This document shows positions 1 to 64,000 of a stretch of DNA of 64,000 bases, piece by piece. Made by a program: the position numbers and the translations under genes. Position 1 is the first letter of the stretch; every line of letters begins with the position of its first letter. The notes beneath the pieces were generated by a model. That model was not told the origin of the DNA. It saw nothing but the letters and a program-made list of their open reading frames with translations, and did not search any database. The stretch is from Haliclystus octoradiatus (Eukaryota > Cnidaria > Staurozoa > Stauromedusae > Haliclystidae), in NCBI GenBank assembly GCA_916610825.1, contig OU744448.1, positions 24,788,174-24,852,173 of the forward strand, given 5' to 3'.

Positions 1-1020
1 GGTTTGCCTCTCGTTTCTCGTCTATGTTGGTATAGAGAGCCGTTACATCAAGAGTGACTAGCTGTGGTGACTAGCTGTGATTTCTCTTTTACTTCCACGT
101 TTGTGATTTGTTTCAGAAAATCGTGGGTGTCCCGAATATGGGATTTGATATGTTTTCTAAGTGGTTTCAAAGCATCATCTACAAACGCCGACAATCTGTG
201 TGTGTGTGAGTTACAACAAAAAACAATAGGTCACCCAGGTATGTCAGGTTTATACGGACTTTAGGTAGGATATAGAACAGTCCCGGCCGTATTTTGGTTC
301 TCACGGGGGTAAGTAAGGTCAATGTTTTGGTACCAATTGAACCTTCTCGCTCTAATCTATTGAGAAATGCAGTAATCGATGAGCACATACGAGATGTGGG
401 GTCAGTAGTACCTAGGATGTGATAGGTAGTTGTGTCCCTTAAATGTTTAAGGACTTTGCTGTTGTATTGGTCAACAGTCATTACCACCGATGTCCGCACG
501 TTTAAAGATAAGTTCGTCCTTCTCTTTAAGAATTGTAATCTTGTTTAGGATTTTGTGAGTTTGGCTTACAGATTCCTGCCCCGTTTTGTATTTATGTAAG
601 AGGCTGTCCACATGGGTGTCCAGTTGGGAAAGAGTTTTCTCCAACGATGTGTCCCCGCTATGAATTCCCTGATCATGCCCCTGTGTTGCATAGATCGGTA
701 TAGAAATCGAACCGCTGACTGCTGGTTAGTCTCAGACTTGTGTGGATTGTAGGCCCATGATCGGTATATCCTTTTAAAGCGGTTCTTGAATTTTTTAAGT
801 TTCCCAAATTCTAACTAGGTTTGGCCTAGTAGATTGAGATTTTATAAACTTAGGACCATATGATAAAACTCTCATTTGATCATCTGATAATTGGTTCTCA
901 GATAAGTTCACGACCGTGTCTCTTAGCATGCTCATAGAATATAAGTCAGAGATCAAGCAATTTTGTGGAATTGGATTTGTTATGTGATTCCGCGAAGATA
1001 AGTTAGCAAACACATATTAT
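1..1020 (-). mobile_element. Degenerate Penelope-like reverse transcriptase, truncated by the window edge
   Basis: On the minus strand, blocks typical of Penelope-type reverse transcriptases follow one another in the right order. A leader of the form VVNLSENQLSDDQMRVLSYG lies near 840-915, and an acidic/lysine segment ending in RADIGG near 485-500. A block with VVMTVDQYNSKVLKHLRDT and FYILPK lies at 280-499. The catalytic palm lead-in LDVTALYTNI lies at 15-50. The frame shifts at about 485 and again between 50 and 90, and a TGA interrupts the PG-x-PIV segment near 235, so the copy is dead. The YxDD box and any endonuclease domain would lie beyond position 1. Family assignment rests on remembered motif order, without a search. 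A related RT lineage is the main alternative. Confidence 0.75.
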
Positions 1021-1126
1021 ATAAAGTTGTAAATTGGTTAGTTAGAGTAATTTACCATGGTATTTGTAGTTGGTAACAAAAACTTATAAATGATAACAAT
1101 GTTTTTTGCTGTGGACTACTTGACTG

Positions 1127-2066
1127 TCATTCTGGATGACTATATCTGCCACGATTGTTCCTGTTGCTATTATTGGTGATAGCTGCAGTTGTTTTGGTAG
1201 TGCCAAGTTGGCCGCTCAGATGTTCTTGTCCCAAGCGCTTCTGATTTCCCCGTCTGTTGCCTTTTGGTTTGGTATCATGCTTTGCTCTCTTTGCGTCAGG
1301 CTTCCTTATTCCAGATGATTCTGCACTGCGTGTATTATCAATGTCACCGTCAGCATGTTTGCATCTAATTGGTTCGACGTATGCACTAAGTTGGTATAGC
1401 TTGATTTCCTCTGGGGAAATTTTAGCCAAGTGTAAAGTTCTCTTGAGTAGGTTAATCAGCAGACGGTTGTAGTTTATTGTTATCACTCGATGGATCATTA
1501 AGATGTCATCTTGAGATAGTGACAATGAACATAAATCATTAATATTGGCAGGATGATGTTGTACTGCTTCCTGTAATTGGTGACAGCTATGGCGTTGAGA
1601 ATTATGCTCTGTGCCTCTAATAGATGGGTGTTGATGCTCTCTTGGAGTTCTTTGTTGATTTCCTTTAGCATACCTTGTGGTATAGGTAGCATAGAGCGTG
1701 TCTGAGGGCTGTTGGTAAGCCTCGTTTAAACTTCCATAAGCGGCAGGTAGTTGACATCGATGATATTATTCAAGATTTGAATCAGATGGTATTTCAGCTG
1801 TTTATATTTCTGAATTTGATTATCTTCAATTTTTCCGTCGACAGGTGTTTAAAATCCGGTATCGCATTGGTTCGGTGCATGCCTATCAATTTCAGGGTTG
1901 TTTGTATCACTCGAGCAAGGCTTTCAGTTGGAGCTGTCAATTTCGCTGTGTGCATAAGGCCAGCCAGATGGATCTGATTCCAAAGAACATGTTGGTCATA
2001 TCGTAAATCATCAGGCTTGGTCGATGATCCCGTCTGCTGTGTTTCTGGGATGATCTGTAGAGACAT
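1127..2066 (-). pseudogene. Probable 5' portion of the same retroelement
   Basis: Three overlapping minus-strand open stretches (1794-2066, 1498-1692, 1127-1525) lie just upstream of the reverse transcriptase remnant in the same orientation. The last is rich in K, R, N and T, ending in an Asn/Arg-rich tail, as nucleic-acid-binding N-terminal regions of retroelements often are. None has a domain I recognise and the frames do not join without shifts. Assignment to the element is inferred from position, orientation and composition only. Confidence 0.4.
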
Positions 2067-3331
2067 GACGCAGTTGGCGATGTCACCAAGGATTCATATA
2101 ATCTTAATATTCTATAACATAATATTCATACAATCAAAGTTCAATTTCAAATAAATGGTTTGTGAGTTACCTGTAAAGTATAACTGTAAATTAAACTAGC
2201 CACGACCGTCAAACCCAGGCTTGCGAAATTTGAACAAAGCGCGGGAAAACAATGTAGATGGCTCTGGTTCATCACATACCGAGTTGACATATATGAGTTA
2301 CCTGTAGAGTATAGTGTGCATCAGCACAACCGGATTTACGTATACGTGTAACATACGGATCTTCATCTTCTTCATTATCAGTCTCTGATTTGGATGATCC
2401 ACTTTCTTCCGTATTGTTACCCATTTTTAATAATATCAAAGCTCAATACAATCCTGTAAGAAAAGCATTGAAGTGATAGCTGATTACAAAAAAATGGAAA
2501 GTACAATAAAGTTAATAATTTTAATAGCTTGATATAATATCCTTATCAAGAGCGCTTACAATAGTAGTAGTAATGAGAGAAAACTATTTGTACAGTTTAA
2601 CTTGCTTAATATTCCTGGATGTATTAATATTATGCTTGGTCTGGTGCAGACGATGAGCGGAGGATTCGATCAGATGACAGAGCAACCAAGCTTTAGATCG
2701 GATCATAACTGATCGACTGCGGTTAAAATCCATCAAAGGTCAGCTCAGCCTTGACTTTATGGAATAGCCCAGAAGAAATTGCATTGTAAGTAGCCGTGGC
2801 GCATCGTTGCGCATTGACAATCGATGCCCTACTTGACATGAAATCTGTTGAAATTGATCTGAAGTATCACGACTGAGATCAATAAAGAGCATTTACAATC
2901 ATTGCTTTCAGCAAAAGAGTTACTCTTCTAGAAATAGAGGAGTGGTACGGGTACCTTCGGTAGGGCGATACCGTCTCAATTACTCACAGGTGCGGGAAGA
3001 GAAGTGGAACAGTAAGGCAAAGTCTATAAGTCGTTCTGTGCATGTGTCGATCCTATTTTCCGTGCAAAAACAGCTCATGAGTTCATACATTCCTACTTTT
3101 GTCGGTACGAGGACTGTATCATGTTATATTAACAAGAGAGGTGCTTCTTAGCGAGTTTCACTTGAAAATTATATATGAAATATCGAGGCCGCCCCATCCA
3201 ATAGTCCCTACTCCCTTCTATTGAATTTTGACTTAATTAACAAGTTTGTTATAGGGTAGACATGGAGTAAACAGAAGACAAAGTCATTGATGAAAAATTG
3301 AAAATGGATCAGCGATTGAGTAGGCTGTAGT

Positions 3332-3540
3332 CCCGGCAAACAGTAGACGTTCGGTGAACGTTCGTAATATCTTCTAACAATTTTAAAGTTCGTCAAAGGT
3401 TCGAGGAGTGTCCGATTCGAATAACTACTTTAAAAGACTGCAACGAAAGTTCCGTGAACGTTCACGGAACGTTAATAAGGCGGACGAACGAAAATAAACG
3501 TTCACAGAGCGTTCAGTGAACGTTCACTGTTTGCCGGGGG
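3332..3540. repeat. Foldback element, GAACGTTC type
   Basis: Inverted termini CCCGGCAAACAGT and ACTGTTTGCCGGG bound 209 bp. The interior is made of TTC/GAA trinucleotides in alternating orientation, spaced 3 and 2 bases, as in TTCCGTGAACGTTCACGGAA. This gives an 11-bp period. No coding capacity is present. The ends resemble those of the commoner family at 10475-10701, so the two are probably related non-autonomous elements. Confidence 0.8.
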
Positions 3541-6500
3541 TAGCGTGAGCCAGCCAGTAGGATACTGAAGCTGATAAAGGACATCCATAAAGTACACATT
3601 TGGTAAATTTGCAAAATATTTGACAACTTCCCCCCGGCTGTACGCAGTTTGCCACGCTTCTGCGGAAAAACACAAAAACTGAGGACGTGCTTTATGGATT
3701 GCTCCTAATTAATTCAATCAACTGCAAATAACATCATAATCATCATAACTAATTCATCACCTGATCGATATGCTTGGAATTTTTTGCACGGGACTGTACA
3801 TAGCAAGCAAAATATAATAACAGACTGTTACAGGTTATAATATGTTATAGTAGAAAAGGAATTATTTACAGAGCGAATAATACATATTTAAATTAGTAAA
3901 AATTTAGTTCAATGTGTTATTGACGTGCATTTGATTCTTGAGGAGACGTCTGATTCCGGGTCTGTTTCTTGACGCAATATGTCACTGGTATAATCACTTT
4001 CATCCCAGACGCAAGGCCATTCCACTTTCGAGCACCAGCGGGTTTAAATGAATGCCGATGGCTTGGCTCAATGTAGATGTCGTTGTGGTAATACGAGCGT
4101 GTTCGATCTTGTCGAATGCGGTTTTTTTAATAGATGGAAAAGCAGAGAGGGGCTATGTCATAGTATGTCGAATTTGATGTCGAGTTTGATTTTATGTCCG
4201 AAGATTAGCTGGTGAGATGTTATTCTTTTTACTGACTGATAGCCAACCATGTCGACTGAGTATAATGGATAGGCCTACGTATTTTGAAGCCAACAAGCAA
4301 AGAAATACATAGGCATTAAGTTAATCAGCCTTATTCATCGATCACTTGATGAAAACTAACTGAAACTGAAACTAAAGAATTATTATTTTACATTGGTTAT
4401 ATATCTAATTAAGGTGTTACAAAATTACGAAATAATAATTACGTGGGACATTAAAAATGATTACAAGGTAAATAATAAAGGCGTTCTTACATAACTCTTT
4501 ACTTTATACTGGTTTACAAATTCTCAAAAACGAGCCAATGTAATATGTCTATTGGAAAAATAGGAGGAGTATTGCAAAGCCTAACCTTGATCGACATTTA
4601 AACAGGAACAAAAATAAAGGGGTTTTCAATTTACATCTGATTCGCCCTTAGGCTAGCATGGATTTGACTTGAATGGGATTTGATTTGATTTAGTTTGGAG
4701 TTTGAATAAATCAGGGATCCTCGTTGACTCAATTTTGCCACCTCCATTGTCTCGAAGAAAAATTGCGCATGGGGAAATCGAGTGCCGGACGGCTATCATT
4801 CTGAAAATGGCGTCCAGCTAAATTCTAATCTGACACTTGTTCTCTATAACTTACCTCTTGGACGGTTAGACTGTAGTATCTGCAGACTGCTCCTTCAGTC
4901 AATGAGTCAACCTTCCTTCTGTCTGTTCTGAATCAGCTTTTGAAAAAAATAAACAGAGAGCAGGCCTCTGCTAGCAGCCTCGAAATCAAAATCAAAATAA
5001 AAACAATAAAGTGCAGGCTAAAAAAAGATTGCACCAATTATAGTGTTACCACCAGAAAAGCATTGTCAGCAATTTACAAGACTCAAATTATAGTGTCTAG
5101 TGTCAGTCATCTAAATCATGAATTTGGTCATTTGACGACTTATCACTTGTCAAAGCTTGTTAAGCTAGTCAATTACTATTGGACATAAATAAAGCAACTT
5201 CTTTCCATGCTCATTTATCATTTATTCGCATGGTATAGGCGACAGGCCTAATCAATCAATGTAAGTAAATTTGAATCACAGATAGAACTGTAAGTTTGTA
5301 GGTTCAGTTCAGTCAGTGTAGAGGAGACAAAAAATAGAATAAAACCTCAATAATCAATATGTAACTTTAATGTTTCATCAATGAGTAGTTAAATAGAAGA
5401 CTTATGCAGAATGTGTAGCTATCGCTGAGGGCTGAGGCAGACTGCATTATTTGTAAATGGGCCCAGTCTGCAAATAATGGCAATCTCGACGAGATCTCAG
5501 GGACGTCAGCGTCAAAAAAAAGTTAGGGGCGGGGGCAGCAACTGATCAAATTTGATTTCAGGGGCGGCAAAATCCATCATTTCAACAAAAATTGCGAAGA
5601 AAATGCGTGTGGAAAAAAATCGATCGTAAAAATTGTGCGGTTTGACGGAAAATGTCCACAAAAAATTGGGGATGACACGTCATACGATATATGACGCAAC
5701 GCCGCTTTTTAATAACGTTTTTCAGTAGTTTCACGTCTCAGTGTTTTATGTTCAGTTTGGAGTGGGAATTCTGCTATTCGATTTTATAACTAAGTAAACA
5801 TGAAACAGATTTTGACAAATAATGTGGAAAACGTGCTGTGAAAAGCAATGTGGTGAATTTATATGATTGATGTTAACCCACAAAAATGAAATACATAATA
5901 CGACATGCGAGCGTGAGCGAGGACAAACTTTTCTAGAAATCAGCCGTCACAACTATGGTTTCTACTACTTTTATTGTGTCTTATTTACAAACCTTGCAGC
6001 AATAAACTGTAATTTATTATTATCAGAATAGTATTAATTTAATAAATTGTTGTTTTGTGATAAATAAGTCTCTTACCGATCGTTGAACATGAAACATGCA
6101 GTTCATTCAAGTGTTGCTCAAAATAAATGATGTGAGATATTCAGTTTCAAAAGTGTCGCTACAAATGGCAATGATGATCAATTTCTATTTTTTGTTGCCT
6201 TGGAACTTGAACGAGAGTTTGATGGTTTTCCTTTAGTGGCGTAAAGTTTACGCGAAAAAAATACTATGTTACTTATTATTATAAATTCAAGTTGCAAAAA
6301 CATGACATACCGTAATTTTTGCTATAAAATTGATTTGTTTACAAATATTTCGCGGATGATTGTTGTTTGAATGAAATGCGCGGTTTAGTTTTCTGTGTGT
6401 GAAATTATTGCGCGTTTTAACATCATTTTGTCCCGCTTGCGCGGTCGCGGAAAAAGTCCTCTAAACTTCTAATACTCTAATACAATTTACATCAACATGA

Positions 6501-7480
6501 AATACAGAGACCAGAAACAATAATTATAATTTAATTTGCATTAATAAAGCTACAATGGAACTACACTTCAATGATTTAATTGATCACAAGAGATTGAAAA
6601 CTGCAATAAATTTATAATTTATATTGACATTTAAAATTTCAAAAATTAAAAAACTTGTGCGTTCAAAATTTACGATTCACTATTATTAATATTATTATAA
6701 ATTATTTCGTTGAATTTTTGTGGCGTTTAATTCTGTTTTGCCTAAAATTAATAAACCTATTTTAGCAGATTTGTATTCTTCCCATGAACTCATGACATAT
6801 TTCGACATTTTGTACAATGGTTGATTAGGAAAATAATAAAGAAATATACTCCATTTACACATACATAATGTTAAAATACTTTATGGAAGTAAGACGACAA
6901 TAATACGAGAGATTACTGGGATTAAGATTGGCACGCTCTCAGTGCAATAAGTATATTGAACTTTGGGAATCACTAGTCTTTATTATTCTTTGTACCTGGG
7001 TGGATTTTCAAATCTTTAAATTGTTCGGGTTTTTCTGCAATTGGCCTATAAGTCTTTCTTCAAATAATAATTAAAATAATCTACATTGTTTGAACTATCG
7101 AATGATATGTGTTTCACCTATATGCATTTTCATAGCAAACACAAACAGCAAACTAAATTTTTACCATGCAATTTGTTAATTGTCACATAATCTTTAACAC
7201 GCTTTTGTTGACGAAATTACTTCAGATTTCTGAGAGGGTGAGTTTTTTTTGTTTGCGAGTTGATGTGGAGTTGTGGAAATGATGTAAATACAATATAAAA
7301 CCACTACATGACCCATATATGAATCTTGAGTATTACAGCAGAAATTGTATATGAAATATTGGTTTACACAAAAAAATTGTATATGGATACTAGTTACTAG
7401 TTGGTGTCCTACACACACGTGACCCCTTACAGTTCTTGCTTCTATTTCTTTTTATAATTTATGTGACCTTCTAGATAAGG

Positions 7481-7640
7481 CCCAGGGTGCCAGTCTGCAG
7501 ATTATGGCAACGGCACACCCGAAATTAAACGATATTTATATTTTTACGGTCAAACATCAACAAAGTATTTGCTGTTGTGCACCCGATATCTTGACGAAAA
7601 CTGCCCTACTATGCAGACTGGCCAGGGTGCTGTATTTAAT
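7481..7640. repeat. Short inverted-repeat element with CCAGTCTGCA ends
   Basis: The left end reads CAGGGTGCCAGTCTGCAGA and the right end TGCAGACTGGCCAGGGTG, a near-perfect inversion of the CCAGTCTGCA core. A relative lies at 5437-5485, where GCAGACTGCATTATTTG faces CCCAGTCTGCAAATAATGG. Probably MITE-like. No target-site duplication was established. Confidence 0.5.
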
Positions 7641-8039
7641 TTATTATTTTGTATAATTTGCTCATTTTGCATAGTGCCGGTACTATTATTTAACCATTGT
7701 CTCTTTTATTAGCAAAAATAAACAAACTATTTCAAATTTCTATTGTTTTTGTTTGTTTCACCAATAATGGATTATGTCACTACCGGCAAAATATTTGGTC
7801 TCCCTAGCGTACTGATAAATTGCCAGATTCTACTGTAGTTTGTATTGATTTCTGATTGATATCATATGGAATCTATGTTGATAATAATGTTGTACCTGGA
7901 TATATTTTTTTCATTCTGTGACTCTTTCAGGTAATCACATTTGATTTCAATGATTTCACATATCATTATCAACTGGAATACAATCGTTAGTCCATTATAT
8001 ATGTAGTTACATGTAACAAGGATAAAGGAAAATATCAGA

Positions 8040-11000
8040 ATGCCAACACATTGCTTCAAATGCACAGAAAAAATTGGTCGATTTGCCAAAGCTGTAAGTT
8101 TGGGTACTATTCAATACCATACTGCTGTTCATTCGATTTATTCATATGCTGTGCTTAATTATCTGTGATAAGAAAAGTCAACGAATATAGTTTTAAAATT
8201 TTATTCATATTAACAACGTTTCGATTGCTTCATGCTTTATTGTAGAAGCTTTTTATAAGACTATTAAATTATCTGTGTTAACAAAAAACCGTTAACATCT
8301 TAAAAAAATGTAGCCTAAGTCCTAAATATATCAGACAAGAATGCCTCATTTATGAAATGCTAGGCCTATTCATTAGAAATGTCTCACCTTCCCCGAACAC
8401 TAAGAAAGATTGAATTAAATCAACATTATTTTAGAAATTACAGATCAGAATTTCATTCTTTTCTTCAATTTGTAATCAATGAACGAGTAATTTTCATGTA
8501 ATATAAATATATCTTTATATTTCACTCATTTTGAGACTTGAGAATGGGCCTGATGACCCCGAACACTATCAATAAAAAATAAAAACATCTATGCTTTGAT
8601 ATTTTTTGTTGAATTATATCATTATTGATCTTTTTATGCACACAGTGTTTTGTGTTTACAATATTTATAGTTTTGGCGCTCTATAACTAATGTAGGCATA
8701 TGCATTATTTTAATTACTGTATTATGTAACAATCAATTTTTTTTTGGATTTATCATTTATCCACAAACCGGGTAAGCTTGCAGCTTTTTTTCACTGGGGT
8801 GGTTGGTTAAATTGGTTAGTATTTTGAAGCTTGTGTGCGTTTATAGCCGGATGCCCTTCCTGACGCCAACCTATAGTGCTCCGGCCAGGGATTGAACCCG
8901 AGACCCCGTGGTCCGTGGTCCAACGCTCTAACCACTACACCAAGGCCGCAATTCATTTATCTCTCAAATATTGTTGCTATGTTTCATTGTAGCACTATTG
9001 TATTGAGTGAAAAAAGCCACATCTCTAGAAATTTTGCCAAGGTGTAGCCTATATAAATTGATCTGAAGAATGTGAGAGTTTGTATTGGGAATGCAAAGTA
9101 AAAACATCATTTTATTATAAGGGTCCAAAAACTTACAATGGACTAGCCCTTGAAATAAGAAAAACTACCTCTTTTAATAAATATAAATTACTAATCAACA
9201 ACAATTTTAAACATTTCAATGATCCTTAGAGCTGATACAACTCAATAATCATGTTTCATAAATCTTGCTCTATTTGTTTAACTTAATTTTAATTTAGATA
9301 AATTTTTTCATTTAATTTTAATTCTATATAGGGCACAGTTTGATAACAGTGTTTTCACACCGAAATGTCTAAAATATATGTGTTACTATTATAATAAAAG
9401 GAGTCAAAGTCTACACATTCATAATTGTTACTAATAGTTTCATGCTTACGTAATCATCAGACAAATAAACTAATTCTGATAATAATGTGTTACTAATATA
9501 TATTATTGTTATTATTAGTACTAAGGTGGGAATATTGAACAAGTTCGACTGTAGGCTACTAATTACAGAATATTGTTGAATTTTCAATGTATCTTTTTTA
9601 CTAGAAAGACTGTCCGATCTGTCTAAAGGTTCATTGCTCAAACTGCTTGAAGTTCAAAATACCAACAGACATTGTGAAGTATGGTAATCTAATAACATGT
9701 AAAACATGTTTTGAACGTTTAACAAACAAGTAAGTCGATTAAAGGCCATGCATTCTGAATGATAAATAACATCGAATTTCGATATGTTTCATTTAAGTTA
9801 GATGCTTTCAGTTTTCGCTAGTTATACCTACTTGATGATTCATAAACTACCATTGATATAGTTTCATAAGTAACCCATTGTTATCTTAACTTGGAGTGTC
9901 ATATTCAATCCAGGCTAACTAATGATCCATATAATTCCATTTTTTACTGTACCTATAAATCAAAAGAAAAAAATTATCGCTTTGATTTGCATTAAACTAA
10001 ATCTAGAATACTTGTTTGTATGCAAAATAAAGAAGTTTTAATATTGTTTTAATAAATTACGACAGACGACGGTGAGGTCTTAGAGGGAGGTGCCAAAAGT
10101 GAAGTGTAACATTTAACTTATGTAAGCATTTGAGGGCATTATTCTATTGTGTATTGCTCATGCCTCTATGTAGAAATGAAAAAGATTGCCTTCTACTCGC
10201 TCCAATACGGCAATTATTAAATTCATGAACAGTTCATGAACTTAGTAAAATTCTTTTGCTTGAGTAATGCTGCAGCTGTGGCACATTATAGGCAGGGTCT
10301 GACAAAAGTGGAAATCTGGGAATCCTACGTTCTGGGAAGGTTACAGCAATTTCAGAAGAAAATCGATATTTGTATGGTTTATTGGTCAAACTTCAACAAG
10401 AAAATTCAAATGAAAATGTTGAAATTCTGAAATGCCTGTACCTTCTGAACCGTGATTATAAATGATGCAGGATGCCCCCTGCGAAAAACAGTTCAGGAGT
10501 TCATGAACCGTTCATGAATGCTAAATGGCCCCAAATGTTTCATTTTTCAAAAACTGTCCATATGCTGTTCATGAACTGTCTGTGAAGGTACATGGACTAT
10601 TCATGAACTGTTCATGAATAGTTCATAAAAATTGGGGCCATTTAACATTCATGAACTGTCCATGAACTGTTCATGAACTCCTGCACTGTTTTTTGCAGGG
10701 GATCAGGACATTGCAATTAATTTATAGAAAACAGGACTCATTGAAATAATACTTTGTGTGTGAGATCAGAATTGATTTTCCATTTCATGTTTCTTTGTTG
10801 AAAATATTTTGTTGAATTGATAATCAGCGATAATAAAATAACTAAAGCATTTTATTGATTCAGGTTCAAAGTCTGAAGATCCAATCAGAAATGGCAGAGA
10901 TATCGATATTTCAATACGCTTTTTCTACAATAAAATAACTAAAGCATTTTATTGATTCAGGTTCAAAGTCTGGAAGAGCCAATCAGAAATGGCAGAGATA

Positions 11001-14000
11001 TCGATATTTCAATACGCTTCTTCTACCGTGCGTTTATTTTACAAACATGTTATGGTATCACTATTTATCTCCTGCAAAACAAATCATTAAGTTCATGAAC
11101 TGTTCATGAACTTTATGAACATCCCTGTATCTCTATTGAACAATTCATGAAATTTTCATGAACGTACGGCATTTAATGTTCATGAACTGTTTTCACAGGG
11201 GATATGAACATACATGAAAATGTGAAATAAATAATAACTAACAATTCTAAATCGTTATCTAAATCTAAATGAAAAGGAATATCTGAAAGATGGTTTGAAA
11301 TATTGTTTTGCAATTGTTATTTTAGAGTTAAAGCAGTGGCTAAACCAGAAGATCCTAAATATTTGAGAAACGCAAATGTAGTATCTCAAACTAAAGCTGT
11401 AGAAAAACAAGAAACAAATGATGTAGATGCAAAGATAAGAAAACGCCTTGATCTTTTAAAAGCTGACAAAGCAGGTAATTGGGTGATAAGCATGTTTGAA
11501 TATCATAAAAAAAATTCACTTGGAAACTAAGATTTCTGGTCTCTTCCCAATCCCAAAGATATCTGAAAGTTTAATGTTCTAAATATTTATTGGTTTTTTC
11601 ATTATCCATGAAAGATCGAATGTCCATGTACATTTGTAAAGATTTTATGATAATCAAATCAAGCAATTTAATTCAGGTGGACGAAAATTGCAATCCATGG
11701 AGATCTGATGAGACATAATCCTACGGCTTTCTCGAACATCCGCGGGTTATGAATGTCATCCGCTATTATGAAAATCTAAACACTTGTAAACTTGTAAGTA
11801 CTTTGAAGCATAAATAATCAAAATAATTAATTATCATGCTAGGACTCGAACTGGCATGAACTGCTCTCTTGTCAGACACACTAACTACCAACCGCAGCCA
11901 ACAAGAGCTGTTGAAACAAAAAGTATTTAATTGTAATCGGACCCTAACCATATGACCGTAACCACGTGTTCGAGTGAAACACATGATCGAATTGCAAGCC
12001 GCCGTCATTTAGAAAAACTGCGGTTGTTCGATAAAGCAGCTGGATTATTCATGACCTTAATGGCTTGTGTTTTCTTAGCCTCATTCCATAACAGCCCTCA
12101 GCTCCACGCAGACGCCTCATTGTAGCGTCTGCGTGAAGTTGAGGGCTGTTATGGAATGAGGCTATGTTTTTCTGTTGTACCATTGAACATGTCATTTACA
12201 TAGTAACTCGATGGACAGGAAAACATTCCAATTTTCTACAAACTCCTGATTATTTGACTACTTTAATCTCCTGAATTGTTCTTGTGCTGATTATCCAGGT
12301 TTTACTAAAAAGCATTAGCTGCTTCTTTCTGGATTTGTAGTCTGCATAATACTTGTTACCCTAGCTAGATTCTCGTGTGCATTTTTCTTCTAAATAGAGT
12401 TCATTTTTGTTGATAAATACTTTCAGGTTCTTCATCATCTGCTGTAAATGTAGAAGATAGGTTCTCACAAGTGATTGGTCGATCACCCCAATCAGCAAAT
12501 CGTTCAAATGATGTAGGTTTCATTCAACACATACTGCATACACAAGTCTAGCTTTGACAATTATTTGTTACTAAGGTGTATTGCGCTTACCTAAATGCAA
12601 ATCTGGTTTTAATTGCATTCATACGGAATTGACAAAACAATAGATCAATGCAAACAAATACAAGTAATATAAACACTGCGGGAATAGAGTCAATAGAAAA
12701 CAATATAAAGTTCAAATTTAAACATAATATATAATAAGCCTTCGGCTAGCAACCTCTGCCCAAGGCTGTGTTGCTTCGCTCCAAAAAGATTGCTTCGCAA
12801 TTCGTGTGACTTACAGGATCTGATCAATTATTCTGAATATTGTGAACTGCACGATTATTCTATTAATGAAGCTACTTGCACAACGCATTTAAATAAAATG
12901 TACAGTACAAATGCAAAACTTTGAATATAAAATGCAATTTAATGGGGCTACTACAACACAAATTTAAATATAAAGTGCATCATAGAATATCCAAATGCAA
13001 ATGAAGTATAGTAGTAACAATTTAAACGTTTAAAGTAAAAACAGATACATTTTAAAATAAAAACAAACTTAAACATATAATATGGAGTATTCCATTTCGA
13101 TCCTCGATCTACTCCAAACTCGCGGTTACGCTACCACAATCGTGAGCTAAAACGTTGTTTGGAAGGATCCAGTGGGATGATTTTGAAAGACAGAAGTGGA
13201 AAAGTCGTAATTATGAAATAAATCTAGTCGTTTCAGAAATGTTTATTTTGTTGATACAGAGCGATCTACGGTAAAATAAATAGCATCCTGTAGTATAGAG
13301 ATATACCTAACCGTAAAGTAATTTAACTCGAACTTCAAACTGCTGCCTTGGAAGGGTTTGACATGAAAATTCTCAATTTTTGACAATCTCTTGCGTTTTC
13401 GCACGGCAATATTTGTTTACAAATACACAGAATAGCGTTATTATTATATAGATAGCTACAGATACGGCCGTAAATACATTCTTCTGACCAGGGGTACCCC
13501 CTCAAAGCATCAATTGTCAATTCCCCCCTCAAAGCGTCAATTGTCAATTCCCCCCTCAAAACTGTTTATGAACTTTCAGGCTATTTCACATTAATGAACT
13601 TTTCATGAACTGCTCATAAACCCACAAAAAATGTAACAGTGTATTCTTCAATATCCAAATGATATCCTAATTTGAGGATGCAATATATATTTACTAAGAA
13701 AGTTTTATGTTTACAAATCGAGTTTAGATATTACAACATAGATGGCAGTTACCTAGTTACATTTTTTGAACGGATTTGTCAAAAGCAGTATATTGGTAGA
13801 GGATAAACCATGAGCCATAAATATATGGTAAATCAGATTTGACAGGTGTGAGCAGGTGCAAACCAATCTGTTCAAATAGTATCAACGCAAAAGGATTAAC
13901 TTTGAGAATCAAGTAGTAGACATTTGAAAATTCTGAAAATAAACAAAAAGTATTTAAAAATATGTCGGTAAATATGCTAATATAAATATGTCGGTATTGT

Positions 14001-17000
14001 GATTCAATAGATTTTAAAACCACAACCTCACCTCACTGAAGAAGAACAAATACAACAATTGCTTCGTCAAACGACTGATCTTTCTGCAATTGAGAACCCT
14101 AATGATGATACAGAACAGTATGGTTCATCACCTACCAATGACGTTGAAAAAAGACTAATGAAACTGAAGGGAATTGACAAATGTAAGTGTAATTATGTTG
14201 TTAGCTAGACACAAGCTTTTTGTTAACGGTGAACGTCGGCCGTCTTCTCCCGAATATCAAACATGTGTGATTCTTGGGAGAGGATCGATGATGAATTTGT
14301 TCAATTTTTCTCGATTGTAAATGGAAACCAGGTTAGTGGGAAATTCCTACATCGTGGTGTTATGGCGCGATCGGAGGGTTCCATGTATAGTTGTATACTT
14401 TGTGAATATTTCAAAGATTCTCACCCTTTTCTGTTTATACATTTTCCAGGCAAAATACAAGGTTTTGTAATATCTGATCCCATACAATAACAATATTAGA
14501 TGAATTGCCAATTTAATTTTGAAGCAAGCCATTTGATGAACTTTACGTAGAGTTATTCAAAATATCCCCTGTAAAATACAGTTCATGAAATTTTTGTCTT
14601 GATTAGCTTCTATGAAACCCAGAACCCCATAAGTAGTTATTTTATCAACTACCCTATAAAAACGTATAATCTTGTTTGGAATCAGGTGCAGGATTGGATA
14701 ACGACACAGTTAATATATATAGTTGTACTCTTTATTATAATAATGGTATGCTAGATGCTAAGGGAAACTATAGCCGTTAGTCAGAGCTGTTTGATACAAC
14801 AGACACGGCCGTACAGTAAGAAGGCAAGAGGCAAATGAGAATGTTTAAGTGGTACAGCTTGCACACATATAGATTTACAGGAAATTATTAACAATAGACA
14901 ATTATACTATGATGTACATAATATACAAAACCACTACAATCACCTTGTTTTGAACATGCTGACTGAATCATTTATGAAAAAGTATAATTGAGTGGTAAAT
15001 GTAGTGATTATTCTTATTACGTTTTACAGCTCAAATTTCAAAGCATAGAATCGAAGATGACAGTTCTGAAGATGAAGGAACATCTGCAGCAAAGATTGTT
15101 GCGAAGGTAAGCCAGCCTTGCACATGTGATAGTAGATGGGTATTTGCTACAATGTAACTTGAATGACTGTTTATTTTTGATGTACTTTATCTAGATATTC
15201 AAATATGTCTTTATTGTATGCAGGCAATGGCTGAAGACCGCTTGGATGATAAACTCAAATCTCAGGGATTAGGTAAATGACGTATCAGATACCATTCTGA
15301 TGTACTTTCTTGATAGACATTAGACTTGATGGTGATACAAAGATGTCTGTGTTTGATTTATTTCGAGATGTTCATGAGTAAATTTGTTAAAAACAGCATC
15401 ATTAAAGTTGAATTTAATATTGTCTAGTGTACACATTGGACAAAATTGATAGACAAAATACAAAAAGAAAATTGTAAGCACAATCTAGTACAAAGATATC
15501 TCAATTGATTGAGATAGACAGACATTAAATGACGCTATAAAGTAGATAGAGATAATTAGAGATACTTACAGGACAAATGACAGAAACAGAAGAGAAGTTA
15601 CAATGTGGCGGCATTATAATTGACATTTCTTCAAATGGACATGACAAGTTGAATTCCGTGCTATCTAATACAGGATACACTACAACAGTAATCAAATTAT
15701 AGTTAATGAAACAGCAAAACAATTTCACATTGAAAATTAATTTTGTTTAATGTGAAGACAATTTCAATGTTTTAGCTTATCTGAAAATTAGCATAATTCT
15801 ATATAAATATTCGATAAACTTGAAAAATATTCTCTTCTGACCTACCCAAAGATGAGATCAGATTATTTTTTACTAGATATTCAAAACCTGTTGTTTGTTA
15901 ATTATCCAATCAATAGTATTTTATCCTGTTTTTGTTTGGATTGGTAAGCTACGTAGAAATTAATGTCAAAAGAGATTGTAGGGCAGACTGCAATGAACAT
16001 TGTTTAGGTGTTCCTCAGATTAAGTTTTGTTTTACATTTGTCTTTTAGGTCATCTACTGGAAAAATCTCCAGATTCATCATCAAAGATAACACAACGAAT
16101 AGTAGGTTATGCTTTATAATAAAATGGGATACATGTTCATGATTTTAAATAGTTACATTTACTTCAGATTAAATACATTTTGGCAACAAGAAATCCGATT
16201 TCAAAATTGAGATGATGCATTTGTTTTAGTAGCTTAAAAACAAATTATGAAAATTTCTTAGTTAAATCATGCACCAGTCAATGGACATCACGTCTCCCTG
16301 ACTCCCGGATAATTGACAATTAGCAAGTATTAAAATTGGTTAATTTCACTGGTATCAGAAGAGGTAAAGTTTTTAAAGCACGACCCTAAATTATTTGGAT
16401 ATTGGAATATCAAAGTATCCATTTCTTAATTTATATAGTAAACGGTTTTGGCCTTAATGTAATAATTTTTGAATTCCCTGCTTTCAATATTATGTTTAAT
16501 ATCATGGCAAGAATCTGGATACCACTGTAATTGAACCTGTGTTACAAAGCAAGCACTGATGTGACACATTGATGTCCTGCTATTTCCTGGGCTTGTGATG
16601 TCAACCCCTGAGAAAAACAGTTCAGGAGTTCATGAACAGTTCATGAACGTTAAATGGACCCAAATTTTCATGAACTGCTCATGAAATGCTCATAAACAAT
16701 TCATCAACAGTTCATAAACAGTTCATGGAAATTGGGGCCATTTAATGTTCTTAAATTGTTTTTCGCAGGAAAATTGACTGATGTATTATATAGGTCAAAT
16801 TAAATTAACACTTATCAAACAACATTGAATGTGCCCATGAGAATTATTAGACCGAGGTTTATTTTATCTGCCATCTGCCGAGGCCTGATAACTTCCCACT
16901 GTCACGCAAAACATCAGCACCTCAATGGCAGCTCTGTGAGAAGAGGAGAAGTATTACAAATTGATTACAAAAATTTTGTTTAAATATATGTTCATGTACA

Positions 17001-18200
17001 TTCATGTTTATCGTGTGACTCATATCTGCATAAATCTGTTCTACAATATATTGCTACCAGTAACCTATATTGCCTTCTTTGAATTTCGATGTAATGAAGT
17101 TGATGTAGTAAATCTTATTTATAATGAAGATTTAAATTTGTAAGCAGAGTTTTTCAACTCATCATCCTTGAAATCTTGGAGAATGGGGATGCTATTGTCT
17201 TCATATGTTGTTGCAATCTAATGTCTGAAGCTCTACTCTATTGTCTCGACTTATTATATCACCTCCCAATGACACAACATGAATTTTCAGTCTTTGATTA
17301 GCCAATAGGAAGCTAAAAAATGTTTGAAAAGACTACATTTAATAATAATGATAATTATCAACTAAATACTAGAGAACATTACTGTTAACATAACAACAGC
17401 TCTAATGATAGAGACGAGTTACCTTGTTCAATGCAAACAATATTTGGCTTTCACAAACTGTTCATGAACTGTTCATGAACAATTTATGAACTTATGAACG
17501 TTTTTCACAGAGGATTCTCACAAATAAATTTGGGAACATTGATATATACCAGCTCAGATACTGCTAGTGCTCCGACTTTTAAAAACGCAAGCACAGAAGG
17601 TAATTTATATGTTTTACAATTATGTTAATCCAGTTGTTAAATTGAATTTTAGGAAAACCATCAATTTCCAACTGTGCCAGGAATAAAGAGATCTGAATCA
17701 GATGAAGAGTTACCATGGTGCTGTATTTGCAATGAGGACGCAACATTGAGATGTATAGATTGTGACGATGATCTTTATTGCAGGAGATGCTTCAAGTAAG
17801 ACAATCTGAACAAGTGACACACAACTTTATTCAATGAAAGCCTTTGCTACCTGACAACATCCATTAACATATTTAGTGTCCCTTGCAAAACATTTTACAA
17901 ACTGAGGAACAGTCCATGGACATTTCCTGGGGAATTCATGAACTCATTAAGCTTTCACACAATGGCGTGGCTGTAATTGATAATAACTGATTGAGAAGAA
18001 AAATGCTAATATTCGAAACTTTGCAATTGCATTCCCTTGTGTCCCTGTGCAATGGGATAATACCCCCTGTGATCTGCTTATGGCATTCATCGATTTTCAA
18101 ATCCTAAAGTCTATTGTTTTTTGTTTGTAGAGATGGACATAAAGATGACCCAGAGTACAAAGGACATCAGACACAGCCATACAAGCCACCAGTTAAGTGA
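8040..18200 (+). CDS. ZFYVE19: ZFYVE19/ANCHR orthologue (abscission/NoCut checkpoint regulator), 10 coding exons
   Basis: Exons 8040-8093, 9605-9729, 11326-11474, 12427-12512, 14011-14182, 15030-15106, 15224-15272, 16049-16101, 17653-17795 and 18131-18200 join in frame to 325 residues (human is about 470). Residues 1-60 hold an FYVE-type zinc finger with all four cysteine pairs (CFKC, CPIC, CSNC, CKTC). Residues 272-325 carry the diagnostic C-terminal B-box-like finger with [16 protein letters not shown] and YCRRCF. Between them are charged helical segments ([22 protein letters not shown]) and an acidic DDSSEDE patch, where vertebrate ANCHR has its VPS4-binding MIM regions. The family delays ESCRT-III/VPS4 abscission at the midbody in response to Aurora B. 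The start is the first Met before the first CxxC, and the very short first exon matches the family N-terminus. Introns are loaded with foldback MITEs. The middle region is shorter than in human, which may be real or may hide an unfound exon. Confidence 0.92.
8790..8949 (-). repeat. tRNA-derived SINE
   Basis: Read on the minus strand from 8949, the head has a Pol III A box (TGGTGTAGTGGTTAGAGCG) and B box (GGGTTCAATCC) at tRNA-like spacing. It does not form a proper acceptor stem. The body continues with GGCGTCAGGAAGGGCATCCG, a motif I recall from tRNA-derived SINE bodies in other animals. It is intronic in ZFYVE19, antisense to the gene. Confidence 0.75.
10475..10701. repeat. Foldback MITE, GTTCATGAAC family (type copy)
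   Basis: A complete 227-bp copy in ZFYVE19 intron 2. The left end CCCTGCGAAAAACAGTTCAG mirrors the right end, which finishes in CTGTTTTTTGCAGGG. Further in, TAAATGGCCCC mirrors GGGGCCATTTA. Between them are repeated GTTCATGAAC palindromes separated to give an 11-bp period. Related copies, many partial, lie at 11090-11203, 13558-13630, 14566-14596, 16605-16769, 17455-17514, 17879-17950, 18565-18662, 55521-55695, 61477-61638 and 62028-62140. No open frame is present. Confidence 0.88.
10832..11026. repeat. 97/98-bp tandem duplication
   Basis: The segment 10832-10928 is repeated at 10929-11026 with only a few changes (TGAAGATCC versus TGGAAGAGCC, and CTTTTTCT versus CTTCTTCT). Each copy contains a good acceptor-like TTGATTCAG. 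It lies inside ZFYVE19 intron 2. The high identity suggests a recent event. Confidence 0.9.
11838..11899 (-). repeat. tRNA-like SINE head
   Basis: On the minus strand GGCTGCGGTTGGTAGTTAGT (A-box-like) is followed about 35 bases later by AGTTCGAGTCC (B-box-like). The 3' side does not pair with the 5' side as a tRNA acceptor stem would, so I call it a tRNA-derived repeat rather than a tRNA gene. It is a different family from the one at 8790-8949. It lies in ZFYVE19 intron 3. Confidence 0.6.
12076..12164. repeat. Near-perfect 40-bp hairpin
   Basis: Two 40-base arms (12076-12115 and 12125-12164) differ at only 2 positions and flank a 9-base loop. Both ends carry TA (TAGCCTCATTCC and GGAATGAGGCTA). 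It sits in ZFYVE19 intron 3. It is either a tiny TA-flanked MITE or a hairpin RNA precursor derived from one. Confidence 0.85.
13496..13560. repeat. 27-bp tandem repeat
   Basis: A unit reading about CCCCCCTCAAAGCGTCAATT plus GTCAATT occurs about 2.4 times in ZFYVE19 intron 4, directly beside a partial GTTCATGAAC-family element at 13558-13630. Confidence 0.75.
16605..16769. repeat. Foldback MITE, GTTCATGAAC family
   Basis: About 165 bp in ZFYVE19 intron 8, bounded by CCCCTGAGAAAAACAGTTCA and TTGTTTTTCGCAGG. It has the same GTTCATGAAC core and the subterminal TAAATGGACCC and GGGGCCATTTA pair as the copy at 10475-10701. Confidence 0.85.
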
Positions 18201-20242
18201 TGAAAATCAATTTAGAAGTATAATTTATTTTAAAGGTCATCAGTCGATGATACTGCTGCAATACTACATTCTAGGATTATATAAAGTTATTATTATTTAG
18301 CTGGTTTATTTAATACAGATTTTGATCATCCTAGAATGTTTTTGATTGTAAAGAATGGATGTCCACGCTATTTACAATCGGGAATTATAATAGATATGTA
18401 CATTTCCAAGTAATCATTTCAGGTATTGTTTAAAACATGGAATCGAGAAATGAAGCAAAATCATAAAGGTTGTGATATTCTCTCATAAGTAATATGAAAT
18501 ATTAAAATAATTGGTTGTAAAATACAAAACAGTATTATGAACTTTAAACAAACCAATTTGCGTGAAGTGTTCATTAGCAGGTCGTGAAAGCCAGATCATT
18601 TAATGCCCATATGAACTGTTCACAAGGTGTCATTGAACAGTTCATGAAAAAATTTTTCGCTGAGCACATGACACCAAAAATTTCAAATAGATTTGGATAT
18701 CATATGTTTTGGAAGCGCACCATCTTCTAAAACCATAACAGACTGTTTAAAAACACAGCATGCCTTTCCAAATTTCCAAACAACTAATTGTTTTTTAAAA
18801 GACACCATATGTTTTGCGAACACAACATCCAACCCTAATAACAGCTAACCATGTAATTCTGTGACCTTTTCTCTTGTCACTCTCACTTATTGTGTTGGAG
18901 GCTATAATGGTTTTGAGTAATGGGAGAAATAGTACTTGAAAAAATACTTGAACCCATCCGTGTATGCATTGGAAATGATTACAACCACTAACAATGTGGT
19001 TGCCATGGCAATATCTCTCTCCAATAAATATCTTACGGTTCACACAACACTCCTAGCTGTTGATTAATTAGAGGTATTTTCAGCAGGAATATCTAACTAC
19101 TGTATCTATTATGGATAATACACATTATAATCTAGATCAATTTATTAGACATAAAAGCGCAAATGATAAATACAGACTGAAACAAAGCATATACGTATTT
19201 TCTTATTTAATTCCAACAGAAAAAAGTTAAATTCTCAAGTTTACCAAGGTACAGTAGACTGAAATACGGCATAAGTCATTTAGAGTTATCCATTTTGTCA
19301 CAGTATGGTAGGCCTACTGACGTCAAACATGTATATAACTACACACATATTTAGATACCATTCCAGTCACTTGTCTTAGCATTTTTAACCGTTTGATTCT
19401 GCTTTTCTGCATAGAATGGTTTCACTTGCTAATTGCCATTTATATATATGCCAATGATACCAGTATTTTACTCAAATATCTTACTTGAAAACCGACTGAG
19501 AAAACAGCGTAAAACTGGACATACACACACCACACTCGCAGACTTCTGCATTTATATAGATAGGAATACGGACACTCTCTATGATTAATGGTTAATAGGG
19601 AGGTTTGGATTTTTTGACGAGACGAGATCTTTCACGAGTTACGTCATCACGCATGCGTATTAATATCAAGATAAGGGGGATGCCGCGAAAGTCGTGATTT
19701 GTTGTTTCATGATTTACGAGATTAATAACACTCTGATGACTGAAAATTGAAACATTATAAGCTTTGTGCTATTTTCAAGGATTTGTTGGATAGAAAATAC
19801 AAAACACCAGCTATAAATTATCATATAACATCTTTTCAGTTACAGCCTATATGAAACTATACACACCAATTAATTGTAACTGTCAACTATCTATAACATA
19901 TATTATTCAGATGACCTCAGTAGTCATTACAAAGTCATACAGAGTTATACTCATGTAAAATTATCAGATTTAAATTTGGTAAACCTACATAATCTTTTGT
20001 AGCATTTTAATGTTTTGCTTCAATTGCTACCTTAATTCCAACGTCTTTAGTCCAATTGTTTTGAAAAGTATTTTATTATTAAATTTCGAATAGATTTCTC
20101 AATGTCTGTTAGATGATTTTCAAATCAAATACATACGATGTTACAGCTCAGAATTTCTGAGTCTGAATGTTTACAATATCACAATAAATTATCTACTATC
20201 CTTTGAGGATTTACAAACAAATTGTAGTAATGTTTATTAATA
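18201..20242. other. Intergenic region between convergent ZFYVE19 and desaturase genes
   Basis: Two kilobases with no credible exon. A degraded GTTCATGAAC-family repeat lies at about 18565-18662. The minus-strand frame at 18795-19043 has no recognisable domain. Both flanking genes end toward this region, so it should contain two 3' UTRs, but I could not pick a poly(A) site with confidence. Confidence 0.6.
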
Positions 20243-23200
20243 TTAACCAATAGCATTAACACCTTCGACAAATAATGGCGAAAAACCTTTTGCTTCTTGA
20301 GCTGTTTCTCTTAACACTCTAATCACATCAATATTTGCATCGATAAATGTTTTTGAATTATATGGTAAATTATGTTTTTCACATAAATCCTTTACATCCG
20401 GCATCATTGCCCTCAAATTACCACGACCAGCATTTGGAAATAAATGATGTTCAACTTGGAATTGTAAACCACCATGGAACCAATCAAATATAGGATAGCA
20501 ATCAACATTTAACGTTGTATAGAATTGTGATGCAATATAACCATCTTCATACTTTGGTAATCCTTTAAAGGTTGGCATTGAAAAATGACTTAATGTGATT
20601 TGCACATGAATAATACCAGCAATAAAATGCGATAAGAGAACAAAAATGACAATATCTGTCACAGTAGGAAGACATGACACTAACATTGTGAACCAACTCC
20701 AAAAACCAAGCAGCGCCAATAACTCAACTTCAAACATTCCAATTTTCTCACTCGTTGTAAAGATATGAATAAAACTTTGTGCGTATAAATTGAATCTAGC
20801 AAGTGCCATAATTGGATAATACAAGTAATGTTGTTTAGAAACGAAGAATTGTGCAACTGAACCAAAACTCAAGGTTTTTTTATGATAAAATGAAAAGACA
20901 GATTTGAAGAATTCTTTTGATACAGCTAAGAATGGAACATGTTGAATATCAGGATCGTATTCAATTGAATTAGTAACAATATGATGCATGTTATGACTTG
21001 CTTTCCACCATCCAATACTAACACCAGTTGTAAAATTACCAGCAATCATACCAATCAAATCATCAAGTTTTGGGTTGTATGTAATACCATGATGACCGAG
21101 ATCATGTCCAATGAATGCCATCTGTTGCCAAAAGAATCCCATGCTAAGAGCTGCTCCGATAACACCCAGTTTACTATCTGATTGTTTTAAAACCAAATAA
21201 ACAGCCAATCCAAAGAGAAATAAAAGCCATACCAATTGCTTGTAATAAAAACCAACTAAAATTAAAAATAACAAACAATTATAACTGACATAGTAATGTG
21301 GATCACATCATATCAGACAAGAAATTGAGGTCATGACCAGGTCATGATAATCTATATTAGTAGTTCTAACCCCTAGGTTATACGCCGTACTTTCGAGAGG
21401 CGATCCATCAAAAATGGATCGGCACGCCTGAAAGTACGGCGTATAATCTGGCAAAGTACGGCGATTAATTTTTGGGTCGACCCAAAATCGAAAGTACGGC
21501 TGATCCAGGCGTACCAAACTGAAAACAGCCGTACCGGTACGCCTGAAAAAGCAGTTGGAATATACGCCGTACTTTCGTGAGGCGTACCATTTCGAATTTG
21601 GAATGTTTTCGTCATTTCCAGGGGGTTTCTGTATGAATTTCTTATTGTTTCCTGCCTGTTGCTAAGTAACCGTGGTTAGTAATCCTATCACAACAATAGC
21701 TGTGGTGTAGTATTACGTTTTAAATTCAAATAAATGAATAAACTACTGTTGTGATCACATTTGAGTATTCTTTGCCATTTTTATATTTTATCATGATTTT
21801 ATCGAAAGCAAATAATCTATCTATCAATGATATATTGTTTTTGAGCACTTTAAATATGAAAAATATTTTAAGTATGAAGATAACATAATCTTGAGCATCG
21901 TGATTGTAAACCAAACATATTTTAGTGGTTTTGTAAATACGCATATGTCGACAAATAATAATTTGCAGTAAAAACTTTGCAGATTTCGAATTAAAAAGTC
22001 TTCCTATTACGGATTCTCAGAACAGAATGTCACAGCTCTTCTCACAGGAAGCGGTAAAGTTCAAACAAAAATCAACTGGGACGCCACTTTTGGATCGGCG
22101 TATAATCCCACTTTTGTAATTTTTGTGTTTGGTCGAATTGGTACGGCGTACCAAAAAAAGTTGGTACGGCTCTCGAAAGTACGGCATGTAACCTAGGGGT
22201 AAATCAACCAACGTAGCCTTCTATTTATCAGCAGTTCGATTACAGCTCCGTTTCTACTATTAGCAGATTCTACTGTAGCAATTCAAATTGTTTTGCATGA
22301 AACAATGATTAATTTCTAGTCTTCATTCACTAAATGTTGAAAGCTAGCAAAGCTCAAATTCAAGTATTACAGTAGAAACCGTTTATAACTGCACCCCTGG
22401 GGAATCTGAAAAAAGTATGTTATAGATGTGCCGTTATAGCCAATATTACGTCATAACAATAGAACAATAGAAAATGACTTGGCCTACTTTTCTTTCTAAT
22501 GACGCATGCGCAATGAAAATGGCTTTTTAATTTTGGATGAGGTTGACGAACCAAATAGCTGCGATAAATTAGATCCAGAAAAAGAACGAAATAGCTTCAA
22601 CCAATTAGCTACGATAAAGGGACTTTTTAAGCTGCGTACATAATTATTTCTCATATACAATTAAAACTTATAAAGGTGAAGTAAATATAATCATGCGAGG
22701 CAGTAAGGCCACGCATGGATTTTAACATTAGTAATTCAGCAATATATTTATAAGAAATGTTATCTGTGTTCGGGTTTTAGACCTGCTGCAGAACTTTATA
22801 GTATCAATAAGAAGGTTCTATTGAAACCGGTTGTGTTGTGTATAATTCATTAACTCACATAATCAAGATACTCTTATTGGAAATTAAAACGCCCCCTAAA
22901 TTAATGTAACACTAGCACATCCCAGCACATCCCACAACAGCAAATAGACTAGAAAGAAAGTCATCGGTACCAATGAAACTAAACAACCTAACATAGCATG
23001 ACGCAAAAGTAGACAATGGTTTTATGCAAAAATTCAAAAGATATTTTGTAACAAAAATGTGGCTTTATTAATTATTTCAATACTCGAGTGATGTATTCAC
23101 TATTGAACTGCTATCGATTTGAAGGAAGATAAATAATATATACTACTTTTGGAAGGCTGCATAACTACTGCAGAAATGACAAATCGTGCGAGAAACACTT

Positions 23201-24202
23201 AATTCACAACGATAACATTTGATCATGATTTGATACTCTATCATGTGAGCAAGGAACAAACACAGAAAATGTTACGTAATATTGTTGCAAGTTGGACGAA
23301 TGGGGCGAACAACATTAAAATGTTTTGAGGATAACAAATCATTGGACAGGTTTCAGGTCGTAGTCAGGATTCTTCGTGACATTTTGGTCCAATATTATTT
23401 AGCAATAATATACTGTTGTCCAATTTGAATAACGTGTTCATTTCAGACAAAAGGGACGAAAGACTGTAACACAAATTTTGAGTCATTGAGAAGAAAATTG
23501 TAACTCGTTTGAGTCATTTTATGACTTACGTATAAACGAAATGTTCGTTTGCTTGCTAGGACCATAGGGAATGCATTATTAATTAAAATGATAGTCATTT
23601 CAGTCAGTATACACAAAAACATTAGGATCTTTCAGCTTTAGTTTGCAAAACATTTTGTCTGAAGTCGAAACAATAAAGGCAGACAGCGCTGGGTGGCCAA
23701 CCAGAGAATTAAATTACTGGAATATTGTGCCTGGACAGTCTACAGGCTGCACATGTTTATAAAACAACCCATCAGACAATATTCCAATGAAAGACAACCT
23801 AAATTTTAACGAGTGCAACGGGAATGTTTACTTACGTCCTGGTTTGAAATATCCTAATGCACGGAACTTTTCCTTCAGTACATCCAGATCCACTGCCAGT
23901 GCAGACTTTTCTTTGCAATCTTTTTCTTCTATATCACCTATGTAAAAACAAGGTAATTTTTTCTGGAGTATTTGGTCATTATGAAAAGCTTTAAACACTT
24001 CCGTGCAATCGCGACCAGATAAAGTTAGAATCGCAGCTTCTCCTCCAGGGTGAAATCTCAACCATTTTGAAACATTATAAACTTTGTTTTTTACAATGAC
24101 CCAGCAATCATCAGGTTTGCTATGTTTCTTGACTTCCTCAGCGGTGTATATCTTTTTCTCTTTTATATTAGGATAATTTTTCTTTGGCGTGTTTGGAGAC
24201 AT
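20243..24202 (-). CDS. Front-end fatty acid (or sphingolipid) desaturase with N-terminal cytochrome b5, 2 exons
   Basis: Exon 1 (24202-23836) and exon 2 (21255-20243) join in frame to 459 residues, normal for the family. Residues 15-90 form a cytochrome b5 domain with HPGGE (His51) and a second haem-ligand candidate, His74. The membrane desaturase domain has three histidine boxes: HDLGHH (173-178), HNMHH (210-214) and QVEHH (389-393). Gln in the third box marks front-end desaturases, which insert a double bond between an existing one and the carboxyl end in the ER using electrons from the fused b5. The histidine boxes alone do not separate delta-5, -6 or -8 acyl from delta-8 sphingolipid activity. 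The Met at 24202 is chosen because it directly precedes the b5 domain. An in-frame Met at 24355 would add 51 residues of unlikely composition. The 2.6-kb intron holds the foldback element at 21369-22200. Exon 2 encoding the whole membrane domain is unusually intron-poor for this window. Confidence 0.93.
21369..22200. mobile_element. Non-autonomous foldback DNA element in the desaturase intron
   Basis: About 30-bp inverted ends match: ACCCCTAGGTTATACGCCGT on the left, and on the right the inverse of ACCCCTAGGTTACATGCCGT. Each is continued by a shared ACTTTCGAGAG. The ends abut TA dinucleotides. Several internal inverted copies of GTACGGCGTA-type sequence make it a nested foldback of about 0.83 kb. 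No transposase is present. The frames through it are shadows of the repeats. Confidence 0.8.
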
Positions 24203-24522
24203 TTTGTGAGCGGTCGGTTCGTTGCTTATGTCACCTGCAAGCAGTTGCTGTGGCGAAAGGCCTGCTGTTAGCCTGAAAATCCAATATGAGGGAAATCCTG
24301 AACAGGAGGAGAGCTTTGATTGGCTTGATTTGTGATAAGCGTGATGCTCTGTCAATCAATCTGTCACGGCGTCTCTGATTCTAGTCACTAGACAACGTCA
24401 AAGTATTTCAGCAGGACGAGACGTCATTGCAAACTTTTTTTGAACTGCTATTTTCCTTCGTAATCTGCAGCGGAGAATAAAAGACGTGAAACTTTGGAAT
24501 ATCTCACTCATGTAACCATCAG

Positions 24523-25191
24523 TCAAAATCTCGAAAATTGTGCAATGTAATTTTGCGTCAGTGCTACGGTTTTGAAAGAAGTTATGAATTTTTGTAATTT
24601 ATTACGTTGTGCGTCAGAAAAGGTGTAATCATAATCTATGGTGTAATCAACTCCAGTAGTGTGCAAATCACGTGTACATTGTGTTGAGTTTGTCACCTCT
24701 AATACAATGTTCACGTGTTCTATAGGAACGTCCAACCACCATGGTTTTTTCAAACCTCGTACGATCCCACGTTTTGTGTAATCACATCAGCCCTTTGTCT
24801 GCTTCTTTTGATCGTCTTGATTGCAAAGGTATTCAAAATCAACAAAACCAAAATTTGGAAATGAACTATGAACCTTTATACAGACAATGGACATTTCATT
24901 CCGTAATAGATCAATTCTTGAAGGTCGTATGGATTTTCGGCTGCGATTGAGGTTAGCTTGTAGACAGATTATCAATTTTCTTCGAATAATAAATTTTATT
25001 CTCATAAATGTCGAAGTGCAAAACTTATAATCAATAATCGATAAATTTTTGAGCCATTTTTGCATTGACCTCTTATGCAGGTGGTCGCTAATAGAGGTAA
25101 TATATTGAAGAAAAACATAAATTGTTAAAGTAATGTCTTCCTGCCTGAGGAGTTCGTTGGTTATTAACAGGGAATTTTCTAGATCGTCCAT
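24523..25191 (-). pseudogene. Unrecognised 223-codon frame interrupted by one in-frame TGA
   Basis: From ATG at 25191 the minus strand is open for 134 codons to a TGA at 24789-24787. The same frame then stays open for a further 87 codons to the stop at 24523. I recognise no family. Part one is basic and helical (KRSMQKWLKNLSIIDYKF, RSRKSIRPSRIDLLRNE). Part two contains KPWWLDVPIEHVNIVLEV and an acidic/aromatic DYTIDYDYTFSD stretch. No intron that would remove the TGA is evident. Possibilities are a single-exon gene with a nonsense mutation, a sequencing error, the end of a spliced gene, or recoding. It lies head-to-tail upstream of the desaturase, about 320 bp from its start. Confidence 0.4.
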
Positions 25192-25640
25192 GTTAACAGT
25201 TAATAAAATATTAAAGAGTTCCTCAAGCGAATGAAAATCTCAGTTTGTTTCAGTGCTGCGCTATTACACAACCTTATTCCGTATAAAACATTTCTACCTA
25301 TACATAATAACTATTTTAACAAATTTCAATTGATATTTGATCATATTGGTTGCAAAACTATGTTTGGACAAATTAAAATATTTTCAATCCTATTTTAAAA
25401 TTCAATTATATACAAAATATAAATCAGGATTTCAGTAAAATCAGATCCAGTTTCTGGATAGTTTCTACAAAAGTTCAAGATAGTTGTCAGCAAATACAGT
25501 ATCTGTGATAGGATGTTTCCAAGTAAAATTGGTAGTGCTCATTCAAAGTCAATTGGGATATATTGAATTTCAATGAGTGTTTCTTAAATTTTTTGTAACT
25601 CTCCTCTGTTTTTTTTTATATACATTCTTGAAGTAAACTT

Positions 25641-28600
25641 TCATGTAAGAGGACATTCCCACCATCTTATTCGGCATTCAAGTTCTTCATTCATTGGATT
25701 TGGACCAAGTGCACTTGTGGCAGCTTTTCCAGCACAAGTACAGTAGTATAATGTAGTGCCATTTTTTTCTCGTGTAAATAATGTGTACTCTGCAGCACCA
25801 AAAGCCTGACATGTTGCACCAAGCATAACATAACCCTGAAAAAAACAAAAAACAATAATATTTTGCTCAGGTGTTATAGACAAACTTGGGTCAACTCAGT
25901 TTTGAATCATGTAATGGTCCACTATGATTTTTGGAAATTTTGAATCGCTACTGAAAACCTGCTGAAAACATACTGGAATGGGATTTGGTTCTGAAACCAT
26001 ACTGAAATTCACCAGCCACTTACATCTAGAATATTTTCATTCTACTGAAAAACTACTGAAACGCACCTTAACATTTGAAAGCTACTCATGATGATGATCA
26101 GAATAAAAAGAGCCTAATTTAGTATGTATTTAATTTAGTAGGTTTTCAGATTTTCAAAATCTGTAATGGTCCAATGCGAATTGCATGAAAAAGAGTTACT
26201 GCTGCGCATTGACAAAAAGGACAAACTGTCATCAACTTTATTGAAATTGATCCATATTTACAATACCATGTATACTAATCCTACTATATTGTTTCAACAA
26301 TTGAGATTATGGGACTTCTTTCCAGATATTTCTCAATAGTTTTGTTCACATAATTTCAATAAAATTTTGCAGACCTCATTTTTTGACCATTTGCCACTAC
26401 CTGGCTGAGAGAAATTTAAATTTGAAAACTTCGGTATTTTTTTGGACCACCCTAATATTCAGTTACTAGAAATGAGTTACCCATGCTGCTGGGTTTAATG
26501 TGGGCCGAGTTAGATCGGGGGGATCATTATTTAAATAATTATCGAGGGACTCATTGGGAGCATGTGAAAATGCTCCATTTCAATAGATCTTGACATAACG
26601 GAACCAAAAGTTTTGCAGAATAGCGTTGATTTACTATAAGCGTCTATTTAAACACAAAACATTGTCACAGGCAGCAGAGTGGAGAATGTTGATAAAATGC
26701 AAGGTATTATTTAATAAGAAACACATCCATGGTGTGAAAGTATTTGTAATTCATTTTGTTGGTTTCAAACTTTTAAATTTCTTTCAAATGATATCTCAAT
26801 CCTCTTCGTTTCAATTTGTTATGTTCTATTCAGGTTGGTAAATTAAACTCTATCACAATGAAATAAAGCCCCATTAAAACATTCAAGTAAGTGAAGTGAT
26901 ATAATAAATCATGCATTCGAATCATTCAATAGCTTCTCCACGTTCGCGCATGCAAAATACCAAAAGCCGTTAAATTTCAGCTTCAAACAAAAGGCTGTGC
27001 GATTGGAAACAGCACGTGCCATTTCACTGAGTTGTCATGATTGATTGGGGAGATTCACGGGGAGATCCCTCGCAAACAATAGCAGCTATGGCGTAAAGCC
27101 GCAAAGGCCGCAACATGAAAAGATACCTGTCATATCGATACGAACAGACAAAACGAAAATGAAATAGCAAGCCAAATAAAAACACAGATCATAATACGGT
27201 GATTCGAATGATTCTACTTTGAACATTTTGATTGAGAATTGGGAGAGTTATTAGCGTACATATGTTTGAAGCAACTCTCTTTTATATGTTAAGATATGCA
27301 CAAATATCATGAATCAGTAAGAATAAACCTGCTCAGTTACAGTTAGACAGATTCCTTATTTAAAATAATTTATGTTTGCGATATCCACTATCCATATCTA
27401 ATGAAAGAAAGTCATTGCTTACCGTTGTTGCTTGGATGTGATCAGTTGTTGCAAATATCCTTTCATATGGTGCTCTGAGTTGTGATGTGACAGCATTAGT
27501 GCGATCTCTACAATTTTTCATGTTTGATTGTCCAGGTGGTCCTTGGTCACCTTTCGGGCCTTCAGGTCCGTTTGATCCAGGAGGTCCAACAGGCCCCACA
27601 ACTGTTCTGTTTGATGTTACATCTAGCTATAAGATAAATTGAAACCATCTCAAATATAAAATATTTGGTAATTTAAATGTTGCATCTGTTCTATGATGAC
27701 CAGGACTGGCACAACTTTGCTATATTTTCTGTAATATGTTTGTACTTAAACATAGTTCCTGAACTTCCTGGTTAATTGAATGCAATTGTTTGCTTTGCAG
27801 GAATCAAAGCCTGCATAAAACTTTTATCAATGCACAGAATTAAGCACTCCGTCAAATAAAAATGAACGAAATAACAATGTTTACATAGACATCGTTAATC
27901 TATTCTCCAAACAATTCTAAGTTAGACCGAATTTCACGATGTGCAGTGTAAATTGACAAGTTAAATATTCTACCTGATTCTTTAGTTCCACAATCGTCTG
28001 CAATAGTTTAGGAATCTGAAAGGCATAAAATCAATGAACAATTTTAACTAGAATAGATTATCAAAGAGAGACACTTGAATTTCAATTTATGGACCCTTTG
28101 CCTTTAAGCTGCCTATCACTGTCCTGATCAGCTGTTTGTGTGGATCTGGAAGGATCTGAATGATGATAATGTTACCGGTACTAAAATTAATCAATTCATT
28201 GGAAATATAACGCCAAACATTTGATAATGGCCCTCTTGAACAATAACCAAATTCCTTGAATTCCTAGAATGTTTAGGGGATCCTGAAAACATTTTCTCGA
28301 CCGCTTGAAAAACACAGACATCCTTCTACACTGAAGAGACTCGCAAAATAAACAATGTCTTATTATTACTTGTAAACAATTCAAAAGCATATTTTGACAT
28401 TGAAGTTAGAGGTTTACTTTGCCCGCAGAGTATGAATGTCGATTTACATACATATATACCACAAGTTATATATTTGGCTCTTAATAATAAAAATAATGAT
28501 TGTGCCAACAAACATCAAACTTCAGAAAAAAACTGATTGCATTAAGATTTCAATTATCCTTCACAGCATATAATTGATGAATATCAAACATTTAGCTACG

Positions 28601-31600
28601 TGGTGTCGTTCTAGACAGAGAACACGCTTGAATTATGTCTGAATAGAACTGACTATATGTCAACATACATTACAATTACTATGTTAAGATCATATGACTT
28701 TAGCAGTTACACAATAATCACAGTAGGTATTTACATGTTTATAATTAGATGACTACGTCACAAGCTACTGTTTTCATAATCTCGCCGGCTCTATTAAAAT
28801 ATTATTCATGCAAATTTTGGAAGAGAGATGTTATGCTAAAGATTCATTAAAATAGTTATGCATACAATCTATTCAACGCGGCTATGTAAATTTAATTGCA
28901 TCTTTTGCAATCCATTCAATTTAATATTAATTCCATATAGCTATTTCAAATCAAATTAATTTTTGTCTGATTAATTACATAATTTAATGGTTAGCTTTTT
29001 ATAAACTCCCAGTACTGTTGTTGTTGTTGTTATGATTGTCTTTTAATACTTTTATTTTCACTTATGAATGTCTTACGCTTTGAAATTCTTGGCATTAACT
29101 CAGGTTAAACCTTACTATAACTAGCTCGGTCCCAGACCCCTTTTGCACATTAAAACGCTACTGGCAAAAAGTTTGGTACCGATATTTTAGCTGGCACTAG
29201 TGAAAGTAAGTCCCAGTAACCCTACTGCATGTTCCTGGACTGTTTTTAGCTGTGAATATCTTCACGTGATTATTTGTAATATTGTTGCACCACATTGTAG
29301 CTACTGGCTAGGGGTTTGGTACCGAAAAATTTACTGTCCACATTCCAATATAAATTATGATGCATTAGTACATATGTTCTGATACTTTTCAGCCGTGAAG
29401 CTTTTCACATGATTATTTGTAAATGCCACCCCTTCTTCGAGGGGCAGCTGCGGCCCTTTTCGGTCAGATACAGTTTGCCAGCAATGACGTTTTTGGTTGC
29501 TGATTCAATTGTCAAGTTGTTAAGGATAATTGTAGCTTCAAGTCTTTTCACGTAATTAAATTTTACGGGCTCCCGGTCTATTAAGTGATGTTATATTGTA
29601 AAAATTCCTATCATGATAAGTGAGTGCAATTAGATCCTACAACTATCGAGCATTTGTTGGTAAGAACGGAATATTGGAGATTGGAAAGTTGTGTTGTTGT
29701 TATGGACGAATGCTCGATACTATTTCTCAAAAAATTCTAATCAGTTTATCAAAAAAACTTGGCAAAGCAATCAAGACACAAGTTTAGTACAACAAGTTAA
29801 GGTGAAAATCTTAATTTTCAATATTTTTATGAGTTGACCCATTGGAATTTAGGCAGATACAAATTATATAAGTGTGGAAGGCGAGAGAAACAAAGCTATT
29901 TTATGATTTTGACTGTGCTATCTTGAAAGTCAAATTTCTTACCACATTTTCTTCAATTGCTTTCAACCTTTCTTCAAAAATGTTCACAGAAACAGGTTTT
30001 GATTCTGATTCATTTTTCTTTGTCGAAGCAGAAAATACTAAAATAAAAATATTAAAATTTGAATTACTATAGTTGGAAGGTAAGAAGCGTTCCATATAAT
30101 TACATTGATTGAACTAGTAGGCCTAGGCTTATCAGTCCTGTGAAAATCTTATCACAAAAAGTAAACAGGAGGGAAGATTTTCTATTGTGTTGCAAAGTAA
30201 AAATATATAATGTCAGACATAATCTATAATAATAAAATTGTTATAATTATTATAAACTGCTTATTTGTTGTCTTGTTTCGAATACATGTATTTTGAATAA
30301 CAATCAATATTTTCATATTAACATAAAAATAATAACTTTAACCGTTGTAAAAATGTATGATAGAAAACCCTACAGAAAACTTTTCAGAGAGGCGTGCCAT
30401 TTAAATATGATGTTTTTAACTTCCAACAATGAATTTAATCCTTCACTATTTCACTAAGCACCATTGTGAGTTTGGATTAAGTTAACAAAAGGAGAATAGA
30501 TGACGATGACTGATTCACAGGGTTTAAATATAACAAAAATAGAATAGAAAGTACAAGAAGTACAAGCTTGTTCTTCATGGGTGAAATCGGTGTCAGTGAT
30601 TGGTAGAATTGAATTGACTTTTTCTAGTCCAGTGTCCAATCATACGATTATTATAACAATTGTATTGCTACTTTCAATTTGCTACAGAAAATATGACAAA
30701 GTCTCCCAGCTATTGTTTCGTAAAGTATTAAAGCAAAACAACAGCCATGTGCATCTAAAAATCTGACGGGTGAGCTTGCCTCTTTTGCATCCCCTGGATC
30801 CGTCCCTGTGCTGATCGTTATAGGGATCAGTGTTTGTTTGGTATGTGCAGGATCTGACAGAAGTGGGAATTCTGAAAGGCTATGAGAAAATTCAGAAGAA
30901 AATTGATATATCTATCTAGATTCTAGGTGGTCTATCAATTTATCAAATTTTTAAGTAATCAATAATCAAACCATAATTAGGTGGTTACGTAGCATCCATC
31001 AAACCAGGGCAAGACTTTGCAAAAATCGATGAAACGTGACATTTTTAAACCTATTATTATTAATGAAGGTTCATTTAATCAAATCCGGGAAATTAACTTT
31101 TTCATAAAAAATGACAAGATTATCAGATTATCAAGAAAACGAAGAAAATAGATTTTGGAGGGCATAGTTCCGTTTTCGATACATAACAATTCAAGTGACG
31201 TTAATTCATACGATTGTCTGGACAAAGCGGAAATTAGCAAGGAAGCGGTAAAAGAAATAGACAATTTCAAAACACGATATTCATTGATGATAATAAAATG
31301 ACTGACTGCTGTGGCAATGAAAGACACAGCATTAAACATTTTTGTTAGAACTATCGTCTTGCTTTGGGCTACAAACAAATCACCAAGCAACAGGCTTACA
31401 CACACACCTGAATGACCTGACCTTGAATTGAATCACATAAAGCCACGCGTTCAATAGTCTTTTATTCTTTACAAGCCACAGATTTTCAGATGTCACACAA
31501 AAGGAAGTTATGTTTGGTACTGTGACTTATTATTATTCCATAAACAAAACTAATATTGTTAAATGTTGTGGCAGAAATAACATCAAAAGAAAGCCGATGT

Positions 31601-32778
31601 ATAATGTAAAAAATAAAGGCACGTCGTGGCGCTTGAATACAAAACAGTTCATGTACACTGGAAAAATGTCAATGTTCCAAATCTCAATCATTATAACATC
31701 TAAATAAGCCAGTAGGTAAATCGTTCTGTATACTTTTTTTTACTAGGACAGGAAACATGTTCATCTGACACGAAACTACTAGTAAATTAGTAAACGAAGT
31801 GTATTGATGACAAAATGACTCTAGGAATAATCGATCAACTCTTATATATTATTAAATTATTTCCTCAGAATTTGTAAGAACCTATAGCCAACAGAGACAC
31901 ACCCTTAAAACGTAAATAAAAATGGAGCTTAAATGGTTTGAAAATAATAATGTAAACCGAAAATGTTTAAAAGATGATGCTAGGCATATCGCATTTCAAA
32001 ATATGACTATGGCAAATTACTCAGAATTTCTACAACAATGAAACAGCACATTTCCATCCTTGAAGAGTCTAGAAGGAATACATTATTAAGCAACTCATCG
32101 ATATCCAACTCCATAAAATCACAAATAAGAGCCAATTTAGGAAGTTCTCGAAAACAAAACGGTGATGATCCAGATATTTGACTGATATTCGTCTAGGTTC
32201 GGCAACACACAAAAATCACAAATGAGCAAATCGATGCAAGCAAAGACGGGTGGACTGAATCGATTTGACAATTATAAAAAGTCTATCGAACTCACATGAA
32301 ATCATTCACAAACAATGTTTAACTAACCTGAAACACTACTTGATGATCCACAATTACATTTTGTATCGGTTTTTCCAAGTCGGAATCCAAGTAACGACAA
32401 CACAGATAAGCAGATCGACAATAATACGATGGTAAATAAAATAAAAAACAGAATTCGAAATAATCTTTCGTGTCGATGGACAAATCGTACGTCATTTTCA
32501 TCCCCAGAAAGTTTTTTAGGTTTTAATTCAGCTGGTTCATAAATAGCACAACTTTTCTTTTGGTGTCCGCTACCCCCATTTAATGTTGATTCAGATCGCT
32601 TTTTGAGTTCAGCAATATCTCTTTGTAATTCGAGAGGCGAAGCATAATCATGATTAGTTGTGTCTGAATCAGGAGTATCTGCTCTTGTCAATGGTGTAGA
32701 TGAATTTACAGTTGTTGAGCTTTGAAACGATGATTCGAGTTTACTTCTTGTTGGCAAACTTCGAGTCTTGTCAGCCAT
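25641..32778 (-). CDS. Type II membrane protein with short collagen stretch and Cys-rich C-terminal domain, 5 exons
   Basis: Exons 32778-32328, 30037-29943, 28015-27974, 27626-27423 and 25835-25641 join in frame to 328 residues. Residues 1-106 are Ser/Thr-rich and charged. RHER precedes a single hydrophobic span (about 107-132), so the N-terminus is predicted cytoplasmic. A CNC motif follows just outside the membrane, then a short helical, probably coiled-coil stalk (about 155-195). Next come eight Gly-X-Y triplets (207-230, starting GPVGPPGSNGPEG). The last 98 residues form a domain with seven Cys, including YYCTCAG and a terminal RWWECPLT, and one NGT glycosylation site. Membrane-tethered collagens trimerise at the surface or are shed. 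I do not recognise the terminal domain and assign no ligand. A C1q-type fold is not supported by length or motif. Neighbouring genes give no functional hint. Confidence 0.82.
29150..29560. repeat. Imperfect direct repeats, period about 143 bp
   Basis: GTTTGGTACCGA occurs at about 29171 and 29314, each followed by a conserved AGC-x-GTGAA...TTCAC-x-TGATTATTTGTAA segment. A third weaker partial copy (CTTTTCACGTAATTAAAT) lies near 29540. It is in the stalk intron of the membrane collagen gene. Confidence 0.45.
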
Positions 32779-34728
32779 GATTTGTGGTGAGCTGGATGTG
32801 CGTGGCGAATTCTATGGCAGTTTCCGATCGATCTCCCGGGAAAAATAATTCTGATATACCAAAGTCGTTATACCTTGAAATATTAGATTCGCCGTATGCA
32901 CAAGGAGATTAAATTACCAATAAGAAACAAAGGTCTTTCTCGGAACAAAAATTAATGTTATGCCGAAGACCCCATTTAGCCAAACTGAGATTAAATTATT
33001 TCACACTGGAAAAGAAATTTGCATTAGGACAACAATGGTTAAAGGGAGAATACTGACCGGGGAACATTGCGCGCTCAACCAACTCATACGTCATCAATTT
33101 AAACAAAGCTTTGAGAAAAGCTGCCGTGCGTGTGAGTTCCGAGTGAGCTTCGTTTTATTATTCTGGTCGTATGTTGATTTTATGGTAAAGCATTTCAAAT
33201 GAACAAATTAAAATCACAATTTGGGAGCTATACTACGTACTTATTTTATCACGTTCTGGACTTTAATGTATTGTTTACTATGTGATCAACAGTATAAAAA
33301 GTATGATGTGCAGAAGCGGTTTTAGTTCGATCAGTTCGATTGATATGTTGAACGAAAGTAACACTAAACAAGAACCTTGTTTAACATTTTTATTTTTTGT
33401 TATAAAGCCAAATCCTTGTGTTTCTTGACATCTTAGGTCATCTTGCGTATCGACTATCGTTCTTTTTCATGTTTTTGATGTAACGATCGGTCCACAAAAG
33501 CTTGCCAACTAATAACAAGGCAACTTCAGTAAATATAACCAAGGATAAATATACCAAAAGCAAACTAATGTGATAATTCAATAAAACTATGCGAATCTGA
33601 GTTAAATACATGGGATAAATCGTTGTTCAAAAACATTGATTCGTTGATGATTGTCACGAGTTCACGGCTTCGACATTTGTTCCTGTCTCGTGCTTTTGAT
33701 TATTTCGTTCAAAACAATAGAATTAAGGCGAGGCCGACTCTGTTTCAAAACGAGTACTTGAATTTGGTATGAAGAATTCAAGTTCCGCGCGCAACGTTCC
33801 CCGGTCAGTAATCTCCCTTTAACGATTCTCTGATCACAGTGGTGATTGATTGATTGATCGTACGTTCTATTTAACATAAACACGTGATTGTAAGGCGCGA
33901 ATACGTTCATTGAGGAATTCATTGTAGTAACTAGTGATATACCAGTTCGATTTCAACATGCTTTCAACGAAATTCCTGCCGCAACACAAATAGTTAGTAC
34001 CAGCTAATGAGTTGGTAAATATAAAAATGCAATGTCTGAAGCTCTTATTAAAAATCACAACAATTTTTTTGCATACACTCTCCTGTTATAAAAACATATC
34101 AGTTATTACGGTCAAACCATGGTCAAACTCAACAAATTGTTCATGATTTTGCTCAAATTTGAATTTCAGAGATATTTTATTTTATAAACGATGTTCTTAC
34201 AAAAAGAGTATATATCATGCTGTATATTATCCTTGGCCTTGAACCCTTGATTTTCTATTTTTCTTTAGAATCAAATAAAAGTCATAAAAGATGCGGAATA
34301 AATAATCAAATTTAAGTCTGACAAATTTGTAATGCCACTTCTTGAGCCACTTGACGCGACTATATCCGTCGGATGTATTAGCTCACACCCATCGCCATGA
34401 TGCCTCATGACATGTAGACTTCTCTTCCATAAACAATTCAGAATCCAAAATTAATTTTATTTTTAGCGAAGTGAAATATTTTCAAGCACAGCACTGTAGA
34501 AATTATTTCTTACAAATCTGCAAGCAGACTATTGACATTTATCCAGCCTCATCCACACAATAGCCTCATTTGAATGAAGGGAGACCTGGGAACCACATTC
34601 TTTTCCTGTAGAATTTGATTAGTTTGAGTTTTGAATTTGTGGCGCCTCATCGAAAATTTGCGTTAAAGATTGTTTTATCATGTTATTTTTCTTGTTAAAA
34701 TTAATAAAGTAATCACTTTGCCTTGAAA
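32779..34728. other. Divergent intergenic region between membrane collagen and MadBub
   Basis: Roughly 1.95 kb separates the two start codons and must hold both promoters. No recognisable coding exon is present. The main structure is an inverted pair: TTAAAGGGAGAATACTGACC (from about 33039) and its inverse ending near 33822, each followed inward by GGGGAACRTTGCGCGC. This marks a non-autonomous element of about 0.78 kb. The frames at 32960-33202 and 33662-33922 are products of these repeats. Confidence 0.65.
33039..33822. mobile_element. Inverted-repeat element with TTAAAGGGAG...GACCGGGGAAC ends
   Basis: About 36 bp at each end are inverted copies with about three differences. A third related sequence occurs at about 42254 (TTTAAAGGGGCAAGATTGAC), followed by similar AAGTTGAATT and CTCG-TTTGAAAC-ATTGTT blocks. 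No transposase frame was found. Confidence 0.7.
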
Positions 34729-37700
34729 ATGGATCCAAATGATAGTCAGTGGGAGCTGTGCAAGGAAAATGTACAGCCTATTCGTCAGGGACGGAATGTT
34801 TCCCATCTTATGGAAGCTTTGACACCTCTCAATGATGACAAGAAGAAACAAATCCAGCAGACGAAAGAGTAAGTTTCTCAAATTGTAGGCGACATTTCTT
34901 ATTACGTTACTTATGTAATCACTATCTTGCTGTAATTATGAACTGCTGAGCATTTGAAAACTCGCAGTAGGGCTACTAGATATATCCTACAATAATAATA
35001 TAATACTAATAATATATGTAAATAACATTGTTGTCCTTGGAATCATGGCATGTAGACTTCACTGGCTTCTCAGCTTATTATCTCCATACCTGCCTTAAAC
35101 GCTTGTGAAAACTGAAAGGTTTCCTACACATGGAATACCTAACTTTTCTAAAAGCTTTTCAAAAACTAAAAACGATAGTCAATCAATGGCGCACCTTTCC
35201 TGTAAAGGTCTGCCTTGTAACCAAATGTTACTGCTCAACATTAAACTTAGACTATCACTAGTATAAAATTCATTTTCAGGTATTTCGAACGAGAAATCAG
35301 AATGCAAGATGATTCAGATGATCCTTTAGAAGTGTGGTGTAGGTAAGGTTGTCTGTTATTGTCATCAGAGTTGATCAATGAAACCATATGAAACCCATGT
35401 GGATTCAACAAACAAACAAAAACTGTTACCCAGGCTAAATCAAGTGCGAAACACACCTACCGCACATTTTATTATAATAAAAGTTCCATAAAATAATAAA
35501 ATAAATAACTGGTGTCAACCGGTTAATCAAGATTAGCAAAGGCCATTTTCATCACGTACAGAAGAAAAACCGTGACAACATTTCCTCAGATCTTTTTGGC
35601 ATTATTTTAAATGCCAGCTAGGCAAAACAAATCATTCTTTCAAATAAAATGACCCATCAATAGGCTATTATGGCAATGTTATAAATAATCCTAACATTCA
35701 GAATTACAGTCATTATTGCATAATACGTTATCGTTGGGACCCCGAAGAAATAACGCATTACGCGGTTAACGTAGTATGCGATTTTGAAAGAACAATAGAA
35801 ATAAAAACAATAGAGAGTAAACAAAAGAAAAGGTTGTGAAAATTTCGCAATAGGGCCGTCATCAGCGCATGTATTCATAAAGAAATATAAATTAAACATC
35901 ACTGTTCATATAACTTATTTCTGAAAAACTAGCTCAAATTAAATGACAATAGCACCTTTCTGTTTCAATAACGATATAAATGAATAAATTATAAACACCC
36001 TCTTTATTCATGTCTCAAGCTTATCTCTCGAAGTTAACATCACCTCGCTGATCACCATTAAATTCTTGATACATAAATTGTAATTCAAAATCAGACATCA
36101 CACGTACAAATGACGATTCTTACGATATAAACATTTGAATATTTTATGAATAATTCTGGCCAAACAACGTCACAACAATCACTCAGACTATTCATAAAAT
36201 CTGATAGGCTAGTGTTTACATAAAGAGATGTAAACAAAGTCGTGTTCATTTCCGAATGCAAAACGATTTCCGTAGATTCTAATGCTTTCACAGATTTAAT
36301 TTGTCGACACCTCAGCAAAACAAGGACTCCACAATAATAATAGGCCTACACTAAGTGATAAATAACCCTCTTGGAATCAACTATCTGTAACGTATTGTGC
36401 GATAAAACGCACTACGTGATAACGTATTATTCAATAATAATTAGTTGACTTTGACCACATTTTGGCCAGGACAAAAATAATTTAACGTATTACGCGATAA
36501 AACGTATTGTACGATAACGTATTATGCGATATTGACTGTAGTTTGAAGTATTGTGATATATTTGAAAAATAAACAAATACATTTTTCCACAATTTAAGAA
36601 TAGCGCTGCTAGAAAATTTGCAAACAAAACCGATTCTGTGAAACTTTATATTAGATGAGGAATTAGGACAGGATCATAGAAAAGGTTTTACCTTCCAGAA
36701 TCCTGAGTTTTTCCTAAAATTATCTTTGGAATTTTGCCCCACAGTGTATAGGCTACCAAAGGAAGCAATACATATCTTCATTAAGAAAATATCCAATTCG
36801 GGTTGAGTCCATCTCCAAGAGACATCAACTGGGACAGACATTTTAAACTTTTGTTGAATTTTAAACTACCCTTGACAGCAAAATCCAAGTAACATCAATA
36901 AAATATCGACATCTAGCTTGAAGACTGAATTGGAAGAGTTGCATTGTAAGTCAGAATGTCTGTAGAAAATTACCTATTAAATTAGTTTTACAAAAATTAC
37001 AAACTTCTTATTTTTGGTCAATTTAACTCAGGGATCCCTACTTTTCTCATACACTGAATTCAGGATTTATTTAATCATTTAATCCCCAAAATCATTTGTT
37101 TAAATGTACTTTGTTCACATTGCAATTCCAGGTATATTGAATGGACACAGCAGGTCAATCCTAACGGCGGAAAAGAAATTATCCATCTGCTTGAATGCTG
37201 TATAAAGAAGTTTGGTCGAGATCCACGTTATCAGCAAGATCATAGGTTCTTGAAAGTCTGGTTAAAATTGGTAAGTTGAACTAATGAAGATTTGATTGTA
37301 CAAGGCAAGACCAAATAACTACATAAAAATCTTTTTTTGTTTACATTTATGTTTACTTACATGGCTTGCAAAAGTTGTGTCATATCTATCAAGGTGGCCA
37401 ACATTCAAGATTCAATTAAAAACATTTTTTTTAATTTTTTTATTAATTAATTTTTAGCAATTAGTGTCTAAAAGAACTATTTTGTTTTAAAAAAGGAATT
37501 GATTGATCTCAGTTTAGCAGAAAACTTGGAGAACGTTTTTATCTAAATGGGATCAAGTTGATTACAAAGTTCTCTTAATCTGTTTATAAAATATTTAAGT
37601 ATGATGAATGCGAAGTCAAAGGTCTGATCTTTAAGTAGACTTTCTTTAAGTAGGCTTAAAGTTTTTATTTTCAGATCTATTTTAATTTTTTAGATATGAT

Positions 37701-40700
37701 AGCCTTTGAAATTTGTCTTATCCCTCAGAGAACCATGTTCGAAAGTTTCCAAGTTTTATCAAACCCTTCTCATTAATTATAATATTTTGAATTATTTTTA
37801 TCATCACTCATATAATTGCTACTAATATGGCTTTGTTTGCAGTGTGATAGAAGAAACAGTCCTCTTGATTACTTTGATTTCCTATTCAACCGATGTATGT
37901 TTGATCAATTAGCAACATTCTATGAAGCATGGGCAATATTCTTAGAAAATGCTGGTAAATTTGCCAAATGCGAAGAAGTCTATAAAGTTGGCATAAATCG
38001 TAAGGTTGTGCCTTTGAAAAGACTTGAAAACCATTATCGGTAAAGAATAAGTATATAATTTATCACATAATTTATCATGTATTTACAGTTGCACTTTTAA
38101 ATATTGCCTTCCAATAAATAACCAACTTCTGGTAAAAGGGTAAAATTGAAGTAGTAATAGTATGGATTGTAAGAGTTGATAGTTGATGGCTTATCTCTAG
38201 AGTATGTAGATTGTTACGTAATGTGATGAGCCTATAGTATCAAACCCTCATATTTATGCATTGTCATTGTCCTGCTTCTTATCATCACCTCAGAGGGATA
38301 TTCCTTGACTATTTCTCTTTTTTACAGAGAGTTCCTCCTTAGGAAGGAATCTGAAAGTAATGGAATGGATGAATGTGACGGGGGTCCACCAATGGCTGAT
38401 CAACGCCTTCACTTGGGTGCTTTACCTGCAACTACCAAAGGTGTCGTCAAAACAGATAGAAGCCGCAGCTCTAGAGGTTTGATTGATAATTTCTAACATT
38501 GATGGTTGCATGCTTAGATCAACTGTAATGTATTTTAATTGTTGCATGTTAAACAAAAAGCACTAGGCCTAATCTGATGGAAATAAATTAAATGATATGG
38601 ACTGGAACTTTGGAACTCACAGGCTCTCTGTAAATTTGAAACTTGGTAGAACAGTACAGGCTGCTAACTCCCAGGCAAGAGCTTGTTCTGGAAGGCGGGG
38701 CAGTGTCTGTCTGCCTCACATTTATTATCCAGTTAAACAATTTCCATAAATATTGAAAATGAAATCTTGTTACAACTACAAACAAAACATCAAATTACTT
38801 TTAACTATCTTCAAAACTGTTTTCTCACAGTTTAAAGTCAAATTGGGCCAGCCTGCGCGCATACTGTTTGTGATCTTTTTTTGATAATTGAGGGTCTGCG
38901 TAATTTCGACAGAAAGCATTCGCTGGACTGAATTAGGGGGAGTGGCTGAAATGTGAGAAATCTATTATTTTGTCTATTGTTCATCAGCCAATCGCTAGCG
39001 AGTTCTCCAAAACTAGAACCAGAACATGATTGGTTGATAAATATAAGTTCTTGGCGCTGTTATGCTTTTCACGCAAGCCGAATGGTAAAATATTGTCCTT
39101 CTTCGATAAAATCTTCTTGCTTGTGTTCGTTTCAGTTTTGTAGGAGTGTGATTTTCTTATTTAATACAGACTTTCTGTAATTATATTTGTAGTAAAGTGA
39201 ACATAATGTATTGACAAAAGGATTTCTTGTTAATTTGCCTTTCACAGAGGACAAAGACATGCTATTTTACATGCAGCAATGGCCAACAAAGACTTGATTT
39301 CAACATGCTGAATTTTATTCTGATTTTGTTCGTGTTCGTCGTAAAACTATATTACACAACATCGGACAACTTAAATCACTTCAAATTAAACATAAATATT
39401 ACGTTGTATAGAGTTAGTATTAATCATTTGAACGTGGTCATGAATCAATTCATTTTATTTCGTTTATAATAATAAGTGTCAATTTTGTACACATATTTTG
39501 ATTGTGAAATGTTTTGTTATTTACAAAAAACGGACTTGTAGAAACGCTGTTAATGACGCCGTCTGCAATTGAACGGCGCTGAACAGCAGAAGTTAAAGTA
39601 TAATGACGTTCCAGCCCCTTCCTCCAATGTCCGCCCAGCGCCGTCTTTCTGTCAATATTACGCAGACCCTAGGCTACCAATCATCAAAGAAAGATTTGAG
39701 TCTGCGCGCAGGCTAAACTGGGCCTCCTTTTTCTATATACATTAAAATAAAATTATTCATTCAACTGTACTCACATGTTGACCTAGTTTTCACCTGATAA
39801 GTTGTAACAATTGTAGGCCTATAATATAATAAAAATTCTAACTTGAAACCTGTGTATAAAGGTCACTCTATACAGCAGCCATATGTCTAATAGTGGTCAC
39901 TTTATAATGTTACAACGTCTTAATTTCTATTTAATCTAACCTCTGTAGAAGTGACCAATATTCTCTAATCTCATTTCAGGTGCTCCATTAAGTTCAATAC
40001 AAAGTAATAAGCCTTCAGCAAATAGCAAACAAAAAACGGGAGGCTTTCAAATCTATGATTCCACAAATAATACAGTTGGTTCTTTACCTGGAAAATATAA
40101 TCAATGGCCTAAAGTACCCGAAAGAAATGATCACAAAGAGAACTGCTCTAAACCACAGAAATGGACATCGTCAAAGGTAAACTCAGTAATTATTGGTTGA
40201 AATTATTGTCATATATGAGAATTGTTTTGATGAATCAAGCATGAGAGAGTTCCTAGGAAAAGCTGATTTCCTCGATTTCTGAAAATTGACCATGTGTATT
40301 GTGTAAGAACTATCTGAAATTTCAAAACTGAAATCCGATTCCAATCGAATTTCAAGATTCGAAATTAATCTTATCCGAAAATGTTCATCATAAATCCGAA
40401 AAAAAAAGATTCTATTGAAAGATTTTTTAATGTTGCAATTGTGAATGGTATCAAATGTGATTATTACTGATATTGACACTATATATAGTTTCTTAATTAT
40501 AATTTCTTTATAAAGAATGGCCAGAGCATTGTTCATCTGACAGAATTAATTGTTTATGATATGTTGATGAGCTACATGAACTGTTCATTACTTATTCAAG
40601 AAGTTAATAGAACTAACTGGATCAATAAAAAACACCTAATCAGTTGAATGCTGTAAAAAAGTAATCTTGTTATATTTCATGAGTAGATTTGATTGTTTCT

Positions 40701-43700
40701 CATGAAATATCATTATGAAGTTAAGAAGTATCAGGAGTGGAAAATTCTATCCAACTAAAATAGATTTTGCTTAAATAACACAACCGTTTGATAATATTTA
40801 TTAACTGTGCCTTTGTTCATTGTGTATATTGCAGGTTACCACGAAAGCATCAACAAGTGGTAATAGACCCTCTGTGTTCATCCATGCAGATGACGACATC
40901 AGTAATCCTGAACAAGGGAAATCATCAGCAACGATATTTAAAGATAAACTTGTGCTCAAGGAACATAAACCTGGAATTGATCTGAGTAATGATATTGGAA
41001 TGCCAATTCCTTCTATGGTTAGTATTTTTATGTCAGGTTTTCACTGTTAGGACTAGGCTATATATCAGGCAACTTATTTTTTAATTGTACATGTGCATTG
41101 TGCAATCTCCAAACAATTGTCTATGGACCAATGTCTAGGGAGATACTTCACACCATGTCTTACCCCTGTGAATAAAATCTGCTACAGTGATACCTGTGTA
41201 TAACGGCCAGCTATAGACAGGTGTCCTTTATATACAGGTTTGATTCAATAGAAAATACATTGCAAGAATTGACTGTATTTATATTTATCTAATGTCTGGT
41301 ACTGAAAAGTTAATTTGTCAGTTATGTAATGAAATTTCAAAGTATGGGCCTGATCCATGTCACCCCACCGTGTCCTAAGTCTCCCACTCAAATGGTCTGT
41401 CTTCCACACTAAATATTTGAAAAATTGATACATTTACGTAATTGATATTCTTTCTCCCTTGAATTGAGCTTCATGGCTAATTAATGACATAAAATTTGTT
41501 ACATTTGTGCAACCACCAAAATCTTAATAATTAAAAATGTGAAAACTGGTCCAAGTCTCCCCGGTCTCCCCTAGGCTATAAATTGCTAGTTTCATTCACA
41601 TTTATAGGCAGTTGTGAACAGAATTATTTGAATTTTGATATGAAGTTGATTTATGAACTGAAAATAGAATCTCAGAAGGAAATTTATTTTGATCAAACCC
41701 ATTTTCACCCTGGTTGTCATGGAAATAAATGGATTGTGTCTGGGAAGAAAAATGATAAAAATTGATATGCTCAATTCAGAATGATATTTTATTCATCTCA
41801 GAGAGGAGGACTGGCATTGCTTAATTGTAGACCTATTACCTGTAAATAATTTTGTCTATTTCTTAAATATTTCTTATTGGTTTTACTTAGGCTTCTGCTG
41901 ATTCAAAAACATGGTATGCATATGACAGAGAGGCATTGTTTATGGGCAATGAAGAATTTACGTTTGAGGAATTAAGAGCAATGCATGTTATGAAGAAACA
42001 ACAATCTGAAAAAGAAAATTCCCAATCCAATATTGAAAACGATCAATTAAAAAATGATGCAGAATTAGCCAGGTATAGATAAATTTAAATTGGGTTTGGA
42101 TTATTTTGCGTATAGGAATCCAATGTGAATCCTTTACGCTTTAAAGAGACTGGTATATGGCTATACCAATGTGAATGACTTTGTTTAATTTATTGATTGA
42201 AAAGGGGTGTAAGTCTACCCATCTTAGTTCTACCCAGAATTACAGTCAAACTTGTTTAAAGGGGCAAGATTGACCGGCGACCGCTGCGAGCACAAGTTGA
42301 ATTTATGCTTAGCGTAATTCAACCGTCTCGCTTTGAAACTATTGTTCTACGCAGGCCTAATCTGTTATAAATTCATGTCAACAATGTACATTGTGTTATG
42401 AACAATAAACATGCACGTGATCCGAAGTGCGTAGCGCCTGCCGGTCATTTTTGCTCCTTTAATATCCCCCCTCTGGTACAGATGAAAAGCGGGACATTAA
42501 GCGAAGTAGGGTTATGAGAGTTTGTATGGAGAATGGAATTTAGAAATGAATTTTATGTGGGAATATTAAGCAAGGTGGGATATTAAAAGAGGAGATATTA
42601 ACCGAGTTCGACTGTAGGCTAACAGTTGTTTTATCTTGATGAAGAGTCATGCAGGATTTGTGTTTATAAATCTGAAAGGATGCCTGTCTATCATATCCAT
42701 TTTTTTATTCAATTTATTGATTGACATTGATCTATTGCAGTCAAACTTGCCTAATATCCCATTAGTTGATGTCCCACCTTGCTTAATATCCCCATATAAA
42801 ACTGATTACTATTCTCTATTCTCTTTATAAACTCACTTATTTCCCAGTCGCGCTTTATGTCCCACTTTTCATCTCTGCAAGCCTACTAGAGATGGATATT
42901 AAACAAGTTTGACTCTAATAAAATTTTCATTTTTAATTTTGCTATTGCTCAGCATTATTTTAGAAATATATAGATCAATTTTAAAATCACTCTATGGATG
43001 CATTCAATATGATCTACAGTATTTCATTATGTGAAATTATTTTAAATGGCAGATGAGATGATCATAATATTTTTGTTTTTAAATAGGCACTGTTTACACA
43101 GACCAGAAAATGTAAGTAACTTTCAAGATTATACTACGGTTAAGCCCCGGCCAAATGACTTTTTATTTCGCCAACATTGTTTAATTAAACAAAATCCGAT
43201 GAATGTTGAGAAAATAAAAAGTCATTTGGCCACCCTCACCCTTTCGGATTTTGTTGGCTGATTTTGAATTTCGATTTTGAATACATTCAAAAATTTCCTC
43301 AACATTCATCGGATTTTGTTGAGTTCTATTGTTCTCTACCGATGTTGGCGAAGTGGCCAAATGACTTTTTATTTCCTCAACATTGTTGACTTTTGTTGAA
43401 AATATGAAACTTCCTCTGATTGGTCAACAATGACGTAGCCTGTCTCAGGATTGGTGGACTCGATTGACTAGCTTCCAAGCCTCAAAATACCATCCGCTGT
43501 TGACGAAAAGGAACTCAACAAAATCCGATGAATGTTGGCGAAAAGAAAAAGTCATTTGGCCACCCTCAAGTTGTTGACGAAAATGAACTCAACAAAATCC
43601 GATTAATGTTGGCGAAATAAAAAAAGTCATTTGGCCAGGGCTTTATGTTGGATATCGTATTTGACTTTGTTGAAACATTTAATTTTCATATCTACTTCAC

Positions 43701-46700
43701 CAGGTAATATCAGTGTGCGACAAAATTTTTTACGTTCCGCAAACCAGGTTTCCAAGTTTCCGGACTTTGTTGGACCCTGGGTGATATGAATTACTTCATG
43801 CAAGTAGCCTATTCTATGGGAAGTCTATATATGCGGGGCCCGACAAAGTCCAGAAACTTGGAAACCTAGTTTGTGGAAAAGTAGCAAAATTCAGAAGAAT
43901 ATCCAAAATGTTGGATATAAAGCTAAAATAAAATTTCAATTTTTTGCTTTTATGTCAGTAAAATTACTTAAACATTTTTCTAACGTTTATCGAACAATAT
44001 AAGGTTTGCGGAAAGTAAAACATTTTGTCAAACCCTGTCTATATGTATTTATAACATATTAATTAATCCTCTACATAGTCACCAATCACCATGTATATTT
44101 TCCATTGAATATCAACTGTCTAATGATTGCACACTGCGTGAAATTTGGTAACAGAAATTAAGAATGTGTTTTCTTTGACTCAATCACCATCCTTATGTAT
44201 TTATAATATATATGTAAAGACTAACTAACTGAATTGAGATTGCATTATTAAATAATATCAAAAATAATAATAATGTAAACATGATCGCAACAGAGAGTGA
44301 TATGATGTAGTTATTCAGGCATACCTGGCACTTGCATTTAAATTAAATGAATTCTCCTGTTATTGGAGGGTCAACAAATATTACAATTAACATTTTATAG
44401 TGCTTGTCACAGATCTTTTTATTTCTACATAGGATTGTGCTCAAGGCAGTACTGTTGCTGTTGACAATGCCATTAATAATTGTAACACGCATACAAGTTC
44501 AGATACAGCTCAGGTGAGTAGTTTATATCCTACATTATTTAAACCGTTATTATTCCTAGGTCCAGGGGACGACAAAATGTTCAGCATTTTCTTCTGAAAT
44601 GTTTTGTTGGTGTTTGACCAATAAATTTTCTTCTGCATTTGCTCCAACCTTCCCATCCAGAATCTAGGAACTTCCAGGATTCCAGCTTTTGTCGGACCCT
44701 GTCTAGTTCACACTAGGTTACTATTCAAACATCCAAACATAAACCGTACCTTGAATGATTTTTGCAAATTTTTATGAATTCTTTGTCAGTTATCTTGCAA
44801 TGGCAATGCGCTCCCTAGAAAAAACAGATTCGTAAATTCTGTGAAATGGCCCAATTTCCTTGAACTATTGACATTATTTTTCTCTGTCTGTGAACGCTGC
44901 TCTTTGTTATTTTCTGTTCGTTTTGGTTAACTGGTTCTAACCCCCCTCCAGCTGTCTCATCCCTAACTATGGTGCTCCATTTAACATCCCCTTTATTAAA
45001 CCTCAAAGCGACACACACTTTATTTTGCCGACCTTTCACGTAGTATTGTTTAGTATTGTTACAGCCTCATTGAACAATTGAATTGAAGCTGGCTGGTGTA
45101 GCCTACACAACACATCCAGAAACCAATACCATATATGACTTTGCTGTTCTAAGGAATTGCCAAAATGTTGTCAAAATAGTGTTTATACATTGTCCAACAG
45201 CAATACAGGCGCACAAACCTTATTATTCAATCTATCGTCTTTGAATATATCCAATTAACAATTCTCGCTTGTGTAGTTAGTTATTAATTTGTATGTCAAT
45301 TGCAGTCTGATTCTATCAAATATTGTTGGAATGATGATTTATTGGTCGTTGGTGATGAAGAGCTCTCATTTGAAGAAGCACGCGCCAATGGAATTCAACA
45401 ACAACAACAACAACCGCAAAATAAACAATCCTTGAACGAAAATAAAGAACTTGATGATCTTCTTACTCAAGAGTCAAGGTAAGTCTCATTTGGATTTTGG
45501 TTCAAATTGAGTAGGCCTAGTTTGAGTTGATAGCAAATACGTAGACTTGTGTCAAATGACTTGTCTGACACTGTTTAACCTTCTGGTTTTTTTTTATGTT
45601 TGGCCTATATTTTATCAAAACATATTATAATGTGATCATATCATACGCTAAGCAGGGTCCGAAAATAGTGGGATCCTGGGATCCTAGATTCCGGAAGGCT
45701 AAAGCAAATTCAAACAAAAATTGATAATTTTTTTATTTATAGGCCAAACCTCAACAAAAAATTCAGAAGAAAATGTTTAAAATTTTCCAAGACTCTGGAG
45801 GGCTAATCTTTCTCGAACACTTCCGCTACGTCTGAAAGGCTTATAGTCATTAAAGGCCAATTTACTCTTGATTTAAATATAAATGCTAGGATTTAATATA
45901 AGGTATAGACTATACTAAATAACCAAAAAAATTTCTATACCTGTCATATTGAATTGAACACATGTTTCTCCTATTTTGTATTGTTTTTAGCAAACCAAAA
46001 GCATGTCAACAATTATCTTTTGTTTCTCAACCCTCAACCGCTCAGCCAAATCAAAATACGTGTTCTGCTTCATTATTTCATGACCAAGAGATGACATTTA
46101 AAGAAAGTCAACAGCTGCAAAATAATGCGGCTAACAACAAAACATCACAGAAAGTTGCTACAAACGAATGTTTGACTCAACATTTACCAACAGGGTTTTC
46201 GATCTACCAAGAAGAGAACGAAAATGATAAGAAAAACCCAGCTTTTGTTTTACCTGCAGACAGAAACGAACAGTTTGCTTTCAATAAAGCAATTGCAGAG
46301 AAAGATCATTCATCTCAAAAGTCAAGAGGTTTTGCAATCTTTCAAGAAGACGACGAAAGAAATACAAAGTCAGAAAAATTGTCATCATTTGCAAATGTAA
46401 AACAGAGCAAAACTAATGACTTTGATTTTCATAATGATAATGATGATGACAACCAAGAATTTAAATTTAATGAAACACTCTCTATGAAAGATTGTGCAGT
46501 AAATGATTTGCCTGGTGGATTCACAATTTTTCAAGAAGATGATAATAAAAACAAGAACAAATCATCAGACTTTTCTAAGGGTTTCCCGACAACGTTTGCT
46601 AAACTAGAAGTTAATGCAAATGAAGATGACAAATTTATGTTCGATGAATCATTTCCACAAAAGGATAATATGCCGAGTGGGTTTTCAATCTTTCAACAGG

Positions 46701-49700
46701 ATGATACGAAGGATAAACATGACAACTTTGCATTTTCACAAGATTTTCCAATGTCTGGTAAACTAACGGCCGATGATTCCTTCCCACAGAAGGAACATGT
46801 GCCAAGCGGGTTTTCAATATTTCAAGAAGAGGATACCAGAGATAAACATCATCAAAAGTCTGCATTTTCAAAAGGTTTCCCAATGTCTGGTAAAGTCAAG
46901 GCTGATACAAATGATGACAAGTTTGATGATTCATTTCCACAAAAAGAACATGTACCCAGTGGTTTTTCTATATTTCAAGAGGATGATGTGCCTCGTAAGT
47001 CTGCATTTTCAAGCAGGATGCCTTCATCTTCAAATAATTATTCTATGAAAGATAAGCAAACCCAACCGTTTCTGATTGATGAGGATAAACAGAAGAACTC
47101 AATGTTTGATACATCAATGCCGTCGCCTAAAGCGTTGCAGGTAAAACCAAAAGGATTTTCTATATGGCAAGAAGGTGATCTTAATTTTGATTCACAAACA
47201 AACGAAAATAAATTTTCACCGTCAATAAATCAAATAGAATCAGAGGATACAGTTTATCTTGAACCAATAAAAGATAATAGAGTTACCAATACCAATGAAT
47301 TACTTTCTGTAGATCCATCCTTTGGTTTCGCTAAACCAATACCTATCAAAGATTCAAATAATTATAAACAATCCCTTGGGTTTAATATTTGCCAAGAGGG
47401 TGATATTAATAGTGTGAAGAAGAAGAATTTATCAACTGAGAATAATAAACAAAACAGATCATCATTAACAGACTCTCCATCTAATTTGTCACTTGAGACT
47501 CTAATTCTTCCACCAAAAACTGCTGTGAAACCATTGGTGATCAGACCAGGACAGAAACAGCCTGCCTTCAGCGGATTTCAAGATATGAAATCATATGGGG
47601 CTGGTTTTAAAAAGTCTCCCAATTGTTCTATGGCTGCTTTCAGTTTCTGTGCTTCATCACCCACTATTCATACCAAAGAAGCTGAAATGGAAGTGGCTGA
47701 GATTTTTAATCAACCCAGTAGATGGTCAGATCCATTGGCTCATTATAAGTTACCTAAACTAAAGGAAGCGACTGGTTTTGAACAATTCCAACTCAATTCT
47801 AAAGGGGATAATCAACGTAAGTAACTTTGTGCTTTGTTCACATACCCTGTTTGTATCACTATTCTCATTACAACAACACACCTAATATCATTAAAGGATT
47901 AACAAGAAATGCTGGAAGGTACAAGTGAAAGTATCGAAAGTATTAAAAGCAATATCCTCCTAGGCGAGTGTTTTCAACACTTCCCGAGTGTCTCCCAAAT
48001 TTTACGTGTGTTATAAATATGAATGCAAACATTTGCAATCATGTGTTAAACGTTTCAAAAAGTAAAGCAAATTTGTTTATATTATCAAAGGTCGTTCGAA
48101 TTTGAATTAGTGATTTAAAATTCAATTTCAATTCAATGGTTTTACTTACTAGAATGTCAACGCTCTAAATGAAAACTTCACTGTGTTAGACTTTCATGAA
48201 TTCAGACAGCTGGCTTACCATAACTGATGCTCAGAAGGAAAAATAACGAAATAATGAAAATTCAGATACAGTTAAACCTGTTATAACGGTCACCTGTCTA
48301 TAGTGGTCACTCTTGCAATGTGTAAAATAGTTTTTTTCTATTGAATCAAACTTGTATATAAAGGCCACCTGTCTATAATGGTCAATTTATCTATCTTTCA
48401 TAGTTGGTTGTTATATACAGGTTTCACTGTATAATTTTTTTTATTTGTTTAAGTAGGGCTTTCTTTTGAACATTTTATGCAGAGCTGTCTCGAAGACTGA
48501 ACTAACTTTGTTGTTCACCCATGTGAACCAATTAATGTTAATTATATATATTACGTTATTAATTTTCAGAAGAGACATTTGGTATATGGGAGAAACCAAA
48601 AAGTAAAGCTACTGCAATGCAATTCCCTATAGCATTTGACGAAGATATTGAAATGACTAATGATAAGAAGAATAGTAATTGTAAATCAATTGGTTTAATG
48701 TCAGGCAAAACACAACAAACAGTAGCACCAGTGCCTGTTTATAAAGATTCCTCAACAACACAGTTAGTATACCTAGATGGAGTTTCAAACTATTATTGCT
48801 GATTTATTTTATTCATGATGCGGTGCATGGGTACCCCCTTGGGGTTACTGATAAACTACATGTTTGTGAACATGAAATTACACAAGTTTTTATGAAAGTT
48901 CATGAAAAATTTGGCAATTTCACGATCTACAAATCAATTATAAATGTATATGTGGGACATTATAAGCAAAGAGAGATTATATAGTTTCGGATCGGATCCA
49001 GAATGATTTTCAACTTTTGGATTGGATCAGATTAACATTGTTTTGTCAGATTAAATCGGATCTCGAGTACATTTTTACAGTAATTGTGCAGTTTTCATAA
49101 TTGTTTTTAACATTTGTTTATAATTGTTTACAACATTTATCACTATATTTAATCAAATAATATTTTGGCAGTTCTCACTGATTACGACTCTGCAGTTGGC
49201 AATATTATTATTACGGTGTCCTTCGATAACAGTCAAATTGCATAATTAAAAATCTTTTATACGAACATCGTAGTCGGGGTTCGATAAAATGGGGGACTCT
49301 GGGCCTTGGAATCCCATAAATCTAGCAAGTTTTAAGGAATATCATTTTACTATATTTTATGACAACAATCTTAAAACCAAGAAGCTGTGATCATGTTCTG
49401 CATGGTGTAAATCCAAAGTATTTTGGAAAACAACTATCACATTCCCGGAAGGAAAAATGTTTCATTAGATGGTGCACCTGAGTGTAGCTATTTAATTTGT
49501 TGTGCCGTTTTCAGATGGTTCAAATAATTATATTCGTTAGGAGTTTAGATCCAACCCAACCCTGAATTGCATACAGTCAAACCTGTTATAACGGTCACCT
49601 CTATACAGCGGCCACCTGTTTATAGTGGTCACTCTTGCAATGACTAAAACACTATTTTCTATTGAATCAAATCTGTATATAAAGGTCGCCTGTCTATAGT

Positions 49701-52700
49701 TGTCAATTTATCTACCTCTCGTAGCTGGCCGTTACAAGTTTCATTGTATATGGTAACTTGACTGGATCGGGGAATGGATTAACCAACCTGCACCTGATGG
49801 GTCAGACTGGAATACTGAACTCTTTTCATTTTTCACTTTACAGGCCTGATTCACATCGACCAGAACAGCAATTTCAATCTCAATTTACTACTACAGCTCA
49901 TGAAGATAATGACAATGATTATGATATGCTATCAACAACATCTGCAACTCAATATTTCACATCTCAACAACCAAATAAACTAGTCGCATCAACACCTTTT
50001 TCGAAAGGAATTCTTAAACCATGTAAAGACTTTGATGAAATTACATCTATATTTAAAGTACCTAGCGATCAAGAAAAGGAGTTGCGTTTGAGTGATATCA
50101 TTGAACAACATGAATCAATCAGTTCAGCACATTCTAATACAGCATCTAGCAAAAGTAGTGGCTCACGATCGTCTGTTGAGTGTATGTCAACGATAACTGC
50201 TAACAGTGCTGTGAATATTACTAAACGGCATCATTCATCATCTTCAAAAGACGTTTTTGATCATCAAAAAATCAATCCAGTCTACCAAGAAGATTTTCAT
50301 ATGCATGAAGATAAACAACCGTCAGATAATTTTTGCGTGTCTGATGCGCAAACGCCAGTAGATCCAATTCATCCAACAATGCAACAAGCAAGTAAAGGTG
50401 AAATAAATATACCATTGGCAGCAAGAGGGCATGTGATTAATCCGTTTGATCGCAATGTCATTACAGCATGGGTTGAACAATCAAATGATTATATTAGGTC
50501 GCAGGATGGTTTCTGGAACGGATGTGGATGCCCAACACCTTCTGTTAGACCTGATACCAATGTTGAAATAGGTACAGTAATTATATAATAAATACTGTAT
50601 AATACGCTCGAGCAATTTTACAGGATATCCAATCTGTTTTTACCAATTTAACTCAAAATTCAACATGGATACTTTTGCTTATAGCTTTGAGTATGCTTTG
50701 TCCGATTATAAAGTTCTTATTTGTTATGCTTTTAACTTAGCATGCACCTGAATATTTTTACAGGTAACATCATATATTCAATTGACCGACAAATTGGAAG
50801 TGGTGGGTTTTCTGAAGTTTTTAAAGCATCCAATTGTTCCGATCATAATTCATCTGAGAGACTGATTGATTGTCGAATATGTGTCGTCAAGGTATGGCAA
50901 ATTAATTTGAAAGTAGGCAGTGTTACCTGTTCAAGTGAAATGTTTGCCTATCTGCAGTTTACTCTCAAACTGTAAACAATTATCAAACGAGTTTGAGCAT
51001 GGCATTGAGAATTATCAGACTGGTGGCTCTATCGTCTACCAAAGCAGTAGGTCTACCTGAGGTAGATAATAGAGCCTTTAGGTCTTGTAATTCTCAATGT
51101 CATGCAGAATAACGAGTTTGATAAATTTTGTTTTATTATTCATCACATTAATTCTGCAAGGAAACAAAAGTCTGGAGGTAATTGATTAAATACTGCAAAA
51201 ATGTTGTTTTATTATTCATTTTGTGTTTTTGCATCCTTTCTACAGTACCAATCAAATTCTCTAATTCTACTTAATAGCAAATCTTGATGCATCGGACTCT
51301 GCTATCAGTATTAGTAATCAAACACGTGTCATTGCCAGAAAGCTAATGTGATTACTGGCGTTGATGTGATGTCATAAGTAGGGACAATCAAACCTGTTTG
51401 AAGCTGTTACATTTTATTACATCACATCATAGCTATCCCTACTTATTATGACACAGCGTCGAACATTGGGAATTATCTACATTCTATTAGTTTAGATCAT
51501 AATTGAGTTCAAAATCTCAATTAATAATAATGAAGTCGTAGTAATAAAAGCGAGTTTTTTTTGTTTAAATCCATTTTAAACAATTCCTTGTACAGTGAAA
51601 CCTGTATATAACAGCCAGTTACTAGAGGTAGATAAATTGACCATTATATACAGGTGACCTTTATATACAGGTTTGATTCAATAAAAAATACTATTTAGAC
51701 ATTACAAGAGTGACCACTATAGACAGGTGACCACTGTATAGAGGTGACCATTATAACAGGTTTGACTGTAAGTGAAAATTTGGGTAAATGCATGAAAATG
51801 GTTACCAATAGCAATTTTGACTTGCACTTGAGCATTCTACACTGTCAGCGTCTGACAAAACCCGGCAACTAGGTTTGCAGAATGCCTGCACAAATTCAGA
51901 AGAAATTCAGGTTTATTTGTTATTTGCCTGACTATTTCTATGTTTTGGATAAAAATCAGATTTCTGGAAAATATATTTGTCGGACCCTGGACACTGTAGT
52001 TCGGTATTAAATTGAGTTTTTGACAGATTAAATGGATATGATTTTGGTATCCTGCATTGCACATTGTTACTGTTATCATGTTCTCATCTGGTGGTAATTT
52101 TTTCAATATAATTTCTAGGTTGTGAAATCGGCGTTGATTAGTCAATGGGAGTTTAATATTTCATGTAAACTACACAAACGAATCAAGGAAGAGATGTTTC
52201 CCGAAGACATGGTTTGTTAATGTTTTAATTGATATTGAATTGAATAATTATGATTTGCTGACATCTTGTCTTCATCTGAACATGTTGTGTTGCTTTTGAC
52301 AGTGCTTACAAGCATTCAACATCAACATTTCCCACGTCTCCTCCTAACCTTTTGGAGTGTAGTAGATAAAGGTTGTTCAAACTTGAATTTAATGATTTGA
52401 AATTCAAAAATTTTATTAGCAATGTCCTCGTATTAAATAAAAGCTTCGCCATGATAGTTTTTGTAAACAAATAGATATGACTTGTGTTGATATCATTTCT
52501 TTAATATCAAGGTGTAAGTTGTAATTTTCTTTAGTTTTTAGCCTCTGACCGTCAAATTTTAAAGCAAGTTATTTTGAATAATGTTTATCTTAGAATTCCC
52601 AGGCACGTGAACCAACAAATCAGATTTCAGTATTATGCTAGATTATAAGATTATTTTTTAATGATTTATGTAAATTTTATGGAATGATATGTTTTGACTT

Positions 52701-55700
52701 GTTGCTTTATGGCTTCTCTTAAAGCTGCTCAAAATGCTATTTTCCACATGCCACCTACCCATGGTTTGACAAAATGTTTTACCTTCCACACAGGGTGTCA
52801 CAAAAAGTTTTGATCTTCCAAGAACTGTGTTGTTCGGTTGTATACCTTCTGGGATTGAATTTATAATGCTTCATAGTTTTGAAGAATTGATCTTAAAATT
52901 TCAGAACTTAGTTTAAAGAAAGATGCATGTATTTCAAAACATAAAAATATGAAATCCAAAATAATAAAATTTTGAATAAGAAAATATTCATTATAAGATT
53001 GGAAACCTTCTGATTTTGTGCTGGCCTTGCGGGAACCAGGTTCCCAGGATCCTGCACTTTGTGACAGCCTGCTTCAACATCCTCAACGATTTAGACCAAT
53101 TGATGAGTAATTACAGTGAGATTATTTCATACAAGCCTTCAGCTTGCGGCCTGCGCCTGGGGCCAGTCAGCCTTCGGCTTCCTCAAAGAGGTCGCTTCGC
53201 TCCCGTTAGTAGCCTGCAGTAAATCTTGTCAAAGAGAATGTCAATGAAACAAAATAGTCATGAGAAGGAATTAAAAATGCAGAACAACACTGATAATTAA
53301 TTTCAGTTTTGATAATTAATCCTTACGTACATGTAAAGCATAGTGAAAAGGAGAAAATTGATACTCTATTGTATTACATATTTCAAATCAAATAAATATA
53401 GGTTATCTATAAGTAAATTTTATGTTGACTGCATAGTTCAAATAAAATAAATTTGGATTGTATGTTAGGTAAGCAGTTAATGAACTTGTTTTCACAGTGA
53501 AAGGCATTGGTATGTAAATATTATTGCTGTATCGGTTGAGTGAATCTCAGCATGAGTCATTGAGTGGTAATAACAACAGGTGATTCTGAAATTTGATACA
53601 GTAAATTACATAAATGAGATACCCAAACACTAATATTTTATTAACTTAAGCCAGCTTCTCACAGAGAGGACACATGTCTATAATGGTCACCATACACCTA
53701 CGTCTTATAATAATGATTTGTACAACTTACAACTGCTTGACGATTGAAAAGTACCACACTAATTCTCTGAATTTGTGTATTTGTTATGGGTCAAATCTCT
53801 GTGTGTGCAGTGTGGATAACAGAACAGAACTGCTGACATAAAACGGTGACACAGTAAATCCTTTCATAACAAATCGAGCTATCATGGCACAGAAATCTCT
53901 TCGGCCAATGATGACTTTATAACAAAGTAGGCTATTGGGGATTATGAAAACTAAAAGTATAAACAATTGCCATTAGAGTCCTGTAAGCCCTCATGCAACA
54001 GGGTAAAAACCACGGTAAAAGTGACTTCGACAGACTTTACATGAAGCATTTAAACATTCAAGTTGTAAAAGACTTACCGAGAATTGTGTCTTCTGTTTGT
54101 GATGTAAAATGGAGTATTGTTGGACCTCATCTCCTTCTAGGCATATTGGAATACTTTTGCAAAATATGAAACACTTCTACAAAATATTGGCAGCCATTAA
54201 AATAAAGCGTGCTCTAAAATTTGTGATGTTGCTAGGCATGACGGGATACACCAAGGAAAGCAGTTTATTTTCACATAACTTCCGTCGAAATATCACGATT
54301 TTGGAAATTTTAATCGCAATCTATGAGCAATTTATAGCATTTTAAGCTGTAAGAACAAAACGTCGGATAGCCAAAGGCCTATAGATAACCCAGAAGCGTA
54401 TAAGAAGTTTGGAAAGTGCTCTGCGGAAAAGGAGTTTAACAATAATGAAACAATGGTGATTTGATCACCGACACGGTTTGCGTATTATCATTATTAATTC
54501 TTCTAAAATTTGATTTTTGATTTATAATCAACATTTTGCCTTTTCCTTCTAAATTTTCTTAACCTTCCGCAAACTAGATTTCCAGGCTTGTGGACTTTAT
54601 TGGATAGGGCATCTACCACACTCGCTATGTCTTGTTTATCCATAGTTAGTATGCTCGGAAAGGTTAGGGGTCACTTGGGAAGTGTTGAAATCAACATTCA
54701 TAAATACAGAAATAGTATGTATGAACTCTTTATTAGGCCTACAATTGAAGAATGTTGATGAGAACTTTCCCTTATTTGTGGCATCCAATGGAGGAAATCT
54801 TGCTTCAAAGAACTCTTTATGTTTTTTAATTAAAGTATAATCATAAAATGATGATTATAACCAAATGCGACAGTGTTTCAGACTCCAACTGATTCATATT
54901 ATTTCAATTTTGTTAGAACTACTTATTCCATTTTCTTTTTGCAATAATTTTTTCTTGATTTTCAGCATGAGTCGTTTATTAACATATCAAGATTATTCCT
55001 CTATGATAACATTGGATATTTGATCACCACATATTACGACAGGGACACTCTGCTAGTAAGTAGCCTACACTATGACGTATGTCTTATCGTCCAATGTCTT
55101 ATTTCAGAGAACAAACCCTGTAAGTGTTGCAAAGCAATATTTATTTTAACGGCTTTGCTTTACAAGGCAATTTTGAGCAATGTTGTCACAAAAGGCATGT
55201 ACTAGCGCTACTCTTTTTATTTTTTAGAATTGATGAGCATGAATTGATTTTATTTAGTTCATCTGATATATAATATACCTATTCTTGAGCTTTAATTTAT
55301 TCTAGCAACATATTTCATATGCTTTGAGCTATGCAGACCTGTTCTTGAATAGGCAAACACAATTTATGTCTTGTTTTGGTTTTATGATTTTTGTTCCATC
55401 TGCCATCACAATATTGTGCTCATTTGATGCTCACATATGTGACATAGATTCAAGGCTGAATCGACCTATCAGGGCTTTGAACCAAAGACAGACCACGGGA
55501 TATGAGACATGAGATTTTCACCCCTGCGAAAAAAGTTCAGGAGTTCATGATCGTGACATTTCCCAAAAGATCATATTCATGAACTTTCAGGCAATTTCAC
55601 ATTCATGAACTCTTTGTGACTGTTCATGGACCGTTCATTAACCCACAAAAATTGTTCATAAAATGTTCATGAACTCATGAATTTTTTCGCAAGGGCAGTC

Positions 55701-56941
55701 TTCTCTGCCTTGATAAACTCTAAAATTGTCTTTCTCAGTCTATTTTCAGTACATATCCTTAGTTTCAATCTATTTTCAACATTTTTAGGCTACTTTCATG
55801 TGTAGTCAATTTTAATGGGAGTTAAACATTTGCTGAAACTGCATTTTGCAGTGGTTAACATACTCTGCTAGATTTATCTCATTATTCTGTTGTTTGTTTA
55901 TTCTTAGGATCTTGTCAATATGTACCAGAAAGCAAACAGGAAATTATGCGTTGAGAGTGTTGTTCATTATGCCATTGAAATGCTTCGTATAGTTGAATGT
56001 CTCCATAGCTGTGGTCTTATTCATGCTGATATTAAACCGGATAATTTTCTTATACGTGATGGGTGAGAATTTTCAACACATTTTATGTATAATTTCAATT
56101 AAATTTATTATGATTATGTTTGTATATTTGGCATTAATGGTTAGTGAATCCAATTGATCTGGCTGGGTTTTCATGTTCGGGTTGAATTGAATTGAATCGA
56201 ATCGAATCGTACTGGTTTTTAATTTCCTGTAAACAAATAGAATAATAGATGCTGAGTTGTCTGAATAGCCTGCTATTTTTGATTGTATTGTTTATTCAAT
56301 TATTAATTTTGATACGTATTAGGCCTACTGTCATAATTGGAGTAAAGTACTTTATCTTATTTGCCATCATTGAAATGTTTGCGTTCTGAGCAGTCAACCC
56401 TGTATAGAGTGGTCAATTTGTCTACCTCACATAGCTGGCTGTTATATACAGTTCTACCGTAGCTGACTTTCTCCATTGTTAGCATTTTCTATCTACAATT
56501 TAATTAAGAGAATTCAATTGAATTCATACACATTGGCTTCATTCATGAATTGAACACATTGTATTCAATTTTCAATTTGTCTATACATTTATCAGACATG
56601 AGAATTTTCAGACTTTTAGCGGATTTCAGACTATTTCCACACTTATAGACTCTTGATATTGCCTTTTTCCCATTGAAATCCATTACAATATAGCTAGATA
56701 TCCGATGTATCTAGGTATCTATGTCCGATTTATAAATGTCCCCCAAATTAGGCCAGTTAATATGCATATAATGTGCATCTGCCCCAAATGAATAGACACC
56801 TGTGTTCAATAGTGAAGCTTAAGCCACTGAAATGCTATGAAAACTGTAGGAGATTTTGACTTGCACTTTAGAGGGCTATGTTGTAGTAACAGTAGTAGTA
56901 GCCAGAGCCAATAATAGATGTAACAGTAATAGATGGCTCTG

Positions 56942-56974
<33 letters not shown>

Positions 56975-59519
56975 AAACAGGCTAATTAATTGTTTGATAT
57001 TTCAGTATCAACGGAATGTCAGCAGCTGATCCATTAAGCATACATTCATTGGTTCTTATTGATCTTGGTCGATGTATTGATATGCGCTCAATGCCACGTG
57101 ACACTGCCTTTAAAGGAAGCAATAACACAGATTCATTTGAATGCGATCAAATGGTTAAAAATGAACCATGGGCCTACCAGGTATGTCTACTTCCTTATTA
57201 AATTTCTAACTCAGTAGCATATGGTGTTACTTCTAAACTTAATATCTTTGTCTGTCAAAAAGTTCAGCGTTCTTGAATCCTGGAATATTTTAAACTTTTT
57301 TCTTGATTTCTCTTGGGGTTGTCGTATGGGTCTATACCTCAGAAAAGTATCAACTTTCATCTAAATTTGCTCTTGGTAGCTAGTATTTATCAGATTTCTC
57401 AACTCAAATACATAAGTTATAGGATTAAATACAAGAGCAAACATAATGTAGCCGGTGATGTTTTCTGGAAAAAAATAGTGGGGGAACTGCTCCCAATTCT
57501 TATAGGGGCCGAAGGCCCTCCTTCTTGGGGGTCCGGAAAAGTCATGCATCTAGAAAAATTTTCAAAATTATAATCTTCTGAGAGCTCTGTAGTGCATTTC
57601 AAGAGACCAATTCGGTATAATATATTGGGTCATTTAATTCTTTCCTTGTTAAAAAATGAAGTTAACTAGAAAGTTGAATTTATTAAAATTTAGTATCTTA
57701 TTAAATGACACGGACACTTGCAAAGCTTGGATGGCGATTGCATTCCAAATTCAGTTTCATGTATAAAATAAAATTCAACTGGAAATGAATGAATACATTT
57801 TAATCTCAATCTTGCCATTAGGAATGGTGCCAGATGGTCTGATAAAAACACTTGCTAATCGATATATATCACTACAAGAACATATAAAACTTCACTTCAA
57901 GTGGAAAAAAGTGAGGGATCGCCGTTCCCCTGGAGAAAGTAGTGAGGGAACGGCGTTCCCCTACCAAAACATCACTGAATGTAGCATTGTATTACACCCA
58001 AGGACTAACAGATATTTCTCCTGCCAGAAGCCTGCATTTTAAATTGCTGTGAAAAATTACATAACTTTTTAGGCCTTCTAATCTAGGATTGTGGATTTCT
58101 TAATTTTGTGGTACAGTATTCTAATAACGGCAAAACTGTTGACTAACATATGCACATCTAGGGTAATTCAATGAACGTCAAAGATTGTAGTTTGAGGCAT
58201 CATAGAGTTCCTATTATTATCACCAGATGGTTTTCTATTCTTTCTCTCTATAAGCTCAAAACAAAAAAATACTTGTCTAATACACACTGTCATCATGATC
58301 TGTTCTGTTTGAATCTATTTGAGTTTATTAAATGCCAAATGCTATCTTCTTGAACATCATTCCTTAGACAAGGGTCCTTCAAAGCCTGGCAACTAGGTTT
58401 CATGGAAGGATGATCAAAATTGTAAAGAAATTTACCCCCTTCCATTTTTCTACAACTTAGATAATATAAGAGTGTGAAGTCTATGAATAAAAAAATCAGG
58501 TGAGCATTCCCACTGCTCATCCGTACCGTTGTAAGCCTGAGATACCTGAATCACGGTGATACAATCTATCTCGCTTAAGCGCGATTCAGATAATTGGAAA
58601 TTCTGCTTGTCAAGTCCTTGTTAACCAATATTGTGTAGTCATAGGAAGTTTGTTTCAATTCAGATTTTCAATTCTGATATGCGGGTTACACTGTAATAAA
58701 TAACAATTACTCATTTTATTTTATACTTACTTATTGTACTTCTCTATCTTTTCAGTCTGATTACTTCAGTTTGGGTGCGACAATCCATTTATTAATTACG
58801 AGTAAATATATGAAACCATTAACCTCACATAGAAATAGTAGAAGAGTACTGCTACCAGGGTAAGTAATATACTAATACCATGCCTATTAGATAATACTCT
58901 TAATGTAGTCAACATGGCATGATTGTGTAGGTCTACGTGATTGTGATAATTTGACTATGCATTGTTTTGTTTTTAAACCAGTTCGAACTATTAAACTCAC
59001 TATTTCATTACAGTTTAATAGCACAACCTGCTTGTTGTTGACACTCCAGCAAGACAGTGTTAATGACTGATAAGTCAATGGATCAGGTCAGACTTAGCCT
59101 GCACCAGACTAAAACATTTCTTAACGAAAGTGTAATGCAAGCCCTCATGTCGTTCCTAGTTTAAAGTAGCGTAGTCTGGAGATGTTCCGTATTGTTTTTC
59201 CAATTGTTGAACCACAAAGCAAATCATAAAACAAATTAGTTGTGTGATGATTGTAGAAAGTCTCATATTTGACTACACCAGTAATTTATTTTGGCTCAAC
59301 AGTTATAGTTGACATAGTTTATGTTCTATTTTCAGGGAATTCAGAAAGTTATTTGAACATTTATTTGAAAAATTATTTAATATCAATACACTAGAAAACC
59401 CTGAACTGTTGAAAAGCTTACGAAAAGATTTGGAAATGTATCTAGAGGGTGAAAATGCAAAAGAAAAGCTAATTTTCCAGCTCGAAGAAAGGGACCGTCT
59501 GCTATTAGAATTTTGTTAA
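34729..59519 (+). CDS. BUB1: MadBub: BUB1/BUBR1-type spindle checkpoint kinase, 21 exons
   Basis: Exons: 34729-34868, 35280-35342, 37132-37270, 37843-38039, 38328-38476, 39980-40176, 40835-41017, 41891-42072, 43087-43111, 44433-44513, 45306-45478, 45991-47816, 48570-48762, 49844-50571, 50764-50891, 52119-52211, 54966-55055, 55908-56062, 57006-57180, 58756-58859, 59336-59519. They join in frame to 1734 residues, against about 1050-1085 for human BUB1 or BUBR1. Order: KEN1 (12-14, in WELCKENVQPIRQGR), Mad3/Bub1 TPR domain (about 50-180), ABBA-like/KEN2 region (about 240-310), GLEBS1, GLEBS2, eight ABBA-like repeats (579-980), KARD (1265-1270), kinase (about 1430-1734). The family sits at kinetochores with BUB3, phosphorylates H2A, and inhibits APC/C-CDC20 in the mitotic checkpoint complex. 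One protein appears to hold both jobs. The start is the Met matching the BUBR1 N-terminus. The 25-nt exon 9 and 81-nt exon 10 are the least certain parts. Confidence 0.93.
34762..34770 (+). other. KEN1 box of MadBub
   Basis: Residues 12-14 (Lys-Glu-Asn) in WELCKENVQPIRQGRNV, a close match to the N-terminal KEN box region of BUBR1/Mad3 that occupies the CDC20 degron site in the checkpoint complex. Confidence 0.9.
35705..36540. mobile_element. TA-flanked inverted-repeat element, GCATAATACGTTATCG ends
   Basis: The left end TACAGTCATTATTGCATAAT and the inverse of the right end, TACAGTCAATATCGCATAAT, both continue ACGTTATCG, and the element is bounded by TA. Internal CGTATTA and GATAA motifs repeat near both ends. 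It is 836 bp, has no transposase, and lies in MadBub intron 2. Confidence 0.75.
38844..39723. mobile_element. Inverted-repeat element with long ends, about 0.88 kb
   Basis: The left arm GGGCCAGCCTGCGCGCA...GGGTCTGCGTAAT...GACAGAAAG faces an inverse right arm containing CTTTCTGTCAATATTACGCA, then GACCC, then CTGCGCGCAGG. The arms are roughly 80-100 bp and imperfect. It lies in MadBub intron 5 and has no coding content. Confidence 0.7.
40040..40890 (+). other. ABBA-KEN2-ABBA cassette of MadBub
   Basis: Exons 6 and 7. KEN2 (40135-40143, residues 282-284) reads DHKENCSKPQKW. It is preceded by GGFQIYDST and followed in exon 7 by SVFIHADDD. Both resemble the ABBA consensus F-x-[ILV]-[FHY]-x-[DE] with one departure each (Ser at the acidic position; Val for Phe). 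Their placement on either side of KEN2 matches the cassette known in BUBR1-type proteins. Confidence 0.65.
41909..41998 (+). other. GLEBS motif 1 (BUB3 binding) of MadBub
   Basis: Residues 363-392 contain GNEEFTFEELRAM. The paired glutamates (382-383) that contact BUB3 are present. A third KEN sequence (residues 397-399, 42011-42019) follows directly, in QSEKENSQ. Confidence 0.88.
42241..42616. mobile_element. TA-flanked MITE, TACAGTCAAACTTG family
   Basis: It begins TACAGTCAAACTTGTTTAAA and ends CCGAGTTCGACTGTA. The interior repeats GGGATATTAA-type phrases. A second copy of the same family (ends CAGTCAAACTTGCCTAATAT and AAACAAGTTTGACT) lies at 42735-42917. A right-end fragment (GAACAAGTTCGACTGTAG) lies at about 9538. 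The TA-flanked CAGT ends are consistent with Tc1/mariner/pogo-like non-autonomous elements. Confidence 0.65.
43141..43644. mobile_element. Nested foldback element, GGCCAAATGACTTTTTATTT family
   Basis: Outer ends TAAGCCCCGGCCAAATGACT and the inverse of AGTCATTTGGCCAGGGCTTT bound 504 bp. About five copies of CCAAATGACTTTTT, in both orientations, alternate with CAAAATCCGATGAATGTT segments. It could fold into several alternative hairpins. It lies in MadBub intron 9. Confidence 0.8.
44562..44702. repeat. MITE with CAGGGTCCGACAAA-type ends
   Basis: Ends CAGGGGACGACAAAATGTTC and CTTTTGTCGGACCCTG are inverted. Related copies or single ends lie at about 10289, 30847, 43720-43785, 43835, 45653, 51846-51992, 52790-53060, 58370 and 60849-61047. 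They often have TTCAGAAGAAAATTGATAT inside. The CAGGG-type terminus recalls hAT elements, but no 8-bp target duplications were verified. Confidence 0.6.
45318..45386 (+). other. GLEBS motif 2 of MadBub
   Basis: Residues 457-479 read KYCWNDDLLVVG followed by DEELSFEEARA. The paired glutamates are kept (475-476). Exon phases and the downstream -SR junction parallel the exon carrying GLEBS1, suggesting exon duplication. A poly-Gln run follows. A weaker third copy (SLFHDQEMTFKES, residues 537-549, at 46070) has lost one of the two glutamates. Confidence 0.8.
46193..47398 (+). other. Array of eight ABBA-like motifs in MadBub exon 12
   Basis: The phrase GFSIFQEDD or a variant recurs with Phe codons at 46196 (FSIYQE), 46331 (FAIFQE), 46520 (FTIFQE), 46682 (FSIFQQ), 46811 (FSIFQE), 46964 (FSIFQE), 47156 (FSIWQE) and 47381 (FNICQE). 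Spacing is 43-75 residues. Five fully fit the ABBA consensus F-x-[ILV]-[FHY]-x-[DE]; FSIFQQ, FSIWQE and FNICQE depart at one position. Upstream of several copies is a second conserved phrase, (F/D)D(E/D)SFPQK-(D/E)-x-(V/M)PSG. The exon is Asp/Lys/Asn-rich and probably disordered. Confidence 0.85.
48267..48431. repeat. TA-flanked MITE, CAGTNAAACCTGTTATAACGG family
   Basis: Left end TACAGTTAAACCTGTTATAA, right end TATATACAGGTTTCACTGTA, 165 bp. The interior alternates GTCACCTGTCTATAGTGG phrases. Full relatives lie at 49572-49748 and 51591-51770. Partial ones lie at about 22374, 39848-39955, 41186-41250, 53655-53700 and 56392-56462. The TA flanks and CAGT ends suggest a pogo/mariner-type MITE. 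Confidence 0.75.
49572..49748. repeat. TA-flanked MITE, CAGTNAAACCTGTTATAACGG family
   Basis: 177 bp, beginning TACAGTCAAACCTGTTATAA and ending with a degenerate TTCATTGTA. It lies about 95 bp upstream of MadBub exon 14, so it makes up much of the region where that intron's branch site should be. Confidence 0.7.
50088..50105 (+). other. KARD-like PP2A-B56 docking motif of MadBub
   Basis: Residues 1265-1270, LSDIIE, fit the LxxIxE consensus exactly. They are followed by a Ser-rich stretch (HESISSAHSNTASSKSSGS), as in the BUBR1 KARD. A STPFSKGILK segment just upstream also resembles the human protein. A second weaker candidate, LEPIKD, lies at 47258-47275. Confidence 0.75.
51591..51770. repeat. 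TA-flanked MITE, CAGTNAAACCTGTTATAACGG family
   Basis: 180 bp, beginning TACAGTGAAACCTGTATATA and ending TTATAACAGGTTTGACTGTA. It is the best-preserved pair of termini of this family in the window. It lies in MadBub intron 15. Confidence 0.78.
55521..55695. repeat. Foldback MITE, GTTCATGAAC family
   Basis: 175 bp in MadBub intron 17, bounded by CCCCTGCGAAAAAAGTTCAG and TGAATTTTTTCGCAAGGG. Its internal GTTCATGAAC arrays match those in the ZFYVE19 and BCKDHA introns. Confidence 0.82.
56942..56974. repeat. (TAG)n microsatellite
   Basis: About ten TAG triplets in MadBub intron 18. It is preceded by an imperfect inverted pair, GTAGTAGCCAGAGCCA and ATGGCTCTGGTAGTAG, so the microsatellite may have grown from one arm of a short hairpin. 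Confidence 0.85.
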
Positions 59520-59775
59520 GCAAGAAGAAAATTCGTTTCAAATGAAATAGCCCTTTTGTAAATTTTTCTTATTCAAATTATTGTAAAATTCAAATTGTCT
59601 GGTCTACAAAAAATGTTTATGTAAAAACATTTACAAACCTTTTTATGATGTTTAAACATAAACTAACAACTTTTGATAATAATCAAAGTTCAATTTCAGT
59701 TATGTGTTCAGTTTACTTTGTTATTTTTACTTCAATAATTATCACATTTAAAATAAGTCGTTTTGTTGTCTTAAT

Positions 59776-59788
59776 AATAAATAATAAA
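59776..59788 (+). promoter_or_regulatory. Candidate poly(A) signals of MadBub
   Basis: Two AATAAA hexamers (59776-59781 and 59783-59788) lie about 260 bp past the MadBub stop. On the opposite strand an AATAAA (59828-59823) lies just past the BCKDHA stop. The two transcripts probably end within about 100 bp of each other or overlap. Hexamers alone are weak evidence in AT-rich DNA. Confidence 0.5.
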
Positions 59789-59841
59789 GTGGCATATAAT
59801 TTAAATGTAATGTAACAATTGATTTATTTAATAATAGATTT

Positions 59842-62800
59842 TTAGGATTCAGCATATTTATCAACTGGATATTCTTTGCTATATTTGGCTATATGATCCA
59901 TACATTCTTTGTATTGTTCTTGTAATCGAAGTGGCATTTCATCGTAAACATCCAAAAATCCTTCTTTTATACTTGGTTTTTTCATTTTTTCTGCTCTTTT
60001 TAATGATTCTAAAATTTGAATTCGACATTCTCGTTCTAATGTTTTATTCTTTTCTTCATTCCAAATACCAATTTTCTCAAGATACATTCTAGAGTAAAAA
60101 ACAGTATACAGTGGCATATGTATCTATACAACAGATGTGCACAGGAGCAGAAGAATCCCAGTTCCTTCTAAGGAAAACTATTTTATCGAACCCTAGTCAA
60201 AATACTTCATTTGAATCTTGAGAAATTTGCAAGGCGCAGTCACACGACCAAGTCTTTGTGAAGCACTAAACATTTCTAGTACAAACCTTTGCTAAATATA
60301 GCACATTCTAATCTCATTTAAGATTTCGCTGAAAGTCAAATTCGTATTTTGAGAATGGAATTGTGATATATAAAAATTCAGACATTATATAGCAATTTTG
60401 TAATCTTTTTCCCGTCTCTATGACCATTTTATATGCATTTGAGCTAAGAAGGGTTTGACCGTAAAATTACTGCCCTTGTAAAAGCTGTCCTGCTGTGATT
60501 CTATTGTTTGATCGGTACAACACCTCCACTGCACCTTGCGAATTGAATAATAAATCATAATTCATACTACTGTGTATGTGAATAATAAATAATGCCTTCT
60601 TCTTATGATTCTCCAATGTGACATATAGTTATACTGTATAACTTATACATTGCAATGCTCACAAATCGACAAATGAACTATGGACCAGAAAAGCATTACC
60701 GGCGTGCCAGTTTTGGTCAAATCGAGAGTTACTCCTATCAATTCAAGTAAAGTGATCAAACGCGATTTGAAAGCAAAAGGAGGTGGAATATTTTTTCATC
60801 TGCACTTTTGATCATTGTTTAATTATAGGAAGTGATGGTTCCGCAGGGCAGGGTCCAACAAAAGCAGGAGTCCTGGAATCTGAGATTCAGGAAGATTAGA
60901 GCAAATTCAGAAGAAAATTGATATTTTTAATAATGATTTATTGGTCAAACAAATAATTGTTTTCAACATCAATTTGAGCATCAACAAAATAATTCAGGAG
61001 ATGAAATGCCTCTAGGATTCCTGAAGGCTGAATTTTTTGTCGGACATTGCTGTAGGGGTGACTTGAATACTTGCGCACACACACATCATGTGATAGTGCC
61101 ATTGGCACCCATCATTAATCTATTCAAGACTAAATACATCTATCATAAATACCTCAATCGAATAACGGGTGATCTGTCATTTCTCCAGTATTGTACTTCA
61201 TCTTGTTTACGATATGCCGCAGAATCGTCACTGGTACTGTGATGGCCAACCCTATGAACAGTAATATTACACAAAAAATAATTTGAAGCATTATTCTAAC
61301 AGTATAGACTCGAAATTTCTGAGCACTGCATCCAGGCAATAACAACTTCAGAGGGGGCTGTGCCAAGAAGGCGTCTATGGGGACCCAGAAAGTTTTGTAG
61401 GCTAATGGTTGACCCCTGGGAATGGGGATCGGAGGATATCAACAGATTCCTCAAAACACAAATCAAGTAACTTTTGCCCTGCGAAAAGCAGTTCAGGAGT
61501 TCATGAACGTTAAATGGCCTCAATTTTCATGAACTGTTCATGAACTATTCATGAGCCCTCACGAACATTTCATGAACAATTCATGAACATTTGGGGACAT
61601 TTAACGTTCATGAACTCCTGAACAGCTTTTCACTGGGGTTGTGCTGCCTTACTTCCAAAAATTTACAACAGATAATTCTTCAAATCCAAGGAGAAGTCGC
61701 TGACACCTTCTGAGACTGATGTGTTATAGTTCCCCAAAATGTCAGAAAATACTAATGCGCTTTCTAATAATAATAATAATACTAATGCGAATATTGAATA
61801 ATATTGTAACCCCATACCTATATGTCATGGCTTCCAAAATGACAGGACGGTTATCATTGACTGCAATTTCTCTTGCCAACTTTGTTGCTTTATGAACAGC
61901 GAAAAAGTCATTGCCATCAACCCTTATCGCAGGCATACCATAACCGGATGCACGGGCAGCTAAAATCAAATTTAAATCCATTAATTAACAATTAAAATGT
62001 GTAGCTTGGCTTTTGAATGTGAGCCCTTTGCCTGCAAAAAACTCAGGAGTTCATGAACAGTTTATAAACAGTTCATAGAAATTGGGGCCACTTAACGTTC
62101 ATGAACTGTTTATGAAAACCTGAACTGTTTTTCGCAAGGGTTGCAATAAGCAACCATAAAGGTGGCTTGAAAAAGATGAAAGACACTCTTGAAGCTAAAA
62201 AAACCGAAGTAATCCTTCAATCTAATCAGTAACTTACCAATTCCATCACCTCGATATTGGTCAACAACAGGAGTAGAAATAGCAAAGCCATTATTACGAC
62301 TAAAACATAACATTTCAAAGCAGTTAGAGAAAAATAAAACAATTGATTGCTATACTTATAGTAGTATTGTTTATAGTGTCGTAGACATGACAAATTTCTC
62401 CAATCAGAGAATTTCCTACTTTCTAACAACTCCAAAACAACGAAAACATTGGTATTCTCCTTCATGTGTCGTAAACTTTGTGTGAATTTGTTTAATCCCA
62501 ATCAAGCTGTACTATGAGAATACTGAGTAGCACAGCACATTGAACAGATATGTAATTCGTTAGAGCACCAAGCAAGGAACAAGTCAAGTGTTGAGAGACG
62601 GTATTCACAGAGTTGTAATGAATAGATGATAATAAGTATTATGACGTTAAAGGAAGTTACTTAACAATCACAGGACAGAACAATCAAGATAATATTATAG
62701 TACTTCAATTTCATGTTTTTTTCCTGATATCAGATTTCTATTGGGCTAGGATTTGAAAAGTTTTTAGGGAATGAAGTTTTCAAATTACAATCAATAAAAG

Positions 62801-64000
62801 AATTAGATTGGATTGGATTTGTTCCAGGAATCTCAACACCCAACAACACTACTTATTATAGGAATTTCAGTTTGTCCAGGCATGTAAAATGATTTGCCCC
62901 ACCCAGAATCTACCAAAAAGGAGGCACTTACAAGAGGTGACCATGACACAAATTTGGACCCCAAAAATTTTAACTGGATCCTATTTTCAATTACTAGTAG
63001 TCAATAATTATATGATAACAATTAATCAGGTAGACTAGCTAGATACTATAGTATATGAGAATACAAATTCTTTAACGAATAATACAATGTAAATAGTGAA
63101 TATTGGCTTTCGATTGTCAATGAAAATATAATTATTTGAGTTTCTAGTTCTGTTCACTTTTGTTATTGGATATTTGATTGTACGTGTTCCTGTTAAATCA
63201 TGGTGTTTTCCTGTATGTCTTATGTCATAATTGTGGGATAGAGGGGCCCAGGGACGGATTTAGACATTAGAACAACAAGCACCAACTTTAGACACAAGTA
63301 GAAATATGCGTTTTAAAATAATAAAGGCATGTTTGCCAAAAAGCTTTGTAAATTGATTTATTGTTTGACTCAACAAAATTACGAGAAACTATAAGCATTT
63401 ATTATAATAGATCTTTTACAAACAGAGAAACAGTTTTGCATAGACGCTATCCCTTTTTGTAAATTAGAGAATAAGGAGTGTTGTTGACACAGTTGTTGAC
63501 ACTATTTTGAGCATTATTACGCTCTTCATTCAAGTAAGAACAATTAATGTAATCACAACACATTGTTCATGCAAGTGCCCGATAAAACGTCAAGTGATAT
63601 CAAGGTGCGCACACCATTCTTTTGGTTTATGGCACAGTTTTAAACTTAAATTTTATCAGGCCCACACAGGAGAGTCACGCGAAAATGAGGCTAGCAAGGA
63701 GCCATCCAATCCTTTTTCAACTATTTCAAATCCAAACCATTTTCAACTAGTATTTTTAACAGAGTGGAAAATTAACGATTTTTTGATATAGTAGTTGAAA
63801 TAAGTCAAAAATTATTTCGCATCCACTTCGGATCTTATTTTTTATCATAATCCTGATCCTCAAAATGAAAAATCATTTTTGGCACTTACCAGAAGAAAAT
63901 AACAGGACAGTTGAGAGTTGCAGCAAAATTAATGGCAGCATGTGCATCACCCTCACTAGCAGCCCCTTCACCAAAATAACAAACAACACATTTGCCATTC
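59842..64000 (-). CDS. BCKDHA: BCKDHA, branched-chain 2-oxoacid dehydrogenase E1 alpha, 3' portion
   Basis: Five exons on the minus strand: 64000-63890 (continues past the window), 62299-62238, 61959-61818, 61251-61153 and 60088-59842. Phases join correctly. The first exon gives the thiamine diphosphate motif region ([20 protein letters not shown]), closed in the next exon by [10 protein letters not shown]. The third gives [20 protein letters not shown]. The fourth carries [12 protein letters not shown], including the serine positions through which BCKDK phosphorylation shuts the enzyme off in mammals. The fifth is the C-terminus ([16 protein letters not shown] to YAES). The protein is the decarboxylating alpha subunit of the mitochondrial complex that degrades leucine, isoleucine and valine. 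The N-terminus and mitochondrial targeting peptide lie beyond position 64000. Introns contain GTTCATGAAC-family copies at 61477-61638 and 62028-62140. It converges with MadBub across a 322-bp gap. Confidence 0.94.
61477..61638. repeat. Foldback MITE, GTTCATGAAC family
   Basis: 162 bp between BCKDHA exons, bounded by CCCTGCGAAAAGCAGTTCAG and CTCCTGAACAGCTTTTCACT plus GGGG. It has the same inner TTAAATGGCC and GGGGACATTTAA pair as the copy at 10475-10701. A second, shorter copy lies at 62028-62140. Confidence 0.85.

Follow-up and report, generated by a model that had tools for sequence, protein, structure and literature searches.

The Haliclystus octoradiatus gene described here encodes an undivided MadBub protein with a predicted BUB1-type kinase, and a single 1,826-nt exon of it (E10) carries eight copies of the pattern GF-x-I-[FYWC]-Q-[EQ], each followed by acidic residues. 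These copies lie in an apparently unstructured middle part of the protein and probably act as ABBA-type motifs that dock the WD40 domain of CDC20, with a kinetochore job beside Mad1. We infer the CDC20 binding, multivalency and kinetochore role of the array from sequence.

The first-pass annotation named the gene a MadBub checkpoint kinase, and the domain content bears this out. The Mad3_BUB1_I TPR domain (PF08311) scores 126.1 bits against a cut-off of 31.4, and the best PDB match of the kinase domain is the BUB1 kinase 4qpm (E 1.1e-39), with GSGGFS, VVK, HADIKPDN and DLG all present. Both KEN boxes are found, KEN1 as WELCKENVQP and KEN2 flanked by tryptophans (NQWPK..HKENC..QKW). The ABBA1 slot (FQIYDS) and ABBA2 slot (VFIHAD) are each one residue off the strict ABBA pattern. 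The CMI motif SPTIHTKEA has a BUB1 peptide (7b1f) as its sole PDB match up to E 1, a weak one at E 0.29, and the CMI pattern also occurs in nine of ten homologues. This is the only MadBub gene found in its genome: the kinase exons used as genome queries match only the window (4/4), and two of the three PF08311 matches in the genome fall in this gene. The third (L017), considered as a second MadBub, was rejected on its translation, which reads as a SART3-like HAT/RRM protein.

The hand-made gene model is intact, open and kinase-bearing, with 19 coding exons, 18 of them per transcript, all on the forward strand of the window (the whole 64,000-nucleotide stretch of DNA analysed). Along the protein, the features run KEN1, TPR, ABBA1 slot-W-KEN2-W, GLEBS, CMI, LxxIxE and kinase. 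E1 (34729..34868) holds the start codon and KEN1 (WELCKEN at 34750-34770) and aligns with the N-terminus of human BUBR1. The TPR region follows in E2 (35280..35342), placed by the gene model, and in E3 (37132..37270) and E4 (37843..38039), placed by the model and the Mad3_BUB1_I match together; E5 (38328..38476) again comes from the model. E6 (39980..40176) contains the ABBA1 slot GGFQIYD (40039-40059), a tryptophan, KEN2 (NDHKENC, 40126-40146) and a second tryptophan, and E7 (40835..41017), for whose 3′ end the model selects one of several possible donors, contains the off-consensus ABBA2 slot PSVFIHADDD (40868-40897). GLEBS is present in both E8 (41891..42072) and E9 (45306..45478) by comparison with 12 homologues. 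E10 (45991..47816) contains the entire array and the Mad1-binding type CMI/CD1 motif (47657..47683). The usual ABBA3 slot lies in E11 (48570..48762), which also has a choice of donors at its 3′ end. E12 (49844..50571) carries a near-ABBA FHMHED (50295-50312) and the LxxIxE sequence LSDIIE (50088-50105), which we take to be a KARD-type, PP2A-B56 motif. The kinase domain occupies E13 (50764..50891; P-loop GSGGFSEV and VVK), E14 (52119..52211), E15 (54966..55055), E16 (55908..56062; catalytic loop HADIKPDN), E17 (57006..57180; DLG) and E18 (58756..58859), and E19 (59336..59519) encodes the C-terminus and stop. The array exon had been numbered exon 12 in the first-pass annotation; in genomic order it is the tenth coding exon. 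Skipping E10 as a whole breaks the reading frame in the gene model, so in-frame skipping is ruled out.

The eight cores, all on the forward strand, are GFSIYQE (46193..46213), GFAIFQE (46328..46348), GFTIFQE (46517..46537), GFSIFQQ (46679..46699), GFSIFQE (46808..46828), GFSIFQE (46961..46981), GFSIWQE (47153..47173) and GFNICQE (47378..47398). Searching for repeats blind to the motif recovered the same eight copies in register (family D1). Successive cores are 45, 63, 54, 43, 51, 64 and 75 residues apart, which agrees with the earlier unit length of 43-75 residues. The array is not a chance pattern: none of 20,000 shuffles of the exon protein matched the observed counts of five strict, eight relaxed and eight G-anchored matches, and the earlier claim of an eight-copy array thus holds. 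The PQK-x-x-x-PSG lead-in proposed for the unit stands for copies 4-6 and is absent from the other five (3/8 in total). Pfam returns nothing credible in the array exon; AfaD, at E 0.27, and other weak names in the exon or protein are below their cut-offs and were disregarded.

At the DNA level, Tandem Repeats Finder reports just two micro-repeats between 45900 and 47900 (46026-46044 and 46431-46449) and no tandem repeat of the array unit, which rules out a young satellite. Duplication did occur, since copies 4-6 have longer units in common (repeat families D3 and D4). These shared units would fit an unstructured linker that expanded passively and has little function, its cores looking conserved through recent common ancestry. 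Such an expansion is very improbable here, and the comparison of cores with flanks disfavours it. When the copies within this single gene are compared with one another, the cores have pN 0.118 and pS 0.832 (pN/pS 0.14), so that silent sites are saturated while the core amino acids are kept, and the linkers and flanks reach pN/pS of 0.86-1.17. The difference persists in copies 1, 2, 3, 7 and 8 alone, with core pN 0.147 and pS 0.914 against flank values of 0.60-0.66 and 0.66-0.67, and the lack of a detected DNA repeat of the unit also speaks against passive spread. Low core pN/pS beside diverged flanks is what selection on a docking motif would be expected to leave, and the earlier impression of a maintained array is borne out by these between-copy values.

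Reading the cores as ABBA motifs is likely correct. All eight fit a relaxed pattern and five fit the strict form F-x-[ILV]-[FHY]-x-[DE]; the other three depart from it by Q at position 6 (core 4), W at position 4 (core 7) or C at position 4 (core 8). The ABBA match claimed earlier therefore stands in strict form for five copies and is broken in three, and all eight carry an invariant Gly at position −1 and Gln at position 5 that ABBA does not require. The glutamine is encoded by CAA in every copy, occurs in none of 34 strict ABBA motifs from ten homologues, and as F-x-[ILV]-[FHYWC]-Q-[DEQ] is found in none of 17 homologues; the cores may therefore contact a different partner surface or an extended one. 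Taken with the three off-pattern copies, these features would suit a lineage-specific ligand of the form GF-x-I-F-Q-E-D-D that merely resembles ABBA and binds a different partner, as would the different, canonical ABBA form (PFSIHVDD) of a cyclin A-like gene in the same genome. A different partner is nonetheless unlikely, given that the positions ABBA requires are fixed or nearly so (F in 8, I in 8, F/Y in 6 plus one W, acidic in 7/8), that the MadBub family uses ABBA, and that the protein's own ABBA1 slot reads GFQIYD.

CDC20 docking by the array cores is plausible, because the same genome contains a CDC20 gene as well as the canonical ABBA of the cyclin A-like gene; an FZR1-like gene is also present. 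The ABBA pocket of this CDC20 was compared at two positions, and both are unlike human (Y240 to I, Y279 to H). Genome-wide, a form of the array pattern that excludes copies 7 and 8 has 18 matches, six in the array and 12 outside, which is near background given seven matches in a reversed control. One outside match, GFSIFQEE on contig 10 (L009), resembles a small last exon.

The array follows GLEBS, which binds Bub3, and precedes CMI, which binds Mad1. In the nine of ten homologues with a CMI found, ABBA motifs beyond ABBA1/2 all lie after CMI, and no strict ABBA stands between GLEBS and CMI. The single BUB1/BUBR1-type ABBA3 near CMI shares the motif core with the array, but it lies 39-79 residues after CMI in homologues (n=9 with CMI), whereas the copies here stand before CMI. 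The ABBA3 slot itself remains at 56 residues after CMI as FGIWEK (48578-48595), with Lys at the acidic position. Two kinase-bearing MadBub proteins, from Patella caerulea (P0005) and a JGI protein (P0007), have four ABBA motifs in a row; these are spaced 12-18 residues apart after CMI, with forms like PFQIYDE or PFEIFTD rather than GFxIFQE. Homologues came from a full-length search (14 proteins) and a profile search (17 proteins). In the former, the top match has 34% identity over 30% of the query and the maximum is 38% over 13% (a fungal protein); in the latter, the weakest match has 42% identity over 3%. These searches turned up no orthologue of the array, and GF-x-[ILV]-x-Q occurs in 0/17 homologues. 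A search with the array exon by itself returned no proteins under a length filter that leaves out MadBub proteins of full length, and this zero does not count as absence. KNL1 MELT arrays are also fast-evolving docking-motif repeats on a kinetochore scaffold, but they belong to another protein and have another motif (phospho-MELT) and partner (Bub3).

Arrays of ABBA repeats have been described before in the MadBub family, and this array is a further variant. In Tromer et al. 2016 (PMC5204127), the examples named are MAD paralogues of the moss Physcomitrella patens, basidiomycetes and stramenopiles, and such arrays are classed as context (i) 'repeat arrays', with extra motifs pooled as 'ABBA-other'. 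Given these arrays and the four-in-row Patella protein, the present case is a variant of something known. Here too a MadBub-family protein carries multiple ABBA motifs, but it differs from those named examples in being an undivided animal-type MadBub with kinase, in its GLEBS-CMI position, and in its eight copies with fixed G(−1) and Q5. The same paper calls the reason for many CDC20-binding motifs on one BUBR1 'not immediately clear'.

Because the array stands between GLEBS and CMI, a CDC20-holding job beside Mad1 is likely. GLEBS would bring in Bub3 and hence KNL1, CMI would engage Mad1, and each core would dock the WD40 propeller of CDC20. The array could thereby keep more than one CDC20 in place, or capture a single one again and again, next to Mad1:C-Mad2 on unattached kinetochores, and the outcome would be fast formation of C-Mad2:CDC20 and the mitotic checkpoint complex. 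According to the review PMC7614552, the BUB1 ABBA docks on CDC20 in the groove of WD40 blades 2 and 3, checkpoint signalling suffers dramatically when this motif is removed, and both CD1 and ABBA contribute to catalysis of C-Mad2:Cdc20 formation in vitro; as a counterpoint, an ABBA-less BUB1 fragment fused to Mad1 is reported to leave the checkpoint robust though impaired. The CDC20-scaffold reading has against it the three off-pattern copies, G(−1)/Q5, the place before CMI and the CDC20 pocket changes. An improbable alternative on the soluble side is that of a MAD-type inhibitor holding the APC/C co-activators CDC20 (or FZR1/Cdh1) as a pseudosubstrate, apart from kinetochore MCC assembly. It would fit an undivided MadBub with KEN1 and with KEN2 between two tryptophans, the published ABBA arrays, whose examples are MAD paralogues (PMC5204127), and the FZR1-like gene. 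The array, however, lies about 200 residues from KEN2 in the kinetochore half, between GLEBS and CMI, and the arrays of both P0005 and P0007 adjoin CMI. A natural eight-site array with diverged linkers offers a series for measuring CDC20 docking number against checkpoint strength.

The two GLEBS exons, E8 with GNEEFTFEELRA (41945-41980) and E9 with GDEELSFEEARA (about 45351-45386), are homologous and have the same phases. The frame is open with E8 alone or E9 alone, and not with both or neither; the two are apparently mutually exclusive exons. If so, one gene could make two docking isoforms. A more speculative proposal, possible though doubtful, is that this lineage, with its single undivided MadBub gene, achieved the division of labour between BUB1 and BUBR1 by splicing instead of gene duplication: exclusive GLEBS exons would yield isoforms differing in Bub3/MELT docking, a natural counterpart of the BUB1/BUBR1 loop swap engineered in human cells (PMC4337726), both with the eight-site CDC20-docking array, at a position that none of the compared homologues shows, as a high-capacity CDC20 scaffold beside Mad1. 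The pervasiveness of recurrent MadBub gene duplication is called an enigma in PMC7414715, and the alternative GLEBS exons provide a test case for splicing in its place.

The predicted MadBub gene is assembled from coding exons E1-E19, numbered in genomic order, whose GT-AG borders and matching phases yield 4,926 or 4,917 nt encoding 1,641 or 1,638 residues, open to one terminal stop. The model was drawn by eye from homology, and exon ends could differ, those of E7 and E11 above all. Its N-terminal portion aligns with human BUBR1 (6tlj, E 6.8e-41) and scores 126.1 bits against Pfam Mad3_BUB1_I, and its kinase portion hits structures of the BUB1 kinase (4qpm, E 1.1e-39) and retains GSGGFS, VVK, HADIKPDN, and DLG. 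The motif order is KEN1, TPR, ABBA1 slot-W-KEN2-W-ABBA2 slot, Bub3-binding GLEBS, array, CMI of the Mad1-binding type (SPTIHTKEA), ABBA3 slot, LxxIxE (LSDIIE), and kinase. The ABBA1 and ABBA2 slots flanking KEN2 are each one residue off the strict pattern F-x-[ILV]-[FHY]-x-[DE]. The CMI is assigned from its sole PDB match, a weak one to BUB1 peptide 7b1f (E 0.29), and from the same pattern in nine of ten homologues. A six-frame search of the 262-Mb genome found, within its limits, no second MadBub, and all four matches to the kinase exons used as queries fall in the window. Two of the three genomic TPR matches are the window's own; the third lies in an intronless frame, is read as SART3-like, and was rejected as another MadBub.

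The array at 46193-47398 on the forward strand is translated without stops inside a single open reading frame (45953-47824, including the stop). Its exon, E10 (45991-47816), also carries the CMI, and skipping the whole exon loses the frame, so that translation first meets a stop at residue 429 or 426. The cores are, in order, GFSIYQE, GFAIFQE, GFTIFQE, GFSIFQQ, GFSIFQE, GFSIFQE, GFSIWQE, and GFNICQE, spaced 45, 63, 54, 43, 51, 64, and 75 residues apart. Acidic residues follow every core, which bears out the first-pass annotation of eight copies so flanked. The 608-residue exon protein contains 5 strict, 8 relaxed, and 8 G-anchored matches, equalled in none of 20,000 shuffles. A repeat search run without the motif recovered the same eight copies in register; over 45900-47900, Tandem Repeats Finder reports only two micro-repeats, of 19 bases each. 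An ABBA-like FKIFQD also occurs in an intron at 45776, and the stretch around it resembles an open stretch on the minus strand (57211-57360), perhaps a dispersed repeat.

Across the seven core codons and 28 copy pairs, pN is 0.118 and pS 0.832, a ratio of 0.14 that is descriptive and carries no p-value, since copy pairs are non-independent and pS is saturated. Removal of the more-alike copies 4-6 gives pN 0.147 and pS 0.914. All eight cores share an invariant Gly, Phe, Ile, and Gln; Gly and Ile use three codons each, and Gln uses CAA only. Low pN with high pS and varied Gly and Ile codons indicates that core amino acids were kept as silent sites turned over. The ten-codon stretches before and after the cores, aligned without gaps, give ratios of 0.86 to 1.17 and are not alignable or not constrained. 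The PQK lead-in, earlier described as conserved across the array, proved narrower: PQK-x-x-x-PSG is conserved among copies 4-6 only (pN 0.130, pS 0.798).

Homologue searches returned 14 proteins and then the same 14 plus three more, 17 in all. Ten were compared: those of Haliotis asinina, Haliotis rufescens, Ptychodera flava, Patella caerulea, Ostrea edulis, Narcine bancroftii, Pristis pectinata, and Rhinoraja longicauda, together with P0007 and P0010. Outside this motif count, strict motifs number 0, 0, 0, and 1 in four fungal proteins and 2, 1, and 0 in the three later matches. The ten contain 34 strict ABBA motifs, some perhaps chance, with G at position -1 in 4 and Q at position 5 in none; GF-x-[ILV]-x-Q is absent from all 17 homologues. 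Nine of the ten have a CMI followed 39-79 residues downstream by an ABBA motif, and none of these nine has a strict motif between GLEBS and CMI. The Patella protein and P0007 each place four consecutive ABBA motifs after the CMI, whereas the window gene has its array between GLEBS and CMI, a region that in several homologues holds a long Q/E/K-rich stretch that looks coiled-coil by eye. Its ABBA3 slot, 56 residues after the CMI, reads FGIWEK (48578-48595), with Lys at the position that is acidic in ABBA, as if an ordinary ABBA3 site had decayed and the array were taking over. In the same region of the Ptychodera flava protein, loose F-x-I-x-x-D repeats (FSIACDSD, FGITRDFD, FTIASDPA) are perhaps a related, degenerate array. 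ABBA motifs occurring "in repeat arrays" are noted by Tromer et al. 2016 (PMC5204127), so the array is already known as a kind, and the supplement of that paper may list animal arrays. No other ABBA-array reports were found among the open-licence papers listed, most of them covered by title and abstract opening.

The genome's CDC20 gene (locus L031) was matched in seven pieces at 49-66% identity to human CDC20; a second gene, L032, is read as FZR1-like. Human Y240 and Y279, among the ABBA-pocket residues, are both His in Arabidopsis (PMC9357983), and the aligned positions here are Ile and His. A cyclin A-like gene (L047, minus strand, ~7198-7461 in reverse-complement coordinates) has, within open sequence upstream of its cyclin box, the textbook ABBA motif QPFSIHVDDF, which makes it probable that the lineage still uses the ABBA interaction. 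This supports the ABBA reading of the array, yet the array form is not simply the lineage's ABBA dialect. Over the two CDC20-type explanations together, a kinetochore CDC20 scaffold (the preferred one) and soluble holding of an APC/C co-activator, CDC20-type docking by the array is quite likely. The BUB1 ABBA motif is the likely kinetochore receptor of CDC20, contacting the WD40 domain between blades 2 and 3; CD1 and ABBA contribute separately to catalysed C-Mad2:Cdc20 formation, and a BUB1 fragment lacking ABBA, fused to Mad1, still supports the checkpoint, though impaired (PMC7614552). As a scaffold, the array, its eight motifs flanked by the docking sites for Bub3 and for Mad1, could raise local CDC20 beside Mad1:C-Mad2. 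Elsewhere in the genome, a short open stretch (L009, ~3888-4005) ends in IPAGFSIFQEEPDWSDFLARQEHELEP, the array consensus, and may be chance.

Two exons upstream of the array, E8 (41891-42072) and E9 (45306-45478), each encode a GLEBS, and both start in phase 0 and finish in phase 2. The two are homologous, their alignment scoring 83 against a shuffle mean of 29 (0 of 1,000 shuffles as high). Up to E13, the predicted mRNA has no internal stops with either exon alone, 35 with both, and 135 with neither, through frame shifts. Because the frame is kept only with E8 or E9 singly, they are probably mutually exclusive GLEBS exons. Alternatively, E9 might be unused, or the two might be joined via unseen exons. 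The 22 codons that align give pN 0.360 and pS 0.865 (core, 0.225 and 0.947), and with pN well under pS both exons look selected, on few sites. Chance alone leaves 57 codons open at 422 of 20,000 positions sampled in window 1-34000. In human BUB1 and BUBR1, the loop preceding the GLEBS core sets the strength of Bub3-phospho-MELT binding, and swapping it between them alters kinetochore recruitment (PMC4337726). Mutually exclusive use of E8 and E9 is predicted to swap this segment, and one gene could thereby yield BUB1-like and BUBR1-like docking isoforms. No report of alternative GLEBS exons was found in the parts of the open-licence literature covered; among the matches listed, the fullest-matching ones concern ZNF207/ZFP207. 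The GLEBS region is closer to E8 than to E9 in 11 of 12 homologues with a pattern match; the exception, a fungal protein, is nearer to E9.
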